From positions 30,153,001 through 30,217,000 of the forward strand of contig NC_081822.1 of NCBI RefSeq assembly GCF_030704535.1: a DNA stretch of 64,000 nt, in the 5' to 3' direction. Both the position numbers and the translations under genes were made by a program. Below the pieces are notes generated by a model. The model saw only the letters and a list, made by a program, of their open reading frames with translations. It had not been told where the DNA came from and did no database searches. Positions 1 through 64,000 of this stretch are shown here, piece after piece; position 1 is the first letter of the stretch; the number at the start of each line of letters is the position of its first letter. Origin of the DNA: Vitis vinifera (lineage: Eukaryota; Streptophyta; Magnoliopsida; Vitales; Vitaceae).

Positions 1-701
1 TTTACAAAGGAACCATCTACTCAAACATCATACACTGAGACCACCTATACTGAGATACCACAGTCTCAGGCACCTCCTACTCCTAACCATGCTCCTTAGA
101 TGGATTTATCCGCTCAAATTAAATCCCTTGGTGACACATGATTTTATTATATAGGAGGATAGGATGGACCAATATCAGACTAGGTTCACTTATCAATTTG
201 AGTATCTTTAACAGAGGATTGATCACATTGAGGATTACATAGTGTGTCAGCATGATGAGATGATGGCATACTTGCATTCCATATTTCCACCTCCACCTTC
301 TTAGCCTTGATTCGTTGGATACCCCACCCCCCCTCCCCCCCTCCCCCCTCCCCCTTCTTTTTTTTTTATGTTGCCAAAGGAGAAGATATTTTAGGATCTA
401 AGAGGCTAGATATAGGAGACATGCATATCATTTTTTTTTTGTTTGGATCATATATTGCTTATCTCTAGTTACTTTAGCTTATTGGACATATGATGTACTG
501 ACTGATACATTTGACATTATATATGATATGTGTATATATTTGATGAGTTACATTGTTTCTTGTTGCAATACTATCCAACATGTCTTGATCATCTTATTTT
601 TAATTCTTAAAATATTGATTGTTGATCCATGATTAGTTTTGAGGGAGAGATTCTTTTCCTCTTAGATAACCAAGGTTTGTCATCATAAAAAAGAGGAAGA
701 T
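1..701 (+). mobile_element. 3' internal region of a SIRE/Maximus-type Copia retrotransposon (degenerate)
   Basis: This non-coding-looking stretch ends in features typical of the 3' end of SIRE-type Copia elements. A decayed reading frame from about 164 encodes a short segment with an in-frame TAA and ends at 304 in a proline-rich tail (PPPPS-stop); I read it as the end of the extra (env-like) ORF these elements carry after RNase H. It is followed by a C-rich tract, a T-rich spacer and a purine-rich polypurine tract at 691-701 directly before the LTR that starts at 702. Pol lies outside the window. Family assignment is from general resemblance, so moderate confidence. Confidence 0.55.
322..354 (-). 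other. G-quadruplex-prone tract (five G-runs on the minus strand)
   Basis: The plus strand has C-runs at 322-325, 327-333, 335-341, 343-348 and 350-354, each separated by a single base. The minus strand therefore has five G-runs of 4 to 7 with 1-nt loops, a strong quadruplex consensus. It lies between the retroelement's last ORF and its polypurine tract. Confidence 0.7.
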
Positions 702-3700
702 TGTTAGCCCAAGGATTCTCCTAATCGTTTTTTTTTATGATAACAAACTATGGTTAAGTGGCTAATTGGTTTGAATTATAAAAAATTTCAAGTGTTAATT
801 TGGAAATTCATCAAAGGACCCAATGGATGCAAGATCAAAACATTTGGAAGACCTTTAATCATAGGAAACATATGTAAGATAAATGCATGAGTTCACTTAA
901 GATTTTTATATCTTTTCATGCATCTTTAAAAACTTGGTTTATGCATTAAAGTTACATTTCTATCAAAACCCGAGTTTTATCAAATGAACCTTAGGAAAAT
1001 CTGTGGACAAGCATTTTTTACATGCGTCCCCACTCAATGGCAAAACTCATTTTTGTTGGTGAAAAATTAGTTTTGGAAAAGATAGAGTCACCACTTATTT
1101 TATTTTATTTTTAAAAGGAAAATAAAACAAAAAAGAAAAACCCTAAAGAAGTAACTCCATGATTTTGGAAAAGCATGTCTTTGAACAAACTCGAGTTTAG
1201 GTCCAAGGATCAGGTTATTTATTGGGAAGGTACCTCAAAGAGGTAGCACCCCTCTAAGCCTTAAAAAGGTCTCTAATGGCTAAGTCGAGGGAAATGTGGC
1301 AATTAATCAATTGATTGAAGGTACCTAGGTAGACTAAGGTGATTTCAAGATTCTATTAATACTAGCATGTCAAATAGGAAATCAAATTACAATCATAAAG
1401 GAGAGTTAGGGTGTGTACTTGAACTGCTTTTTAAGCGCAATCATAAGACAATCAAAGTTAATTTGAATAGTATATCACTCCACATGCATTTTATTAGTAT
1501 CAAATAAGTGTCAAGGTAATCAAGGACATCATTCAAACATGGATTTAGCTCATGATAACATGCATTTTCATAAAATTTTGGAATTGGGAGATAGAGAGCA
1601 TACTTAGATAGCAAGTTGAGCGCTTTAATGGGAAACAAGGTTAGCTCAACAATAAATACAAAATAAATTCATGTATATCATCAAGGAGAATTAAATATCA
1701 AGCGAATATCCAGCAATCATCTCATTTGAATCATAATCAGAGGAGAAATCAAGGATGTTGGGCTCCTACCAAGGCCCATTTTACTTTTGCATGAATTGAT
1801 GTTGGTCTCCGATTCATCGAAGAACCCCAATCCCCCATTTATCACAAACGTCCAGAATCCATATTCCTATCGGCCATGTGAGAAACCAACAGCTTGGTTT
1901 CGCCTTTCATGGTGTATCAATCAATCTCATTTACCCACTGAAACGCAACAACCCACATGATAAATTACAAGGGCACTTAAAAAATGGCCATGCAAGAGTG
2001 AGACCCGAGGTGCAATCTGGAGTGCGCCATCTTCAAGTGGTAGGGGGTCCCGCCTACCTTCTGATTCCAAGGGCTCCAGAATATGGACTCCATTGTCGGT
2101 CAATCCCATTGCAAACCGATTAAGTTCAAATGGATGGGGTTTCCGTCTTCAAAGCTTAGGAAGGTTGATTGGCTGTCACTATGAATATGTGGCATTTGGG
2201 GTTGAACTACTCGACCCACAGGGAGCTCAGTGCTTAATGTTTTCTAGTCTTGATGCTTCATGTCAAGGGTTCATCTCAAGTCATGGAAAGGCATTCCTTC
2301 TTCATACTTGATGAGGATTGATGGCTTGAAGCATGTTGATGCATCTTATCATATAGATATAGGGTTATGGTATATGACACACCATTCTGAAGCAAGCGTT
2401 GTGATCTAGAAAACTGCATCTGTCAATTGGACCACTTCCTGCGGTATTCACAAGTGCTTGAGAACTCCCAGAAACGATGGCGGCCTCTGAATCTATCTAA
2501 CCCCAAACAACCCATTATATACAATCTTTATAAAGTTTCCACCTTTCTAGAAATACTCATGCTATTATGGTCTCCGTGTACCAAAGGGAGACGAGAAATA
2601 TAGATGTTGAAGCATAGAAAAATAATCCAAGAAAAACAGAGGAAGGAAGACAAAGGATGGGCAAACAGACAAGCCGCATTCCATTATTTTGTCAAAAGGC
2701 TTGAAAACAGGTGGAGGATATTAGAGAGCAAGAGCTAGCACAACTCTTAGATACCAGTATTAGCGATAATTATATGCATCACCCATTAACAGTAGAGATT
2801 TTTTTTTAAAAAAAAAACTACACTTCAAGCCAGGACAGAGCATGCACATATTTAAAATCATTCCACAGAAGAAACAATCAACCTTAAATATTCACAACAA
2901 TCAACAAGATAACACCAGAATTTGTAAAAATGGATGATGTTGAATCATATAGAGATAAGAAGATACTAATTTCATCTGACCATACCTGGAGAAATTCCTC
3001 TCAAGAAATATTGTTTGGCTTCAAGCGAGCTTTGTCCTCCTCTAAAGATCCCCCTAACAATCCCAACGAGCTCTCTCATTTTCTTTGACCAGACCTGATG
3101 ACCCAGGTGAACTCCTCTTTCTGCTTCCTTCTTTCCTCCTCTTTTCGATGCGTGCTGAAAGTCCCTGCTTTGAAAACTTCTCCCCCCTTCCAAAACCACC
3201 AGCCTGTGTTTTTATGGCAATTGGCAGCCGTCCTTCCTGAGGAGTCCTCTTCTCTCCGAATTCTATGTCTCCTCCACCAGAAAAATTCTTTCTGAATTTC
3301 AAAAAGAGCCTTTCACCCCATGAGTCCCACATTTTTCAAAAGCTTCTTCATCCATCCTTTAACTCTCCAAAGGATCTTCAATAACACCTAAAAGAATTTC
3401 TTTCCTTCTCAAAGTCTTACAAATTTCAAAAATTCTTCCTCATCTGCTTGGTAGATTTCCCTGTAAAGACATCAAATTATTGAATTAGATAAATGAATAA
3501 AGATTTTAGAGAATGATCAGATGATAATAATAAATAAATGAGTAAATAGCAAGATAATAAACAAACAAATAAATAATAGTAAATAAATAAGTAGATAAAA
3601 AAATAGGTGATTGATAATAATAAATATCAAAAATAAAAATAGATAAACAAATGAATAAAAAATGAGTCACACAAGTCATGCAACCATACAAGTTATACAA

Positions 3701-5020
3701 GTCATGTCTAAAATGTCTAATAAGTCAAGTGTGTCTAAGTGAGCCTAAGTGACCTAGGTGGTGCCTAATAGGTCAAGTGTACCTAAATGGGCCTAAGGTG
3801 GACCTAATGAGTCTTAATGGGCTTAGGTGGTGCCTAATGGGCCGAGTGGACCTAAATGGGCCTAAGATGAGTCCATGTAGGCTTAAGTGACCTAGCAAGA
3901 GTCTAACCTAAAGTGCACTTAAGTGAAGCCAAATCTAAACTCGAATGGCAGCCAAGGTCACAATGAGGAGTTGAATAAACCCCTTAATCAAAGTGACTCA
4001 GAAAAGATAAGCTATTGAGTAGCAATAGGGCACCTGGAATTGCTGTAAAATGTCAAATGAACACCTAATATGACATGTGCTAAAAGAACAAAATGGAGGG
4101 TCTACAAAATCGTTTCAAAATTTGAATATTAATTTACCTAAAGACCTTACCTAAGTGTTAGAAGAGAAAATACAAGACAAATATAAGTTGTCGGGCCAAA
4201 AAATATGAATTGGTCGAGGTAGTGGCCAATCGACTCAACTGACTAAGGTATTGGTCAATCGGTTACGCTTTCCTGATTGAAGTTCAGTCGAGAAAAGCAA
4301 AAAATCTTCTCTTTTCCAGTAGCCTTTCTTTCCCAGTTGAGGGATATGTTTTCCCGATCGAGGAATAGTCGAGGCCTAATAATCACCTGCCGTGCATTTA
4401 TTGCCCAACGTCTAGTGAATCAGATGACCCCTAACTCGATCAGTTAAGGCTATTTTTGGCATTTTGGCTCTCAAGGCTAGAAACCTATAAATTTTGAGCT
4501 CCACTTCATTTATGAGAAAGAGAACACTTGCATTTATTTGTTTACCTACTTATTATTGCCTTAAAAACTCTCATTCTTTTATTGGTGCATTAAATCTCCA
4601 TTTTTTTTTATTCTTTAGTGCACATTTGTGATTCATCCTACTTTTGAGTTGTATTTGAGTCATTGTTGAGTTAGGTTGAGATATTCAAACTTGTTATTTG
4701 AGTGTTAGAAGCTTCAAGTAAGTAGAGACTTGAAAGGATTGTGTAAGAGTCCATTGGAGTTGGAATCCAATTGTAAAGGTATTGAAAGCTTGGTTGAAGC
4801 TTTAGTGAAACTCTTACTCGGTTAAGAGCTTAAGGAGAGTGGACGTAGACAAAGGGTCCCAAACCACTATAAATTACGAGTTTACTTCCTCTAATTCTAT
4901 TTTTTTATATTTGTGCTTTTTTTTACTTGAATTTGTGGTGCTTGAATTTTTTTTTTTTTAAAAAAACCAATTCACACCCCCTCTTAGGTGTTTTCTCTAT
5001 TAAAATTAACCTTTATTTTC
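702..5020 (+). repeat. SIRE-type Copia 3' LTR, split by a nested solo LTR
   Basis: The LTR begins TGTTAGCCCAAGG at 702 directly after the polypurine tract. It runs to 1001, is interrupted by the solo LTR at 1002-4106, and resumes at 4112. The distal part holds a TATA-like TATAAATT near 4490 and a closing block with CACCCCCTCTTAGG near 4974, typical of the R-U5 end of these LTRs. Without the insertion it is about 1.2 kb. The right boundary (about 5020) is approximate because the matching 5' LTR and target duplication lie outside the window. Confidence 0.6.
1002..4106 (-). mobile_element. Solo LTR of the same Ogre/Tat-like family as the 25-38 kb element
   Basis: Read on the minus strand it starts TGTAGACCC (4106) and ends GTCCACA (1002). 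It is flanked by a perfect 5-bp duplication AAATC (997-1001 and 4107-4111). Its inner end aligns with the LTRs at 28240-28529 and 29915-30500: the 'GAGTCACCACTTATTTT' block near 1087, the KpnI-like 'GGAAGGTACC' block near 1228 and the 'CCAAGGCCC' block near 1767 all have counterparts. The outer (U3) half does not resemble the later element and shows none of the host-gene fragments found there. There is no internal region, so it is a solo LTR left by LTR-LTR recombination. Confidence 0.85.
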
Positions 5021-7280
5021 TCAGTTGTTTTGAAAATGTTATTTATTATTTTTGTATTAGAACTATTATTATATTTAACTAATTGATGGCATATTATATA
5101 ATTCCCAATAAATGTAGTTAAGAGAAAAGTATAAAAGAAAATGAGGTTTACCTTTACCTTTAAAGCTCTTAAAATTGGTAATTCACTCCATCGATGAAAA
5201 ATGAAAGAAAAAAAATATTATGTTGGGATTCTAGCTATACCAACTTAAAGTAATAGCCCTCGAATGGAGGAGAAGAGAGGGCAAAAATGATAAATAGGGT
5301 GATAGTTATTTTTTTTAAAATTTGAAAATTATAAGATAGAAGTAATAATATAAATAATACTATGATAAAATTAATATAAGAGTAATTGTAAATAAATAAA
5401 GAGAGTAGGGAAGAGAAATGTAAATTCAAGATTTATAGTAATTAGAACTTAAGCTTTCACTATACCGAGAGTTATAGACTAATCTTTCAAGCTTTATTAT
5501 TGGATTAATCAACGTGTACTTACAATTTTCTTCAAAAGATGTCTTACTTTTGAACTCTCAAATAATACACTACACTTAGTAAATTCTAAGTGATACTCCG
5601 TACTTAGAGACTTTTTCCGTTCATCTCACAAGATATACAAGAACAACTTTCATAAGAATAAAATTCTTAGTTTATGATTTGAGACAATGGAATATGAGGA
5701 AACTAGAGTTGAATTGTAAATTAAGATAAAATACAATTTTGAAATCAAGCACACTCTACAGTACCCTTCTTCTAACTTTCTTTAATTCTCCTCCAATATC
5801 CCAACTATTATTTCTATTCTCCCGTTTTTAACTCTATCAACTCAATTTCTGACTCTTCAATGCCCCAATTCTTCGTCATGACTTCATGAATTTAATCTTG
5901 TAACAGTGCAACATTGATAAATCAGTTGGTCTCAAATATATTATATTATAAATTAAATAAAAATCAATAAAAAATAATTAAAGATGATACCCCTATTATC
6001 AGTCAAACTTTTGGGCAACTTGTTAAAGAAATGGTGAAGGATCACGGAAAATGGATGAATTGTGATTTTTTTTTGTGATGTATATTCATGTTCATGCATT
6101 TTTTACTCTCACACAATTGAATGACAATTGAATGTGTTTATGGCCTTGGTGCTCTAATTCCATCTTCTACTCATGTAAATTTGGCTTGTAGCCTTCAACG
6201 TTACACTAAAAAGAAATTGGGTCAAATACTTCATCGACAGGTACCTGAGAATTAAAATTTTAATCTTAAAAAATGTTTTTAAAAACTAGAAAAAAATAAT
6301 TATAAAAAATAGATTAGAAAATAGATAATTGTAAAAAAAAAAAAAAAAAATTAGTAGACAACAAAAATAATTATAAAAAACTAGAATAAATAAATAAAAT
6401 AGAAAAACATAAAAATGGAATAAAAATAAATTATTTGCATAAAAAATTATACATAAAAAAAAAAAAAAAGAACTTAAGTCATGTCTTGAACACTTAAATT
6501 TATAATAAAAAACTGAAATAGTATCTTAAAATGATTTTAAGATAAGTTATGATGTTCACAAAATATCATAATTTTATTGATGGTTTTGAAACTACCAAAT
6601 TTTATAAATATATATATATTTTTTAATTTACCATAAATTTATCAAAAATCCGGTGGAAAGCAATTGCTTGGACCGCAGCCACTTCAAGCTCAACCGAGAT
6701 TTTATAATTTGAGGCCATCGCTTGCCTTGGCTTTGGCAGTCACAAAATATCATGGGCATATAATCTTCTACATTGGCCTTACCATAACTCCCATACTTCT
6801 CATCCATCATTTTTCGATTTTATATAATTTTAACCAATTCTAATATAAAATTATTAATTTCCTCCTTAAACAAACAAGTTAATAAATGTAATTTTTTAAA
6901 TATATAAACTCTTAAATAATTGAAAGAAAGCCTTAAAATTACCCCATTAAAAAAAAGAAAAAAAAGTGAGTTTTTATATGTAAAAATAATTATAAAATAA
7001 AATATTTTAAAATTAATTTAAATTTCATATATTTACCTATTAAAATTAGTATTTAATACGGTCAAAGTTAGTATTTATATTATTAAAAATATTTTTCTTT
7101 GACAACGAGATAGATGTGGGAAAATGATAAAGAAAAATAACTTTCTTATATTTGATTTTATTATAAAAAAAAATATGAAAAATAAATAAATGTCTATATT
7201 TTTAAATTATTTGACTTTTATAAAAAAATTAAAATAAATAAAATAAATTTAAAATAATATACAAAAATAAGTTATTCAAT
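5021..7280. other. AT-rich intergenic DNA
   Basis: Very AT-rich sequence with A-runs (for example 6334-6350 and 6455-6470). I see no gene, RNA or well-bounded repeat. A 60-codon minus-strand frame at 6628-6810 has no recognisable domain. Confidence 0.6.
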
Positions 7281-7287
7281 TATAAAT
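7281..7287 (+). promoter_or_regulatory. Possible TATA box of the hydrolase gene
   Basis: TATAAAT lies about 215 bp upstream of the ATG at 7503. A purine-rich GAGA stretch (7489-7501) is directly before the start codon, as in many plant leaders. The implied leader is about 185 nt. This is the best candidate by position only. Confidence 0.35.
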
Positions 7288-7502
7288 GGATTTTCCCTCT
7301 ATTTTCTTTTTCCTCAATTTTTGGAAGCCTACGTGGAAAATAAACAGGATAAATTTAGTCCCTACATGAGATTTTGTGGGAGAGAAAGAAAGAAAATCCG
7401 AAGGCCAGTTGTATGCATATGGTTAGGCAATTGGTGGCAGCGAGTGTGAGACTGAATAGACTTGTGGGCTTCTGGGTGAAGTGAAGGGAGGGAGAGAGAG
7501 AT

Positions 7503-8154
7503 ATGGGGTTGGCCATGACAACAAACACACTACCTCCTGCTTTGCTTTCAGCCTCCTCAATCAGCAGTAGCTTCAGAAGGCCACTCTACTGCCACTACTC
7601 CTCAATCTCTGCTTCTCCTCGGATTCTCTCTTCTGTACGTCTATTATTTATTTTTATTTCTGTTTTGTTTATTCAATTCTTGTTTTTATTGTTCAATTTC
7701 TCTCCGTTTCATTACAATTTCTTTTCATGTTTTTCTTTTTGATGTGAAAGATGTTATAAAGAAATATCAAACTATGCACGTTTTTCTCTGTTTTTCTTGA
7801 TGAGTGGTGGGGAAACTGTGCTGCAGATTATGTATATGCCCTTTTGCCTGTTTGGTTGTTGAGAAAATGTGATAAAGCAATTTGAGATTTGAAATTGAGC
7901 GGGTTTTTTTTTTTTAAAAAAAAAATTAATTAGTTTTTTTTTATTTTTTGAGATCCCAAGAAAGTAAACCTCCCTTGGAAGAGATTCAACCAATCGTTTG
8001 GGTTAGTTGAGTTGATTCTTTGTTTTCAGTGTTTCCTTTCTTTTCTGTCATTTTCTGGGCTACCAAGCAGAGGGGTTTGGGGTTTTTTATCCCCTTTTAA
8101 AAGTTGCAATTTTGAAGTAAGACACAATGGTATGTAATTAGAGTACATTTAACA

Positions 8155-8191
<37 letters not shown>

Positions 8192-10840
8192 GTTACTCTT
8201 TTTGATTGAGGATTGTGTTGATACTGATAGAAAGAAACTTCATACTGAACTTGTTTCATGAATTCCCTTCTGTAATTTTCTTTTAATTTAATTTGGAATA
8301 TACCCTTGTTAAAATAGAACAAATTGAACTGGATTTGATTACATATGGGCAATGTTACCAAAAAAAAAATTTCAAGGAAAAAAAGAAGCATTTCCAGTTG
8401 ATCCAAATCAGCCACACAACTCATTCCATCATCTCAAAAACCTAAATAGTTAAAAACATTACTGAAAATGATACCCGGGAGATAACCCAAACCCAATCAA
8501 TCAATTTTTGATCTGGTTGTATTCAGGGTTATGAAAAACCCTTTTGTTTGGCTCAATGCCAGGCTCAACCTAAGAATTCTTGTAAGTGTAATAGAGGGAT
8601 TAATGAGACTACAGTTTTGATACAATTAGGTTGCCCCAGTTGGATGGAAGAGGGAAAGGATAAGTAAAGTCCAGTTCTCGGTAGGTCAGCTACTAGGAAA
8701 CCTTTAGTCTATTATAATTGGACCTTTTTCAAACTTTACTAGTAGGGAGTTTTTAATAGGTCCCATGTTTTAAGTTCTGTTGTCCTCTTAGGATAGACTA
8801 AAATTTGGCTATTCCCCTGTATTTCTAACTTGTTTTTGAGTAAAACTTGCTCAGTCATCTTCTTGGATCTTAACTATCAGCAATGGCAACACTCTTTAGG
8901 ATTGTAAAGATGAGTAAATTTTGGAAAGTAATTAGTTGATAGGGATCTTGGTGGCTTTTGAAGAACCAGTGGGTTTATCAATGAATCTAGTTTTCGGTAT
9001 TTTCTCTTGGGTGTGTTTGGATGTAGCAGAAAAGGCATGCCATCTGCTGAATTCTGTAGAAGGGGAAAGGGTTCTGTATCGTTTCACTTTTTGATCAAGG
9101 GAAGAAAAATCCATGCTTTAAATCCCTCTTCAATATCCTTAATCAGTGATGTTCTAAATATTAATTTCACAGTTTGGAGGTTTTAGCATAGCACTTTGAC
9201 CACAACCATTACATCCATCGCAACTATCACAACTTTCCCCTCTCAGTATAACCATGTGTTCACACTTGCTGCTGCCACTCTCAGTTCTACTTCCACTCTC
9301 AGTTCTTCTTCCACTTCCACTTCCACTGCACTGCCTAAGCTGCTGTTACTATGGCACCATCACTGCTGCCATACGAGCAGCCCTGCCACCTGTAGCCCAC
9401 ATCCATCACTGGTGCTGCTGCTGCTTTCATATCTCCACAACACTGCTTACTGATGCCAATACCACCTCCACCTATTCTGATTCCCTCAACAGCCTTGCTC
9501 CAGCCATGAACTGCACCACCACATCCTTCAGCAGCAACTCCTGCACTGAGCCATGGAATTCAATCTTCTCATAGAAGACATGGATTTTTTTTTTTTTTTT
9601 TCTTTTTTGAACTCCATATAAGTCAATGCAGTGGATTTAAGTTGTTGGCTGAAAGGAAGTCCTGAGGCCACCACCATTTCTGCTCATCCAAACAGAATAT
9701 TTTGGGTAGTGATATTGGTATATTTTTTGGTGACCTCGTATATTTGTGCTTTAAGACAAGAAAATCTGAAACCTAAAATTAGCATCAAATTATAATCAAT
9801 CTCATATTCAGTGAGATTTTGCAGAAGTTTTTCATACTGGAACAGTTTCTTTACTTGGTTTTTTAGAAATTCTGCAGCTTTTGACACTAAACCTTCAGTT
9901 TATGTTCAGAGAATATGCAAATCTTTGCCATCACTTACAAAGAACACAGCATGCAGAGTATCCAGCGGCCAAGTGAAAGTGGAAGATAGCGTAGATGATG
10001 AGGCCTGTGAATTAGTCAATGGAGTGGAGCTTTCCATAGGGGAGGGTGATGATAGCATCAATGCTTATCTCCTCAAGGCTGTTAAGAACAATAATGGTAC
10101 AGGGATACTGCTCTTGTCTGATGTCTTTGGCTTTGAAGATTCATCCACAAGGGACTTTGCATATCGCGTTGCCTGCAATGGTTACAAGTATGTTATTGAC
10201 CTTCATTAACAATCTTATAATCCCTTTTGAAGAACTGATTCTTTAGTAGAGTTGAAATTTGAATCTTTAATTCCGTAACACTTCTTTCCTATGCTTTTAA
10301 AACAACTGCAGTGTTCTGGTACCAGATTTATTTCGCGGGAATCCATGGGTGAAGGACCAGCCGAAGATCATGTTTCAACAATGGCTAGCTACACAAGACC
10401 GCCAAAGGGTTGCTCGAGACATTGACATGTCAGTAAAATGGCTGGTTGATGAATTCATAGCTGCAGGAGTCACAGAGAAGCTCGGTGTCATCGGGTTTTG
10501 CTTTGGAGGCGGCCGCGTGATAGACGTTCTAGCCCAAGACCAGGGTGCTCATTTTGGTACCGGTGTCTCCTTCTATGGGACAAGAATCAACCCATCTGCA
10601 GCAGCCAATGTAAAGGTACCCGTATTGTTCATTTCAGGGGACGAGGACCCACTTTGTCCAGTCAATTTGCTGAAAGATATTGAGAAGAGCATCGGCAGGG
10701 GGTCAAGATTGGTAATATTTGAGGGAAGAGGCCATGGGTTTGCTCACCGGCCAGAATCTCCCGAAGATGATGAAGACGCAGAGCAGGCGTTTGCGGTCCT
10801 GAGAAGTTGGTTGCAGGAAGGTTTGGCTGTAAATAACTGA
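7503..10840 (+). CDS. Dienelactone hydrolase family protein (carboxymethylenebutenolidase-like), probably plastid-targeted
   Basis: I assemble four exons: 7503-7634, 8527-8581, 9878-10187 and 10312-10840. All introns are GT-AG, phases agree, and the product is 341 aa. Exon 2 (55 nt) sits between GTATTCAG and GTAAGTGT, and without it exons 1 and 3 are out of phase. The first ~60 residues are Ser/Arg-rich with almost no acidic residues, like a chloroplast transit peptide. The alpha/beta-hydrolase fold follows: nucleophile elbow GFCFGGG with Cys229, acid motif GDEDP with Asp278, and GRGHGF with His307. Their spacing matches the Cys-Asp-His triad of bacterial dienelactone hydrolase and human CMBL. 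The family hydrolyses lactones and small esters; the plant substrate is not established. Intron 2 (8582-9877) is long. A GTG codon at 9811 opens a longer frame in the track but is intronic. The 3' UTR should follow from 10841, but I could not place the poly(A) site. Confidence 0.88.
8159..8188 (+). repeat. (CT)15 microsatellite in intron 1 of the hydrolase gene
   Basis: Thirty bases of perfect CT dinucleotide repeat, followed by a T-run. Likely length-polymorphic. Confidence 0.95.
9190..9560. other. Compositionally biased C/A/T-rich block in intron 2
   Basis: This part of intron 2 is much richer in C than its surroundings. It has short imperfect repeats of CCACTTC and CTGCTG and ends near a T-run (9586-9602). 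Short Ser/Thr/Leu-rich open frames here (9196-9453 and 9254-9574) reflect composition, with no recognisable domain. On the minus strand an A-run precedes it, so a decayed retro-inserted fragment is possible but unproven. Confidence 0.4.
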
Positions 10841-13321
10841 ATGCCAGTTAGTTTTGGTTAGTTCCCTGTGTGTATTCATCTTGAAGAAGAAACCAACGAT
10901 AACCCTGCTGCTTGTTATTATGATAATAGGCCATTTTCAGTTCTTTTATCGGGAATTTTGATAGTGATGAAAGTGATTTGTCAGTATCATATTTTCATTA
11001 TATTCCATGTTGCTTTCATTCAAGGAACCATTGATGAAGAACCCTTTGATGTACCAGACCTGTGATATAGCTCAAAGGTACATTGGTTTTCCGGTTTTTG
11101 GTCGATGGTGAAACTGAAACACTGCTTTGATATGCTCCTGTTCAGGTAACTTCTGAGACACTGCTGCACCCGAGATCTGAGGCACATTCCATTGAGGAGT
11201 TCTTGTTTTGGTAGCTCAACACAAGTATCACAACGAGCGCAGGTGTTACAGGTTTTGGTTTGAGGTCTAGAAAAAGACCTATGAAGTTACAATTAATGGC
11301 CTGTGTAATTTTGTTGTTGGAAAATTGAATTTATGTATGAGAATTATATTTTAAAATTATTTTTATTAAAACTAAGGATAATTTTGATATTTTTAAAAAT
11401 TGTAAACAAAATACAAGTGGATTTTAGAAATAGCGGGTTTTTATGCTTTAAACATGTATCTAAGAGTTTTATCTAAAAATGTCATATTTGATTGATAGGA
11501 TATAATATAGGACAAATAAATGGTGAGATATATTATCTATTTTTTTTTCTATATGTTAATTTTATGGTAAGATATGGAATATGTATATCCCATATATTAA
11601 AAATTTATTTTTTATATGCTCATTTTACAAAATAAATTATATATATATAAATTTATAGTTAAAAAAGAAAAACTAAAAAAATATAAACTAATATTAATAA
11701 ATAATATATAAATTATTTTAATATATTAAATAATGTAATATAAATTTTTATTTATTTATAAAATTTAAATATTTTAATTATAAATATTGTTAAATATAAG
11801 AGAATTTTTAAATTTTTAAATAGTAATTATTAGTGATATAATTTTTATTTTAAACATTAAAAAATGAATATTCTTTTATATTATTTTTTTATTCATTTTA
11901 TAAATTAAATATAAACATAATATAATAAAACATATTCACGTATAAGTATATTTAAAGATATCATATTTCATTGAAAATCATATCTATATATTTCTTATCT
12001 AATGGGATATGATAACCTAAAAAATGCATATTTTATTCTATCCTATTTCGTCAATAAAAAATAGCCTTTAAATAAATCTAATATTTAAACACTACTTCAA
12101 TATTTATAGAAAGGGGAAAAATGTTCTGTCTTACACTTGGGAAATAAAAAATAAAAAAAAATAATTAAACTTAGATTTCTCATATCAAAACTAGTATCTA
12201 TTCCAGCTATGTATTGTAAGCTTAGTTATTTTTTGTTGAATATATTAAATTTAAATTTTACAAATTCATTTTTCCGTTTTTCCATTTTCTTTTTCCAAAA
12301 CTCTATACCGAAATACCTCTAAAAAAACTCTACCAGACAGTCCTGCTTGGGAATTGGTTAAATAGGATGGTGCCTCGGAAAGGGAATGGATAGAGCATTT
12401 GTTTTAGCATAGAATGGAGAATTTGGACCATTAGAGAGAGATATTTGGCAATTGGTGGTCCTTAGTTGTTGTGGCTTGTAGTGTAAGGCAACTGGCTTTG
12501 TGATATAACTGATAAGAGGGGGTAGCCTGGGTCTTAGCAAACACCCAAAAAGACAATTTTATCACTTTCAGTTGTCAAAAAATCCTTTGGTTCTCCATCT
12601 ACCTAGTCATGGTGAGGTAACAGTGAGTTAAATTCTAGTTTACTTTTTGAGACATGATGGTGAAGGAAAGAACAGTAGAATATGAATGTCCATAACTACA
12701 AAAACCACTGCAGAACATCCATGAATTATGGTTGCTACCTCATTACCCTTCAAGATTCATCAGCAAAGTTATCAATAGGAACCATTCACCATAGCCATTA
12801 ACCAGTAATGGTCTTCTCATAAAATGAAAAAGAAATAAAACATATATATATTGAAATTAAGAAACTCTTCCTGCCAAACATCTTCCCTGTGAAGCAATGT
12901 ACATCACAACTGATAATCAAACAAAAGTCGAGTTAACCCATGCTATAGAGGGATTTCACAAGCCGGTAACCAACTTAAAATCAAAATTTTTGCACAAAGT
13001 TTCAAGGAAGATTTCCTTTTCTCAGGAACCATAACAAAAGTGAAATGAAACAATGAGGAAATATGCAGAAGATTCAGTAGCAAAAGAAAATCAATTATTT
13101 CTTCCTTTTTTTTTTTCTTCCTACTACACTCCATTTGGTCATAGGATTACAGAGCAAAAGGCAGTAGGGAGATCATAACTAATAATGTACTCATAACAAT
13201 GTTGTACTACATGGCTGAAAGCCATTGCAGGGGGATTAGGAAAAAACTGGCAACAATAATCTCAACTTCTGAAAATTCTGATTTGAAACCCAACCAACTC
13301 CAGGGTTTTGATATCTTCTAA
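10841..13321. other. Intergenic region between the two convergent genes
   Basis: It begins with the 3' UTR of the hydrolase gene (plausibly to about 11340) and ends with the 3' UTR of the MIC10 gene read on the minus strand (plausibly to about 12950). The middle (11340-12340) is extremely AT-rich. No further gene was recognised. Confidence 0.55.
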
Positions 13322-16300
13322 TCAGTCCTGTCCCTCCTGGCAACAACAACAGAATTACTAACCTTGAATAAATTGCTTACAATTCATATAAAGTTCACAA
13401 CAACAAGAAGGAAATATAAAACAAAAAGATCAAAATATTTTGAACAACCTAAAGAACTGGTAATACAGTTGAAATATTAGTGTGGCTAGGGATCCTTGGT
13501 TTGTGGTCCCCAGAAGTGAAAACAAAGGGATTACATAAAACACAATATAAGGGAACAGCTGGTGACAACTGAAAGCTCTATGAGGAACCTAAGAGAATGT
13601 GTCATAATAGATAAACAAGTTACAACAAAGAAACTACACATGGGATTTTACCTAAATGATATGAAAAAACGGGAACTTGAATGATTCATTGCCCATTTCA
13701 CCGTCATGGATTGACAGGGTTTAGGGGTTGTCCTTCCAAGTAGTCTTTGCATCTCATTCAAGTGGATTCTTTTTTCCATCTGAAAGTGGTGACTTGGAAA
13801 ATCTTTTGCACAAGGTTTCAGAAAAGACTTCCAGAAGTAAACACTTCCATGCATCTTGAATCCAGGTAGGTTTCAGAAACAGATTTCAGAGACGTATTTG
13901 TCAATGAGTTTTCAGAAGTTTTCCAAGGTCTATTATAAGTTTTGGAGATGCTCTAAGCCTTGCAGACCAAAGGTATTGAGAGGCTTCCCAAGGGACTCAG
14001 TTGTGACCTTTAGAGCAAAAGCCTATCCGCTAGAGTATGCTATGTTCTATTTATAGTTTTTGAAGACATCACAGTTCAAACCCTTTATCAAGACATGACT
14101 TCCACTAAATATCAAGAAGTAGATTCCACTAAAGGGTGATAGGTTGTATTGTAATTCAATCTATTAGATGTCATTTCTGGCGAATCACCACCACCAACTT
14201 CTGAGCCCTCCATTAGCATATATAACAACTAATAATCACATTCATAGACCCACAACAGTACATGTCACAGTAGTTATTACTCTTGATTTTGCAATGTTTC
14301 TTAGTTAAACCAACAAGGAAATGGAAACCTAATTTCTTATTCTGTTTGGTCTCAATTTGCATTGGCCTTTTTGGAAGCTAAAAGCACTTTTCTAAAAAAA
14401 AAAGAAACGGATTTTATTTGTATGTAAGATAATTTAATAACAATACTTTTGACTTTAAAAAGAGCTTAACCTGGAAGTAAAGACAAGATTGCTTCTCGTT
14501 AAAGTCCTTTCTCAGCTTATGTAGGAAATTGTTTCATGTTTAACAAAATTTTGTAGCACCAAAATTGTCCCTTTGAAATCATGGTTTATGGTTTGGCTTT
14601 AACCTAAAAGCAAAAGCAAAAAGCTATCTAAAACAAGGCCTTAGTTTCAACTCATAACTTGCTTCTTTTCTAACCCAGATATATATTCTTTTTTTTGATA
14701 GGTAAGTGCAAATTGTATTAAAACACCAAAGTTTTCTAACCCACATTATAATATGTAACTAGATTAAAATTTATCAGTGTCTGCTAAACTGAATTTCCTA
14801 CAATTATAATAAAGAGCTAAAATTAATTTTAAATCAAGTTGTATCAAATAATGATATTTCTCTTCAGAGAAGCAGCTATAAAACTATTCATTGTCTCTTA
14901 ATTTGCTTGCCAGTCTTGCTTTTTGGAAGTGCATATCTAGGAACTGATTTCTAGGATTATCCTATTCTAGTCCACTTGTTCCACCAGGCCACCACCCTAA
15001 CCTTCCAGGTTCAATTATACTTCATATCCCTTCTGTATTCACTGTTTCACCTTCTACCAAACTCACCTATCTTTTACATATCTAACTTCAATAAACTCTG
15101 TTCCTTCACAATATGAATTCCTCAACATACACTAGATCAAGCTCAAAGGATTTCCTGCAGATTAGGTCTTTAGAAAATAACATTTTGGTGCTGTTTTCTC
15201 AGGCATATGTACCCAAGACTAGCCCTAGAGTCAAATATAGAAGAGAATAAGAGAATACAACTAAAAGATTCCACAAATTAAAACCAATGTAGAACAAACC
15301 CACCTGAGAAGCAGGAGCATCTGAAATCTTAGGAGGCAGAAACATTGCAGGGTAGCCACCAAACTTTTGAGAACACTCTGTATATGCAGATCCAAGTCCC
15401 AGTCCAGCACCAAAAGCTACAGATGCCCAGCGTGTCACAGGACTCCCTGACATGACAAATCAGAATAAAAATTCAATTTTTTTTTTTTCATTTTTATTAT
15501 CCTGGTATGGGAGAAGGGACTGCTTAGAGATTCAAATGTTAATGTGAAGCGAAGGCTGCTGATCTTATGATTTTAAAATATGCTTATACTTAGGGCCTCA
15601 ACTGACATTAGAGTGAACAATGCCTAGGAAAACTAGTTCATGCACAATATTTGCTTAGAAAATTAAATGTCAAAAAATTATCAGATTTAGTTCCATCATA
15701 AAGTATTTAGATGACTAACTCTTAATTAAAACATAATTTATTGGGTGTGAAAGTGGTAAAAAAACATGTTAGTATACCAATTAACAAGTCAAAACATGAT
15801 ATTACTTAACATGACTGTCTAAATTGTACACTACTGTACCATCAGAAAATTGCACTGACAACAGTAACTTTGTTTCTCCTTCACTAACCAGATTCAGCTG
15901 AATGATTGTCATTCTTGGTAATAATTTTGGTAATCCCATTGAGTGTGGAGGAACCGTAGTGTTCAAGTATATTGAGGACATTGGAACATTTGCTTTATGG
16001 GACCAAATTAGAGATTCGATTCCCTTTGGATTCTAAGGAGGACCCACAAAACCTTTGTGAACATTTTGCAATGAGGCTAAGGCTTTGCAAGATCCACCCA
16101 GGAAATTGGGTCTTCAATAGAAGAAATCCAAGTAGACCCTTCTAAATAGCAGAGGGCTAAGAGTGTTAACAAAGTCACTCGGGATTCCTCTGCAGGGGGC
16201 AAAAGGAAGCCAGAGAGTTAAAAGAACCTTCAAACAGTATGCTATGCTGCTTCAGGCTCTAAAAGGTGTATAGGAAGCAATAAAGTTTGGGGTAATCCAC

Positions 16301-19300
16301 AATTACATTGCAATGAAGTTTGAATTTAGATGGTAAAGATGTTAAAAGCATTTGAGAAGCTAGGCAAAAGGTGTGTATCCTTACCTTGTTTAGGTGCTTG
16401 GGGAGAACATCACTATCATCTAAACAACAGTTTTGTTGAAGATGTCAGGGGCCTAGAAGATTCCCTCACTTTATCAATAAATTACACTTTGGGAATGTTT
16501 GAAGGGTTGGTAATTGAGTGCTACATATGGCTCCAGCAAACCTAGATTGAGGTCAGATTTGTGAGAAACCCTCTGGTTTCCATGATCTGATGCTTTCACA
16601 TAAATTGGATTGCTAAACAAATAACTTTTAGGATACAAGAGGAATTTTTCCCTTTTATGCTTTGATAAATTATAGTCATCCTTTTAAGAAAAGAACTCTA
16701 ATTATTCATGCACAGTCACAAGAATTTATACCATTAAGTTTCCCATTTAAGTTAAAATGAATAATTTAAGAAAAATTTATGCTTTGTTTATTTTATTTTA
16801 TTTTTTTTAATGAAATCAAAACCTTCTTTTGGTATAAAGAAAGAGCCAAAGTTCATGTATGTGAGAGGTCTACACCAAGGAAAAGAGTAAACAGAAAGGA
16901 AGAATGTATTAAAAAACTATAAGAAAAACAAAGAGGTTAATTTAACTCCATGCCAATGAAGATACACATACACTTGGCAAAAAGGAACTTCAACTTTGCC
17001 AAAGGAAATTCTTTATCTTCAAAGATTCATTTCTACCTCACCTTCCAAATCTTCCAAAACATAGCATGTGGAACACCATTCCAACCTCTCCTTAGCCTTT
17101 TATCACAAGCAATACTCCACCCAAAAGAAAATAAACCAACATTCACAAGATTGCCTGCTAAATACCAAAAAAATGAAGAAATTGAAAAGCCCCAAGACCT
17201 GAAGGCAACCAAGGAAAAATGATCAACAAATGCCTCATGTTCTTCACACATAATGCACCAATTAGAAATGGCCCACTTCATATTTATCAAGCAACTCATT
17301 GTTAGATGATCACTGAAGGCAACCATCCACAAACTGAAACTCACAGAATAAATTAACAAAAGATACTCCTATAAAATCTTTAGCCTTGGACACTCCAAGA
17401 AAGAAAGGAATAACCAAAAGCCTACTTAAGATTAGAGAGAGGAACTCTGCTCCTTCAAAAGAAAAATCTTCATGTTTTGCACTTTCCAAATGTTCCATTA
17501 GAGAAAAACAGGGTTGTTGGCAAAATAATGCTACCCTCCCTCATTGGAACCTCAAAGAAGCATCCTATGATGGCCAACCTGGATGAAACCTTTAGGCTTA
17601 TCAAACCCTATGCCACAAGGTGGAGAACATCTTATGATTGATAACCATTTGATTTAGGCCTAAATTAAGGGTCATAGACAAGAAGGCCTAGAATCTCATG
17701 GTTCAAAGTCGTAGTATCAATCATTGGTATGAGACATTCTGAGGCACACTGATCTCAACCTATGTTGTATAGGTTTGGATATGATTGTTGGATGCAAGCA
17801 CGTGTCTAAGTGTCTAATCCTTCACAACTCAAATTTTAGGATATGGGGACTTGACTAAAAAGGATCCAATACACATGCACAGGTGCTAAGATACAATATA
17901 ATAAAAGAAAAATCAATTAAATGTAGATTGGAAGTTGAAAGAATAAAAGAATATCAATGAAAGAATCAAACACTCACATCCAAAGTAAAACAGGAGTGTC
18001 CGACAAAGATCCCATATCCATCCCCATATCATGTTATGTTGACATGGGTATGTTGGGTGAAATTGAAAGATCTGGGAATCATAGATCTCAACATCTCATT
18101 AGTATCAGGTGATACATAAAAGATGAAAAGAATAAAATGGAATTTATTTTTTTATCTTTTCAAAAAAAATGTTTAAAATAAACATTTTTTAAATTTAAAA
18201 ATGCATTTTTAACTATTAAAAAATACAACCATTTTAAAACAATAAATCATTTTAAAAAAAATTAACATTATTTTTCCTATCAAATATGCCCAAAATAAAA
18301 CAATTATAAAATATAAGAATTTTTATTAATTTTATTTTTATTTGAATAAGCATATCATAAAAAATAAATATGTTTTGTTATACCTCAATCCGTTAGTTTC
18401 CTATTTTTATATCAATTTCATACAAACCCAAATACCCAAATACCTATGCAATCCAATTTTCAACATATCGCTACACCCAACAATATAAATCTGATTACTA
18501 CATTTAATCTCATTCAATCTCCAAGGTTAGGTCCTTTAGGAAACCTTTGACTGAAAGCCAACACCACCAAAGTTTCACCACAGCTCCACTCAACTTCTGA
18601 TCCACCTCCCCTATTCCTAAACAGACCGAAAAGACCACAAAATTACATTTACAACTAATTTCTCATGCTTAAACCTTATCCTCTTTCTTTCCTTTCAGGT
18701 CTCTTTTCCTCAGTACTGTTCACATAATTGACAATTAATTTAAACAAAATATTAATCAACTTTAATTGTAATCCACATTCCTATCATTTTCTGCCCATGG
18801 ATCGGGACAAAAATACTCATTCAGTAACAGGACAATGCTTGGCAGACCTCCTTGCCCATGGAAACGACCTTGGGAGTACCAAATAACTACTTGAAGGTTG
18901 GTTTCAAAGGTGACCAAGCTATCTCAAGTAAGCAGAAATCAATATTTGTTTAAGTGAATGCTAAGGCGCCTGAGCTAACACAGGGCCTCAAGTATAAGAC
19001 TTAGTGATCGAGGCATAATACCTCCAGCACATTGAGTGTAACACCATGGCCTTTGAGCCTGAGCCAAAGCTACTAATGATTTGACACCCTAGTACACTAG
19101 TTCTACATGGTCCTATTATTAGGGTACATCACCATTCACCACCACATGCACTTGGAGCCAACTAAGTTCCTAGCTAAGGTGCCATACTCCTGAACAAAAA
19201 ACGTGGAGGATTCCCCACAATTCTGAGAATGCCAAAAATGGGGAGGATGAAAGTAGGAGCCCAATGAAATGAAAATCACCAGCACTGGTCACTCTTGTCC

Positions 19301-20201
19301 AATCAAAGTGAATCATCAAACCAGCTAAAAGGCGTCATTTCAATCCAATATAAATTTTTTGCAAAGCATGCAAACATAAGGAGAAAAGAAAAGGGATTCC
19401 TAGTGCATAATCTTAGTTCCAAATGTTTCCAATCTAATAAACACCATATCTATTAGAAAATGCGGAAAAACTCCATAATAGGTTAATTGAGCATTACGTC
19501 CTGCTTGGTTGCCAAGAAAATGTAGGAAAAAACAAACAAACGAAATTCCCTCACTAAAAATAATAACTTTTTTTTTCCTCCATATTGATTGAAAATTACC
19601 CGGTTGGACCACCAAGAAAATGCAGGAAAAAAAAAAAAAACAAACAAACAAAAACAGCCACAACTCAAAACTCTAAACAGTTCATCTTCTTCAGGTTAGT
19701 TGAACTTTTACCCCGCCAAAAAAATGCAGAAAAATTAATTAAAAAAAAATAGAATTTCATGAATTCCTTTTCCTTCCCTTTCCTTCAGCTTGAATGAACA
19801 TGAAACCCCGGGTTGTGGGCCAGAATAAATTCGTAATCCCGCACCGTTTGGTTGGTAAGACAAAGGAGTAAAATAAAAATTTAAAATCAAACAAATGAAA
19901 ATCCATAGCTAAAAAGCCTAATCCCCCCTTCCCTTCACGCAGATTGAAGGATAAGTCCCGTTTGTTTGCCAAGAAAATGTGCGAAAACAAAAATCCAAAA
20001 TTTTACAGGAAACCAAAATGATGAATGAATAGGAAGATGAATAAAAAAAATAAAAGAGGAAGAAGACTGACTGAAGAGGAGGAGGCCGCCAAAAGCGCCC
20101 GCGAAGGAAGAGTAGACGAAGCGGCGGACGGTGAGATCAAGACAGGCGTCCCATTTGGCATCCAGATCGTAGGGTGGAGGGATCTGCTTGTTCTCCGCCA
20201 T
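13322..20201 (-). CDS. MIC10: MICOS complex subunit MIC10
   Basis: Three minus-strand exons join in phase: 20201-20072 (43 codons plus 1 nt), 15446-15304 (143 nt) and 13336-13322 (four codons plus stop). The product is 95 aa, normal for MIC10. The start begins MAENKQIPPP; DAKWDACLDLTVRRFVYSS then leads into the first membrane hairpin helix with GAFGG. The exon junction rebuilds an Arg before SPVTRWASVAFG, and the second helix has the GAGLGLG glycine motif. Both Gly-rich helices are the family hallmark: MIC10 oligomerises in the inner mitochondrial membrane and bends it at cristae junctions. The terminal exon (Glu-Gly-Gln-Asp-stop after GTTGCCAG) is the least certain part. Intron 2 read-through would instead stop at 15199. 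Intron 1 (4.6 kb) holds a LINE scrap and a 5'-proximal repeat cluster. Confidence 0.85.
14690..14740. repeat. Possible LINE 3'-end scrap in MIC10 intron 2
   Basis: A T-run followed by GATAGGTAAGTGCAAATT resembles the conserved 3' end of plant LINEs next to their tail. No further LINE coding sequence adjoins it. Recognised by resemblance only. Confidence 0.3.
16788..17500 (-). mobile_element. Degenerate LINE 3' fragment (zf-RVT region) in MIC10 intron 1
   Basis: The minus-strand frame at 17359-17033 contains a segment like the zinc-binding zf-RVT domain near the end of plant LINE ORF2: a Cys pair (NWCIMCEEHE) followed by a histidine (VDHF), and a closing W-K-x-W-K motif (FWKIWKVR). The usual second Cys of the His-Cys part appears lost. 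On the minus strand an A-rich tail follows (T-rich 16788-16812 on plus). The frame is short and flanked by stops, so this is a dead 5'-truncated copy. Confidence 0.5.
17501..19490. other. MIC10 intron 1, remainder
   Basis: AT-rich intron sequence. The part at 17780-18110 looks like a decayed dispersed repeat, but I cannot bound or name it. No coding potential was recognised. Confidence 0.45.
19498..19990 (-). repeat. Degenerate repeat cluster in the 5' part of MIC10 intron 1
   Basis: A motif of the form GTTTGGTTGCCAAGAAAATG followed by an A-rich run recurs about five times (near 19503, 19603, 19712, 19845 and 19957), roughly every 100-115 bp. It is most degenerate at 19712 and 19845. On the gene strand it reads as a CATTTTCTTGGCAACCAAAC-type block, 80 to 700 bp downstream of exon 1. 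I recall similar blocks from first introns of other plant genes. Confidence 0.6.
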
Positions 20202-20332
20202 TGATATGATCAAATACAACCACTTTCTTCTTCCTCTTTTCTCTTTTTCTTCTGATAGAAAGGAATTGTTTGTTTATTCTTTGGAGAAATTGGGAAGAAG
20301 GGTTTGTTTCCCGTACGACTAGGGCTCAGCAT

Positions 20333-20396
20333 TGGGCTTGAGAGTATTTGGCCCGGCCCAGTAAACACTTGGGCACGGTTTTCATTCACAGGCCCA
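20333..20396 (-). promoter_or_regulatory. Three site II (TGGGCY) motifs upstream of MIC10
   Basis: Site II-type hexamers lie 130-200 bp upstream of the MIC10 ATG: TGGGCC on the minus strand at 20355-20360 and 20391-20396, and TGGGCT on the plus strand at 20333-20338. These elements bind TCP-type factors and are common in promoters of plant nuclear genes for mitochondrial proteins. That fits the MIC10 call. Confidence 0.55.
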
Positions 20397-20399
20397 TAA

Positions 20400-22190
20400 C
20401 TATGTTCCTTTCACAGTAATCAGGGAAAATTACATGGATACCCTCGAGATTAATGACAATTAATCAGTGAGAACCTGAATTTTCTGAAATTACGGACCAA
20501 ACCCTTGGCTAATAGTGTGACCGTTGGATTGCTGACGTGCTAAAAGTTAAGAAAATGTCTAAATGGCTTTAGTTTAGTTTAACCTGCATAGATATTTAAA
20601 GGGTTATTTTATTAAAAGACTCAATGAAAACCCAATTTTAAAAATTTAACGCTTCATCGTTTTTTTTGTTTCATTTGGATGGAAATGTTCTTGTTCTTTT
20701 CTTATAAAAATAACAATTTTTTTTAAAACCTATGTGTAAATGTTTGAAATAATAAAAGACATTTATGTTAAAAATAGGTTGATCTTCATGTCAAAATGTG
20801 GTAAGGGTTAAATTCATAAGTTTGGAGATTATTTCATCCATTTTTAACCGATTAATTCATATCTAGAATGTCTTTACAATTTTATCTTCTATTATCCTAT
20901 TTCCCTCTACTTAATCATGTCATTAATTATAATCAAATTTCTTCAAATTTTTATATACATAACCTAATTAACAAAAACCTAATTAATTTTAATTAGAATT
21001 ATTAATTAAATAGGATTCCTAAATAAACTTTAATAACTAATAAAAGTAACCCAAGAATATTCATATTGTATAATAAAAAATAGAATTATGAAATAAAAAT
21101 ATTTTCCTATTTAATTTTTTAATAGGAAATTATTAATAAATAATAGTAATATTATACCATAGAAATCAATGTATAAACTAAAACCAATTTCATTTTTAAA
21201 ATTAAATATAACTTCAAATAATTATTAAATAACATTGTCAAATAATTTGACGCTCCCATCCCATTCAACTCCTAATGGATAGAGTTTGAGATAAAGATAA
21301 ACAAGATTAGAATGCATTTGTGAGGTTATTTATGGCATGCTCTAAGGCTATTTTTCATCAAGGGATATTGACATAAATTATCTTATTATGAGAGAAAAAT
21401 ATAAAATCATATAATTTCATTTGAACCCATCAACATGAGCATAATGATTGTTTACAAAATCTCTTTATTGTTCATAAGGACTATGATGCTCTATCATGTC
21501 TTCATTATGTGTATATCGTAATGGAATAATATTCAAATAAGACATGTTATATGTTTGACACTAAAGTTAGACCATGAAAACTCATGGGGATAATGAGATT
21601 CTTTTAGTTAAGATTCTCCATTTAAACATGTTTAAGAAAAATGTTAATATACTATGAGGCATGTTTGGAATTACATTATATATATATATATATATGATTA
21701 CTATAATCGCTATTTATAGTTTGCTTATTTAAATAAGTTAAACTTTTGAACTTAGAATGATTATGGATACACTTGACTACTTATCGAGTCATCATTGTAC
21801 ATCAAGTAAGAGAATGTTTAGACCTTAAGTGGTCTTAATGACCATACTAAATTTCCGTTTGGTAAAATAAAATATTTCATGGTATCTTTTTGTTTCTATG
21901 TGCATGTAAATACAATTGATATCCTACATTCACTTATCCTTTTTCTAGTTCCCATTCATATATTCTTATAATGTTAACTAGATTCATTATAAATGAACTC
22001 AAAATTCATTAAATTCATGTTCCACAATTTATCACAAGGAAGAAAATATAAAGAACCTAATTTTTGGTTCACTAATAGAAGAATCATAATGGAATATATA
22101 TAAAAAGCTCTTGGTCCTCTCCTCCGTTATCATTCCTTCCATTTGAAAGTTTTATCCTTATAGGCCCATTATTAATGTTAATCCTAAATG
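20400..22190. other. AT-rich intergenic DNA
   Basis: No gene recognised. The part around 21250-22060 has the look of a decayed LTR-type repeat, and a short (TA)n lies near 21678-21695. Confidence 0.5.
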
Positions 22191-22191
22191 A

Positions 22192-22638
22192 ATGTTTGAT
22201 AAATCAACTTAATACCTTAAAATGATTTAATAACTTAATTTAAGTTATTAAGTAAATTAAGTAGGTTTAATAAAATAATTTAATGATATGATTTAAAGTA
22301 AAAAACAACTTTAAGTAATACTAAAAATAATTAACTTATTTTTAAATTCATATATTCATTTTATATTTTTACCCTCATTTGTTGTAGTTACCTCCATGAT
22401 CTTTTTTGTTATTCCATAACTTTTACTGTTATTTGAGTTTTTTTGCCTTAATAATAATTTATGAGGCTAAATATATAAATTTGATGATTTAAAATAAATT
22501 TTAAATTAATTTTATCAAACAACCTTAATACTTAAAATAATAATTAAGAAATAAGTTTTAAGTTAATAACTTAAGTATAATTTAACTTGAAGTTAACTTA
22601 AATCATTAAGTAATAAATATTAAGTTTCACCAAACGTA
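22192..22638. mobile_element. Probable MITE, about 450 bp
   Basis: The ends are imperfect inverted repeats: GTTTGATAAATCAACTTAATA on the left, and on the right the reverse complement of a GTTTGGTGAAACTTAATA sequence. Subterminal AAGTTATTAAG-type repeats on both sides extend the fold. There is no coding capacity. A clear target duplication was not found, so the exact ends are uncertain. Confidence 0.5.
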
Positions 22639-23250
22639 TGTTAAGAGAGATCAAGAGAGTGAAGATTGTCTGCAACCATCAAAGCTTAGCATTGTATATC
22701 AAGACTCATTTTTTTATATTCAAATCTTAAAAAGTTTTATTGTTATTAATTAAATATCATGAAATTTACACGTTAAGATATTTTAACATATGATTTTGGA
22801 AATTTTGTACCATTTTCTTATAAATTTGGATAAAAATATGTTGCAGTATATGGTTTTAAACAGTAGTGACTATAATGAATATCAAATTTAGAAAAACATT
22901 GTTATAGTAATATTATTTCCACTATTATATTCATCATGACTTTCTATGAATAGTAGAAAGATGTCAGTTTGCTCTTGCAAATTAAGGTGATTTAAAGCTC
23001 ATAATCACTCAAAGTCATTGGCTGCTTCTCACAGAATTCCAAAGCTACATATGATCGATCGACAGAGTGAAATTTATGTATTTAAGTAGTTGTTCTAAGA
23101 CTTGATATATTCAAGCTGTTCTTATTACATTACAGCAACCATTCCTCGCCAGTCTCCTTCCACCCTAGGAGTTTATTTTGGTACAATATATAGGAGGACT
23201 TTATTTATTTATGGTAAACGAGGATCTTTAGTTCCATGGTCGCTCACACC

Positions 23251-23529
23251 TTAAAGCTCCTGAAAGGACATCAGCTCATTACACTGATTATGCTTCTTCC
23301 ACACAATTGCCTCGTAGTCGCCGGAGGTGCCGGCGAGATCGGCTTTGATATGGAGTTTGTAAATGTTTCCTGCCAGGTGCTGAAACCACCCCATAGAAAC
23401 TTTCTCGAATGCCAGGTTCCAGTTTTCCTTCTTGTTCTGCTCCTCCACGGCGTATTCTCCCAACTCCTGGATGTGCTTCTCTTCCACGTCTTCGACCTTG
23501 GTCCATCTGATAGCTTGCGTGTGAGCCAT
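23251..23529 (-). CDS. Cystatin-like protein (phytocystatin family), copy A
   Basis: An intronless 92-aa frame. The segment ELGEYAVEEQNKKEN (about residues 22-36) matches the phytocystatin helix signature (L-x-x-[FY]-A-V-x-E-x-N). QHLAG (about 50-54) aligns with the QxVxG papain-blocking loop, with Leu for Val. EAIVWKK aligns with the usual strand before the second hairpin, but the Pro-Trp that normally follows is replaced by His-Asn. There is no signal peptide. Phytocystatins inhibit C1A cysteine proteases; with two of three contact sites altered, inhibitory strength is doubtful. A TATAAAT sits 58-64 bp upstream of the ATG. Copy B differs at two residues, Glu to Gln near residue 13 and Ala to Glu near residue 40, so the frame has been kept open in both. 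Confidence 0.8.
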   Translation of the reverse strand: MAHTQAIRWTKVEDVEEKHIQELGEYAVEEQNKKENWNLAFEKVSMGWFQHLAGNIYKLHIKADLAGTSGDYEAIVWKKHNQCNELMSFQEL

Positions 23530-23586
23530 GAGACTTGTAGAACTTGTGGGTTTTGGATGGGTTTTTGTGGGGTGGTGGTGGGTTGG

Positions 23587-23593
23587 ATTTATA
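23587..23593 (-). promoter_or_regulatory. TATA box of cystatin-like gene A
   Basis: TATAAAT on the minus strand, 58-64 bp upstream of the ATG at 23529. It is conserved in copy B (41009-41015), and the same TATAAAT is still present in the gene-less remnant near 46280. Confidence 0.65.
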
Positions 23594-26284
23594 GACTGGA
23601 AAGAGACAGGGATGCGAACTGCCTTTCCACTTTCTCGGAAGAATACGAATCTAGTTTTGTATGGAAACTGACCTTCATATTATCAGGTTTATTTGCATGG
23701 GATATAATAAAAAGGAAAAAAAAAAAAAGAGAGAGAAAAAAGACCTAAATAAAGAAAGAAAAAGCAAGTACAATTTTTTAGGGGCTTTCTTTTTTTCTTT
23801 TCCTTTTCAAATTAACATTAACTTCTCTAATTTAAAACTTGATAAAATTTTAGAATAACAAAACCATTAGAAAAAAGTTATTCTCAAAGTCATGTTTAAT
23901 AATAGTTTTTTAAAACAATCTTATGTTATTTAGAAAAAGGAAAACACGTTAGACAATTAGAGAATATAAAAACAGTTTTCTATTATTAAAAATCGAGAGC
24001 AAATGTTTTTAGAAAATAATTTTAAATTATTTTTACTTATTTTCTAAGGACAATTCTAAAAATAATTATATAAATATGGAGACCAATTAAAAATAAACTA
24101 GTATAAATAAAAGTTATTTTTAAAACTAATTAAAAAATATATTAAAAATATTTGAGATTCTCAAACAAATTTTTGTTTTATAAAACTCTAAAAAACAATT
24201 TTTAAAAACTATGCTTTAAATTCATTTTAAAAAAACACTTTTCAAAGATCAGCAAAGTTTTTCTTTTCTAAAAGGTAAAATTATAATTATTTTTTAATAT
24301 ATATATAATAATTCTCCATTGACACAATAGCCACGTAGTGCGCCTTTACTATGGAGAATGAGCATATGGTCCGGGATAGGAGTAGTGGGTTTCAAAATAT
24401 TCTATCACATGAAGAAATAGATAGAAAAATCGTCTGTTTCTAATTTTTTATTGAACTTCATATTCTTGTTTGGTGATTGATGTAGGACCATGGAATCCTT
24501 TATACGTTTTTATCTTCTCTTTTTCTAGTTGCTGCAGGATAAGAGAATGAATGAACAATTCTAAGGCCTATCACAAAAGAAATAGATCAAAAGAATTATC
24601 TTTTTCCAATCTTATTACATCTTTTTATTTTTTAGTTAATAATGTACGAAATAGAATTAACGGTCTATTTATATGCTCCTTCCCCACAAGTGATGAAAGA
24701 AAATGGAATTAATTCTTGAAGGATAATTGTTGTAGTAGTTGGAGTTAATTTTGAGGAAGAAAGAATATGGGAAAAAAAAAAATTAGGGAAGCAAAGAAGA
24801 TTGTTACAAGGGGAATGATAAATAATTTATAATTTGATAAGTTGTAAAGAAAAAAAGACAAAGTAATTGAAAGAAGGAGATCGAGAATCGTATCCTTTTA
24901 AATATTTTGAGATATATTATTCATATGTGGACAATGTCTATACTATCTCCTCATCTCCACTTCTGAACTTATTACCCATCTCTAGCTTATTTCTTATCTT
25001 AGATTGAACCGGATTGAGAATCTTTATTAGGAAAACAAATTCCTCATCAAGACCAGGAATCTTATTTAGTTGGTTTTTAAAATTTTATAATTTTAGTTTT
25101 AAAAAAGTTAAAAATAAAATTATATATAAACTAGTATATCTAAAATAAAATCTTTTATTATATTAATAATAAACTAGTAATAAAAAATATTATTGTAGAC
25201 CCCCATTTTGGGGAGCTATCATTCTTCTCACGTTTCCTTTCTTGCAGTTAGCTGTGGCCAAGTGTCACCATCTTGCATGGCCACGTGTCATTCCCGGATT
25301 AGTCAATATGAGATCAAAATAGTGGAATTGATGGACCAATCAGAAGAATATTTGGCTGTTGAGAGGAGCGTAGGAGAGGGGTGCTTTTTCTGCCGGCTAA
25401 AAGATATTTTGAAGGGATCTTTTTCTGTTAAGGGTGAGGCTTTTTGAGTGGAGTAAGGGAGGCTGGCAGCTGGGTGAGGTGCCGGGGATGCAGTTAGGAT
25501 ATTTTTGGGCGGGAGGAGGTTTGGCAGAGGATGGAGAGGCTGGTGACAGAGCAGAGAGCTTTAGAGAGAAAAGTGAGAGAGACATTAGAGCTTTAAGGGA
25601 GGATAGTTTAGCTTAAGGAAGGTGAGAGAAGGGAGATTCTGGAGAAGCAAGCTGAGAGAACCAGAGTGCCTTTAGGATGAGAGAGAGGTAACTGGGGGGA
25701 GGATGTTTGCTGGAGAGTTGTGGACAACTTGAGGAAAAGATGAGCCGAGAGTGAAGGAGAAAGGATCTGAGAAAGATAGAGTTGAAGAGGCGAGAGGAGG
25801 AACAACTCAAGAACTTTGAAAGACCATCTCCAGGTACATTGGTGGTAATCTCTTGGACTATTCTCACTCACTCTGTTTTCTTTCTATCTCACATTTTCTC
25901 TTGCTGTCTCTGTTTTCTTTTATGATCCTTGGTTAGTTGTTCGGGTATAAGTGTGATGCTGTATTACTTTCCTCTGTACTTTTTGCTTATTTGGATATGG
26001 CTCATTCCCCTTTTGGTATTTATTTTAAACTCTCCTGATGCACCACTGGCCAAAACCCCTGGATCTCAATATGAAAGGGGATCCCACTTAATGCTTTGCT
26101 CACTCTGTTTACTCTGCCATGGGTACACTATATCTTGTTTTATTTCTTCCTCCATTTCCGGTATCTCAATCCATATTTTGGTTTCTAGCTCATGTTCCTG
26201 GATTTGTTTTGGACTATTGGTTTTGTGTTCTGGTTTGTGCTTGAGGGGAGAGGGTGGTGCTTTGGCTACTGCCACAGATTCAGG

Positions 26285-26725
26285 GTTCCCAGTGGACGAG
26301 ATGCAGATGAGTGATACTGGTCCTTGAGGGTCTTGCACCGAGATACATTTTGGTAGAATTGCTAATAGTGATGCTGTATCATTGGCCGACAATGACGTTC
26401 CTCGTGTTAAGATATGGAACTTTTGTGTTTATACAGTTCGACAGGGAAAGAGATGGTTCTCTTAAATCTCTGCCTGCTAAACATGTCAACGCCGGAACGG
26501 GTTTTGAAAGATTGACTTCCATTCTTCAAGGCAAGACGAGTAATTGTGATAATGATGCACTCTTACTCGTCTTTGACGCTATTCAACAGGCGACTAATGC
26601 CTGATCATATTCAGGGAAAGCTGGATCAAATTATACAGATAAAGTTGGCTTGGCATACAGAGTTGTCGTTGATCACTTAAGAACCTTTTCTTTTGTTATT
26701 GTTGATGGATCTTGCCCAACTTAGA
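26285..26725 (+). pseudogene. Captured alanyl-tRNA synthetase fragment (left LTR)
   Basis: The translation matches the catalytic domain of alanyl-tRNA synthetase. It begins with a DTGP segment, then [10 protein letters not shown] and, one frame over, [20 protein letters not shown] with the family signature [12 protein letters not shown] (usually HVDTGMGFERL). It continues through [22 protein letters not shown] and a DGSCP end. Damage includes an in-frame TGA where Cys is expected (about 26326), a frameshift near 26420 and a TGA after QATNA (26602). About 145 codons are represented and no intron was apparent, which would fit capture from spliced RNA. It cannot encode an enzyme. Confidence 0.8.
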
Positions 26726-26864
26726 GCACTTTTGACTAGTGGTTTGGGTATGGATGGGAAACCACTATGAAGGACGATGCTGTTATGATGCTTGCCCGTT
26801 TTAATGATCAGGGAATTTGGATATGGCATTTTGTGTTTATCAAGAAACCCATGGGATATGGCAT

Positions 26865-27112
26865 AAATGTTCCCTACAACAGCTTCATGTCAATCAAGAA
26901 ACCCATGCTCTGCTACAGATGTTACTTATCCTTACAAAATTGCGTATCTTACCAATGGTTCTGGTGCACATATTATATTTGGTTGTAGTGAGGACCAGAT
27001 TGGCTCCTTTTTGGATGGGGTTACTCTCAATGGCATATTTGGATTTGGTACGAGCGGTGTTCGTTCCTATCATTTTAGCAAAGGAAAGGCCATTACTGTT
27101 GGGGTATATTGA
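26865..27112 (+). pseudogene. Captured aspartic protease fragment (APF1/nepenthesin-like, left LTR)
   Basis: The frame at 26867-27112 carries the inter-catalytic part of a plant A1B aspartic protease: a Cys-containing stretch with TYPYKIAYLTNGSG (usually CPY...YLSNGTSS), then IIFGCSEDQIGSFLDG and NGIFGFG (usually FGCGxxQTGSFLDGAAPNGLFGLG). Neither catalytic DTG/DSG motif is present. About 15 codons that normally separate the two blocks are missing, and a stop follows SKGKAITVGVY. A scrap, not a gene. Confidence 0.7.
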
Positions 27113-27192
27113 GAAGGCGGGAACCCTTGACAATGGAGTCTTCCCCTGCACGCATTGTATTGAGTGGAAGCCGATAACCCCAACCCAGATCA

Positions 27193-27525
27193 ATGGAGCC
27201 GACACCCAGACACTCATGCCTGAAGCTTCAAATTCCTAACCAATCGGAACCCATCTTCATCAAGGCCACCTGGTTTCCTTCCCATTTCCACCTCTCTATC
27301 ACCGACAGCCTCCACACCTGGCTCTGTAACGCATCGGAAGACGAGGTCCGAGAGCGAGCCGCCCAGTGGGATCAACCTGTTTCTGATTACATCGCCTTGG
27401 CTGAGCGGTTCCTAGGGTTTCAGCAGCCCGGTTCGGTTTACGGGTTCTCCGACGCGGGTGACGGCCATAGAAGATTGCCATGGACATTTGAGAAGGAAGG
27501 GACTAAGCTAGAATGGCGGTGGAAA
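27193..27525 (+). pseudogene. XRCC4: Captured XRCC4 N-terminal fragment (left LTR)
   Basis: The frame from ATG 27193 encodes the head domain of plant XRCC4, the DNA ligase IV partner in non-homologous end joining. It starts MEPTPRHSCLKLQ, then IFIKATW, LSITDSLHTWLCNASEDEV, AAQWDQPVSDYIALAERFLG, and ends at WTFEKEGTKLEWRWKC near 27525. After that, similarity stops and LTR sequence follows, so the coiled coil and C-terminus are absent. The captured piece is uninterrupted here (about 111 codons), the best preserved of the three fragments. A stable product is doubtful. If made, it could resemble an isolated head domain. Confidence 0.8.
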
Positions 27526-28515
27526 TGTGGACCCTTCATTGGAGCTACTCTAGCTACCCTGCAGCCACGTGTTTCATGCAGAATGCTTGGAGCAGTTGAC
27601 TCCAAATCAAGCCTCCACCCTTGCATGAACTATGCATGGCCACCTTTGACCACGTGTCACCTCCTTTTATTCCTCTCATTTCACCATCCTTAGTTTTTGA
27701 AAATAATCTTCCTAAACTCTAGTTTGCGAATAATTTTTCAAATTCCTTTTTTTCAAATAATTTCATCTGTTTAATTTTTCATCCTTAGTTTTTTCGTTTA
27801 GGTTCCAAAAATCATCTTTTCAATAAAATTTGGCCATCATTCTCATTCTGGTAGGTCACTTTCAAATTTTCTTTGTTTTTTTAAATGTTTTAAAATAAGC
27901 ATGAATTAAATTCCGTAATTCCGAATAATGGAATTTATGGAATTAATTCATGCAAAAATAAACGGGCTTTGGTGGGGACCCTACATAAGTGATTTCCTTA
28001 TGATTAATTTATCGATTGATTTAATTGCCATGAATGATAGATTTTATTATGCTCTGTGACATGTCTCGTGATTGTTATTATGCTTTCCTCTCTGGATAGC
28101 GCATGGTGGCTCGTTGATCAGGTACACATCTATTCTCACTTTGGTCACTCTATATACATGTATTGATTCCCATATGTGCATGATCAATTCGGGTATCCAT
28201 TGATTTCTTTATTAGATGCCACGATTGCTTCATTTTATTAGTAGAGACCCGACTTTAGGGACTTAAAGGGGTGCTACGGTCTTTACCGTACCTTCCTGAT
28301 AAGTAACCTGACCCCCGAACCCGATCCGGTTTTTCATGGACCGCATTTTCCAAAACAAGGAGTCACACTTAGGGGTTTTCTTTCTTATTTTGTTTACCCT
28401 TTAAATAATAAAACAAAAATAAGTGGCGACTCCAAGTCATTTCTTTTTAATAAATAAAAATCATTTTCAAATAAAAATCGAGCTCGCCATCGAGTGGGAA
28501 ACGCAATGAGTTGAA

Positions 28516-28603
28516 ATGCGGGGTCCACAAAATGGTGTGTCAAACTCGTACCGATGCGGGGTCCACAAAAGGTGATCCAACCGATACCCAAACTCGTACC
28601 GAT
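28516..28603 (+). repeat. Interleaved short duplications at the left LTR/internal junction
   Basis: TGCGGGGTCCACAAAA occurs at 28517-28532 (the LTR end) and again at 28555-28570. CAAACTCGTACCGAT occurs at 28541-28555 and 28589-28603. The left arm copies the right arm's LTR end plus AAATGG past it, then diverges. This looks like a template-switch scar. Confidence 0.75.
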
Positions 28604-29914
28604 CTCAGAGCACTCTCAACTGGAGACTAAAAAAAAGAGGGAGTGTCAAATCCGAACTATGACTACAGAGGCTACTAAAAGCCCTCAGATGCACCCACGT
28701 GTAAAGAGGAAGTCCTAATCGAAGGATCTACGGCTCAACCTACGAGGTCAATGGTGGCTCTAAATGGATATGGGTGGACTTTAAAAGATCCATAGCAGAA
28801 GCGATCATACCTTCCAACGGTACGCAACCCTCTACACACCTCCTAAGAGACGGGACGCTTCCATGCAAGGTGGTCATCACCTCCACACATGCACTACCTC
28901 GACATCCCAAGGGATTTCCTATGGTGAGACCTCTCAAAACTCTCAACGCTTAATGGTCGACTAGAGTGCACAGTGAACGGTGTGGGTGCATCCGAAAACC
29001 TTATGAAACTAAAAGAGAACACACTGGCCACACAAATATCCTGAAATCTAACTCTGGGCTATATAAGTCTTCGAAGTTCGGACTCCAATCAGCATCAATA
29101 TGTCGACCACCTCCAGAATGCTCCCAAACATAGATATAGCCCATCGCTAGACCCTACTCCTAATCACTAGCTCGGTCGAAGAGAAAACAAAGCAACAAGT
29201 CTCGTATCAAATATGAGACCAAGGAAAACAATGTCGACCGAGACTAGGGACTTGAAAATAAGGAGATAAGTGTGTGTCCCACATAGACACGCAACTCATG
29301 CAGTCACATCAGAAGAAAGGCAGTCACGCGACAGGCAGTCAGGCAGAGTACAAGATATATCACTCATGCACACATACAAGCTATGACAATCAGATGAAAA
29401 AGTGATACAAATATCATGCTCAAAGACAATCAAGAGAATATATAATCCAGACAATCGACATGTCAAATCAAACGATGTATAACAATGAATCCATATATGC
29501 AAGGTGGTCAAAACAATCATGGCAAATATCAGGATGACTATGCTAAGCAAGGCAAGATGATCAATCAATATAATCAGTATGTCAGTGTACTCAACAATCA
29601 TGGAAATGAAGCATAGAAAAAAAACAAAATCCTCAATCAAGATAATCAATCTCATAATCAGCATGTCAAATATCTCATACAAATATATCAATGAAGCATG
29701 AAGAAACTGGCTATATTAGAATCCTCAATCAAAATAATCAACCAACATGATCGACCAACATGATCAACATGTCAATGTCCCAAGTGAAAGCTCGAGAACT
29801 CTCAATGTGCAATCAAAAGATGAGTACCCACTGATCAACTCACCAAACGCCACGTTTGCTTCACTTTAAGTTCAAGCTTGACCCTTTAAAAGATCCCCAA
29901 TGGAGTCGCCATTT
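28530..29914 (-). other. Non-coding internal region of the inverted-LTR element
   Basis: About 1.4 kb with no retroviral domain in any frame. Read on the minus strand from the primer-binding site it is GATTGATT/CATGATTG-rich, like the long leader of Ogre/Tat elements. Short frames at 28740-28946 and 29296-29691 show no domain. An A-rich, purine-rich run at 28628-28642 (AAAAAAAAGAGGGAG) could be a polypurine tract on the plus strand. Confidence 0.6.
29892..29911 (-). promoter_or_regulatory. Primer-binding site, tRNA-Arg type (Ogre/Tat-like)
   Basis: On the minus strand, three bases after the right LTR's terminal CA, the sequence reads TGGCGACTCCATTGGGGA. It resembles the tRNA-Arg-complementary site used by Ogre/Tat Gypsy elements. 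It makes the right LTR the 5' LTR of a minus-oriented element. Confidence 0.65.
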
Positions 29915-31060
29915 TGTGGACCCCGCATTTCGGCTCATTGCGTTTCCCACTCGATGACGAGCTCGATTTTTATTTGAAAATGATTTTTATTTATTAAAAA
30001 TAAATGACTTGGAGTCGCCACTTATTTTTGTTTTATTATTTAAAGGGTAAACAAAATAAGAAAGAAAAACCCTAAGTGTGACTCCTTATTTTGGAAGAGG
30101 CGGTCTGTGAAAAATCAGATCGGGTTCAGGGGTTAGGTTACTTATCAGGAAGGTACGGTAAAGATCGTAGCACCCCCTAAGTCCCTAAAGTCGGGTCTCT
30201 ACTAATAAAATGAAGCAATCGTGGCATCTAATAAAGAAATCAATGGATACCCGAATTGATCATGCACATATGGGAATCAATACATGTATATAGAGTGACC
30301 AAAGTGAGAATAGATGTGTACCTGATCAACGAGCCACCATGCGCTATCCAGAGAGGAGGTTAGTGCATAATAACAATCACGAGACATGTCACAGAGCATA
30401 ATAAAATCTATCATTCATGGCAATTAAATCAATCGATAAATTAATCATAAGGAAATCACTTATGTAGGGCCCCCACCAAGGCCCGTTTATTTTTGCATGA
30501 ATTAATTCCATAAATTCCATTATTCGGAATTACGGAATTTAATTCATGCTTATTTTAAAACATTTAAAAAAACAAAGAAAATTTGAAAGTGACCTGCCAG
30601 AATGAGAATGACGGCCAAATTTTATTGAAAAGATGATTTTTGGAACCTAAACGAAAAAACTAAGGATGAAAAATTAAACAGATGAAATTATTTGAAAAAA
30701 AGGAATTTGAAAAATTATTCGCAAACTAGAGTTTAGGAAGATTATTTTCAAAAACTAAGGATGGTGAAATGAGAGGAATAAAAGGAGGTGACACGTGGTC
30801 AAAGGTGGCCATGCATAGTTCATGCAAGGGTGGAGGCTTGATTTGGAGTCAACTGCTCCAAGCATTCTGCATGAAACACGTGGCTGCAGGGTAGCTAGAG
30901 TAGCTCCAATGAAGGGTCCACATTTTCACCGCCATTCTAGCTTAGTCCCTTCCTTCTCAAATGTCCATGGCAATCTTCTGTGGCCGTCACCCGCGTCGGA
31001 GAACCCGTAAACCGAACCGGGCTGCTGAAACCCTAGGAACCGCTCAGCCAAGGCGATGTA

Positions 31061-31321
31061 TATAGAGAAATATACTGCTGGATTAAATAAACTATTTCCT
31101 CCTCTGTTATTCAATTGATCTGTACGTAAATACATACAATATCACAGAGAACTATTTTAGGAAATATTTACAGCAATTACTATGACAAAATAACTATATA
31201 CCAATCTCGGCTAATAATCACATAAATAGAAACAGATCAAAGACTTTATTCAAATGGCTTGATTGTAGGCTGAAATCATGAAGGTTTGACTTGATCTTGA
31301 TTTTGGCAATCTTCCTTAATA
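31061..31321 (-). repeat. Copia 3' LTR
   Basis: 261 bp, differing from the 5' LTR at 4 sites. The pol frame runs 46 nt into it before stopping at 31276. Confidence 0.9.
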
Positions 31322-34300
31322 CGCCCCCGCAAGATTGAGCTTCCATCGGCAAGACCAATCTTGGTACATAACAATTCAGTCCGTTGCCGTGACAAGGGTT
31401 TTGTCAAGAGATCAGCAAGTTGATCTTGCGTGTGAACATGACGAACATGAAGGGTCCCATTTTGAACAAGCTCTCGGACAAAGTGTAAATCAATCTGAAT
31501 ATACTTCATGCGAGAATGATTAACTGGATTAAAACTCAGATGTGTGGCGCCAAGATTGTCACATAGCAACAAGGGAGGCACCTTGAGTGGAAAACCGAGT
31601 TCATGATGTAAGGAGTTCAGCCACACAGTTTCAGACGTAGCATTGGCAAGAGCACGATATTCAGCTTCCGTCGATGAGCGAGCAATAGCTCGTTGTTTCT
31701 TGGAGCTCCAAGAAATGGGATTTGTGCCAAGAAAACTAATATAAGCCGAAGTAGAGGTTCTGTCATCCACATTCCCTACCCAGTCAGCATCAGAGAACGT
31801 GGTTAAAACTGAAGTTGTGTTTCTAGTAAGCTGAATACCATGAAAAATGGTTTGTTTCAAGTAACGAAGCAGTCTCTTCGTGGCTGTCCAGTGGGCTGTA
31901 GTTGGCTTATGCATGAATTGAGATAGCTTATTCACAGCAAACGAAATGTCCGGTCGGGTCAGTGAAAGATACTGAAGACTACCAATGACACGCCGAAAGT
32001 CAGTGCTGTCAACAGGTGCTGTGCCATCAAACAATTTCAGAGAAGCAGTTGTGGATAAAGGAGTGGACACATCCTTAGCACCAAGCATATTCGTTGTGGA
32101 CAATAAGTCACGAATGTATTGATGCTGTGACAAGAATAGACCAGCACGAGTAGGAATAACCTCTACTCCCAGAAAGAAGCTATGGTTTCCCATATCTTTT
32201 AGGGAAAAATTTTCACCCAATTTCTGAATTATGTGATCCACAAACTGAATATCATTGCCAGTAATTACAAGATCATCAACGTAAACCAAAAAATAGCAAA
32301 TGATAGGACCATGTGTATAAATAAATAGAGAAGAATCAGCTTTGGAATTTTTGAACCCAAGCTGAAAAAGAGCAGTTCTTAGAGTTGTGTACCAAGCTCG
32401 AGGAGCCTGTCGAAGCCCATAAATGGCTTTTCTCAATCGACACACATGATCAGGCTTACTGGTATCTTTAAACCCTGGAGGTTGCATCATATAAACAGTT
32501 TCTGTGAGGGTTCCATGTAAAAAAGCATTGTTGATGTCCATTTGGCGTAAAGGCCACCCATTCATCACGGCTATAGTCAAAACACATCGAATAGTGGCTG
32601 GCCTAACAACAGGACTGAAGGTTTCCTTGTAATCTAGGCCCGGTCTTTGAGTATAGTCTTTGGCCACAAGCCTGGTCTTAAATTTGTCCACCGAGCCATC
32701 AGCTTTGCGTTTTACTCTAAACACCCATTTACAGCCCACGGGTGTACAGTTTGGGAGGGGTGGAACCAAATCCCAGGTTCCATGTTTCATCAAGGCAGTG
32801 AGCTCAGTGGACATAGCATCACGCCACTGAGGATGGTTCACGGCTTGAGTTGCACAAGTTGGCTCAATTGCTAGAGGAATGGGATGTTTGGAAACCAAAT
32901 GAAGTTGCTTGGGTTTAAAGATGTTGTTCATGGAACGGGTTGTCATTTTGTGGAGACGAGGGTTCCCAGTTTGAACACACGAAGGGGGAATGGAATGGGA
33001 CTGAGATAAAGTAAGATCAGCAACCGTGTGTGTGTGAGTCGGATGAAGGGAGGAAAGAAGAACAGGGTCATGCGAGATGAGAACATTTGAATGAGAACCG
33101 GAATTTCTAAGAACATCAGTCAAAGGAAAATTAGGAGAAGAGAGAGGGGGCTTACCTGGAGGTGATGGAGATGCAGCAGAAACATCGGTCGGAAGCACAT
33201 GTGATGGTGCCGAATCAGAGGAGTGCACGGACGGAATCACTTGAGGAGGAACTCGCATGGGCTGAGAAGAAAATGGAATAAAGGAAGTAGGGCACAGATG
33301 AGAAGAAGACTCGGGATGGGCTGGGCTCTGGGCTTGCTCGGATTGAAAAGGCAGTTGGGTCTCATCAAATAACACATGCCGAGACACATAAGTTTTGTGG
33401 GTCTTAAGATCCAAACAAATATAGGCATTTTGAGTTTGAGAATAGCCCAAAAAAAGACATGGAATGGACTTAGGTTGCATCTTGTTATTATTATATGGAC
33501 GTGTAAGGGGATAGCAAAGCGAACCAAATTTTTTTAATTTAAGATAATTTGGTTTCTGTCCAAAAAGAGCCTCAAAGGGGGACTTGTTGGTGAGAAGAGG
33601 AGTCGGTTGCCTATTTATGAGATAGGTGGCAGTTCGAAAAGCATGAGGCCAATATGAAAGAGGCAAGGAAGCATCCGAAAGTAAGGTGAGGCCAGTTTCA
33701 ACAAGATGTCGATGACGGCGTTCAGAGACTCCATTTTGTTGCGGGGTGTAAGGAGCAGTAGTATAGTGACTAATGCCGTGAAGATTTAAAAAAGGTTTGA
33801 GAGAAATAAATTCACCACCATTATCGGAGTAAAGGGTTTTAATTTTGGCTTGAAACCGAGTTTCAACAAAAATTTTAAATTGTGGAAAAATAGTTGACAC
33901 ACTCGATTTGGTAGCCATGGGATAAAACCACATGTATATCGTGTAGTGGTCCACAAAAAGAAGATAATAACGAGAACCATCAAGACCCGTTGAGTGTGCG
34001 GGACCCCAAACATCCGTATAAATAATTTTAAGTGGACCAGTACTCGAAAGACTAGTTGTGCGAAAAGGTTGTTGATGAGATTTATTAATAGAACAAGAAC
34101 GACATAACATGGTTATTTTATTTGTAGTGGTAGGAAGAGAAAAAATAGAAACAAGATTTTTAACAATGGGATAGGAAGGATGACCAAGACGCTTGTGCCA
34201 CCCATCAAGCAACATCCGTTCATGCACATTAGCAACCTTTTGTGAAAAATTTCCCACAAGTGATTCCGAAAAAATGTAAATGCCGTTCTCACATGAACCT

Positions 34301-34404
34301 CTTAGTAGGATCGCCCCTGTGATCGGTTCCTTCACAAGAAAATAAGATGGGTGAAACTCAACATATACATTATTTTGTGAGGTAAAATGATGAACATAAA
34401 TCAA
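31276..34404 (-). CDS. Copia pol: integrase, reverse transcriptase, RNase H
   Basis: A 1042-codon open frame. Domains in order: GAG-pre-integrase zinc finger (H70-x4-H75, C101-x2-C104); integrase core with D131 (YTDVWG), D194 (YSDNGGEF) and E228 (NGVSERR); a Ser/Pro-rich linker (about 355-480); reverse transcriptase with YVDD at 708-711; and RNase H with D872/D874 (SDADW) and E913 (STEAEYRAL). All visible catalytic residues are kept. It is separated from the gag-protease frame only by an in-frame TAA at 34411-34413, and the first listed codon is TTG, so it is not an independent gene. It would be made as the downstream part of a gag-pol polyprotein if the stop were suppressed. Confidence 0.9.
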   Translation of the reverse strand: MIYVHHFTSQNNVYVEFHPSYFLVKEPITGAILLRGSCENGIYIFSESLVGNFSQKVANVHERMLLDGWHKRLGHPSYPIVKNLVSIFSLPTTTNKITMLCRSCSINKSHQQPFRTTSLSSTGPLKIIYTDVWGPAHSTGLDGSRYYLLFVDHYTIYMWFYPMATKSSVSTIFPQFKIFVETRFQAKIKTLYSDNGGEFISLKPFLNLHGISHYTTAPYTPQQNGVSERRHRHLVETGLTLLSDASLPLSYWPHAFRTATYLINRQPTPLLTNKSPFEALFGQKPNYLKLKKFGSLCYPLTRPYNNNKMQPKSIPCLFLGYSQTQNAYICLDLKTHKTYVSRHVLFDETQLPFQSEQAQSPAHPESSSHLCPTSFIPFSSQPMRVPPQVIPSVHSSDSAPSHVLPTDVSAASPSPPGKPPLSSPNFPLTDVLRNSGSHSNVLISHDPVLLSSLHPTHTHTVADLTLSQSHSIPPSCVQTGNPRLHKMTTRSMNNIFKPKQLHLVSKHPIPLAIEPTCATQAVNHPQWRDAMSTELTALMKHGTWDLVPPLPNCTPVGCKWVFRVKRKADGSVDKFKTRLVAKDYTQRPGLDYKETFSPVVRPATIRCVLTIAVMNGWPLRQMDINNAFLHGTLTETVYMMQPPGFKDTSKPDHVCRLRKAIYGLRQAPRAWYTTLRTALFQLGFKNSKADSSLFIYTHGPIICYFLVYVDDLVITGNDIQFVDHIIQKLGENFSLKDMGNHSFFLGVEVIPTRAGLFLSQHQYIRDLLSTTNMLGAKDVSTPLSTTASLKLFDGTAPVDSTDFRRVIGSLQYLSLTRPDISFAVNKLSQFMHKPTTAHWTATKRLLRYLKQTIFHGIQLTRNTTSVLTTFSDADWVGNVDDRTSTSAYISFLGTNPISWSSKKQRAIARSSTEAEYRALANATSETVWLNSLHHELGFPLKVPPLLLCDNLGATHLSFNPVNHSRMKYIQIDLHFVRELVQNGTLHVRHVHTQDQLADLLTKPLSRQRTELLCTKIGLADGSSILRGRIKEDCQNQDQVKPS

Positions 34405-34410
34405 TTTTTT

Positions 34411-35585
34411 TTAAAGATTTGGAACACAGAGAGTATCACGCAAGATAAAGGTTCGATTGGGTGAGTGTATAGCTAAAGAACCAACATGTGAAACAGCCAA
34501 ACCTGAACCATCACCCAGAACCACTTCATCGGTGCCGTCATATTCAGAGTGAATAGATAAATTCTGAAGATCACCAGTGATGTTGTGGGAGGCAGCGGAA
34601 TCAAGGAGCCATTTTTGCTCTTTCATGGTAGAAGTTGTTGCACTGTTTGCAGTAATTTCACTGGGCTTCAGTTGAGGACAATTTTTGGCTGTATGGCCCA
34701 ACTCATCACAGAATTGGCATTTGGGCCTATAAGGCCGCTGGTTGTTGCTGGGCCGATTGGAACCATTGGGACGTCGACCATCACGATTTCCACTTCGGGC
34801 TGGAGCTTGCCCAGACTGACGCTGAGGCCCATTCGGCTTGCTATAGCTGCGTTGTTGACCTCCCGAAGAACCAGACTTCCTGGTTGTATAGTTTGCAGCG
34901 GCCACCAGTTGCTGAGTAGCAGTTTCAAGGCGGCGCAAATAATGTTTGTGGCCGACCAGAAGATCGTGGAGCTCCTCAAAGGCAAGAGACTTTTCGCGAG
35001 CTCGGATTGGTGCTACAATTTCCCTGAAATCAGAACCTAAGCCATTAAGCACATAGAGGGTTAGGTCATCATCAGAAATGGGGTGGTCAATAATGGCAAT
35101 TTCATCTGCCAGAGACTTCACAGCATGTAGATAATCAGAGATAAGCCGATTTCCACGCTGTATTAAGGTGAGTTCCTCTTTTAATTGCATAGCCCGAGTT
35201 CGTGATTTGCTAGCATAGAGGGTGTTCAATTTTTGCCAAGCCTCATGGGACGTTTTTGCTGTTGCAATGAGTGGGGTGATGGTAGGGGAAGTGGAAGCAA
35301 GAAGGGCACTGAGTATAAGTTTGTCTTGCCGAACCCAATGAGTTTTGTGTAGGGCAGAAATAGAGAGATCACTCGGAGAGGGACATTGAGAGATGCCGGT
35401 GACATAATCAAGCAAATCATATCCTATGAGTAAGGCTTCAAATTGAGCACGCCATTGAGGAAAAGTAGAAGGAGTCAATTTTTCATTAATCTGGGCAGTG
35501 ATTTGAGAGCAACAAGAGTGGTTTCAGTGGAGGAAATGAGGTGGGTGTTGAGATGAATTTGAGGTTGTTCGGGTGAGGAAGACAT
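34411..35585 (-). pseudogene. Copia gag and protease, with N-terminal frameshift
   Basis: The likely start ATG is at 35585, 50 bp after the primer-binding site. That frame ends after about 36 codons (near 35475), and gag continues in another frame from about 35510, so a small indel has broken the N-terminus. The long frame (35478-34411, 355 codons) has the retrotran_gag region, an Arg/Gly/Asn-rich stretch (about 200-252), a CCHC zinc knuckle (C254, C257, H262, C267) and the protease active site as DSAAS (D293), where DSGAS is usual. It ends in TAA inside an 8-A run. Confidence 0.8.
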
Positions 35586-35623
35586 TGGGGAAATGGGAGG
35601 GATCGACTCGTTGGAGAAGGGCT

Positions 35624-35635
35624 GCTCTGATACCA
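35624..35635 (-). promoter_or_regulatory. Copia primer-binding site (initiator tRNA-Met)
   Basis: The minus strand reads TGGTATCAGAGC immediately after the 5' LTR, the standard Copia site. Confidence 0.9.
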
Positions 35636-35896
35636 TATAGAGAAATATACTGCTGGATTAAATAAACTATTTCCTCCTCTGTTATTCAATTGATCTGTAC
35701 GTAAATATATACAACATCACAGAGAACTATTTTAGGAAATATTTACAGCAATTACTATGACAAAATAACTATACACCAATCTCGGCTAATAATCACATAA
35801 ATAGAAACAGATCAAAGACTTTATTCAAATGGCTTGATTGTAGGCTGATATCATGAAGGTTTGACTTGATCTTGATTTTGGCAATCTTCCTTAATA
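35636..35896 (-). repeat. Copia 5' LTR
   Basis: 261 bp, the partner of 31061-31321, adjoining the primer-binding site. Confidence 0.9.
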
Positions 35897-36171
35897 ATTA
35901 GAAATGGGTTGATCCCACTGGGTGGCTCGCTCTCGGACCTCGTCTTCCGATGAGTTACAGAGCCAAGCGTGGAGGCTGTCGGTGATAGAGAGGCGGAAAT
36001 GGGAAGGAAACCAGGTGGCCTTGATGAAGATGGGTTCCGATTGGTTAGGAATTTGAAGCTTCAGGCATGAGTGTCTAGGTGTCGGCTCCATTGATCTGGG
36101 TTGGGGTTATCGGCTTCCACTCAATACAATGCGTGCAGGGGAAGACTCCATTGTCAAGGGTTCCCGCCTTC

Positions 36172-36420
36172 TCAATATACCCCAACAGTAATGGCCTTTC
36201 CTTTGCTAAAATGATAGGAACGAACACCGCTCGTACCAAATCCAAATATGCCATTGAGAGTAACCCCATCCAAAAAGGAGCCAATCTGGTCCTCACTACA
36301 ACCAAATATAATCTGTGCACCAGAACCATTGGTAAGATACGCAATTTTGTAAGGATAAGTAACATCTGTAGCAGAGCATGGGTTTCTTGATTGACATGAA
36401 GCTGTTGTAGGGAACATTTA
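36172..36420 (-). pseudogene. Captured aspartic protease fragment (right LTR)
   Basis: The counterpart of 26865-27112, differing at one residue in 81 (AQIIFGCSEDQ versus AHIIFGCSEDQ). It has the same missing block and the same stop, so the damage predates the split of the two LTR copies. Confidence 0.7.
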
Positions 36421-36558
36421 TGCCATATCCCATGGGTTTCTTGATAAACACAAAATGCCATATCCAAATTCCCTAATCATTAAAACGGGCAAGCATCATA
36501 ACAGCATCGTCCTTCATAGTGGTTTCCCATCCATACCCAAACCACTAGTCAAAAGTGC

Positions 36559-36999
36559 TCTAAGTTGGGCAAGATCCATCAATAATAACAAAAGAAAAGG
36601 TTCTTAAGTGATCAGCGACAACTCTGTATGCCAAGCCAACTTTATCTGTATAATTTGATCCAGCTTTCCCTGAATATGATCAGGCATTAGTCGCCTGTTG
36701 AATAGCGTCAAAGACGAGTAAGAGTGCATCATTATCACAATTACTTATCTTGCCCTGAAGAATGGAAGTCAATCTTTCAAAACCCGTTCCGGCGTTGACA
36801 TGTTTAGCAGGCAGAGATTTAAGAGAACCATCTCTTTCCCTGTCAAACTGTATAAACACAAAAGTTCCATATCTTAACACGAGGAACGTCATTGTCGGCC
36901 AATGATACAACATCACTATTAGCAACTCTACCAAAATGTATCTCGGTGCAAGACCCTCAAGGACCAGTATCACTCATCTTCATCTCATCCACTAGGAAC
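36559..36999 (-). pseudogene. Captured alanyl-tRNA synthetase fragment (right LTR)
   Basis: The counterpart of 26285-26725 with the same TGA and frameshift, and few substitutions (ILQGKIS for ILQGKTS). Shared lesions show that capture and decay happened before the inverted pair formed. Confidence 0.8.
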
Positions 37000-38025
37000 C
37001 CTGAATCTGTGGCAGTAGCCAAAGCACCACCCTCTCCCCTCAAACACAAACCAGAACACAAAACCAATAGTCCAAAACAAATCCAGGAACATGAGCCAGA
37101 AACAAAATATGGATTGAGATACCGGAAATGGAGGAAGAAATAAAACAATATATAGTGTACCCATGGCAGAGTAAACAGAGTGAGCAAAGCATTAAGTGAG
37201 ATCCTCTTTCATATTGAGATCCAGGGGTTTTGGCCAGTGGTGCATCAGGAGAGTTTAAAATAAATACCAAAAGGGGAATGAACCATATCCAAATAAGCAA
37301 AAAGTACAGAGGAAAGTAATACAACATCACACTTATACCCGAACAACTAACCAAGGATCAGAAAAGAAAACAGAGACAACAAGAGAAAATGTGAGATAGA
37401 AAGAAAACAGAGTGAGTGAGAATAGTCCAAGAGATTACCACCAATGTACTTGGAGATGGTCTTTCAAAGTTCTTGAGTTGTTCCTCATCTCGCCTCTTCA
37501 ACTCTATCTTTCTCAGATCCTTTCTCCTTCACTCTCGGCTCATCTTTTCCTCAAGTTGTCCACAACTCTCCAGCAAACATCCTTCCCCCAATTACCTCTC
37601 TCTCATCCTAAAGGCACTCTGGTTCTCTCAGCTTGCTTCTCCAGAATCTCCCTTCTCTCACATTCCCTAAGCTAAACTATCTTCCCTTAAAGCTCTAATG
37701 TCTCTCTCACTTTTCTCTCTAAAGCTCTCTGCTCTGTCACCCAGCTGCCAGCCTCCCTTACTCCACTCAAAAAGGCTCACCCTTAACAGAAAAAGATCCC
37801 TTCAAAATATCTCTCAGCCGGCAGAAAAAGCACCCCTCTCCTACGCTCCTCTCAATAGCCAAATATTCTTCTGATTGGTCCATCAATTCCACTATTTTGA
37901 TCCCATATTGACTAATCCGGGAATGACACGTGGCCATGCAAGATGGTGGCACTTGGCCACAGCTAGCTGCAAGAAAGGAAACGTGAGAAGAATGATAGCT
38001 CCCCAAAATGGGGGTCTACAATTAT

Positions 38026-38555
38026 ATATATATATACTTGGGGTGAGGAGTAGGGTCTTTGTCTCTCATTGAGGTTTTTAAAATTTTCCTTGTCAATGAT
38101 CTTGATTATTACTCCTAATCCCCGTCTCAATGTTTATTTATTTATTAATTTGTCATTTCTCAATTTCTACTTTAATTTAGTACTAGATGTCATGACAATA
38201 CTAGATGGAGTTGATATAGAGTTTGCAAAGAGGTGCAAGAGTGTGCATCTAGTTCTTGCATACTTGTGGAAGCTCTAAAATTTTTGTGAGCCTGGTGCAT
38301 TGCCACAACAAGAGGACCCTAATCCTAGAAAGTTGAGTGATGCCTGCTAGGATGAAACTAAAATGGTTTCTACTCATGTTTAAGTTTTTAAGGAAGATAA
38401 GTTCCTAAGTCAACAAGAATTGCAAATCTAATTCCCTTTATAAGGAGCATAAAGCTAGAAAGAGAGCCTAAAATAAATAATAATCATAATAGAAAATACT
38501 AGCTCATAAGGAGTTTTGAAATTAATAAATGTTGGCCAACCTACCATCCTAATTA
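38026..38555. repeat. Segmental duplication unit A, right part
   Basis: It resumes the homology to unit B (42590-43135) right after the insertion: GGGGTGAGGA.TAGGGTCTTTG, then TCATTGAGGTTTTTAAA, and later AGTACTAGAT and CTTGCATACTTGTGGAAGCTC. Confidence 0.75.
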
Positions 38556-39310
38556 ATTGATCAATCTATAAAGACCCTTCGTAAGCTCTTTTACAACCAT
38601 ATTTTGTGCCAAAATGACCTTATACTAGCTTATGAATAAAGAACACATATATCCCTTAAAAACTATATCACCAAAAAATATGAACTCTAATGGAGACTTT
38701 TAGACCATAAGAAAATACTGGTTCCCTTAGAATTTAATTTATTTAAAGTTGACTTAATATCCTACTATAAAGAGGTAATTACATTATAATATCCTATGAT
38801 ATTATAACGAGATATAAAGCTTAGGTTTGTAACCTATTATCCAGTATATGCAAACTCCTTATGAATTGGTATACATAATCTAATGATGTAGATGCTATTA
38901 GACTCTAAATGTTACCTCTACCACCCTTTAGTGTTAAATCCTCCTATTATGTGATTAATTAACATATTCTGATTCTTTTAAGAGCATATGTCAAATTCCA
39001 GATAGAGAATTGCTATGATTATATATTTCATGATCATATGCCTTTAAGATTACCTAATGGGATGCGTTGTCTCAATCCCATGAAATATCATAGTGTCTAT
39101 CTTGAGGATATTTATTTTCGCTTGCCTTGATCAACAATGACCCAATTCCTAAGTAACATACAACCACCTTAGGGTCTCACCATAGGTTAAAATCATTGAC
39201 TTCAACACAAGTTTAATATTTTCTGAAGGTTGAGATTTCAGTATAGTAGCTTGGTGAATTCATGATTACCTGATAACAAATGTCATGATTCATTGTAGGT
39301 AAAAAAATTG
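38555..39310 (-). repeat. Dispersed repeat family, copy 1
   Basis: It aligns with 45466-46220 in the same orientation and, inverted and more diverged, with about 47470-48180. It is non-coding. The end carries CCTACAATGAATCATGAC on the minus strand. It looks LTR-derived but I cannot name the family. Confidence 0.6.
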
Positions 39311-40476
39311 AGAGCCTATTTGACATTTGTTTTGAAGAATAGCTTTCTATTTTTCAAAAAAAAAAAAAAAAAACATGTTTGATAACGAGAAAGTTGTTTT
39401 CTATTTTTTGTTCTTATTAACAAAAAATAAGGTATTTATAAGAGAATATTGTTTAGTTGTTTTTAATTATTTTTTAAGGGTTGTTTACAAAAATAATTAT
39501 ACAAACATGTAAAAAGATTAAAAATAAGGTACTAGACATAAAAATTATTTTCTAAACATATTTAAAAATATTAAAAATAGGTTAAAAAAATTTTGAGTTC
39601 CCAAATAGATGTTTGTTCTATAAAACATTAAAGAAAAGTTTTCAAAAACTATTGTTTAGAACTATTTTAGAAAATAATTACCAAATAGGGTTTGAGTTTT
39701 TGTTCTTTTAGGTCTCTCACCATAAGCTCGTTTGCTTTATGTAGGGGTCACTTTTTCTTTCAATTAAGGAAGCTTATATATATTTAAAAATATTTTTTTG
39801 ATTTAATTCTAAATAAATCTTAAAACTAAATAGTCTTTAATAGTGTTAAGTATTATGTTATTTGTTTTTTTAATATTTTATTTTATTAAGTATTAAAAAT
39901 TAAAGAAAACAAACAAAATATTTAGTTTTTTTATTTAATAAAAAAATTTAAGAAATAAATAATAAATTAACAACACTAACAAATAAATGAATGATTTGAA
40001 ATTTGAAAGCAAATTACTTTTAACAAAAAATTAGAAAAAAAAAACACCACCTCAATCTACTACTTTAAAGCCAATGGTGCTAGTTCTAGGCCTAATCCCT
40101 ATTGTTAGAAGGATATTAAATAATAGAAAAACCAAAAGTTTTTTGATATCTAATCATAATTAAATTTTTATTAAAGAACTAATCATAAGGAAATGATATA
40201 ATATAAAAAAAAATCTAACATAAAGTAAAAATTAGTTCCTAGTCCTTACCCCAACTCTTCTTCCCATCTAATGCTAAATTTCCTCCTACACAATCCTTAC
40301 TCATTTTTACTCATTTTTATGGATATAAGATTATTCAATATGATTATGGTTTTGACTGTGCAGTGATAACCAAACGATGATAATTGTTTTACCAACAATA
40401 TAATCGACTATCAATTCAAAGTTTGGTCAACAATATTTTATGATAATTTCTCAGAACCAGGCCAAAGACTAGAGAG
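39310..40476. other. AT-rich intergenic DNA
   Basis: A-runs and AT-rich sequence. No gene or bounded repeat was recognised. Confidence 0.5.
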
Positions 40477-40663
40477 TGTGAAATTTATGTATTTAAGCAG
40501 TTGTTCTAAGACTGGATATATTCAAGCTGTTCTTATTACATTACAGCAACCATTCCTCGCCAATCTCCTTCCACCCTAGGAGTTTATTTTAGTACAATAT
40601 ATATGGGAGGACTTTGTTTATTTTTGGTAAACGAGGGTCTTTAATTCCATGGTCGCTTACACC

Positions 40664-40942
40664 TTAAAGCTCCTGAAAGGACATCAGCTCATTGCACTGA
40701 TTATGCTTCTTCCACACAATTGCCTCGTAGTCGCCGGACGTGCCGGCGAGATCGGCTTTGATATGGAGTTTGTAAATGTTTCCTGCCAGGTGCTGAAACC
40801 ACCCCATAGACACTTTCTCGAATTCCAGGTTCCAGTTTTCCTTCTTGTTCTGCTCCTCCACGGCGTATTCTCCCAACTCCTGGATGTGCTTCTCTTCCAC
40901 GTCTTGGACCTTGGTCCATCTGATAGCTTGCGTGTGAGCCAT
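40664..40942 (-). CDS. Cystatin-like protein (phytocystatin family), copy B
   Basis: A 92-aa intronless frame, two residues different from copy A (Gln for Glu near residue 13, Glu for Ala near residue 40). It has the same altered inhibitor contacts: QHLAG for QxVxG, and His-Asn where Pro-Trp is usual. The upstream region with its TATA box is conserved apart from small indels, including an extra GGTGGT-type stretch in the leader near 40984-41000. Both copies have stayed open since duplication while flanking DNA diverged more. That suggests some constraint, but no expression evidence is available from sequence. Confidence 0.8.
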   Translation of the reverse strand: MAHTQAIRWTKVQDVEEKHIQELGEYAVEEQNKKENWNLEFEKVSMGWFQHLAGNIYKLHIKADLAGTSGDYEAIVWKKHNQCNELMSFQEL

Positions 40943-41008
40943 GAGACTTGTAGAACTTGTGGGTTTTGGATGGGTTTTTGTGTGGTGGTGGTGGTGATGG
41001 TGGGTTGG

Positions 41009-41015
41009 ATTTATA
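41009..41015 (-). promoter_or_regulatory. TATA box of cystatin-like gene B
   Basis: TATAAAT on the minus strand, 67-73 bp upstream of the ATG at 40942. Confidence 0.6.
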
Positions 41016-43135
41016 GACTGGAAAGAGACAGGGATGCGAACTGCCTTTCAACTTTCTCGGAAGAATACGAATCTAGTTTTGTATGGAAACTGACCTTCAT
41101 ATTATCAGGTTTATTTGCATGGGATATAATAAAAAGGAAAAAAAAAAAAAGAGAGAGAAAAAAGACCTAAATAAAAAATAAAAAAAAGCAAGTACAATTT
41201 TTTAGGGGCTTTCTTTTTTTGTTTTCCTTTTCAGATTAACATTAACTTCTCTAATTTAAAACTTGATAAAATTTTAGATAACAAAACTATTAAAAAAAAA
41301 AAAAGGGTTATTCTCAAGGTCATATTTGGTAATGATTTTTGAAAACAGTTGTATAATAATTAGAAAAGGAAAACACGTATGATAATTAGAATACAAAAAC
41401 AGTTTTTCATTATTAAAAATTGAGAATAGTATGTTTTTAAAAATTATTTTTAATTCTTTTTACTTAATTTTTAATGACTAATTATATAAATAGGGAGGAT
41501 GATTAAAAATAAAGTATTGTAAATAAAAATTATTTTTAAAATATATTAAAAAACATAGAAAAAATGTTTAAAATATTTCTAAATTTTAAGCAAATTTTTG
41601 TTATACAAAACTTCAAAAAGACATTTTTCAAACATAACCAAAGTTTTTATTTTCTAAAAAATAAAATTACAATTATTTCTTAACATATATATATATATAT
41701 ATATTGACATGTACAATAGCCACGTAGTGCGTCTCAGAGGAGAACGAGCATTTGGTCCAGGATAGGAGTGGCGGGCTTCAAAATATTCTATTACATGAAG
41801 GAATAGATAGAAAAATTGTACGTTTCTAATTTTTGACTGAATTTCATATTCTTGTTTGGTGATTGATGTTGGACCATAGAATCCATCATACATTTTTGAC
41901 TTTATCTTTTTCTAGTTGCTGCAGAATAAGAGAATGAATGAACAATTCTAAGCCCTATCACAAAAGAATTATTTTTTTCCAATCTTATTACATCTTTATG
42001 TTTTTTTATTGTTAATAATGTACGAAATAGAATTAACTGTCTATTTATATGCTCCTTCCCCACAAGCGATGAAGGAAAATGGAATTAATTCTTGAAGGAT
42101 GATTGTTGTAGCAATTGGAGTTAATTTTGAGGAAGAGAGAATATATATGGGAAAGAAAAATAATTAGGGAAGCAAAGAAGATTGTTACAAGGGAATGATA
42201 AATAATTTATAATTTGATAAGTTGTAAAGAAAAAACGACAAAGGAATTGAAAGGTGGAGAGAATTGTATTCTCTTATATATTTTGAGATATATTATTCAT
42301 ATGTGGACAATGTCTATGCCATCTCCACTTCTAAATTTATTCCCCATCTCTACCTCATTTCTTATCTTAGATTGGATGGGAACTGAGAATCTTTATTAGG
42401 AAAACAAATGCCTCATCTAGATTGAGAATCTTGTTTAATTGGTTTTTAAAATTTCATAATTTTAGTTTTAAAAAAGTTTAATAAAAAATTATATATAAAC
42501 AAGTATATTTAATATAAATTTTTTATAATACAATTTTTTTTTTTGAGAAAAAAAGTGTATATTATATATATATATATGTAATGGTATATTAGGACTTGGG
42601 ATGGGATGGTTTTGGGGTGAGGAATAGGGTCTTTGTCCCTCATTGAGGTTTTTAAATTTTTCATTGTCATTGATTTGATTATTACTCCTTATCCTTGTAC
42701 CAATGTTTTTTTTTTTTTTTTTGGTAGTTTTTTTTCATCCCTCAATTTATACTTTAATTTAGTACTAGATCTCATAAAAATACTAGATGGAGTTGATATA
42801 GAGTTTTCAAAGATTGGCAACAGTGTACATCTAGTTCTTGCATACTTGTGGAAGCTCTAAAATTTTTGTGAGCCTGGTGTAAAGCCACAACAGAAGGAGC
42901 CTAATCCTAGGAAGTTGAGTGATGCTTGCTAGTATGACACTAAAATAGTTTCTACTTATGTTTAAGTTTTTCAAGGAAGATAAGCTCCTAAGTCAACAAG
43001 AATTGTAAATCTAATTCCCTTTAAGGAGCATAAAGCTAGAAATAGACCCTTAAATAAATCAAAAATGAAAAAAAAAACATAGGGTCATAAGGAGTGTTGA
43101 AACTAATAAATGTTGGCCAGCCTATCGTCTACACT

Positions 43136-45465
43136 AGAACAAATGGAGATATTTGAAAAAAAAAATATCTTTGGCGGATTAAGAATTCCTAAAAATAAGA
43201 GACATATATAGGACTATAAAGAAAGCTAATCTATTATTAATGTCATCGATATATATGTACCTATTTTTGCCAATACTCATTGAACATATACATGATCCCA
43301 TGCATATATAGTTTGTTGCATCAACCCACTTCTTTAGGACCTTGTCGGTGAATACTTTACCATCCGAATTGTTGTATTAAATCATGCATCCATATCCTTG
43401 GTATGAGACATTAAGAGATATTTATTGTAAAGAACTCTTGTTCCATTTTCAACAAAGAAACCATAGGTGTCTAGAATTTTTGTATCAAAATTTTTACAAT
43501 CCCCCTTGGTCAAACAAGCAACATCAAGAAATTTCAATATATCCTTTTACCTATAACTTAGCCCATTGTAACTTATTTTAAGTACACCTAAAATTCTCTT
43601 GCTTGCTAATGGACATTTCCATTGAAGATATGTGTTGCTAAATAACAAGAACCCAAAACTTTAATAGCTAAAGGAAGACCTTTACAATCATATTATCACA
43701 CAATTTAAAAGGGTTAAGAAATTATAATCATAACATGCTTTTTCAACGGCATATCAGCTCAAGAGGACATGAGCATCATCCTTACTCAATGCCACTAGCT
43801 CAAATAATTCAACCATGCATAATAAACAAATGTTTATGTCTCATTGTTATAATGATTTTACTTCTTTTACCAAACCAATCATGTCTTCCAACTAAAGGTT
43901 CTCATTGTTTTAGATCATCCACATAATCCAAAACGGTAAAAACCCATTTACAATGAAGCATGTGGTGACCCACCCTCGTAGGTGTCATCCAAGCAAAATA
44001 GTGTCTCCTCTTTACTCTAAAAACTTAGTGGAGATACTATCCTACAAAGAGAAATTTAACTCATAATTGGATATAATGTGTTAGAGAAGTATAATGAAGT
44101 ATTTTTAAGGAAACAACATATTCATAACCATTTTTAAGATACAAAATTTTGAGTGCATAAGAGCCAACCTTAGCATCCAATTTTCAAATCCTGAACATAT
44201 GTAAGGAAATGCCTACATGGCAACAGTCTACACTAAAAAGAGGAAAAAAGAAAAGGGCAACAATGGATACATGTCTTGCTGGCCACTTGTTGAACTTGCT
44301 CAATATGTGATTCTACTAGATCCTCGTCTGAAAAAATTAGGGAATTTCATCATCCAAGTAACACTCAACGTAAATAATATATAGTATAACAATTAGATAA
44401 ACATACAACGTTAGACAACCCGATGTATAATCAATTAAACGCATGTATCATATATGCATCCAACTTTCAATACATTCAACTTTCAATACATTCCAAGGCT
44501 ATGGTGCCACTCAACTTTCAATACATTCCAAGGTTATGCAAATATAACGACTAGCACCGTGGCCCTTCATCCATCGACATATATCATATATGCATCCACA
44601 AATGACATATATCTTACATAACATGGCATCATATGGACACAGTGCCCCTACATCTCCCGACACATTTCTCATACAAATTGCTTTCCCCTTCATGTCTTAG
44701 CATAAAAGATCACAAGGTTAATCAACTACGATGTGCCCCTTTATCTCTATGACACAATAATGGTCCAAGGTACATAACAATCACAAAAATAATAATAATG
44801 TAAAGCACAATAATAATACAAATGATAGTACAAATGATTTTTTAGTAAATAGTAAATACTAGCTAAGTTCCCAAGAAAGATTGGAAGGATCACAATGGTC
44901 ATGCTTAAAATCCAAGTTCCTTAGAACTTTCCTAAGTTGTACACATCCATTCATGATCACCAAACCATCTTAACAATTAACAAACATATATATCAAGGAT
45001 ACATGAAGCACATAACCATCATTAATATAGCACATAGACCAACACATTTTTAAATCATATGTCATGATATTTGTGTTAAAACACTCCTCGATCATAGATG
45101 CATGCTCTCTCAACATTTAAGGATAGTAGATCTTCATAATGAAAGTAATAACAAGAAAAAAAACTGTAGATATAAGGTTTTAAATATTTTACCTTTGATC
45201 TGGATGTTCTCATATCAATTACAGTTGAAGAAAATGATGATGCATATCTTGAAAAGCTCACGATCTTTCACTCAATAGCCCTTTCTTAGATCTTAGCGTT
45301 TGAGAATGGTGGAATCCTAACTTGGGGGTGGAAACTAGGGCTGGAAAACAAAATGATTAGATTTCAAGCCTTAATCCCTAAGGTGTTTTATATAGACTTC
45401 CTTATAAGCTTAAGTGACTTTAGTTTATCTTAGGTTTGGGTCATTTAACCCTAACCCATTGGATC
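43136..45465. other. Decayed repeat-rich intergenic DNA
   Basis: No intact gene. On the minus strand near 43935-43960 a short frame reads like the CKWVF motif of a Copia reverse transcriptase, so part may be an old Copia relic; this is tentative. A 16-bp unit CAACTTTCAATACATT occurs three times (44461-44476, 44477-44492, 44512-44527). Confidence 0.4.
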
Positions 45466-46220
45466 CTAATTAATTGATCAATCCAAAAAGACCTTTCGCA
45501 AGCTCTTGTACAATCTTGTGTTTTTTCCAAAATGCCATTAAGCACACTTAAGAATAAAGAATACATATATCCCTTAAAAACTATACCACCAAGGAATATG
45601 AGCTCCAATGGAGACCATTAGGACCATAAGAAAATACTGACTCCCTTAGAATCTAATTCTAAAGTTGACTCAATATTCCACAATGGAGATGTAACTACAC
45701 TACACTATTTTATGATATTATAATGAGATATAAAGCTCGAGTTTGTGACCTACTATCCACTATATGCAAACTCCCTATGAACTAATGTATATAATCTAAT
45801 AATGTAGATGCTACTAAACTCTAAATGTTACCTCTACCATCCTTTAGTCTTAAATCTTCCTATTATGTAATCAACTAACATATTCTAACTTTCTAAGAGA
45901 ATATGTCAAATTCCACTTAGGGAATTATTACTACATATTTCATGATTATATGTCTTTAGGATTACCTAAGGGGATGCATTATTTTAATCCCATGAAATAT
46001 CATGATGTTTATCTTGTTAATAGCTATTTCCACCTATCTTAATCAACATTGACTCAATCCCTAGGAAATATACAACCACCATAGGGTCTCACCCATAGGT
46101 CAAAGTCATTGACATCAACACAAGTTCAATATTCTCTCAAGGTTGAGATCTCATGCAATATAGTAGCTTGGTGAATTCATGACTACCTGATAGAATGTCA
46201 TGATTCATCGTAGGTAGAAA
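45466..46220 (-). repeat. Dispersed repeat family, copy 2
   Basis: It aligns with 38555-39310 along its length and with 47470-48180 in inverted orientation. Non-coding. Confidence 0.6.
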
Positions 46221-46283
46221 ATTGAGAATGGAAGAAAAGTTAGAAAATTGAGGGCTTGTTTGGAAACTATTTTCAAGAATATT

Positions 46284-46680
46284 TATAGACTTCGGAAAGA
46301 AAGAAGGATGGGATTGCCTTTCGACTTTCTTGGAACTTCCAAGAATAAGAATTTTTTTTTGTCTGAAAACTGACCTTCATATTATGAGGTTTATTTGTAG
46401 AGATAATAAAAAAGAAAAAAAAAAAAAGAAAATGAAACTAAAAATGGAAATACAATTTTTAGTATTTTTATTTTTAAATTAAAAATGATTTTTCTAATGT
46501 CAAACTTGATAGTAAAAATTACAATAATAAAAGTATTAAAAAAAATATTCTCCAATAAGTTTTAAAATGAAAGGTCAAAGAGTCCAGGAATACATAAATA
46601 AATTTTTTATTTTCTAAAATAAAATTACAATTATCAAATCTATTTTAAAAAGAGTTAATATATTTTAGTTTTTAAAAAGA

Positions 46681-46712
<32 letters not shown>

Positions 46713-47190
46713 TTCACCTCATCATTGACACAATAGCCATGCAATGCGCCTTTAAGAAGTATGAGCATATGGTCCAGGATGGGAGCGGGTCAGTTTCAAA
46801 ATATTCTAGGAATGGATGGAAGAGTTGTCTTTTTTCCAATTTTTGATTGATTTTTATTTTGTTTTTTGGTGATTGATGTAGGATAATGGAATCCATTATA
46901 CATTTTTAAGTTTTTTTTTTTTTTTTGTTAATGTAGGATAAGAGAATCAATGAACCATTCTAATTCTTATCACTAATGAAATAGAAGAGAAGAATTGTCT
47001 TTTTTCCAATCTTACAGGATTTTTATTCTTTTTCTCTTGTAAATAATGTACTACAATTGAATCAATTGCCTATTTATGTGCTTTTTTTTTAATAATTAAT
47101 GTGGAAAAATGGAATTAATTCTCGGAAGATAATTGATGTAAGAGGTAGAATTAATTATGAGGAAGAAAGAATATGGGTAAAAACACGATA
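46284..47190. repeat. Third, older copy of the cystatin upstream region, without the gene
   Basis: It aligns with about 23590-24790 (and with unit B): the CTGACCTTCATATTAT block at 46369, the purine-rich run after GGTTTATTTG, and the GGAATTAATTCT and GAGGAAGAAAGAATATGGG blocks near 47110 and 47158. Homology begins at the TATA-box sequence and the coding part is absent. A (TA)n tract is at 46681-46705. Confidence 0.65.
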
Positions 47191-47469
47191 CAATAAGGAA
47201 GAAATAGGGTTGTAACTCTTGGGTGGATTGGAAAGGTTAAAAGGCTACTATGCCTAACTTGATATCAAAATGCCTAACTTATGCCAAACCTAACCTAAGG
47301 TTGGGTAATTAATTACCAGCCCATGTCAAATTTATGCACAATTCAAGTTCTTACACGTTAAAATGGGTTCTTGTAGGTTATTAAGTAGAATAATTATTTT
47401 AAAATGTATATCGAATAAACCATTAGAGGTTATAGTACACTACCTCTTAATTCAAGGGATGACTAGTCT

Positions 47470-48180
47470 TGGCCATTGGGATGAGTTTCTCATTATGAAT
47501 GCACTACTGTGTATGGTTACACATTAGAAAGAACCTATGGTGAATTACGATGTAAGGTTATTGAGTAGTCATAACTTCACCAAACTACTACGTTGTATTA
47601 TCTCTTAACCTTGATAAAATATTGAATTTGTTTCAAAGTTAACAATGACTTTGATTTACGAGTGGGATCCTAAAGTGATCACATATTCCTTATAGATCAG
47701 GTAACAATTAATGAAAGTTGATAGAAATAGATATTCTCAATAGAGATACCATGATATCTTATAGAATTGAGATAGAGTGTCCTCTTGAGTAATCCTAAGG
47801 AGATGTGTTCATGTAAACTATGGTCATAATAGTTATTTAACTAGAACTTAACATAAACTCTTTGTAAGGTAAGATATGTCAATTTATCACATAATATAAG
47901 GATCTCCAACTTAAGGATAGTAGAGTTAGTCTTAAAAGGTTGATAATTTTCTCTTTGTTAGACTATAGACACTAGTTCATAGGGAGATTGAGTGCAATGG
48001 ATAGCAAGTCACAGACTTAAGCACTTTTTGTCTCATTATCATTTACATAGGGTACTAGAGTGCAATTGATTCTCTATAGTGGGATGTTGAATCAACTTCA
48101 AAATAGGATTATGAAGGAGAAAGTGCTATCTTATAGGTCCTAGTGGTCCCCACTCAAGCTTTGATATCAATTGTTGACAT
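47470..48180 (+). repeat. Dispersed repeat family, copy 3 (inverted)
   Basis: It aligns with the reverse complement of 45466-46220 at clearly lower identity. Copies 2 and 3 flank the gene-less cystatin remnant as an inverted pair. Confidence 0.5.
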
Positions 48181-48657
48181 TTTAGATTTAAATAACAGAA
48201 ATAATGTCAATTTTTTTTAAAAAAATTGATTTTTAGGGTTAAAATACTGATTTTTAGGTTTGAATGTTCTCAAGCCTTAAATTCAAGTGTTGAAGAATTA
48301 AATCAATGTTCTCGAAAGTCTCGTAGACCCATGATTTTCAACCCAATGATTCAACTATATTCCTTAGCACACAAATAATAGGTAGTTCAAGAGGGTAGAG
48401 GGTAAGATTCTTTTCTCTTTGGATAGTGAAAGACAAAAGTGATGGCTAACTTATGCATTTTCAAATTATTTTATCTTTACATGAAAAGTTAAAATAAATT
48501 AAATGAGTTTGAAGAAGTATTTTATGATTTTAAATCTATTTTTTATTTTTCTTTTATTTTTCTCTCTATTTTTTTTTCTCATATATTCTCTCTAAATTTT
48601 TGGGAAACCAAACATAATCCAAGAAAAAGAAGGAAAAACAAAAGTAATAGCACTTAC

Positions 48658-49142
48658 TGATTATGAAGGTGCCATCCAGATAGATTGATTGCTTCTTTCA
48701 AGGCTGCTCTCCACTTCTCTATCTTCTCTCTATTCTCCTTGCTCACATCTTTTTCATACTCCATAAATGCTTTCCCATAACTCCCCGTCTGGTTTCTCAC
48801 TTCGGTTGGATCCACATGGTAGAAAACTTGGAGAGCCATTCGCCTCATTGTTGCCACACTCAATAATCTTTATAACTTCATCCGAACACCATCTAGAATC
48901 AGCATAATTTTCGAGAAAATAACAATGGAAATCCTTGACTGCTCGATAGCTTTCAAGAGTCCTGGTGCTCCTCTATCAAGTTCTTCATCATCTCTAAAGG
49001 TGTGAATTCCATTTGCAACCAAAGCTGTGTATAGATGATCCATAAAATTTTTGCGGGTGTCTTTCCCTCTGAAACTCAAGAAAACATCATGACTCCAGGG
49101 AGGGATAGAAGAAGAGGGTGCTTGAGTGCTGCTTGAAGCCAT
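48658..49142 (-). pseudogene. TIR-domain first exon, copy 1 (broken by indels)
   Basis: It begins MASSSTQAPSSS, then WSHDVFLSFRGKDTRKNF (TIR box 1), HTFRDDEELDRG (box 2) and the SRISIVIFS strand. It has lost one base near 48912 and two near 48857. The net loss of three restores the frame, but the shifted stretch between them stops at 48870, so the conserved Tyr-Ala-Asp and Trp-Cys...Glu segment is scrambled. The later TIR part (ALQVFYHVDPTEVRNQTGSY) is intact and keeps the CGA codon (48840-48842) that became TGA in the other copies. A GTAAGT donor follows at 48657-48652. TIR domains of plant immune receptors hydrolyse NAD+; here no partner exon is in reach. Confidence 0.85.
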
Positions 49143-51712
49143 AAATGATAACTGCTGAAACTACCATGGACTGGAGATTTCTGCACTGATTCTACAGGGT
49201 ATGAGACTTAGTATTTAAGTTGTTTCATTAGGGAGAAAATATGGGAGGGTGAAGTAAGCAAGAAATGCAGCACCTCAAAGTCAACAAATTAGCTTTATCT
49301 TGGAGATCAATCCCAGGAAGGGGGTACCTACCAGTCAACAACCTTTATTTGTTTGTTTGTTTTTGTCTTTTTTTTTTTTTATAAAAAAAATGGATATCAA
49401 TCCCAAAGATTGTTGTCCTTTGGGATAAGAATGGGAGAAAAAAATTCTTATTCATTGGGATAAGAATAGAAGACGAAAATTCCTATTCTTCTCTTCCTTT
49501 CCACATCTTTTTCAGTAACTAAGATATGAGATTAATAAATAATTAAATCTAGAGGTTAAAGAAGTTTAATTAATCAGTTTCTCTTTACATATTTAACAAA
49601 TTATTAAAATGACACTTTAATAACATTTTTATGAATTGTTAATATATGAAGAATAGTAGTTAATTATTTATATACATTTTGGTTATGTTTGGTTCTGAAC
49701 AATACTAGAAAAAGAAAAAATATTAATTAAGGAAAATAATTTTTTTTCTATTTGGTTATCCCATGTAAAATACGAGAAAAATATTAAATATAGTTAAAAT
49801 TAATTTTAAAACTTATATATTTTCAAATCTAGCTTTATATTCAAGAGTTAAAATAATAAAAATAATTTATTAACTTTAAATTTATTTTTTATTTTTCTTA
49901 AATTTTTTCTCTCTACTTTCTTTCTTTTATATTTTTCTTAAATTTTTTGATAACCAAATACAACTTGTAAGTATTAGGGTTGCAACTTGGGCGGATTGGT
50001 TGGGATTGATGACTAACCAAATCCAACCTGAATTAAGAAACAATCAACCTAAACTCATTTTTCTAAACTCGAGTTAAATTCGGGTTAATCGAATTAGACT
50101 TCAACTGATCAGGTTACATTTGACTTTGTCGGGTTTATTGGATTGTATAATTCAAAATTTTAAATTTTTTAAAATATAATTATACTAAAATTTAAATAAT
50201 AAATAACACAAAAGTTGAAGATAATAATAAAAAAAATGAAAATAAACTTCTATATCTTAAAAAAAAAAAGTATAAGATATAAAAGTAAAATAAACTTATT
50301 TGTCTTTTTTGAAAAAATAAAAAATATATAATATAATTATAATTTGATATTTTTAAAAATCTAAAAAGAAAATGAATATTATCACATAAAATAATAAACA
50401 TTATAAATACTATACAAATATTAAATCGCATTTTGTTTAGACTAAGGTTATTCAAACATTGACCCAAGTCTAATCCAAATTAAGTTCAGGTTTGAGAAAA
50501 CTTCACCCAAATACAACCCGATTAATAAAATTGTTTACCCAAGCCCATCCAAACATTGGGTTGGGTTCGATTAGATTGGGCCAATCTGTCCAAGTTACAC
50601 CCTGGTAAGTACAAAAAAATAAAAATAAATAAAAGATAAAATACATGGTATAAGGTATGATTACAATTTCCCTTTTAATATATCCCATGTTTGTGAGATT
50701 AGTATTTTTTTTTTCTTATTACTTAATGGATGGAGCCGGAGAGTGGACTTTTGGATAATGATCAAGATTGGATTTGATAGTATTTATGTGGGTGATGGGG
50801 TGGTTATGAGGTGATTTTCATCCCTTAATAAAGTTGTGACAGAAAATATGGTAGGTGGTTATAATTCATTTTATAATAAGTTCCGTAGAGCAGCGCTTCT
50901 AGTCCAATAATCTTCTCCGAAGGCGTGTCTTCCACCTAGTGAAGATGACAGGAGATGCCTTGCTCCACCACCTCTAATCCAAGGACAGTGAAAAGTGAAG
51001 AGTGGCTTCATTCTTTTATCCTTCCAGTGGACACTCAAATCAACTTTTTCTAAGCTATAGAAATCGGGTTAGAACTTGGAATAGAAATGCATGAAAACTT
51101 CACAAATATATAAAGAATTTAAGCTTCAAATACAGATCATTAACCTCAATTTTCAAGGCCACCAAACAGCCCCAAAGTAGAGTTCATGAGATTGAAACTT
51201 TCAATAACAAGTTGTAACGAATTTTCCATCATTTTTTATATTAAATGTCGAAATTTAGAAATCCATACTTTCCCCTTTTCCCTTATCTTTGCCTACACTT
51301 TCCTTTTTGTCATTCATTTTTGGGTTATCAGTAGGTGGAAATTTAAAAATTTTTAATAATCATTTAATGACGACGTCTTTACCTCACTTTCCTCTATTTG
51401 TTGGGCAACCAAACAAACCAAACTTGGAGTTGACAGTTGGGGTTATACCTTTCAAAGGCCTTTGTTTTGGAAAAATATAATAAAAATATTAAAAAGATCA
51501 TCTCCTTCTTCCTTTAAATTTTCATATTTTTCAAAGCAATTAGATGGAGGATAGGTTCTTCTTAGTCTTCCTATGAAAGCACCTATAAATGAGATATTAT
51601 TGTGAGTCAACAACTGGGATTATATCTTGAAGCAATTACTGTTTATTGTTACATAGTGATCACGTGCTTCACCAAACTAGGTCAATTCTTCTTAGTGAAC
51701 TTGCCAAACACT
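49143..51712. other. Upstream DNA of TIR copy 1
   Basis: AT-rich, with no other gene. It contains a TTTAAATAC-like promoter stretch near 49215 and is repeated almost identically at 52598-55169. Confidence 0.6.
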
Positions 51713-52109
51713 TGAATGTTCTCAAACCTTAAATTCAAGTGTTGAAGAATTAAATCAATGTTCTCGAAAGTCTCGTAGACCCATGATCTTCAATCCAATG
51801 ATTCAACTTTATTCCTTAGCCACAAACAATAGGTAGTTCAAGAGGGTAGAGGGTAAGATTCTTTTCTCTTTGGATAGTGAAAGACAAAAGTGATGGATAA
51901 CTTATGCATTTTCAAATTATTTTATCTTTACATGAAAAGTTAAAATAAATTAAATGAGTTTGAAGAAGTATTTTATGATTTTAAATTTATGTTTTATTTT
52001 CCTTTTATTTTTCTCTCTATTTTTTTGTTCTCATATATTCTCTCTAAATTTTTGGGAAACCAAACATAATCCAAGAAAAAGAAGGAAAAACAAAAGTAAT
52101 AGCACTTAC

Positions 52110-52597
52110 TGATCATGAAGGTGCCATCCAGATAGATTGATTGCTTCTTTCAAGGCTGCTCTCCACCTCTCTACCTTCTCTCTATTCTCCTTGCTCACAT
52201 CTTTTTCGTACTCCATAAATGCTTTCCCATAACTCCCTGTCTGGTTTCTCACTTCGGTTGGATCCACATGGTAGAAAACTTGGAGAGCCATTCACCTAAT
52301 TGTTGCCACACACTCAATAATCTTTATAACTTCATCCGAACACCATCTAGAATCAGCATAATTTTCCGAGAAAATAACAATGGAAATCCTTGACTGCTCG
52401 ATAGCTTTCAAGAGTCCTGGTGCTCCTCTATCAAGTTCTTCATCATCTCTAAAGGTGTGAATTCCATTTGCAACCAAAGCTATGTATAGATGATCCATAA
52501 AATTTTTGCGGGTGTCTTTCCCTCTGAAACTCAAGAAAACATCATGACTCCAAGGAGGGACAGAAGAAGAGGGTGCTTGAGTGCTGCTTGAAGCCAT
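52110..52597 (-). pseudogene. TIR-domain first exon, copy 2 (nonsense codon)
   Basis: A 488-nt exon ending at a GTAAGT donor (52109-52104). It encodes TIR boxes 1 and 2 and the SENYADSRWCSDEVIKI helix, whose Glu sits where the NADase glutamate of plant TIRs is expected. It then stops at TGA (52292-52294) just before MALQVFYHVDP. Copy 1 has CGA there, so the change is C to T in a CpG. The predicted truncated peptide is 101 aa; the downstream half (61 codons) remains open. No NB-ARC exon follows. Confidence 0.85.
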
Positions 52598-55169
52598 AAA
52601 TGATAACTGCTGAAACTACCATGGACTGGAGATTTCTGCACTGATTCTACAGGGTATGAGACTTAGTATTTAAGTTGTTTCATTAGGGAGAAAATATGGG
52701 AGGGTGAAGTAAGCAAGAAATGCAGCACCTCAAAGTCAACAAATTAGCTTTATCTTGGAGATCAATCCCAGGAAGGGGGTACCTACCAGTCAACAACCTT
52801 TATTTGTTTGTTTGTTTTTGTCTTTTTTTTTTTTATAAAAAAAATGGATATCAATCCCAAAGATTGTTGTCCTTTGGGATAAGAATGGGAGAAAAAAATT
52901 CTTATTCATTGGGATAAGAATAGAAGACGAAAATTCCTATTCTTCTCTTCCTTTCCACATCTTTTTCAGTAACTAAGATATGAGATTAATAAATAATTAA
53001 ATCTAGAGGTTAAAGAAGTTTAATTAATCAGTTTCTCTTTACATATTTAACAAATTATTAAAATGACACTTTAATAACATTTTTATGAATTGTTAATATA
53101 TGAAGAATAGTAGTTAATTATTTATATATATTTTGGTTATGTTTGGTTCTGAACAATACTAGAAAAAGAAAAAATATTAATTAAGGAAAATAATTTTTTT
53201 TCTATTTGGTTATCCCATGTAAAATACGAGAAAAATATTAAATATAGTTAAAATTAATTTTAAAACTTATATATTTTCAAATCTAGCTTTATATTCAAGA
53301 GTTAAAATAATAAAAATAATTTATTAACTTTAAATTTATTTTTTATTTTTCTTAAATTTTTTCTCTCTACTTTCTTTCTTTTATATTTTTCTTAAATTTT
53401 TTGATAACCAAATACAACTTGTAAGTATTAGGGTTGCAACTTGGGCGGATTGGTTGGGATTGATGACTAACCAAATCCAACTTGAATTAAGAAACAATCA
53501 ACCCAAACTCATTTTTCTAAACTCGAGTTAAATTCGGGTTAATCGAATTAGACTTCAACTGATCAGGTTACATTTGACTTTGTCGGGTTTATTGGATTGT
53601 ATAATTCAAAATTTTAAATTTTTTAAAATATAATTATACTAAAATTTAAATAATAAATAACACAAAAGTTGAAGATAATAATAAAAAAAATGAAAATAAA
53701 CTTCTATATCTTAAAAAAAAAAAAGTATAAGATATAAAAGTAAAATAAATTTATTTGTCTTTTTTGAAAAAATAAAAAATATATAATATAATTATAATTT
53801 GATATTTTTAAAAATCTAAAAAGAAAATAAATATTATCATATAAAATAATAAACATTATAAATACTATACAAATATTAAATCGCATTTTGTTTAGACTAA
53901 GGTTATTTAAACATTGACCAACGTCTAATCCAAATTAAGTTCAGGTTTGAGAAAACTTCACCCAAATACAACCCGATTAATAAAATTGTTTACCCAAGCC
54001 CATCCAAACATTGGGTTGGGTTCGATTAGATTGGGCCAATCTATCCAAGTTACACCCTGGTAAGTACAAAAAAATAAAAATAAATAAAAGATAAAATACA
54101 TGGTATAAGGTATGATTACAATTTCCCTTTTAATATATCCCATGTTTGTGAGATTAGTATTTTTTTTTTTTCTTATTACTTAATGGAGGGAGCCGGAGAG
54201 TGGACTTTTGGATAATGATCAAGATTGGATTTGATAGTATTTATGTGGGTGATGGGGTGGTTATGAGGTGATTTTCATCCCTTAATAAAGTTGTGACAGA
54301 AAATATGGTAGGTGGTTATAATTCATTTTATAATAAGTTCCGTAGAGCAGCGCTTCTAGTCCAATAATCTTCTCCGAAGGCGTGTCTTCCACCTAGTGAA
54401 GATGACAGGAGATGCCTTGCTCCACCACCTCTAATCCAAGGACAGTGAAAAGTGAAGAGTGGCTTCATTCTTTTATCCTTCCAGTGGACACTCAAATCAA
54501 CTTTTTCTAAGCTATAGAAATCGGGTTAGAAATTGGAATAGAAATGCATGAAAACTTCACAAATATATAAAGAATTTAAGCTTCAAATACAGATCATTAA
54601 CCTCAATTTTCAAGGCCACCAAACAGCCCCAAAGTAGAGTTCATGAGATTGAAACTTTCAATAACAAGTTGTAACGAATTTTCCATCATTTTTTATATTA
54701 AATGTCGAAATTTAGAAATCCATACTTTCCCCTTTTCCCATATCTTTGCCTACACTTTCCTTTTTGTCATTCATTTTTGGGTTATCAGTAGGTGGAAATT
54801 TAAAATTTTTTAATAATCATTTAATGACGACGTCTTTACCTCACTTTCCTCTATTTGTTGGGCAACCAAACAAACCAAACTTGGAGTTGACAGTTGGGGT
54901 TATACCTTTCAAAGGCCTTTGGTTTGGAAAAATATAATAAAAATATTAAAAAGATCATCTCCTTCTTCCTTTAAATTTTCATATTTTTCAAAGCAATTAG
55001 ATGGAGGATAGGTTCTTCTTAGTCTTCCTATGAAAGCACCTATAAATGAGATATTATTGTGAGTCAACAACTGGGATTATATCTTGAAGCAATTACTGTT
55101 TATTGTTACATAGTGATCACGTGCTTCACCAAACTAGGTCAATTCTTCTTAGTGAACTTGCCAAACACT
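52598..55169. other. Upstream DNA of TIR copy 2
   Basis: A near-identical repeat of 49143-51712. No gene recognised. Confidence 0.6.
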
Positions 55170-55566
55170 TGAATGTTCTCAAACCTTAAATTCAAGTGTT
55201 GAAGAATTAAATCAATGTTCTCGAAAGTCTCGTAGACCCATGATCTTCAACCCAATGATTCAACTTTATTCCTTAGCCACAAACAATAGGTAGTTCAAGA
55301 GGGTAGAGGGTAAGATTCTTTTCTCTTTGGATAGTGAAAGACAAAAGTGATGGATAACTTATGCATTTTCAAATTATTTTATCTTTACATGAAAAGTTAA
55401 AATAAATTAAATGAGTTTGAAGAAGTATTTTATGATTTTAAATTTATGTTTTATTTTCCTTTTATTTTTCTCTCTATTTTTTTGTTCTCATATATTCTCT
55501 CTAAATTTTTGGGAAACCAAACATAATCCAAGAAAAAGAAGGAAAAACAAAAGTAATAGCACTTAC

Positions 55567-56054
55567 TGATCATGAAGGTGCCATCCAGATAGATTGATTG
55601 CTTCTTTCAAGGCTGCTCTCCACCTCTCTACCTTCTCTCTATTCTCCTTGCTCACATCTTTTTCGTACTCCATAAATGCTTTCCCATAACTCCCTGTCTG
55701 GTTTCTCACTTCGGTTGGATCCACATGGTAGAAAACTTGGAGAGCCATTCACCTAATTGTTGCCACACACTCAATAATCTTTATAACTTCATCCGAACAC
55801 CATCTAGAATCAGCATAATTTTCCGAGAAAATAACAATGGAAATCCTTGACTGCTCGATAGCTTTCAAGAGTCCTGGTGCTCCTCTATCAAGTTCTTCAT
55901 CATCTCTAAAGGTGTGAATTCCATTTGCAACCAAAGCTATGTATAGATGATCCATAAAATTTTTGCGGGTGTCTTTCCCTCTGAAACTCAAGAAAACATC
56001 ATGACTCCAAGGAGGGATAGAAGAAGAGGGTGCTTGAGTGCTGCTTGAAGCCAT
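55567..56054 (-). pseudogene. TIR-domain first exon, copy 3 (same nonsense codon)
   Basis: 488 nt. The track protein differs from copy 2 by one residue (Ile for Val near position 13) and has the same TGA at 55749-55751, so the nonsense change predates the copy 2/copy 3 duplication. The donor GTAAGT is at 55566-55561. A MITE sits 70 bp upstream of the ATG, between it and the TATA-like AAATAC stretch, which would lengthen or disrupt the leader. Confidence 0.85.
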
Positions 56055-56123
56055 AAATGATAACTGCTGAAACTACCATGGACTGGAGATTTCTGCACTG
56101 ATTCTACAAGGTATGAGACTTAG

Positions 56124-56342
56124 GTGGTGTTTGTTTTTTGGCTGAATAGAAAAAGTCAAAATATTTGGCTTTTTCTATTCAATTAAAAGTAACTCATTGA
56201 CATCAACCAATATAATTAAATTAAACTTATTGATAACAAGTTCACTTTAATTATGTTGGTTAATATTAACAAGGTGCTTTTAACTGAATAAAAAAAGTAA
56301 AATATTTTGGCTTTTTTTATTCAGCCAAAAAACAAACACTAG
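56124..56342. mobile_element. 219-bp MITE in the leader of TIR copy 3
   Basis: The ends are inverted repeats: GTGTTTGTTTTTTGGCTGAATA, here cut short, at the left and its reverse complement TATTCAGCCAAAAAACAAAC at the right. CTTAG flanks it on both sides (56119-56123 and 56343-56347). Copies 1 and 2 give the empty site GAGACTTAGTATTTAAG (near 49206 and 52661). Non-coding. Confidence 0.85.
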
Positions 56343-57493
56343 CTTAGTATTTAAGTTGTTTTATTAGGGAGAAAATATGGGAGGGTGAAGTAAGCAAGAA
56401 ATGCAACACCTCAAAGTCAACAAATTAGCTTTATCTTGGAGATCAATCCTAGGAAGGGAGTACCTACCAGCCAACAACCTTTATTTGTTTGTTTGTTTTT
56501 GTTTTGTTTCTTTTTTTTAAAAAAAAATGGATATCAATCCCAAATATTGTTATCCTTTGGGATAAAAATGGGAGAAAAAAATTCTTATTCATTGGGATAA
56601 GAATAGAAGAAGAAAATTCCCATTCTTCTCTTCCTTTCCACATCTTTTTCAGTAACTAAGATATGAGATTAATAAATAATTAAATCTAGAGGTTAAAGAA
56701 GTTTAATTAATCAGTTTCTCTTTACATATTTAACAAATTATTAAAATGACACTTTAATAACATTTTTATGAATTGTTAATATATGAAGAATAGTAGTTAA
56801 TTATTTATATACATTTTAGTTATGTTTGGTTATGAAAAATACTAGAAAAAGAAAAAATATTAATTAAGGAAAATGATTTTTTTTCTATTTGGTTATCCCA
56901 TGTAAAATACGGAAAAAAATAAAATAAATATAGTTAAAAATATTAATTTAAAAACTTATATATTTTCAAATCTTTATATTCAAGAGTTAAAATAATAAAA
57001 ATAATTTATTAACTTTAAATTTATTTTTTATTTTTCTTAAATTTTTTCTCTCTACTTTTTTTCCTTTACATTTTTCTTGAATTTTTTGATAACCAAATAC
57101 AACTTGTAAGTATTAGGGTTGCAACTTGGGAGGGTTGGTTGGATTGATGACTAACCCAAACTCAATCTGAATTAAGAAACAATCAACCCAACTCGACTTC
57201 TAACCCGGGGTACTGTCAAACTCAATCTGAATTAAGAAAGGGGTACTCAACCCAATCTCATTTTTCTAAATTCGGGTTAAATTCAGGTTGGTCAAATTAG
57301 ATTTGGGTTGATCAAGTTACACTTGACTTAGTCGGGTTGATTGAGTTATATAATTCAAAAAATTTAATTTTTTTTATATATATCTATACTAAACTTTAAA
57401 TAATAAATAACACAAAAGTTCAAGATAATAATAAAAAAATGAAAATAAACTTCTATATCTTTTTTTTTTTTAAAGTGTAAGATATAAAAGTAA

Positions 57494-57498
<5 letters not shown>

Positions 57499-57542
<44 letters not shown>
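57499..57542. repeat. (TA)22 microsatellite
   Basis: Forty-four bases of perfect TA repeat, present only in unit 3 of the TIR array. Confidence 0.95.
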
Positions 57543-57547
<5 letters not shown>

Positions 57548-58924
57548 ATTATAATTTGATATTTTTTAAAATCTAAAAATAAATAAATATTATCATATAA
57601 AATAATAAACTTTATAAATATTATACAAATATTAAATCGCATTTAGGTTAGGCTTAGGTTATTCAAACATTGACTCAAGCCTAATCCAAATTAAGCTCGT
57701 TGAGAAAACTTCACCCAAGCTCAAGCCGAGTAATGAAAATGTTTACCCAAGGTCGTCCAAACATTGGGTTGAGTTCGGTTAGATTGAGTCAACCTGTCCA
57801 AGTTACACCTTAGTAAGTAAAAAAAACTAAAAAATAAAAGATAAAATACATGGTATGAGGTATGATTACAATTTCCCTTTTAATATATCCCATGTTTGTG
57901 AGATTAGTAATTTTTTTTTCTTATTACTTAATGGATGGAGCCGGAGAGTGGACTTAATGATCAAGACTGTATTTGATAGTATTTATGTGGGTGATGGGGT
58001 GGTTATGAGGTGATTTTCATCCCTTAATAAAGTTGTGACAGAAAATATGGTAGGTGGTTATAATTCATTTTATAACAAGTTCTGTGGAGCAGCGCTTCTA
58101 ATCCAATAATCTTCTCCTAAGGCGTGTCTTCCACCTAGTGAAGATGACAGGAGATGCCTTGCTCCACCACCTCTAATCCAAGGACAGTGAAAAGTGAAGA
58201 GTGGCTTCATTCTTTTATCCTTCCAGTGGACACTCAAATCAACTTTTTCTAAGCTATAGAAATCGGGTTAGAACTTGGAATAGAAATGCATGAAAACTTC
58301 ACAAATATATAAAGAATTTAAGCTTCAAATACAGATCATTAACACCTCAATTTTCAAGGCCACCAAACAGCCCCAAAGTAGAGTTCATGAGATTGAAACT
58401 TTCAATAACAAGTTGTAACGAATTTTCCGTCATTTTTTATATTAAATGTCGAAATTTAGAAATCCATACTTTCCCCTTTTCCTATATCTTTGCCTACACT
58501 TTCCTTTTTGTCATTCATTTTTGGGTTATCAGTAGGTGGAAATTTAAAATTTTTTAATAATCATTTAATGACGACGTCTTTACCTCACTTTCCTCTATTT
58601 GTTGGGCAACCAAACAAACCAAACTTGGAGTTGACAGTTGGGGTTATACCTTTCTAAGGCCTTTGTTTTGGAAAAATATAATAAAAATATTAAAAAGATC
58701 ATCTCCTTCTTCCTTTAAATTTTCATATTTTTCAAAGCAATTAGATGGAGGATAGGTTCTTCTTAGTCTTCCTATGAAATCACCTATAAATGAGATATTA
58801 TTGTGAGTCAACAACTGGGATTATATCTTGAAGCAATTATTGTTTATTGTTACGTAGGAAGGTAATAATAGCTAAAATACGGCATGTGATCACGTGCTTC
58901 ACCAAACTAGGTCAATTCTTCTTA

Positions 58925-60033
58925 ACTTTATTTCAAATATTCTTATACTTTTATATTTTTCAAGTTTCAATAAAAACTTCAAAGAAAAGAATAAAGAGGG
59001 CATATAAGAACATTTCTGGTTTGGAAAGCTAAAGAAAATAATAGAATCTAATACACATGTGCATATTTATAATCAAAATTTCAAAGATTAAGGAAAAAAA
59101 TAATTAGAAAAATCAATAAAGCTTTTAAATGATATACCTCAATCTTGCATAATTGGACAACTTCTTTCATAATAACTATTAACCCCATTATTATTAATTC
59201 TCCCTTTCTTCTATTTTACATTCAAAACCTAAAATTTTTCTTACCCTTTCTTTATGCTTAAACACTCCATATTTAAGACAAACTACAAAAAAGTATTGGC
59301 CTCTATACCACAAATTTATACTTATCTACTATAGTGCAATAGGCTACGTAGTTAAGTTAGTAATTTTGTTCCATTTGGATTACAACTTTTCTAGTGTCAC
59401 ATGTCTTACTCTTCATTAAAAACTCGAGGTTGTTATTGATCATCCAAGATAATATAAGTAAGCATAAAGAGCCCTGTGAAAAGGCTAATTAGATTTAATT
59501 AAGGCATGAAGTGAACAATATAATAAGTTTTAAAATTGAGTATAAATATTTTTAAAAATGATTTTAAAAATCCTCAAGTGCTCAAACATAAATCACAACG
59601 CTCAAACGTTGATCACAATGCTTAAGCACTCCTAAAGGCACTCAAACGCTCATTGCAAAACTCCAACTCTGCCCTATATTTTTCATTTATTTTATTTTTG
59701 GAAAATTCTAGATTTTGTCCACTAGGTTTTTAGCGTATGAAGAACATGCTGAAAAGGTTTCTGTTCTTTGATACAAATTTTGAGAAAACCCTATTAACCT
59801 TCCCTACAACTCAAACTCTCAAGAAGTTCATCTTCCCATTCTCTTAGGTTGAAAGAGAGTTCTATATCTCCTTAGGCATTGAGGTAGAGTCCATTGGGAT
59901 CATGCGTGGTGTTGCATTGTGGATGCAAGAATCACTATAGGTACTACGAAGTAAGACTTAAAGATAGCATCCACAAAGTAAAACTATGTATTATTCTTTT
60001 GTGGAAATCTGTGAATGGTGATTTGTAAGATAT
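58925..60033. other. Intergenic DNA with possible LTR relics
   Basis: AT-rich to about 59560. Then a stretch with repeated GCTCAAACGCTC/ACTCAAACGCTC-type words (59578-59655) and a segment at 59700-59990 resemble SIRE-type LTR sequence. It cannot be bounded. Confidence 0.35.
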
Positions 60034-60226
60034 TGTGGGAAAGATTGAAGCCCAAATTGTGACAAATATTGTGGTGATTTATGTGATTTTTTTTCCATAT
60101 TTGTGTTTTTTCCATTTTATTTGTTCCTTGTATATATGTTAAATAAGGACCCGATTATGTAAATATACACAATTTTGAATGAATTTTTGAGTGATTCTCA
60201 GTTTCTTCAAATTCTCAATTTCTTCA
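60034..60226 (+). repeat. Short 5' LTR of the terminal Copia element (about 193 bp)
   Basis: The end is fixed by TTCTTCA directly before the primer-binding site. The start at TGTGGGAAAG (60034) is inferred from the TG terminus and typical length. The 3' LTR is beyond the window, so the start is not confirmed. Confidence 0.55.
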
Positions 60227-60238
60227 TGGTATCAGAGC
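60227..60238 (+). promoter_or_regulatory. Primer-binding site (initiator tRNA-Met)
   Basis: TGGTATCAGAGC, the standard Copia site, immediately after the LTR. Confidence 0.85.
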
Positions 60239-63200
60239 AGTGTTTGCGCTAAAACCCTAATCAATCCAAGGCTGCCCAAAGAGGAGACAACCATGAGTCC
60301 AGTCAATCGGCAACCCATGAAAAAGAGTCGGAGATACACTCCTCAATGGGACCGGTTGGTGGATTCGACAACTCCCCACTCCATCTTACCGTTGAAAAAT
60401 TGAACGATAAGAATTACAGAGAGTGGGCGCAAGCAATCAAGCTTGTTATTGACGGAAAGGGAAAGTTAGGGTTTCTTATTGGCGAGACTCGATGACCACC
60501 TCTGATCGATGTAGTAGCATCCCAAAAATGATGGTCCGAAAACTCCTTCATCACCTTATGCTTGATTAACTCCATGAAGCCAGCCATTGGAAAAACTTAT
60601 ATGTTCCTCCCAACGGCAAAGGATGTGTTGGATGCAATACGAGAAACATATTTCGATGCCGAGAATGCTTCCCAAATCTTTGAACTCAAGACATGGTTTT
60701 GGTAGATGAAGCAAGGAGATCAGGAAGTCACTGAATACTACACCGAGATGCTGGGTTTTTGGCAAGATCTCGATCTCAACTATGAAGAGGAGTGGGAGTG
60801 CACAGGTGACAGTGTGCGCTTCAAGAAGAAAATGGAGAACGAGAGGGTCTTTGATTTCATAGTGGGGCTGAATCGCGGGCTTCACGACTTTAGGAGCAAG
60901 GTTCTCAGTCGTCGGTCGTTGCCCTCCATTTGAGAGGTCTTCTCTGAGGTGCGACGAGAGAAAAGTAGAAGGAAAGTGATGTTGGAGGAACATCTCTCAT
61001 CTGGGCTTGAGGCTTCAGCCCTTGTAACCCATGGGCCTCATGTTGGATCTAGTAGGCCTCAATCTGGATTAGACCCAAGACAGTACAAAAGGACTTATTG
61101 TGAGCATTGTAAAAAATTGGGCCACACTAAAGAAACTTGTTGGACTTTACATGGCAAGCCCGCGTATTGGAAGCCGAGACAACCCAATAAAGCCCATAGT
61201 CATCAGGCCTCCATCGAAACCCAGGTAGACAAAACACCCACAAAAATTCGTCAATTAACTTCTAGTGTGGGGTTTAATTTCGACCAGCTTGTGAAATTAT
61301 ATGAGTTTTTTTTCTAATTTTCAAGCCTCTAGTCAATCTTTTATTACTCTGTCCTCTGGTTTTTTGGCCCAAAAAGGTACCTTTCTGACAACACTTAACA
61401 CCATATCTCATAGTACTCCCTGGATTATTGACTTTGGTGCATCTGATCATATGACGGATGGTCATAATTTATTTTCCACATACTCTCCCTGTGCCGGTAA
61501 TTTAAAAGTAAAAATTGCAGATGGTACTTTATCCCCAGTTGCTAGCAAAGGGAGTATTCGTATTTCTGAGTCTATTACTCTCAACCCTACCCTACATGTA
61601 CCTAATTTATCTTGCAATTTGTTGTCTATTAGCCAGTTAACAAAAAAGTCTAATTGTTTAGCTAAATTCCTACCATCTCATTGTGTTTTTCAGGACTTAT
61701 TATCAGGGAAAACGATTGGTAATGCTAAAGAATGTGATGGTCTATATTACTTCAATGAAACTGATGTGTGTGGACAGTGTTCTCCTACTGTTTATAATTC
61801 TGCATCTCGTCATAAGGATAGTGAACTTTTTTTATGGCACAAAAGGATGGGTCATCCTAGTTTTTAGTACTTAAAACATTTATTTCCTTCACTATGTTCA
61901 AATAAATCTTCATGGGATTTTCAGTGTGAAGTGTGTGAACTTGACAAACACCAGCGAGCTTTTTCTTCCCAAATCTAAGTAAAGACCATCCATACCATTT
62001 ACTCAAATTCATAGTGATCTATGGGGACCCTCACATACCCCTAATAGGACCCATAAAAAATGGTTTATTACTTTTATTGATAATCACACTCGCTTGTGTT
62101 GGGTATTTTTGTTGACTGATAAAACTGAGGTTCGATCAGTCTTCATGAACTCTCACTCTATGATACAAACTCAGTTTCACACCAAAATTCAAATTCTTCG
62201 TACTAATAATGGTACTGAGTATTTCAATCACTCCTTGAGCACTTATCTACAAGAAAATGGTATTATACATTAAAGTTCTTGCATTAACACCCCTTAGCCA
62301 AATGGGGTTGCAGAACGAAAAAAATATACATATTCTTGAAGTTGCTTGTGCTTTGCTGTTTATCTCTCACATGTCCTCACAATTTTAGGGTGACTCCATT
62401 TTGACAACCACATACCTTATTAACCAAATGCCTAGTCAAGTCCTATCTTTTGTCACACCCCTCTAGAAATTCCAAGAGTTTTTTCCTCATTCTAGACTCG
62501 ATGCACATCTTCCACCTCGTGTTTTTGGGTCCATTGTGTTTGTCCACACTCACAGACCTAAGTGGAACAAATTTGATCCCAGAGCGCTTAAATGTGTCTT
62601 TCTTGTCTCCTCTTCCACACAAAAGGGCTACAAATGCTATGACCCAATTTCACAAAAGCTATATGTTAGCTTAGATGTCACATTCTTTGAACATACTCCC
62701 TACTACTCGCTTCAGGGGAAGTCCATGAGTGAAACTAGACCACCCTTAACCTTAGACTGCCTCGATGTTGTTGTGTTTTAATCCACTCCGTGCCTTATAT
62801 CTACATCTTCACCTAATACAGAAGAATACTTAAACTCAGGGGGAGATACGGAATTATAGATAAATAAGGAAACACTTGTCTACTCAAAGAGGTCAAAATC
62901 AAAGTCCAATGAAGTCCAATGAGACACTCATCTCCGAATCATTAAAAGAGTCAAAACCGGTGATAGTTCCAACCCCTCGGGAGTCTAGCTCCAATCCTGA
63001 TCAGGTAATAGATGACTTACCCATTGCTCTTAGGAAACAACCTCATTCATGTACTCTCCATCCTATCTCGAAATTTATGTCTTATAATGCTCTTTCTGCA
63101 AAGTGTTGTGCTTTTACAACTAACCTTGATAGAATCCAGATTCCTAAAAACATTCAAGAAGCCTTGGAGATTCCAGAATGGAAAGAGGCAGTGATGGAAA

Positions 63201-64000
63201 AAATAAGGGCATTGGAAAAAAACGGGACTTGGGAAGTGATGAATTTGCCAAGAGGAAAGAAACCAATGGGTTGTAAATGGGTATTCATAGTGAAATATAA
63301 GGTGGATGGCATAGTAGAACAATACAAAGCCCGCCTGGTTGCAAAGGGGTTCACTCAAACCTACGACATCGATTATACCGAGACATTTGGACCAGTGGCA
63401 GAGTTGAACACTATACAAGTTTTTTTATCCTTGACAGCAAGTCTCAACTAGCCATTCCATCAGTTTGATATCAAGAATGCCTTTTTGAATGGTGAACTAG
63501 AAGAAGAAGTGTTTATGATGCTACCACTAGGGTTCTGTAAAGAAGAATAAGAAACCAAGGTATGCAAATTGAAGAAATCTCTGTATGGTCTCAAGCAATC
63601 ACCGAGAACATGATTTGATAGATTTGCAAAGGTGATTAAGAACCAAGGATACCAACAGGGACAGACGAATCATACTCTGTTCTTCAAACAGTCCAATGAT
63701 GGAAGGATGACCATCCTAATTGTGTATATCGATGACATCATTCTCATTGGAGATGGTAGAGGAGAAGTGGAGAGGTTGAAGAAGGTCTTAGCCATAGAAT
63801 TTGAGTTAAAAGATTTGGGTCAATTGCGGTATTTCCTAAGAATGGAGGTCGCCAGATCAAGGAAGGGAATTAGTATTTCCCAGAGAAAGTATGTACTTGA
63901 CTTGTTGATTGAGACTGGCATGCTGGGTTGCAAGCCAAGTGATACCCCTATCAAGACAAGAAAAATGATGGAAAACCCGTGGATAGAGAGATATCAACAA
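60239..64000 (+). pseudogene. Degenerate Copia gag-pol, running off the window
   Basis: All Copia domains occur in order but are interrupted by many stops and frameshifts. Gag: NDKNYREWAQAIKL near 60400 and TEYYTEMLGFWQDLDL near 60735. Zinc knuckle: CEHCKKLGHTKETC near 61100. Protease site: DFGASDHM near 61430 (DSGAS expected). GAG-pre-integrase: FLWHKRMGHPSF near 61830. Integrase: a decayed core around 61990-62450, with TNNGTEYF in place of the second Asp motif. Reverse transcriptase: GCKWVFIVKYKVDG near 63270 and YIDDI near 63730. Stops lie for example at 60493, 60702, 61866, 63449 and 63548. RNase H and the 3' LTR are beyond 64000. It is much older than the Copia at 31-36 kb. Confidence 0.8.

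Follow-up and report, generated by a model that had tools for sequence, protein, structure and literature searches.

How does an LTR retrotransposon insertion come to carry its two LTRs inverted relative to each other, with the U3 end of each on the outside and one target-site duplication around the whole? We addressed this question for a unit in the window, i.e. the entire 64,000-nucleotide stretch C18:30153001-30217000 of a 495.6 Mb genome in 21 contigs. All evidence comes from this one assembly, and positions given without a contig are those of the window. Our analysis indicates that the unit is probably a single faulty insertion from an LTR retrotransposon family that is otherwise ordinary.

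Structure of the inverted unit

The left LTR (3336 bp, positions 25194-28529, plus strand) starts with TGTAGACCCC and terminates with GGGGTCCACA, and the right LTR (29915-38020) lies on the minus strand; in both, the U3 end is outermost. The right LTR is split by a later Copia insertion (31060-35896, minus strand), which was recognized by RVT_2, rve and copia gag and has 262-bp LTRs that are 98.5% alike. The inverted arrangement had been proposed in a preliminary description of this DNA and is borne out by self-comparison, in which the arms are 94-99% alike depending on the piece. The two 3.3-kb LTRs were said to lie about 1.4 kb apart, and the interior between them (28530-29914) measures 1385 bp. 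It comprises a scrambled inner junction (28530-28570, plus strand) with short copies of the leader and the LTR end, the family 5′ leader (28568-29893, minus strand, antisense to the plus strand), recognized by similarity to the leader of a relative, and the primer-binding site TGGCGACTCCATTGGGG (29895-29911, minus strand), which adjoins the right LTR. As first noted, the primer-binding site is one-sided: it is complete on the right, and AAATGG alone follows the left LTR. Read along the minus strand, the unit consists of an LTR, a primer-binding site, 1.3 kb of leader and an inverted LTR, without gag or pol genes. The TG...CA ends of the LTRs and the 5-bp target duplication are those of Ty3-like LTR retrotransposons, and a primer-binding site beside an LTR is likewise present; the direct LTR orientation of such elements is not.

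At the outer junctions, ATTAT (25189-25193) immediately precedes TGTAGACCCC, and GGGGTCTACA is immediately followed by ATTAT (38021-38025), which confirms the perfect duplication reported for the outermost ends. The duplication is limited to 5 bp, the sixth base being unlike on either side. The probability of such a match by chance is about 0.3% when calculated from flank composition, for which the right-hand sequence was taken from a few bases beyond the junction, and rises to about 3% for DNA made up of A and T in equal shares. In an AT-rich site the ATTAT match is weak evidence on its own; the XRCC4 fragment in both arms and the like-ended relatives, both described below, carry more weight. 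Together, the three uphold the earlier view that the unit integrated as one piece. A duplicate locus near 42.56 kb had been described as empty. The element is indeed absent there, in favour of an empty site, but the corresponding stretch (42530-42612) is AT-rich and aligns loosely and does not define the exact base.

The middle of the arm is of foreign origin. The left LTR contains a fragment of XRCC4 (27103-27535, plus strand; PF06632, E 3.6e-25) that is 95.6-97.2% identical to the exons of the gene at C5:6949862-6950563. Comparison of the splice sites showed that both introns of the gene are precisely missing from the fragment, and therefore a spliced XRCC4 transcript was captured. Among the best 40 of 184 candidates scored, this sequence is confined to the two arms of the C18 unit and the XRCC4 gene itself. 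Its presence in both LTRs, and among these candidates otherwise only in the gene, indicates one common LTR source for the two arms.

Overall, the arms are 97.9% alike, with differences at 69 of 3253 compared positions (2.1%; aligned as two halves, 45/2124 and 24/1129). The differences are clustered, 13 of them falling within one 250-bp bin, which could reflect unlike templates, and a few of the sites are also variable among relatives. The last 850 bp of the arms contain 22 single-base differences; the left arm agrees with most of 13 relatives at 10 of these and the right arm at 12, a split that would be expected if near-identical copies had acquired changes in both arms after insertion. The arms were likely identical at birth. 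Because they are inexact copies and one of them has its own later insertion, simple doubling during assembly is argued against.

The family and its like-ended insertions

Two parts of the arm, bases 1-155 and approximately 2486-3336, match many LTRs in the genome. One relative (C4:14677946-14694490) carries LTRs in direct orientation, each about 3.7 kb long and 98.2% alike, a GTATG duplication and the primer-binding site TGGCGACTCCACTGGGGA; the stretch right after its 5′ LTR is matched by positions 28568-29914 of the C18 interior. Among the best 40 of 1296 candidates scored, the C18 copy included, 39 copies of the leader lie elsewhere in the genome. Retrotrans_gag is present in the C10 and C17 relatives, and no pol was found in the eight reading frames of relatives that were scanned out of 22 listed.

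To locate LTR starts, exact matches to TGTAGACCCCCATTTTGGGG followed by any base were collected (51, 57 and 37, giving 145); the reversed control pattern had no match. Neighbouring starts within 20 kb formed 17 pairs, 10 direct, five with U3 outside and two with U5 outside. The chance expectation is 0.43 opposite pairs within 20 kb, a value that assumes an even genomic spread and ignores clustering. Because three of the seven opposite pairs sit in one repeated segment of C5, they represent five places. Outer duplications match at three of the five (C18, C14 and C17) and do not match at C5, where one of three copies was examined. A family in which inverted LTRs are a trait is ruled out by the direct relatives, namely the C4 element and the majority of neighbouring pairs.

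The search that the preliminary description had suggested, for further inverted units with matching duplications, yielded at least three. The unit at C14:21286936-21293965 has U3/U3 outer ends within a perfect CTATG duplication; of its two direct LTRs, the right one is extended beyond U5 by its own first ~305 bases in inverted orientation. The unit at C10:1708231-1721376, which came from matches to the LTR end, its LTR start deviating from the TGTAGACCCCCATTTTGGGG pattern, has U5/U5 outer ends and a perfect GTTAG duplication. The C10 element has two LTRs that are identical over 770 bp; its inverted piece, compared with them over 769 bp, agrees to 84.7%. Since the inverted piece is unlike the element's own identical LTRs, another family member served as its template, and two templates were joined. 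At C17:7750289-7768996, the LTRs are inverted with their U5 ends outermost and are bounded by a perfect CATAA duplication; they agree to 98.6% over 3985 bp and to 98.8% over 596 bp, and a gag-bearing internal region adjoins the joint. The inverted C17 LTR starts with CATATT, a 6-nt stretch that separates the GAAGAGGGG purine tract from U3; a plus strand initiated after the purine tract would begin at this point.

It had also been considered that inverted pairs might be independent insertions with unrelated duplications. This holds for the head-to-head pair at C5:2090549/2097186, whose flanks are unlike (AACCC vs. AAGTT) and which recurs in two further copies ~107.9 kb apart; it is not supported at C18, C14 or C17, where the duplications match. 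The C5 pair, which arose by two independent insertions, shows that LTRs lying next to each other in inverted orientation are in themselves no proof. At C12:20368780/20379902, CTTAC precedes the left U5 end and is also found where homology to the right LTR ends after ~160 bp; no U5-like end was found within 4 kb rightward, and this pair was left out of the like-ended cases. With C14, C10 and C17 beside C18, the inverted layout is a recurrent accident, and it seems that faultily copied DNA can be integrated even when its two ends are identical.

Inner junction and proposed mechanism

Past the left LTR, the C18 junction consists of AAATGG, TGTGT, a 15-nt leader copy (28541-28555, source 28589-28603) and 17 nt copied from the LTR end (28554-28570), after which the leader proper begins. 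AAATGG corresponds to the first 3 nt of the primer-binding site plus the 3 nt preceding it. In all 39 other leader copies listed, the match to the leader begins only at 28565 or later. Such back-and-forth copies of nearby sequence are left when a polymerase changes template or when ends are joined in a templated manner.

We consider it likely that reverse transcription left two partial products, which became linked by their tails, and that integrase then used two like ends. We infer which products these were, that they were joined before integration or in its course, and that like ends were used, as follows. One product would have run from U3 through the primer-binding site and 1.3 kb into the leader. 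The other would have ended just past the LTR and been LTR-only, resembling plus-strand strong-stop DNA. Both would have come from the same LTR source, and a strand switch or end joining would have linked their tails, giving a molecule with a U3 end on each side, which integrase would have inserted via its two like ends with the usual 5-bp duplication. The two ends of the LTR, read inwards, differ at only one of their first 10 bases (TGTAGACCCC vs. TGTGGACCCC), a near-identity that may ease the use of like ends.

Did the joining take place between molecules or within one? At C10 different molecules were joined, and snap-back in one molecule is also compatible with C18 and C17. In a snap-back, the growing plus strand would have come off its template after 1.3 kb of leader and turned round to copy its own 5′ LTR as far as the U3 end; the completed hairpin would then have integrated through two U3 ends, and C17 would be the minus-strand mirror image. 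The precise run-off at the U3 end, the near-identical arms at C18 and C17, and the back-and-forth templated copies at the C18 junction all agree with this sequence of events, and strand switching, listed early on as a possible origin, is supported as a possibility. However, the inverted piece at C10 derives from a different family member, and the start of the C17 copy at the 6 nt between purine tract and U3 is not predicted by snap-back, which is plausible without being probable.

A second alternative, to which we give comparably tentative credence, is that two cDNAs contributed one U3 end each and co-integrated, whereupon their inner tails were end-joined in an error-prone manner on the chromosome. 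In vitro, integrase can bring together ends that belong to two donor molecules, and polymerase-theta joining leaves filler like that at the C18 junction. Co-integration would account for outer ends of one kind, the truncated interior, the templated filler and the unlike templates at C10, but its end product is the same as that of joining before integration. It is conceivable, though somewhat doubtful, that in planta the integrase of this family regularly pairs like ends (U3/U3 or U5/U5) contributed by two cDNA molecules. If so, retrotransposition would have a by-path that leaves inverted-LTR insertions, including foldback units with host gene fragments, and ordinary LTR finders, which search for direct repeats, would miss them.

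Two independent head-to-head insertions, or the inversion of one LTR after insertion, are very unlikely. Independent insertions do occur in this family, as the C5 pair with its unlike flanks demonstrates, but at C18 the duplications match, the same XRCC4 fragment is found in both arms, and the interior consists of leader and junction only. Later inversion, an origin put forward initially, would moreover require breaks that fell precisely on the outer terminus of the LTR by the duplication, independently at four loci. Self-integration, also suggested at the outset, in which an LTR end would have attacked the leader of its own cDNA, gives inverted two-LTR circles in Ty1 and retroviruses (PMC4751563), but it is extremely improbable here because the U5 end retains AAATGG past CA, the cut-and-join point of integrase, and also given that its usual products are circles, the C18 junction is scrambled and the unit on its left side ends precisely with U3 next to the duplication.

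Relation to known systems

Sabot and Schulman (2007, PMC1950507) attribute complex LTR insertions in Triticeae to abnormal template switching. The C18 unit resembles these in being explained by cDNA from a faulty switch that entered as a single insertion with a 5-bp duplication. The Triticeae insertions differ in having two cores and a directly oriented third LTR, as opposed to two inverted LTRs and one leader piece, and the words "invert" and "opposite" are absent from that paper. A single outer duplication around a multi-template unit, a feature of the Triticeae cases, is also found here, with unlike templates at C10 only. The autointegration circles described in PMC4751563 share mutually inverted LTRs with the C18 unit; they are extrachromosomal, whereas the C18 unit is linear and chromosomal, with a target duplication and an inner junction that was not made by integrase.

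DIRS-type elements have inverted LTRs as a family trait, use a tyrosine recombinase and make no target duplication. Compared on these general features, the C18 unit is like them in its inverted terminal repeats and unlike them in its 5-bp duplication and in having relatives with direct LTRs and 5-bp duplications. Pack-MULEs produce a 9-bp target duplication, and their capture is DNA-based, so that captured genes keep introns. A terminal-inverted-repeat DNA transposon of the Pack-MULE kind is ruled out by the 5-bp duplication together with the capture of spliced XRCC4.

A literature search whose scope left aside older retrovirus papers and most subscription papers gave no account of LTR retrotransposons that sit in a chromosome with their LTRs inverted inside one common target duplication; the Triticeae insertions and the autointegration circles came closest. 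Because LTR annotation programs seek direct repeats, inverted units will probably be missed or filed as DNA transposons. Such units record failed reverse transcription, including which strand was joined, at which place and with what filler, and with their help one could test whether integrase in vivo depends on a U3 end paired with a U5 end.

Captured host sequence

Plant LTR retrotransposons capture genes by template switching, and Wis-2 sequence is reported in a BARE LTR (PMC13317346). Foreign transcript sequence aboard the C18 element fits this pattern; what sets this unit apart is that a spliced fragment of a host gene, XRCC4, lies inside both LTRs. A 3.3-kb inverted repeat with host gene fragments could yield hairpin RNA against XRCC4 and other genes. 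Positions 26867-27109 were considered as an aspartyl-protease piece, for which searches gave no support. The left LTR also holds an alanyl-tRNA synthetase-like fragment (26311-26604, plus strand; PF01411, E 3.3e-11), with a copy in the right LTR, whose matches in the PDB are cytoplasmic alanine-tRNA ligases (E 8e-14). As this part also matches loci on C5, C10, C13 and C19 at 82-85%, its capture may be older.

At G000:C12:20366135-20380062, on another contig of the same genome assembly, pieces of the LTR are inverted, with a purine tract at each inner side and CTTAC at each outer limit. This locus is possibly a fifth like-ended case, with one end aberrant, beside the four counted insertions with matching 5-bp outer duplications. 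At G000:C5:1987674-2312951, on a further contig, LTR starts (exact pattern matches) recur at a spacing of ~107.9 kb, and this recurrence in the sequence suggests a large tandem duplication.

Within the left LTR of the window, alanyl-tRNA-synthetase-like and spliced XRCC4 pieces of host genes are found at 26311-27535, and the right LTR holds a second copy of both fragments; their orientation is sense relative to the LTR.

The Copia element at 31060-35896 is bounded by 262-bp LTRs with 98.5% identity to each other; its long open frames measure 1044 aa and 370 aa. Open frames at 61295-63451 resemble, as judged by eye only, a second Copia polyprotein. According to a self-comparison, the window also contains several-kb tandem repeats at 48260-58924, one pair of which has 99.0% identity across 4.4 kb, as well as a piece at 1085-1275 with 75.6% identity to the 3′ part of the LTR.
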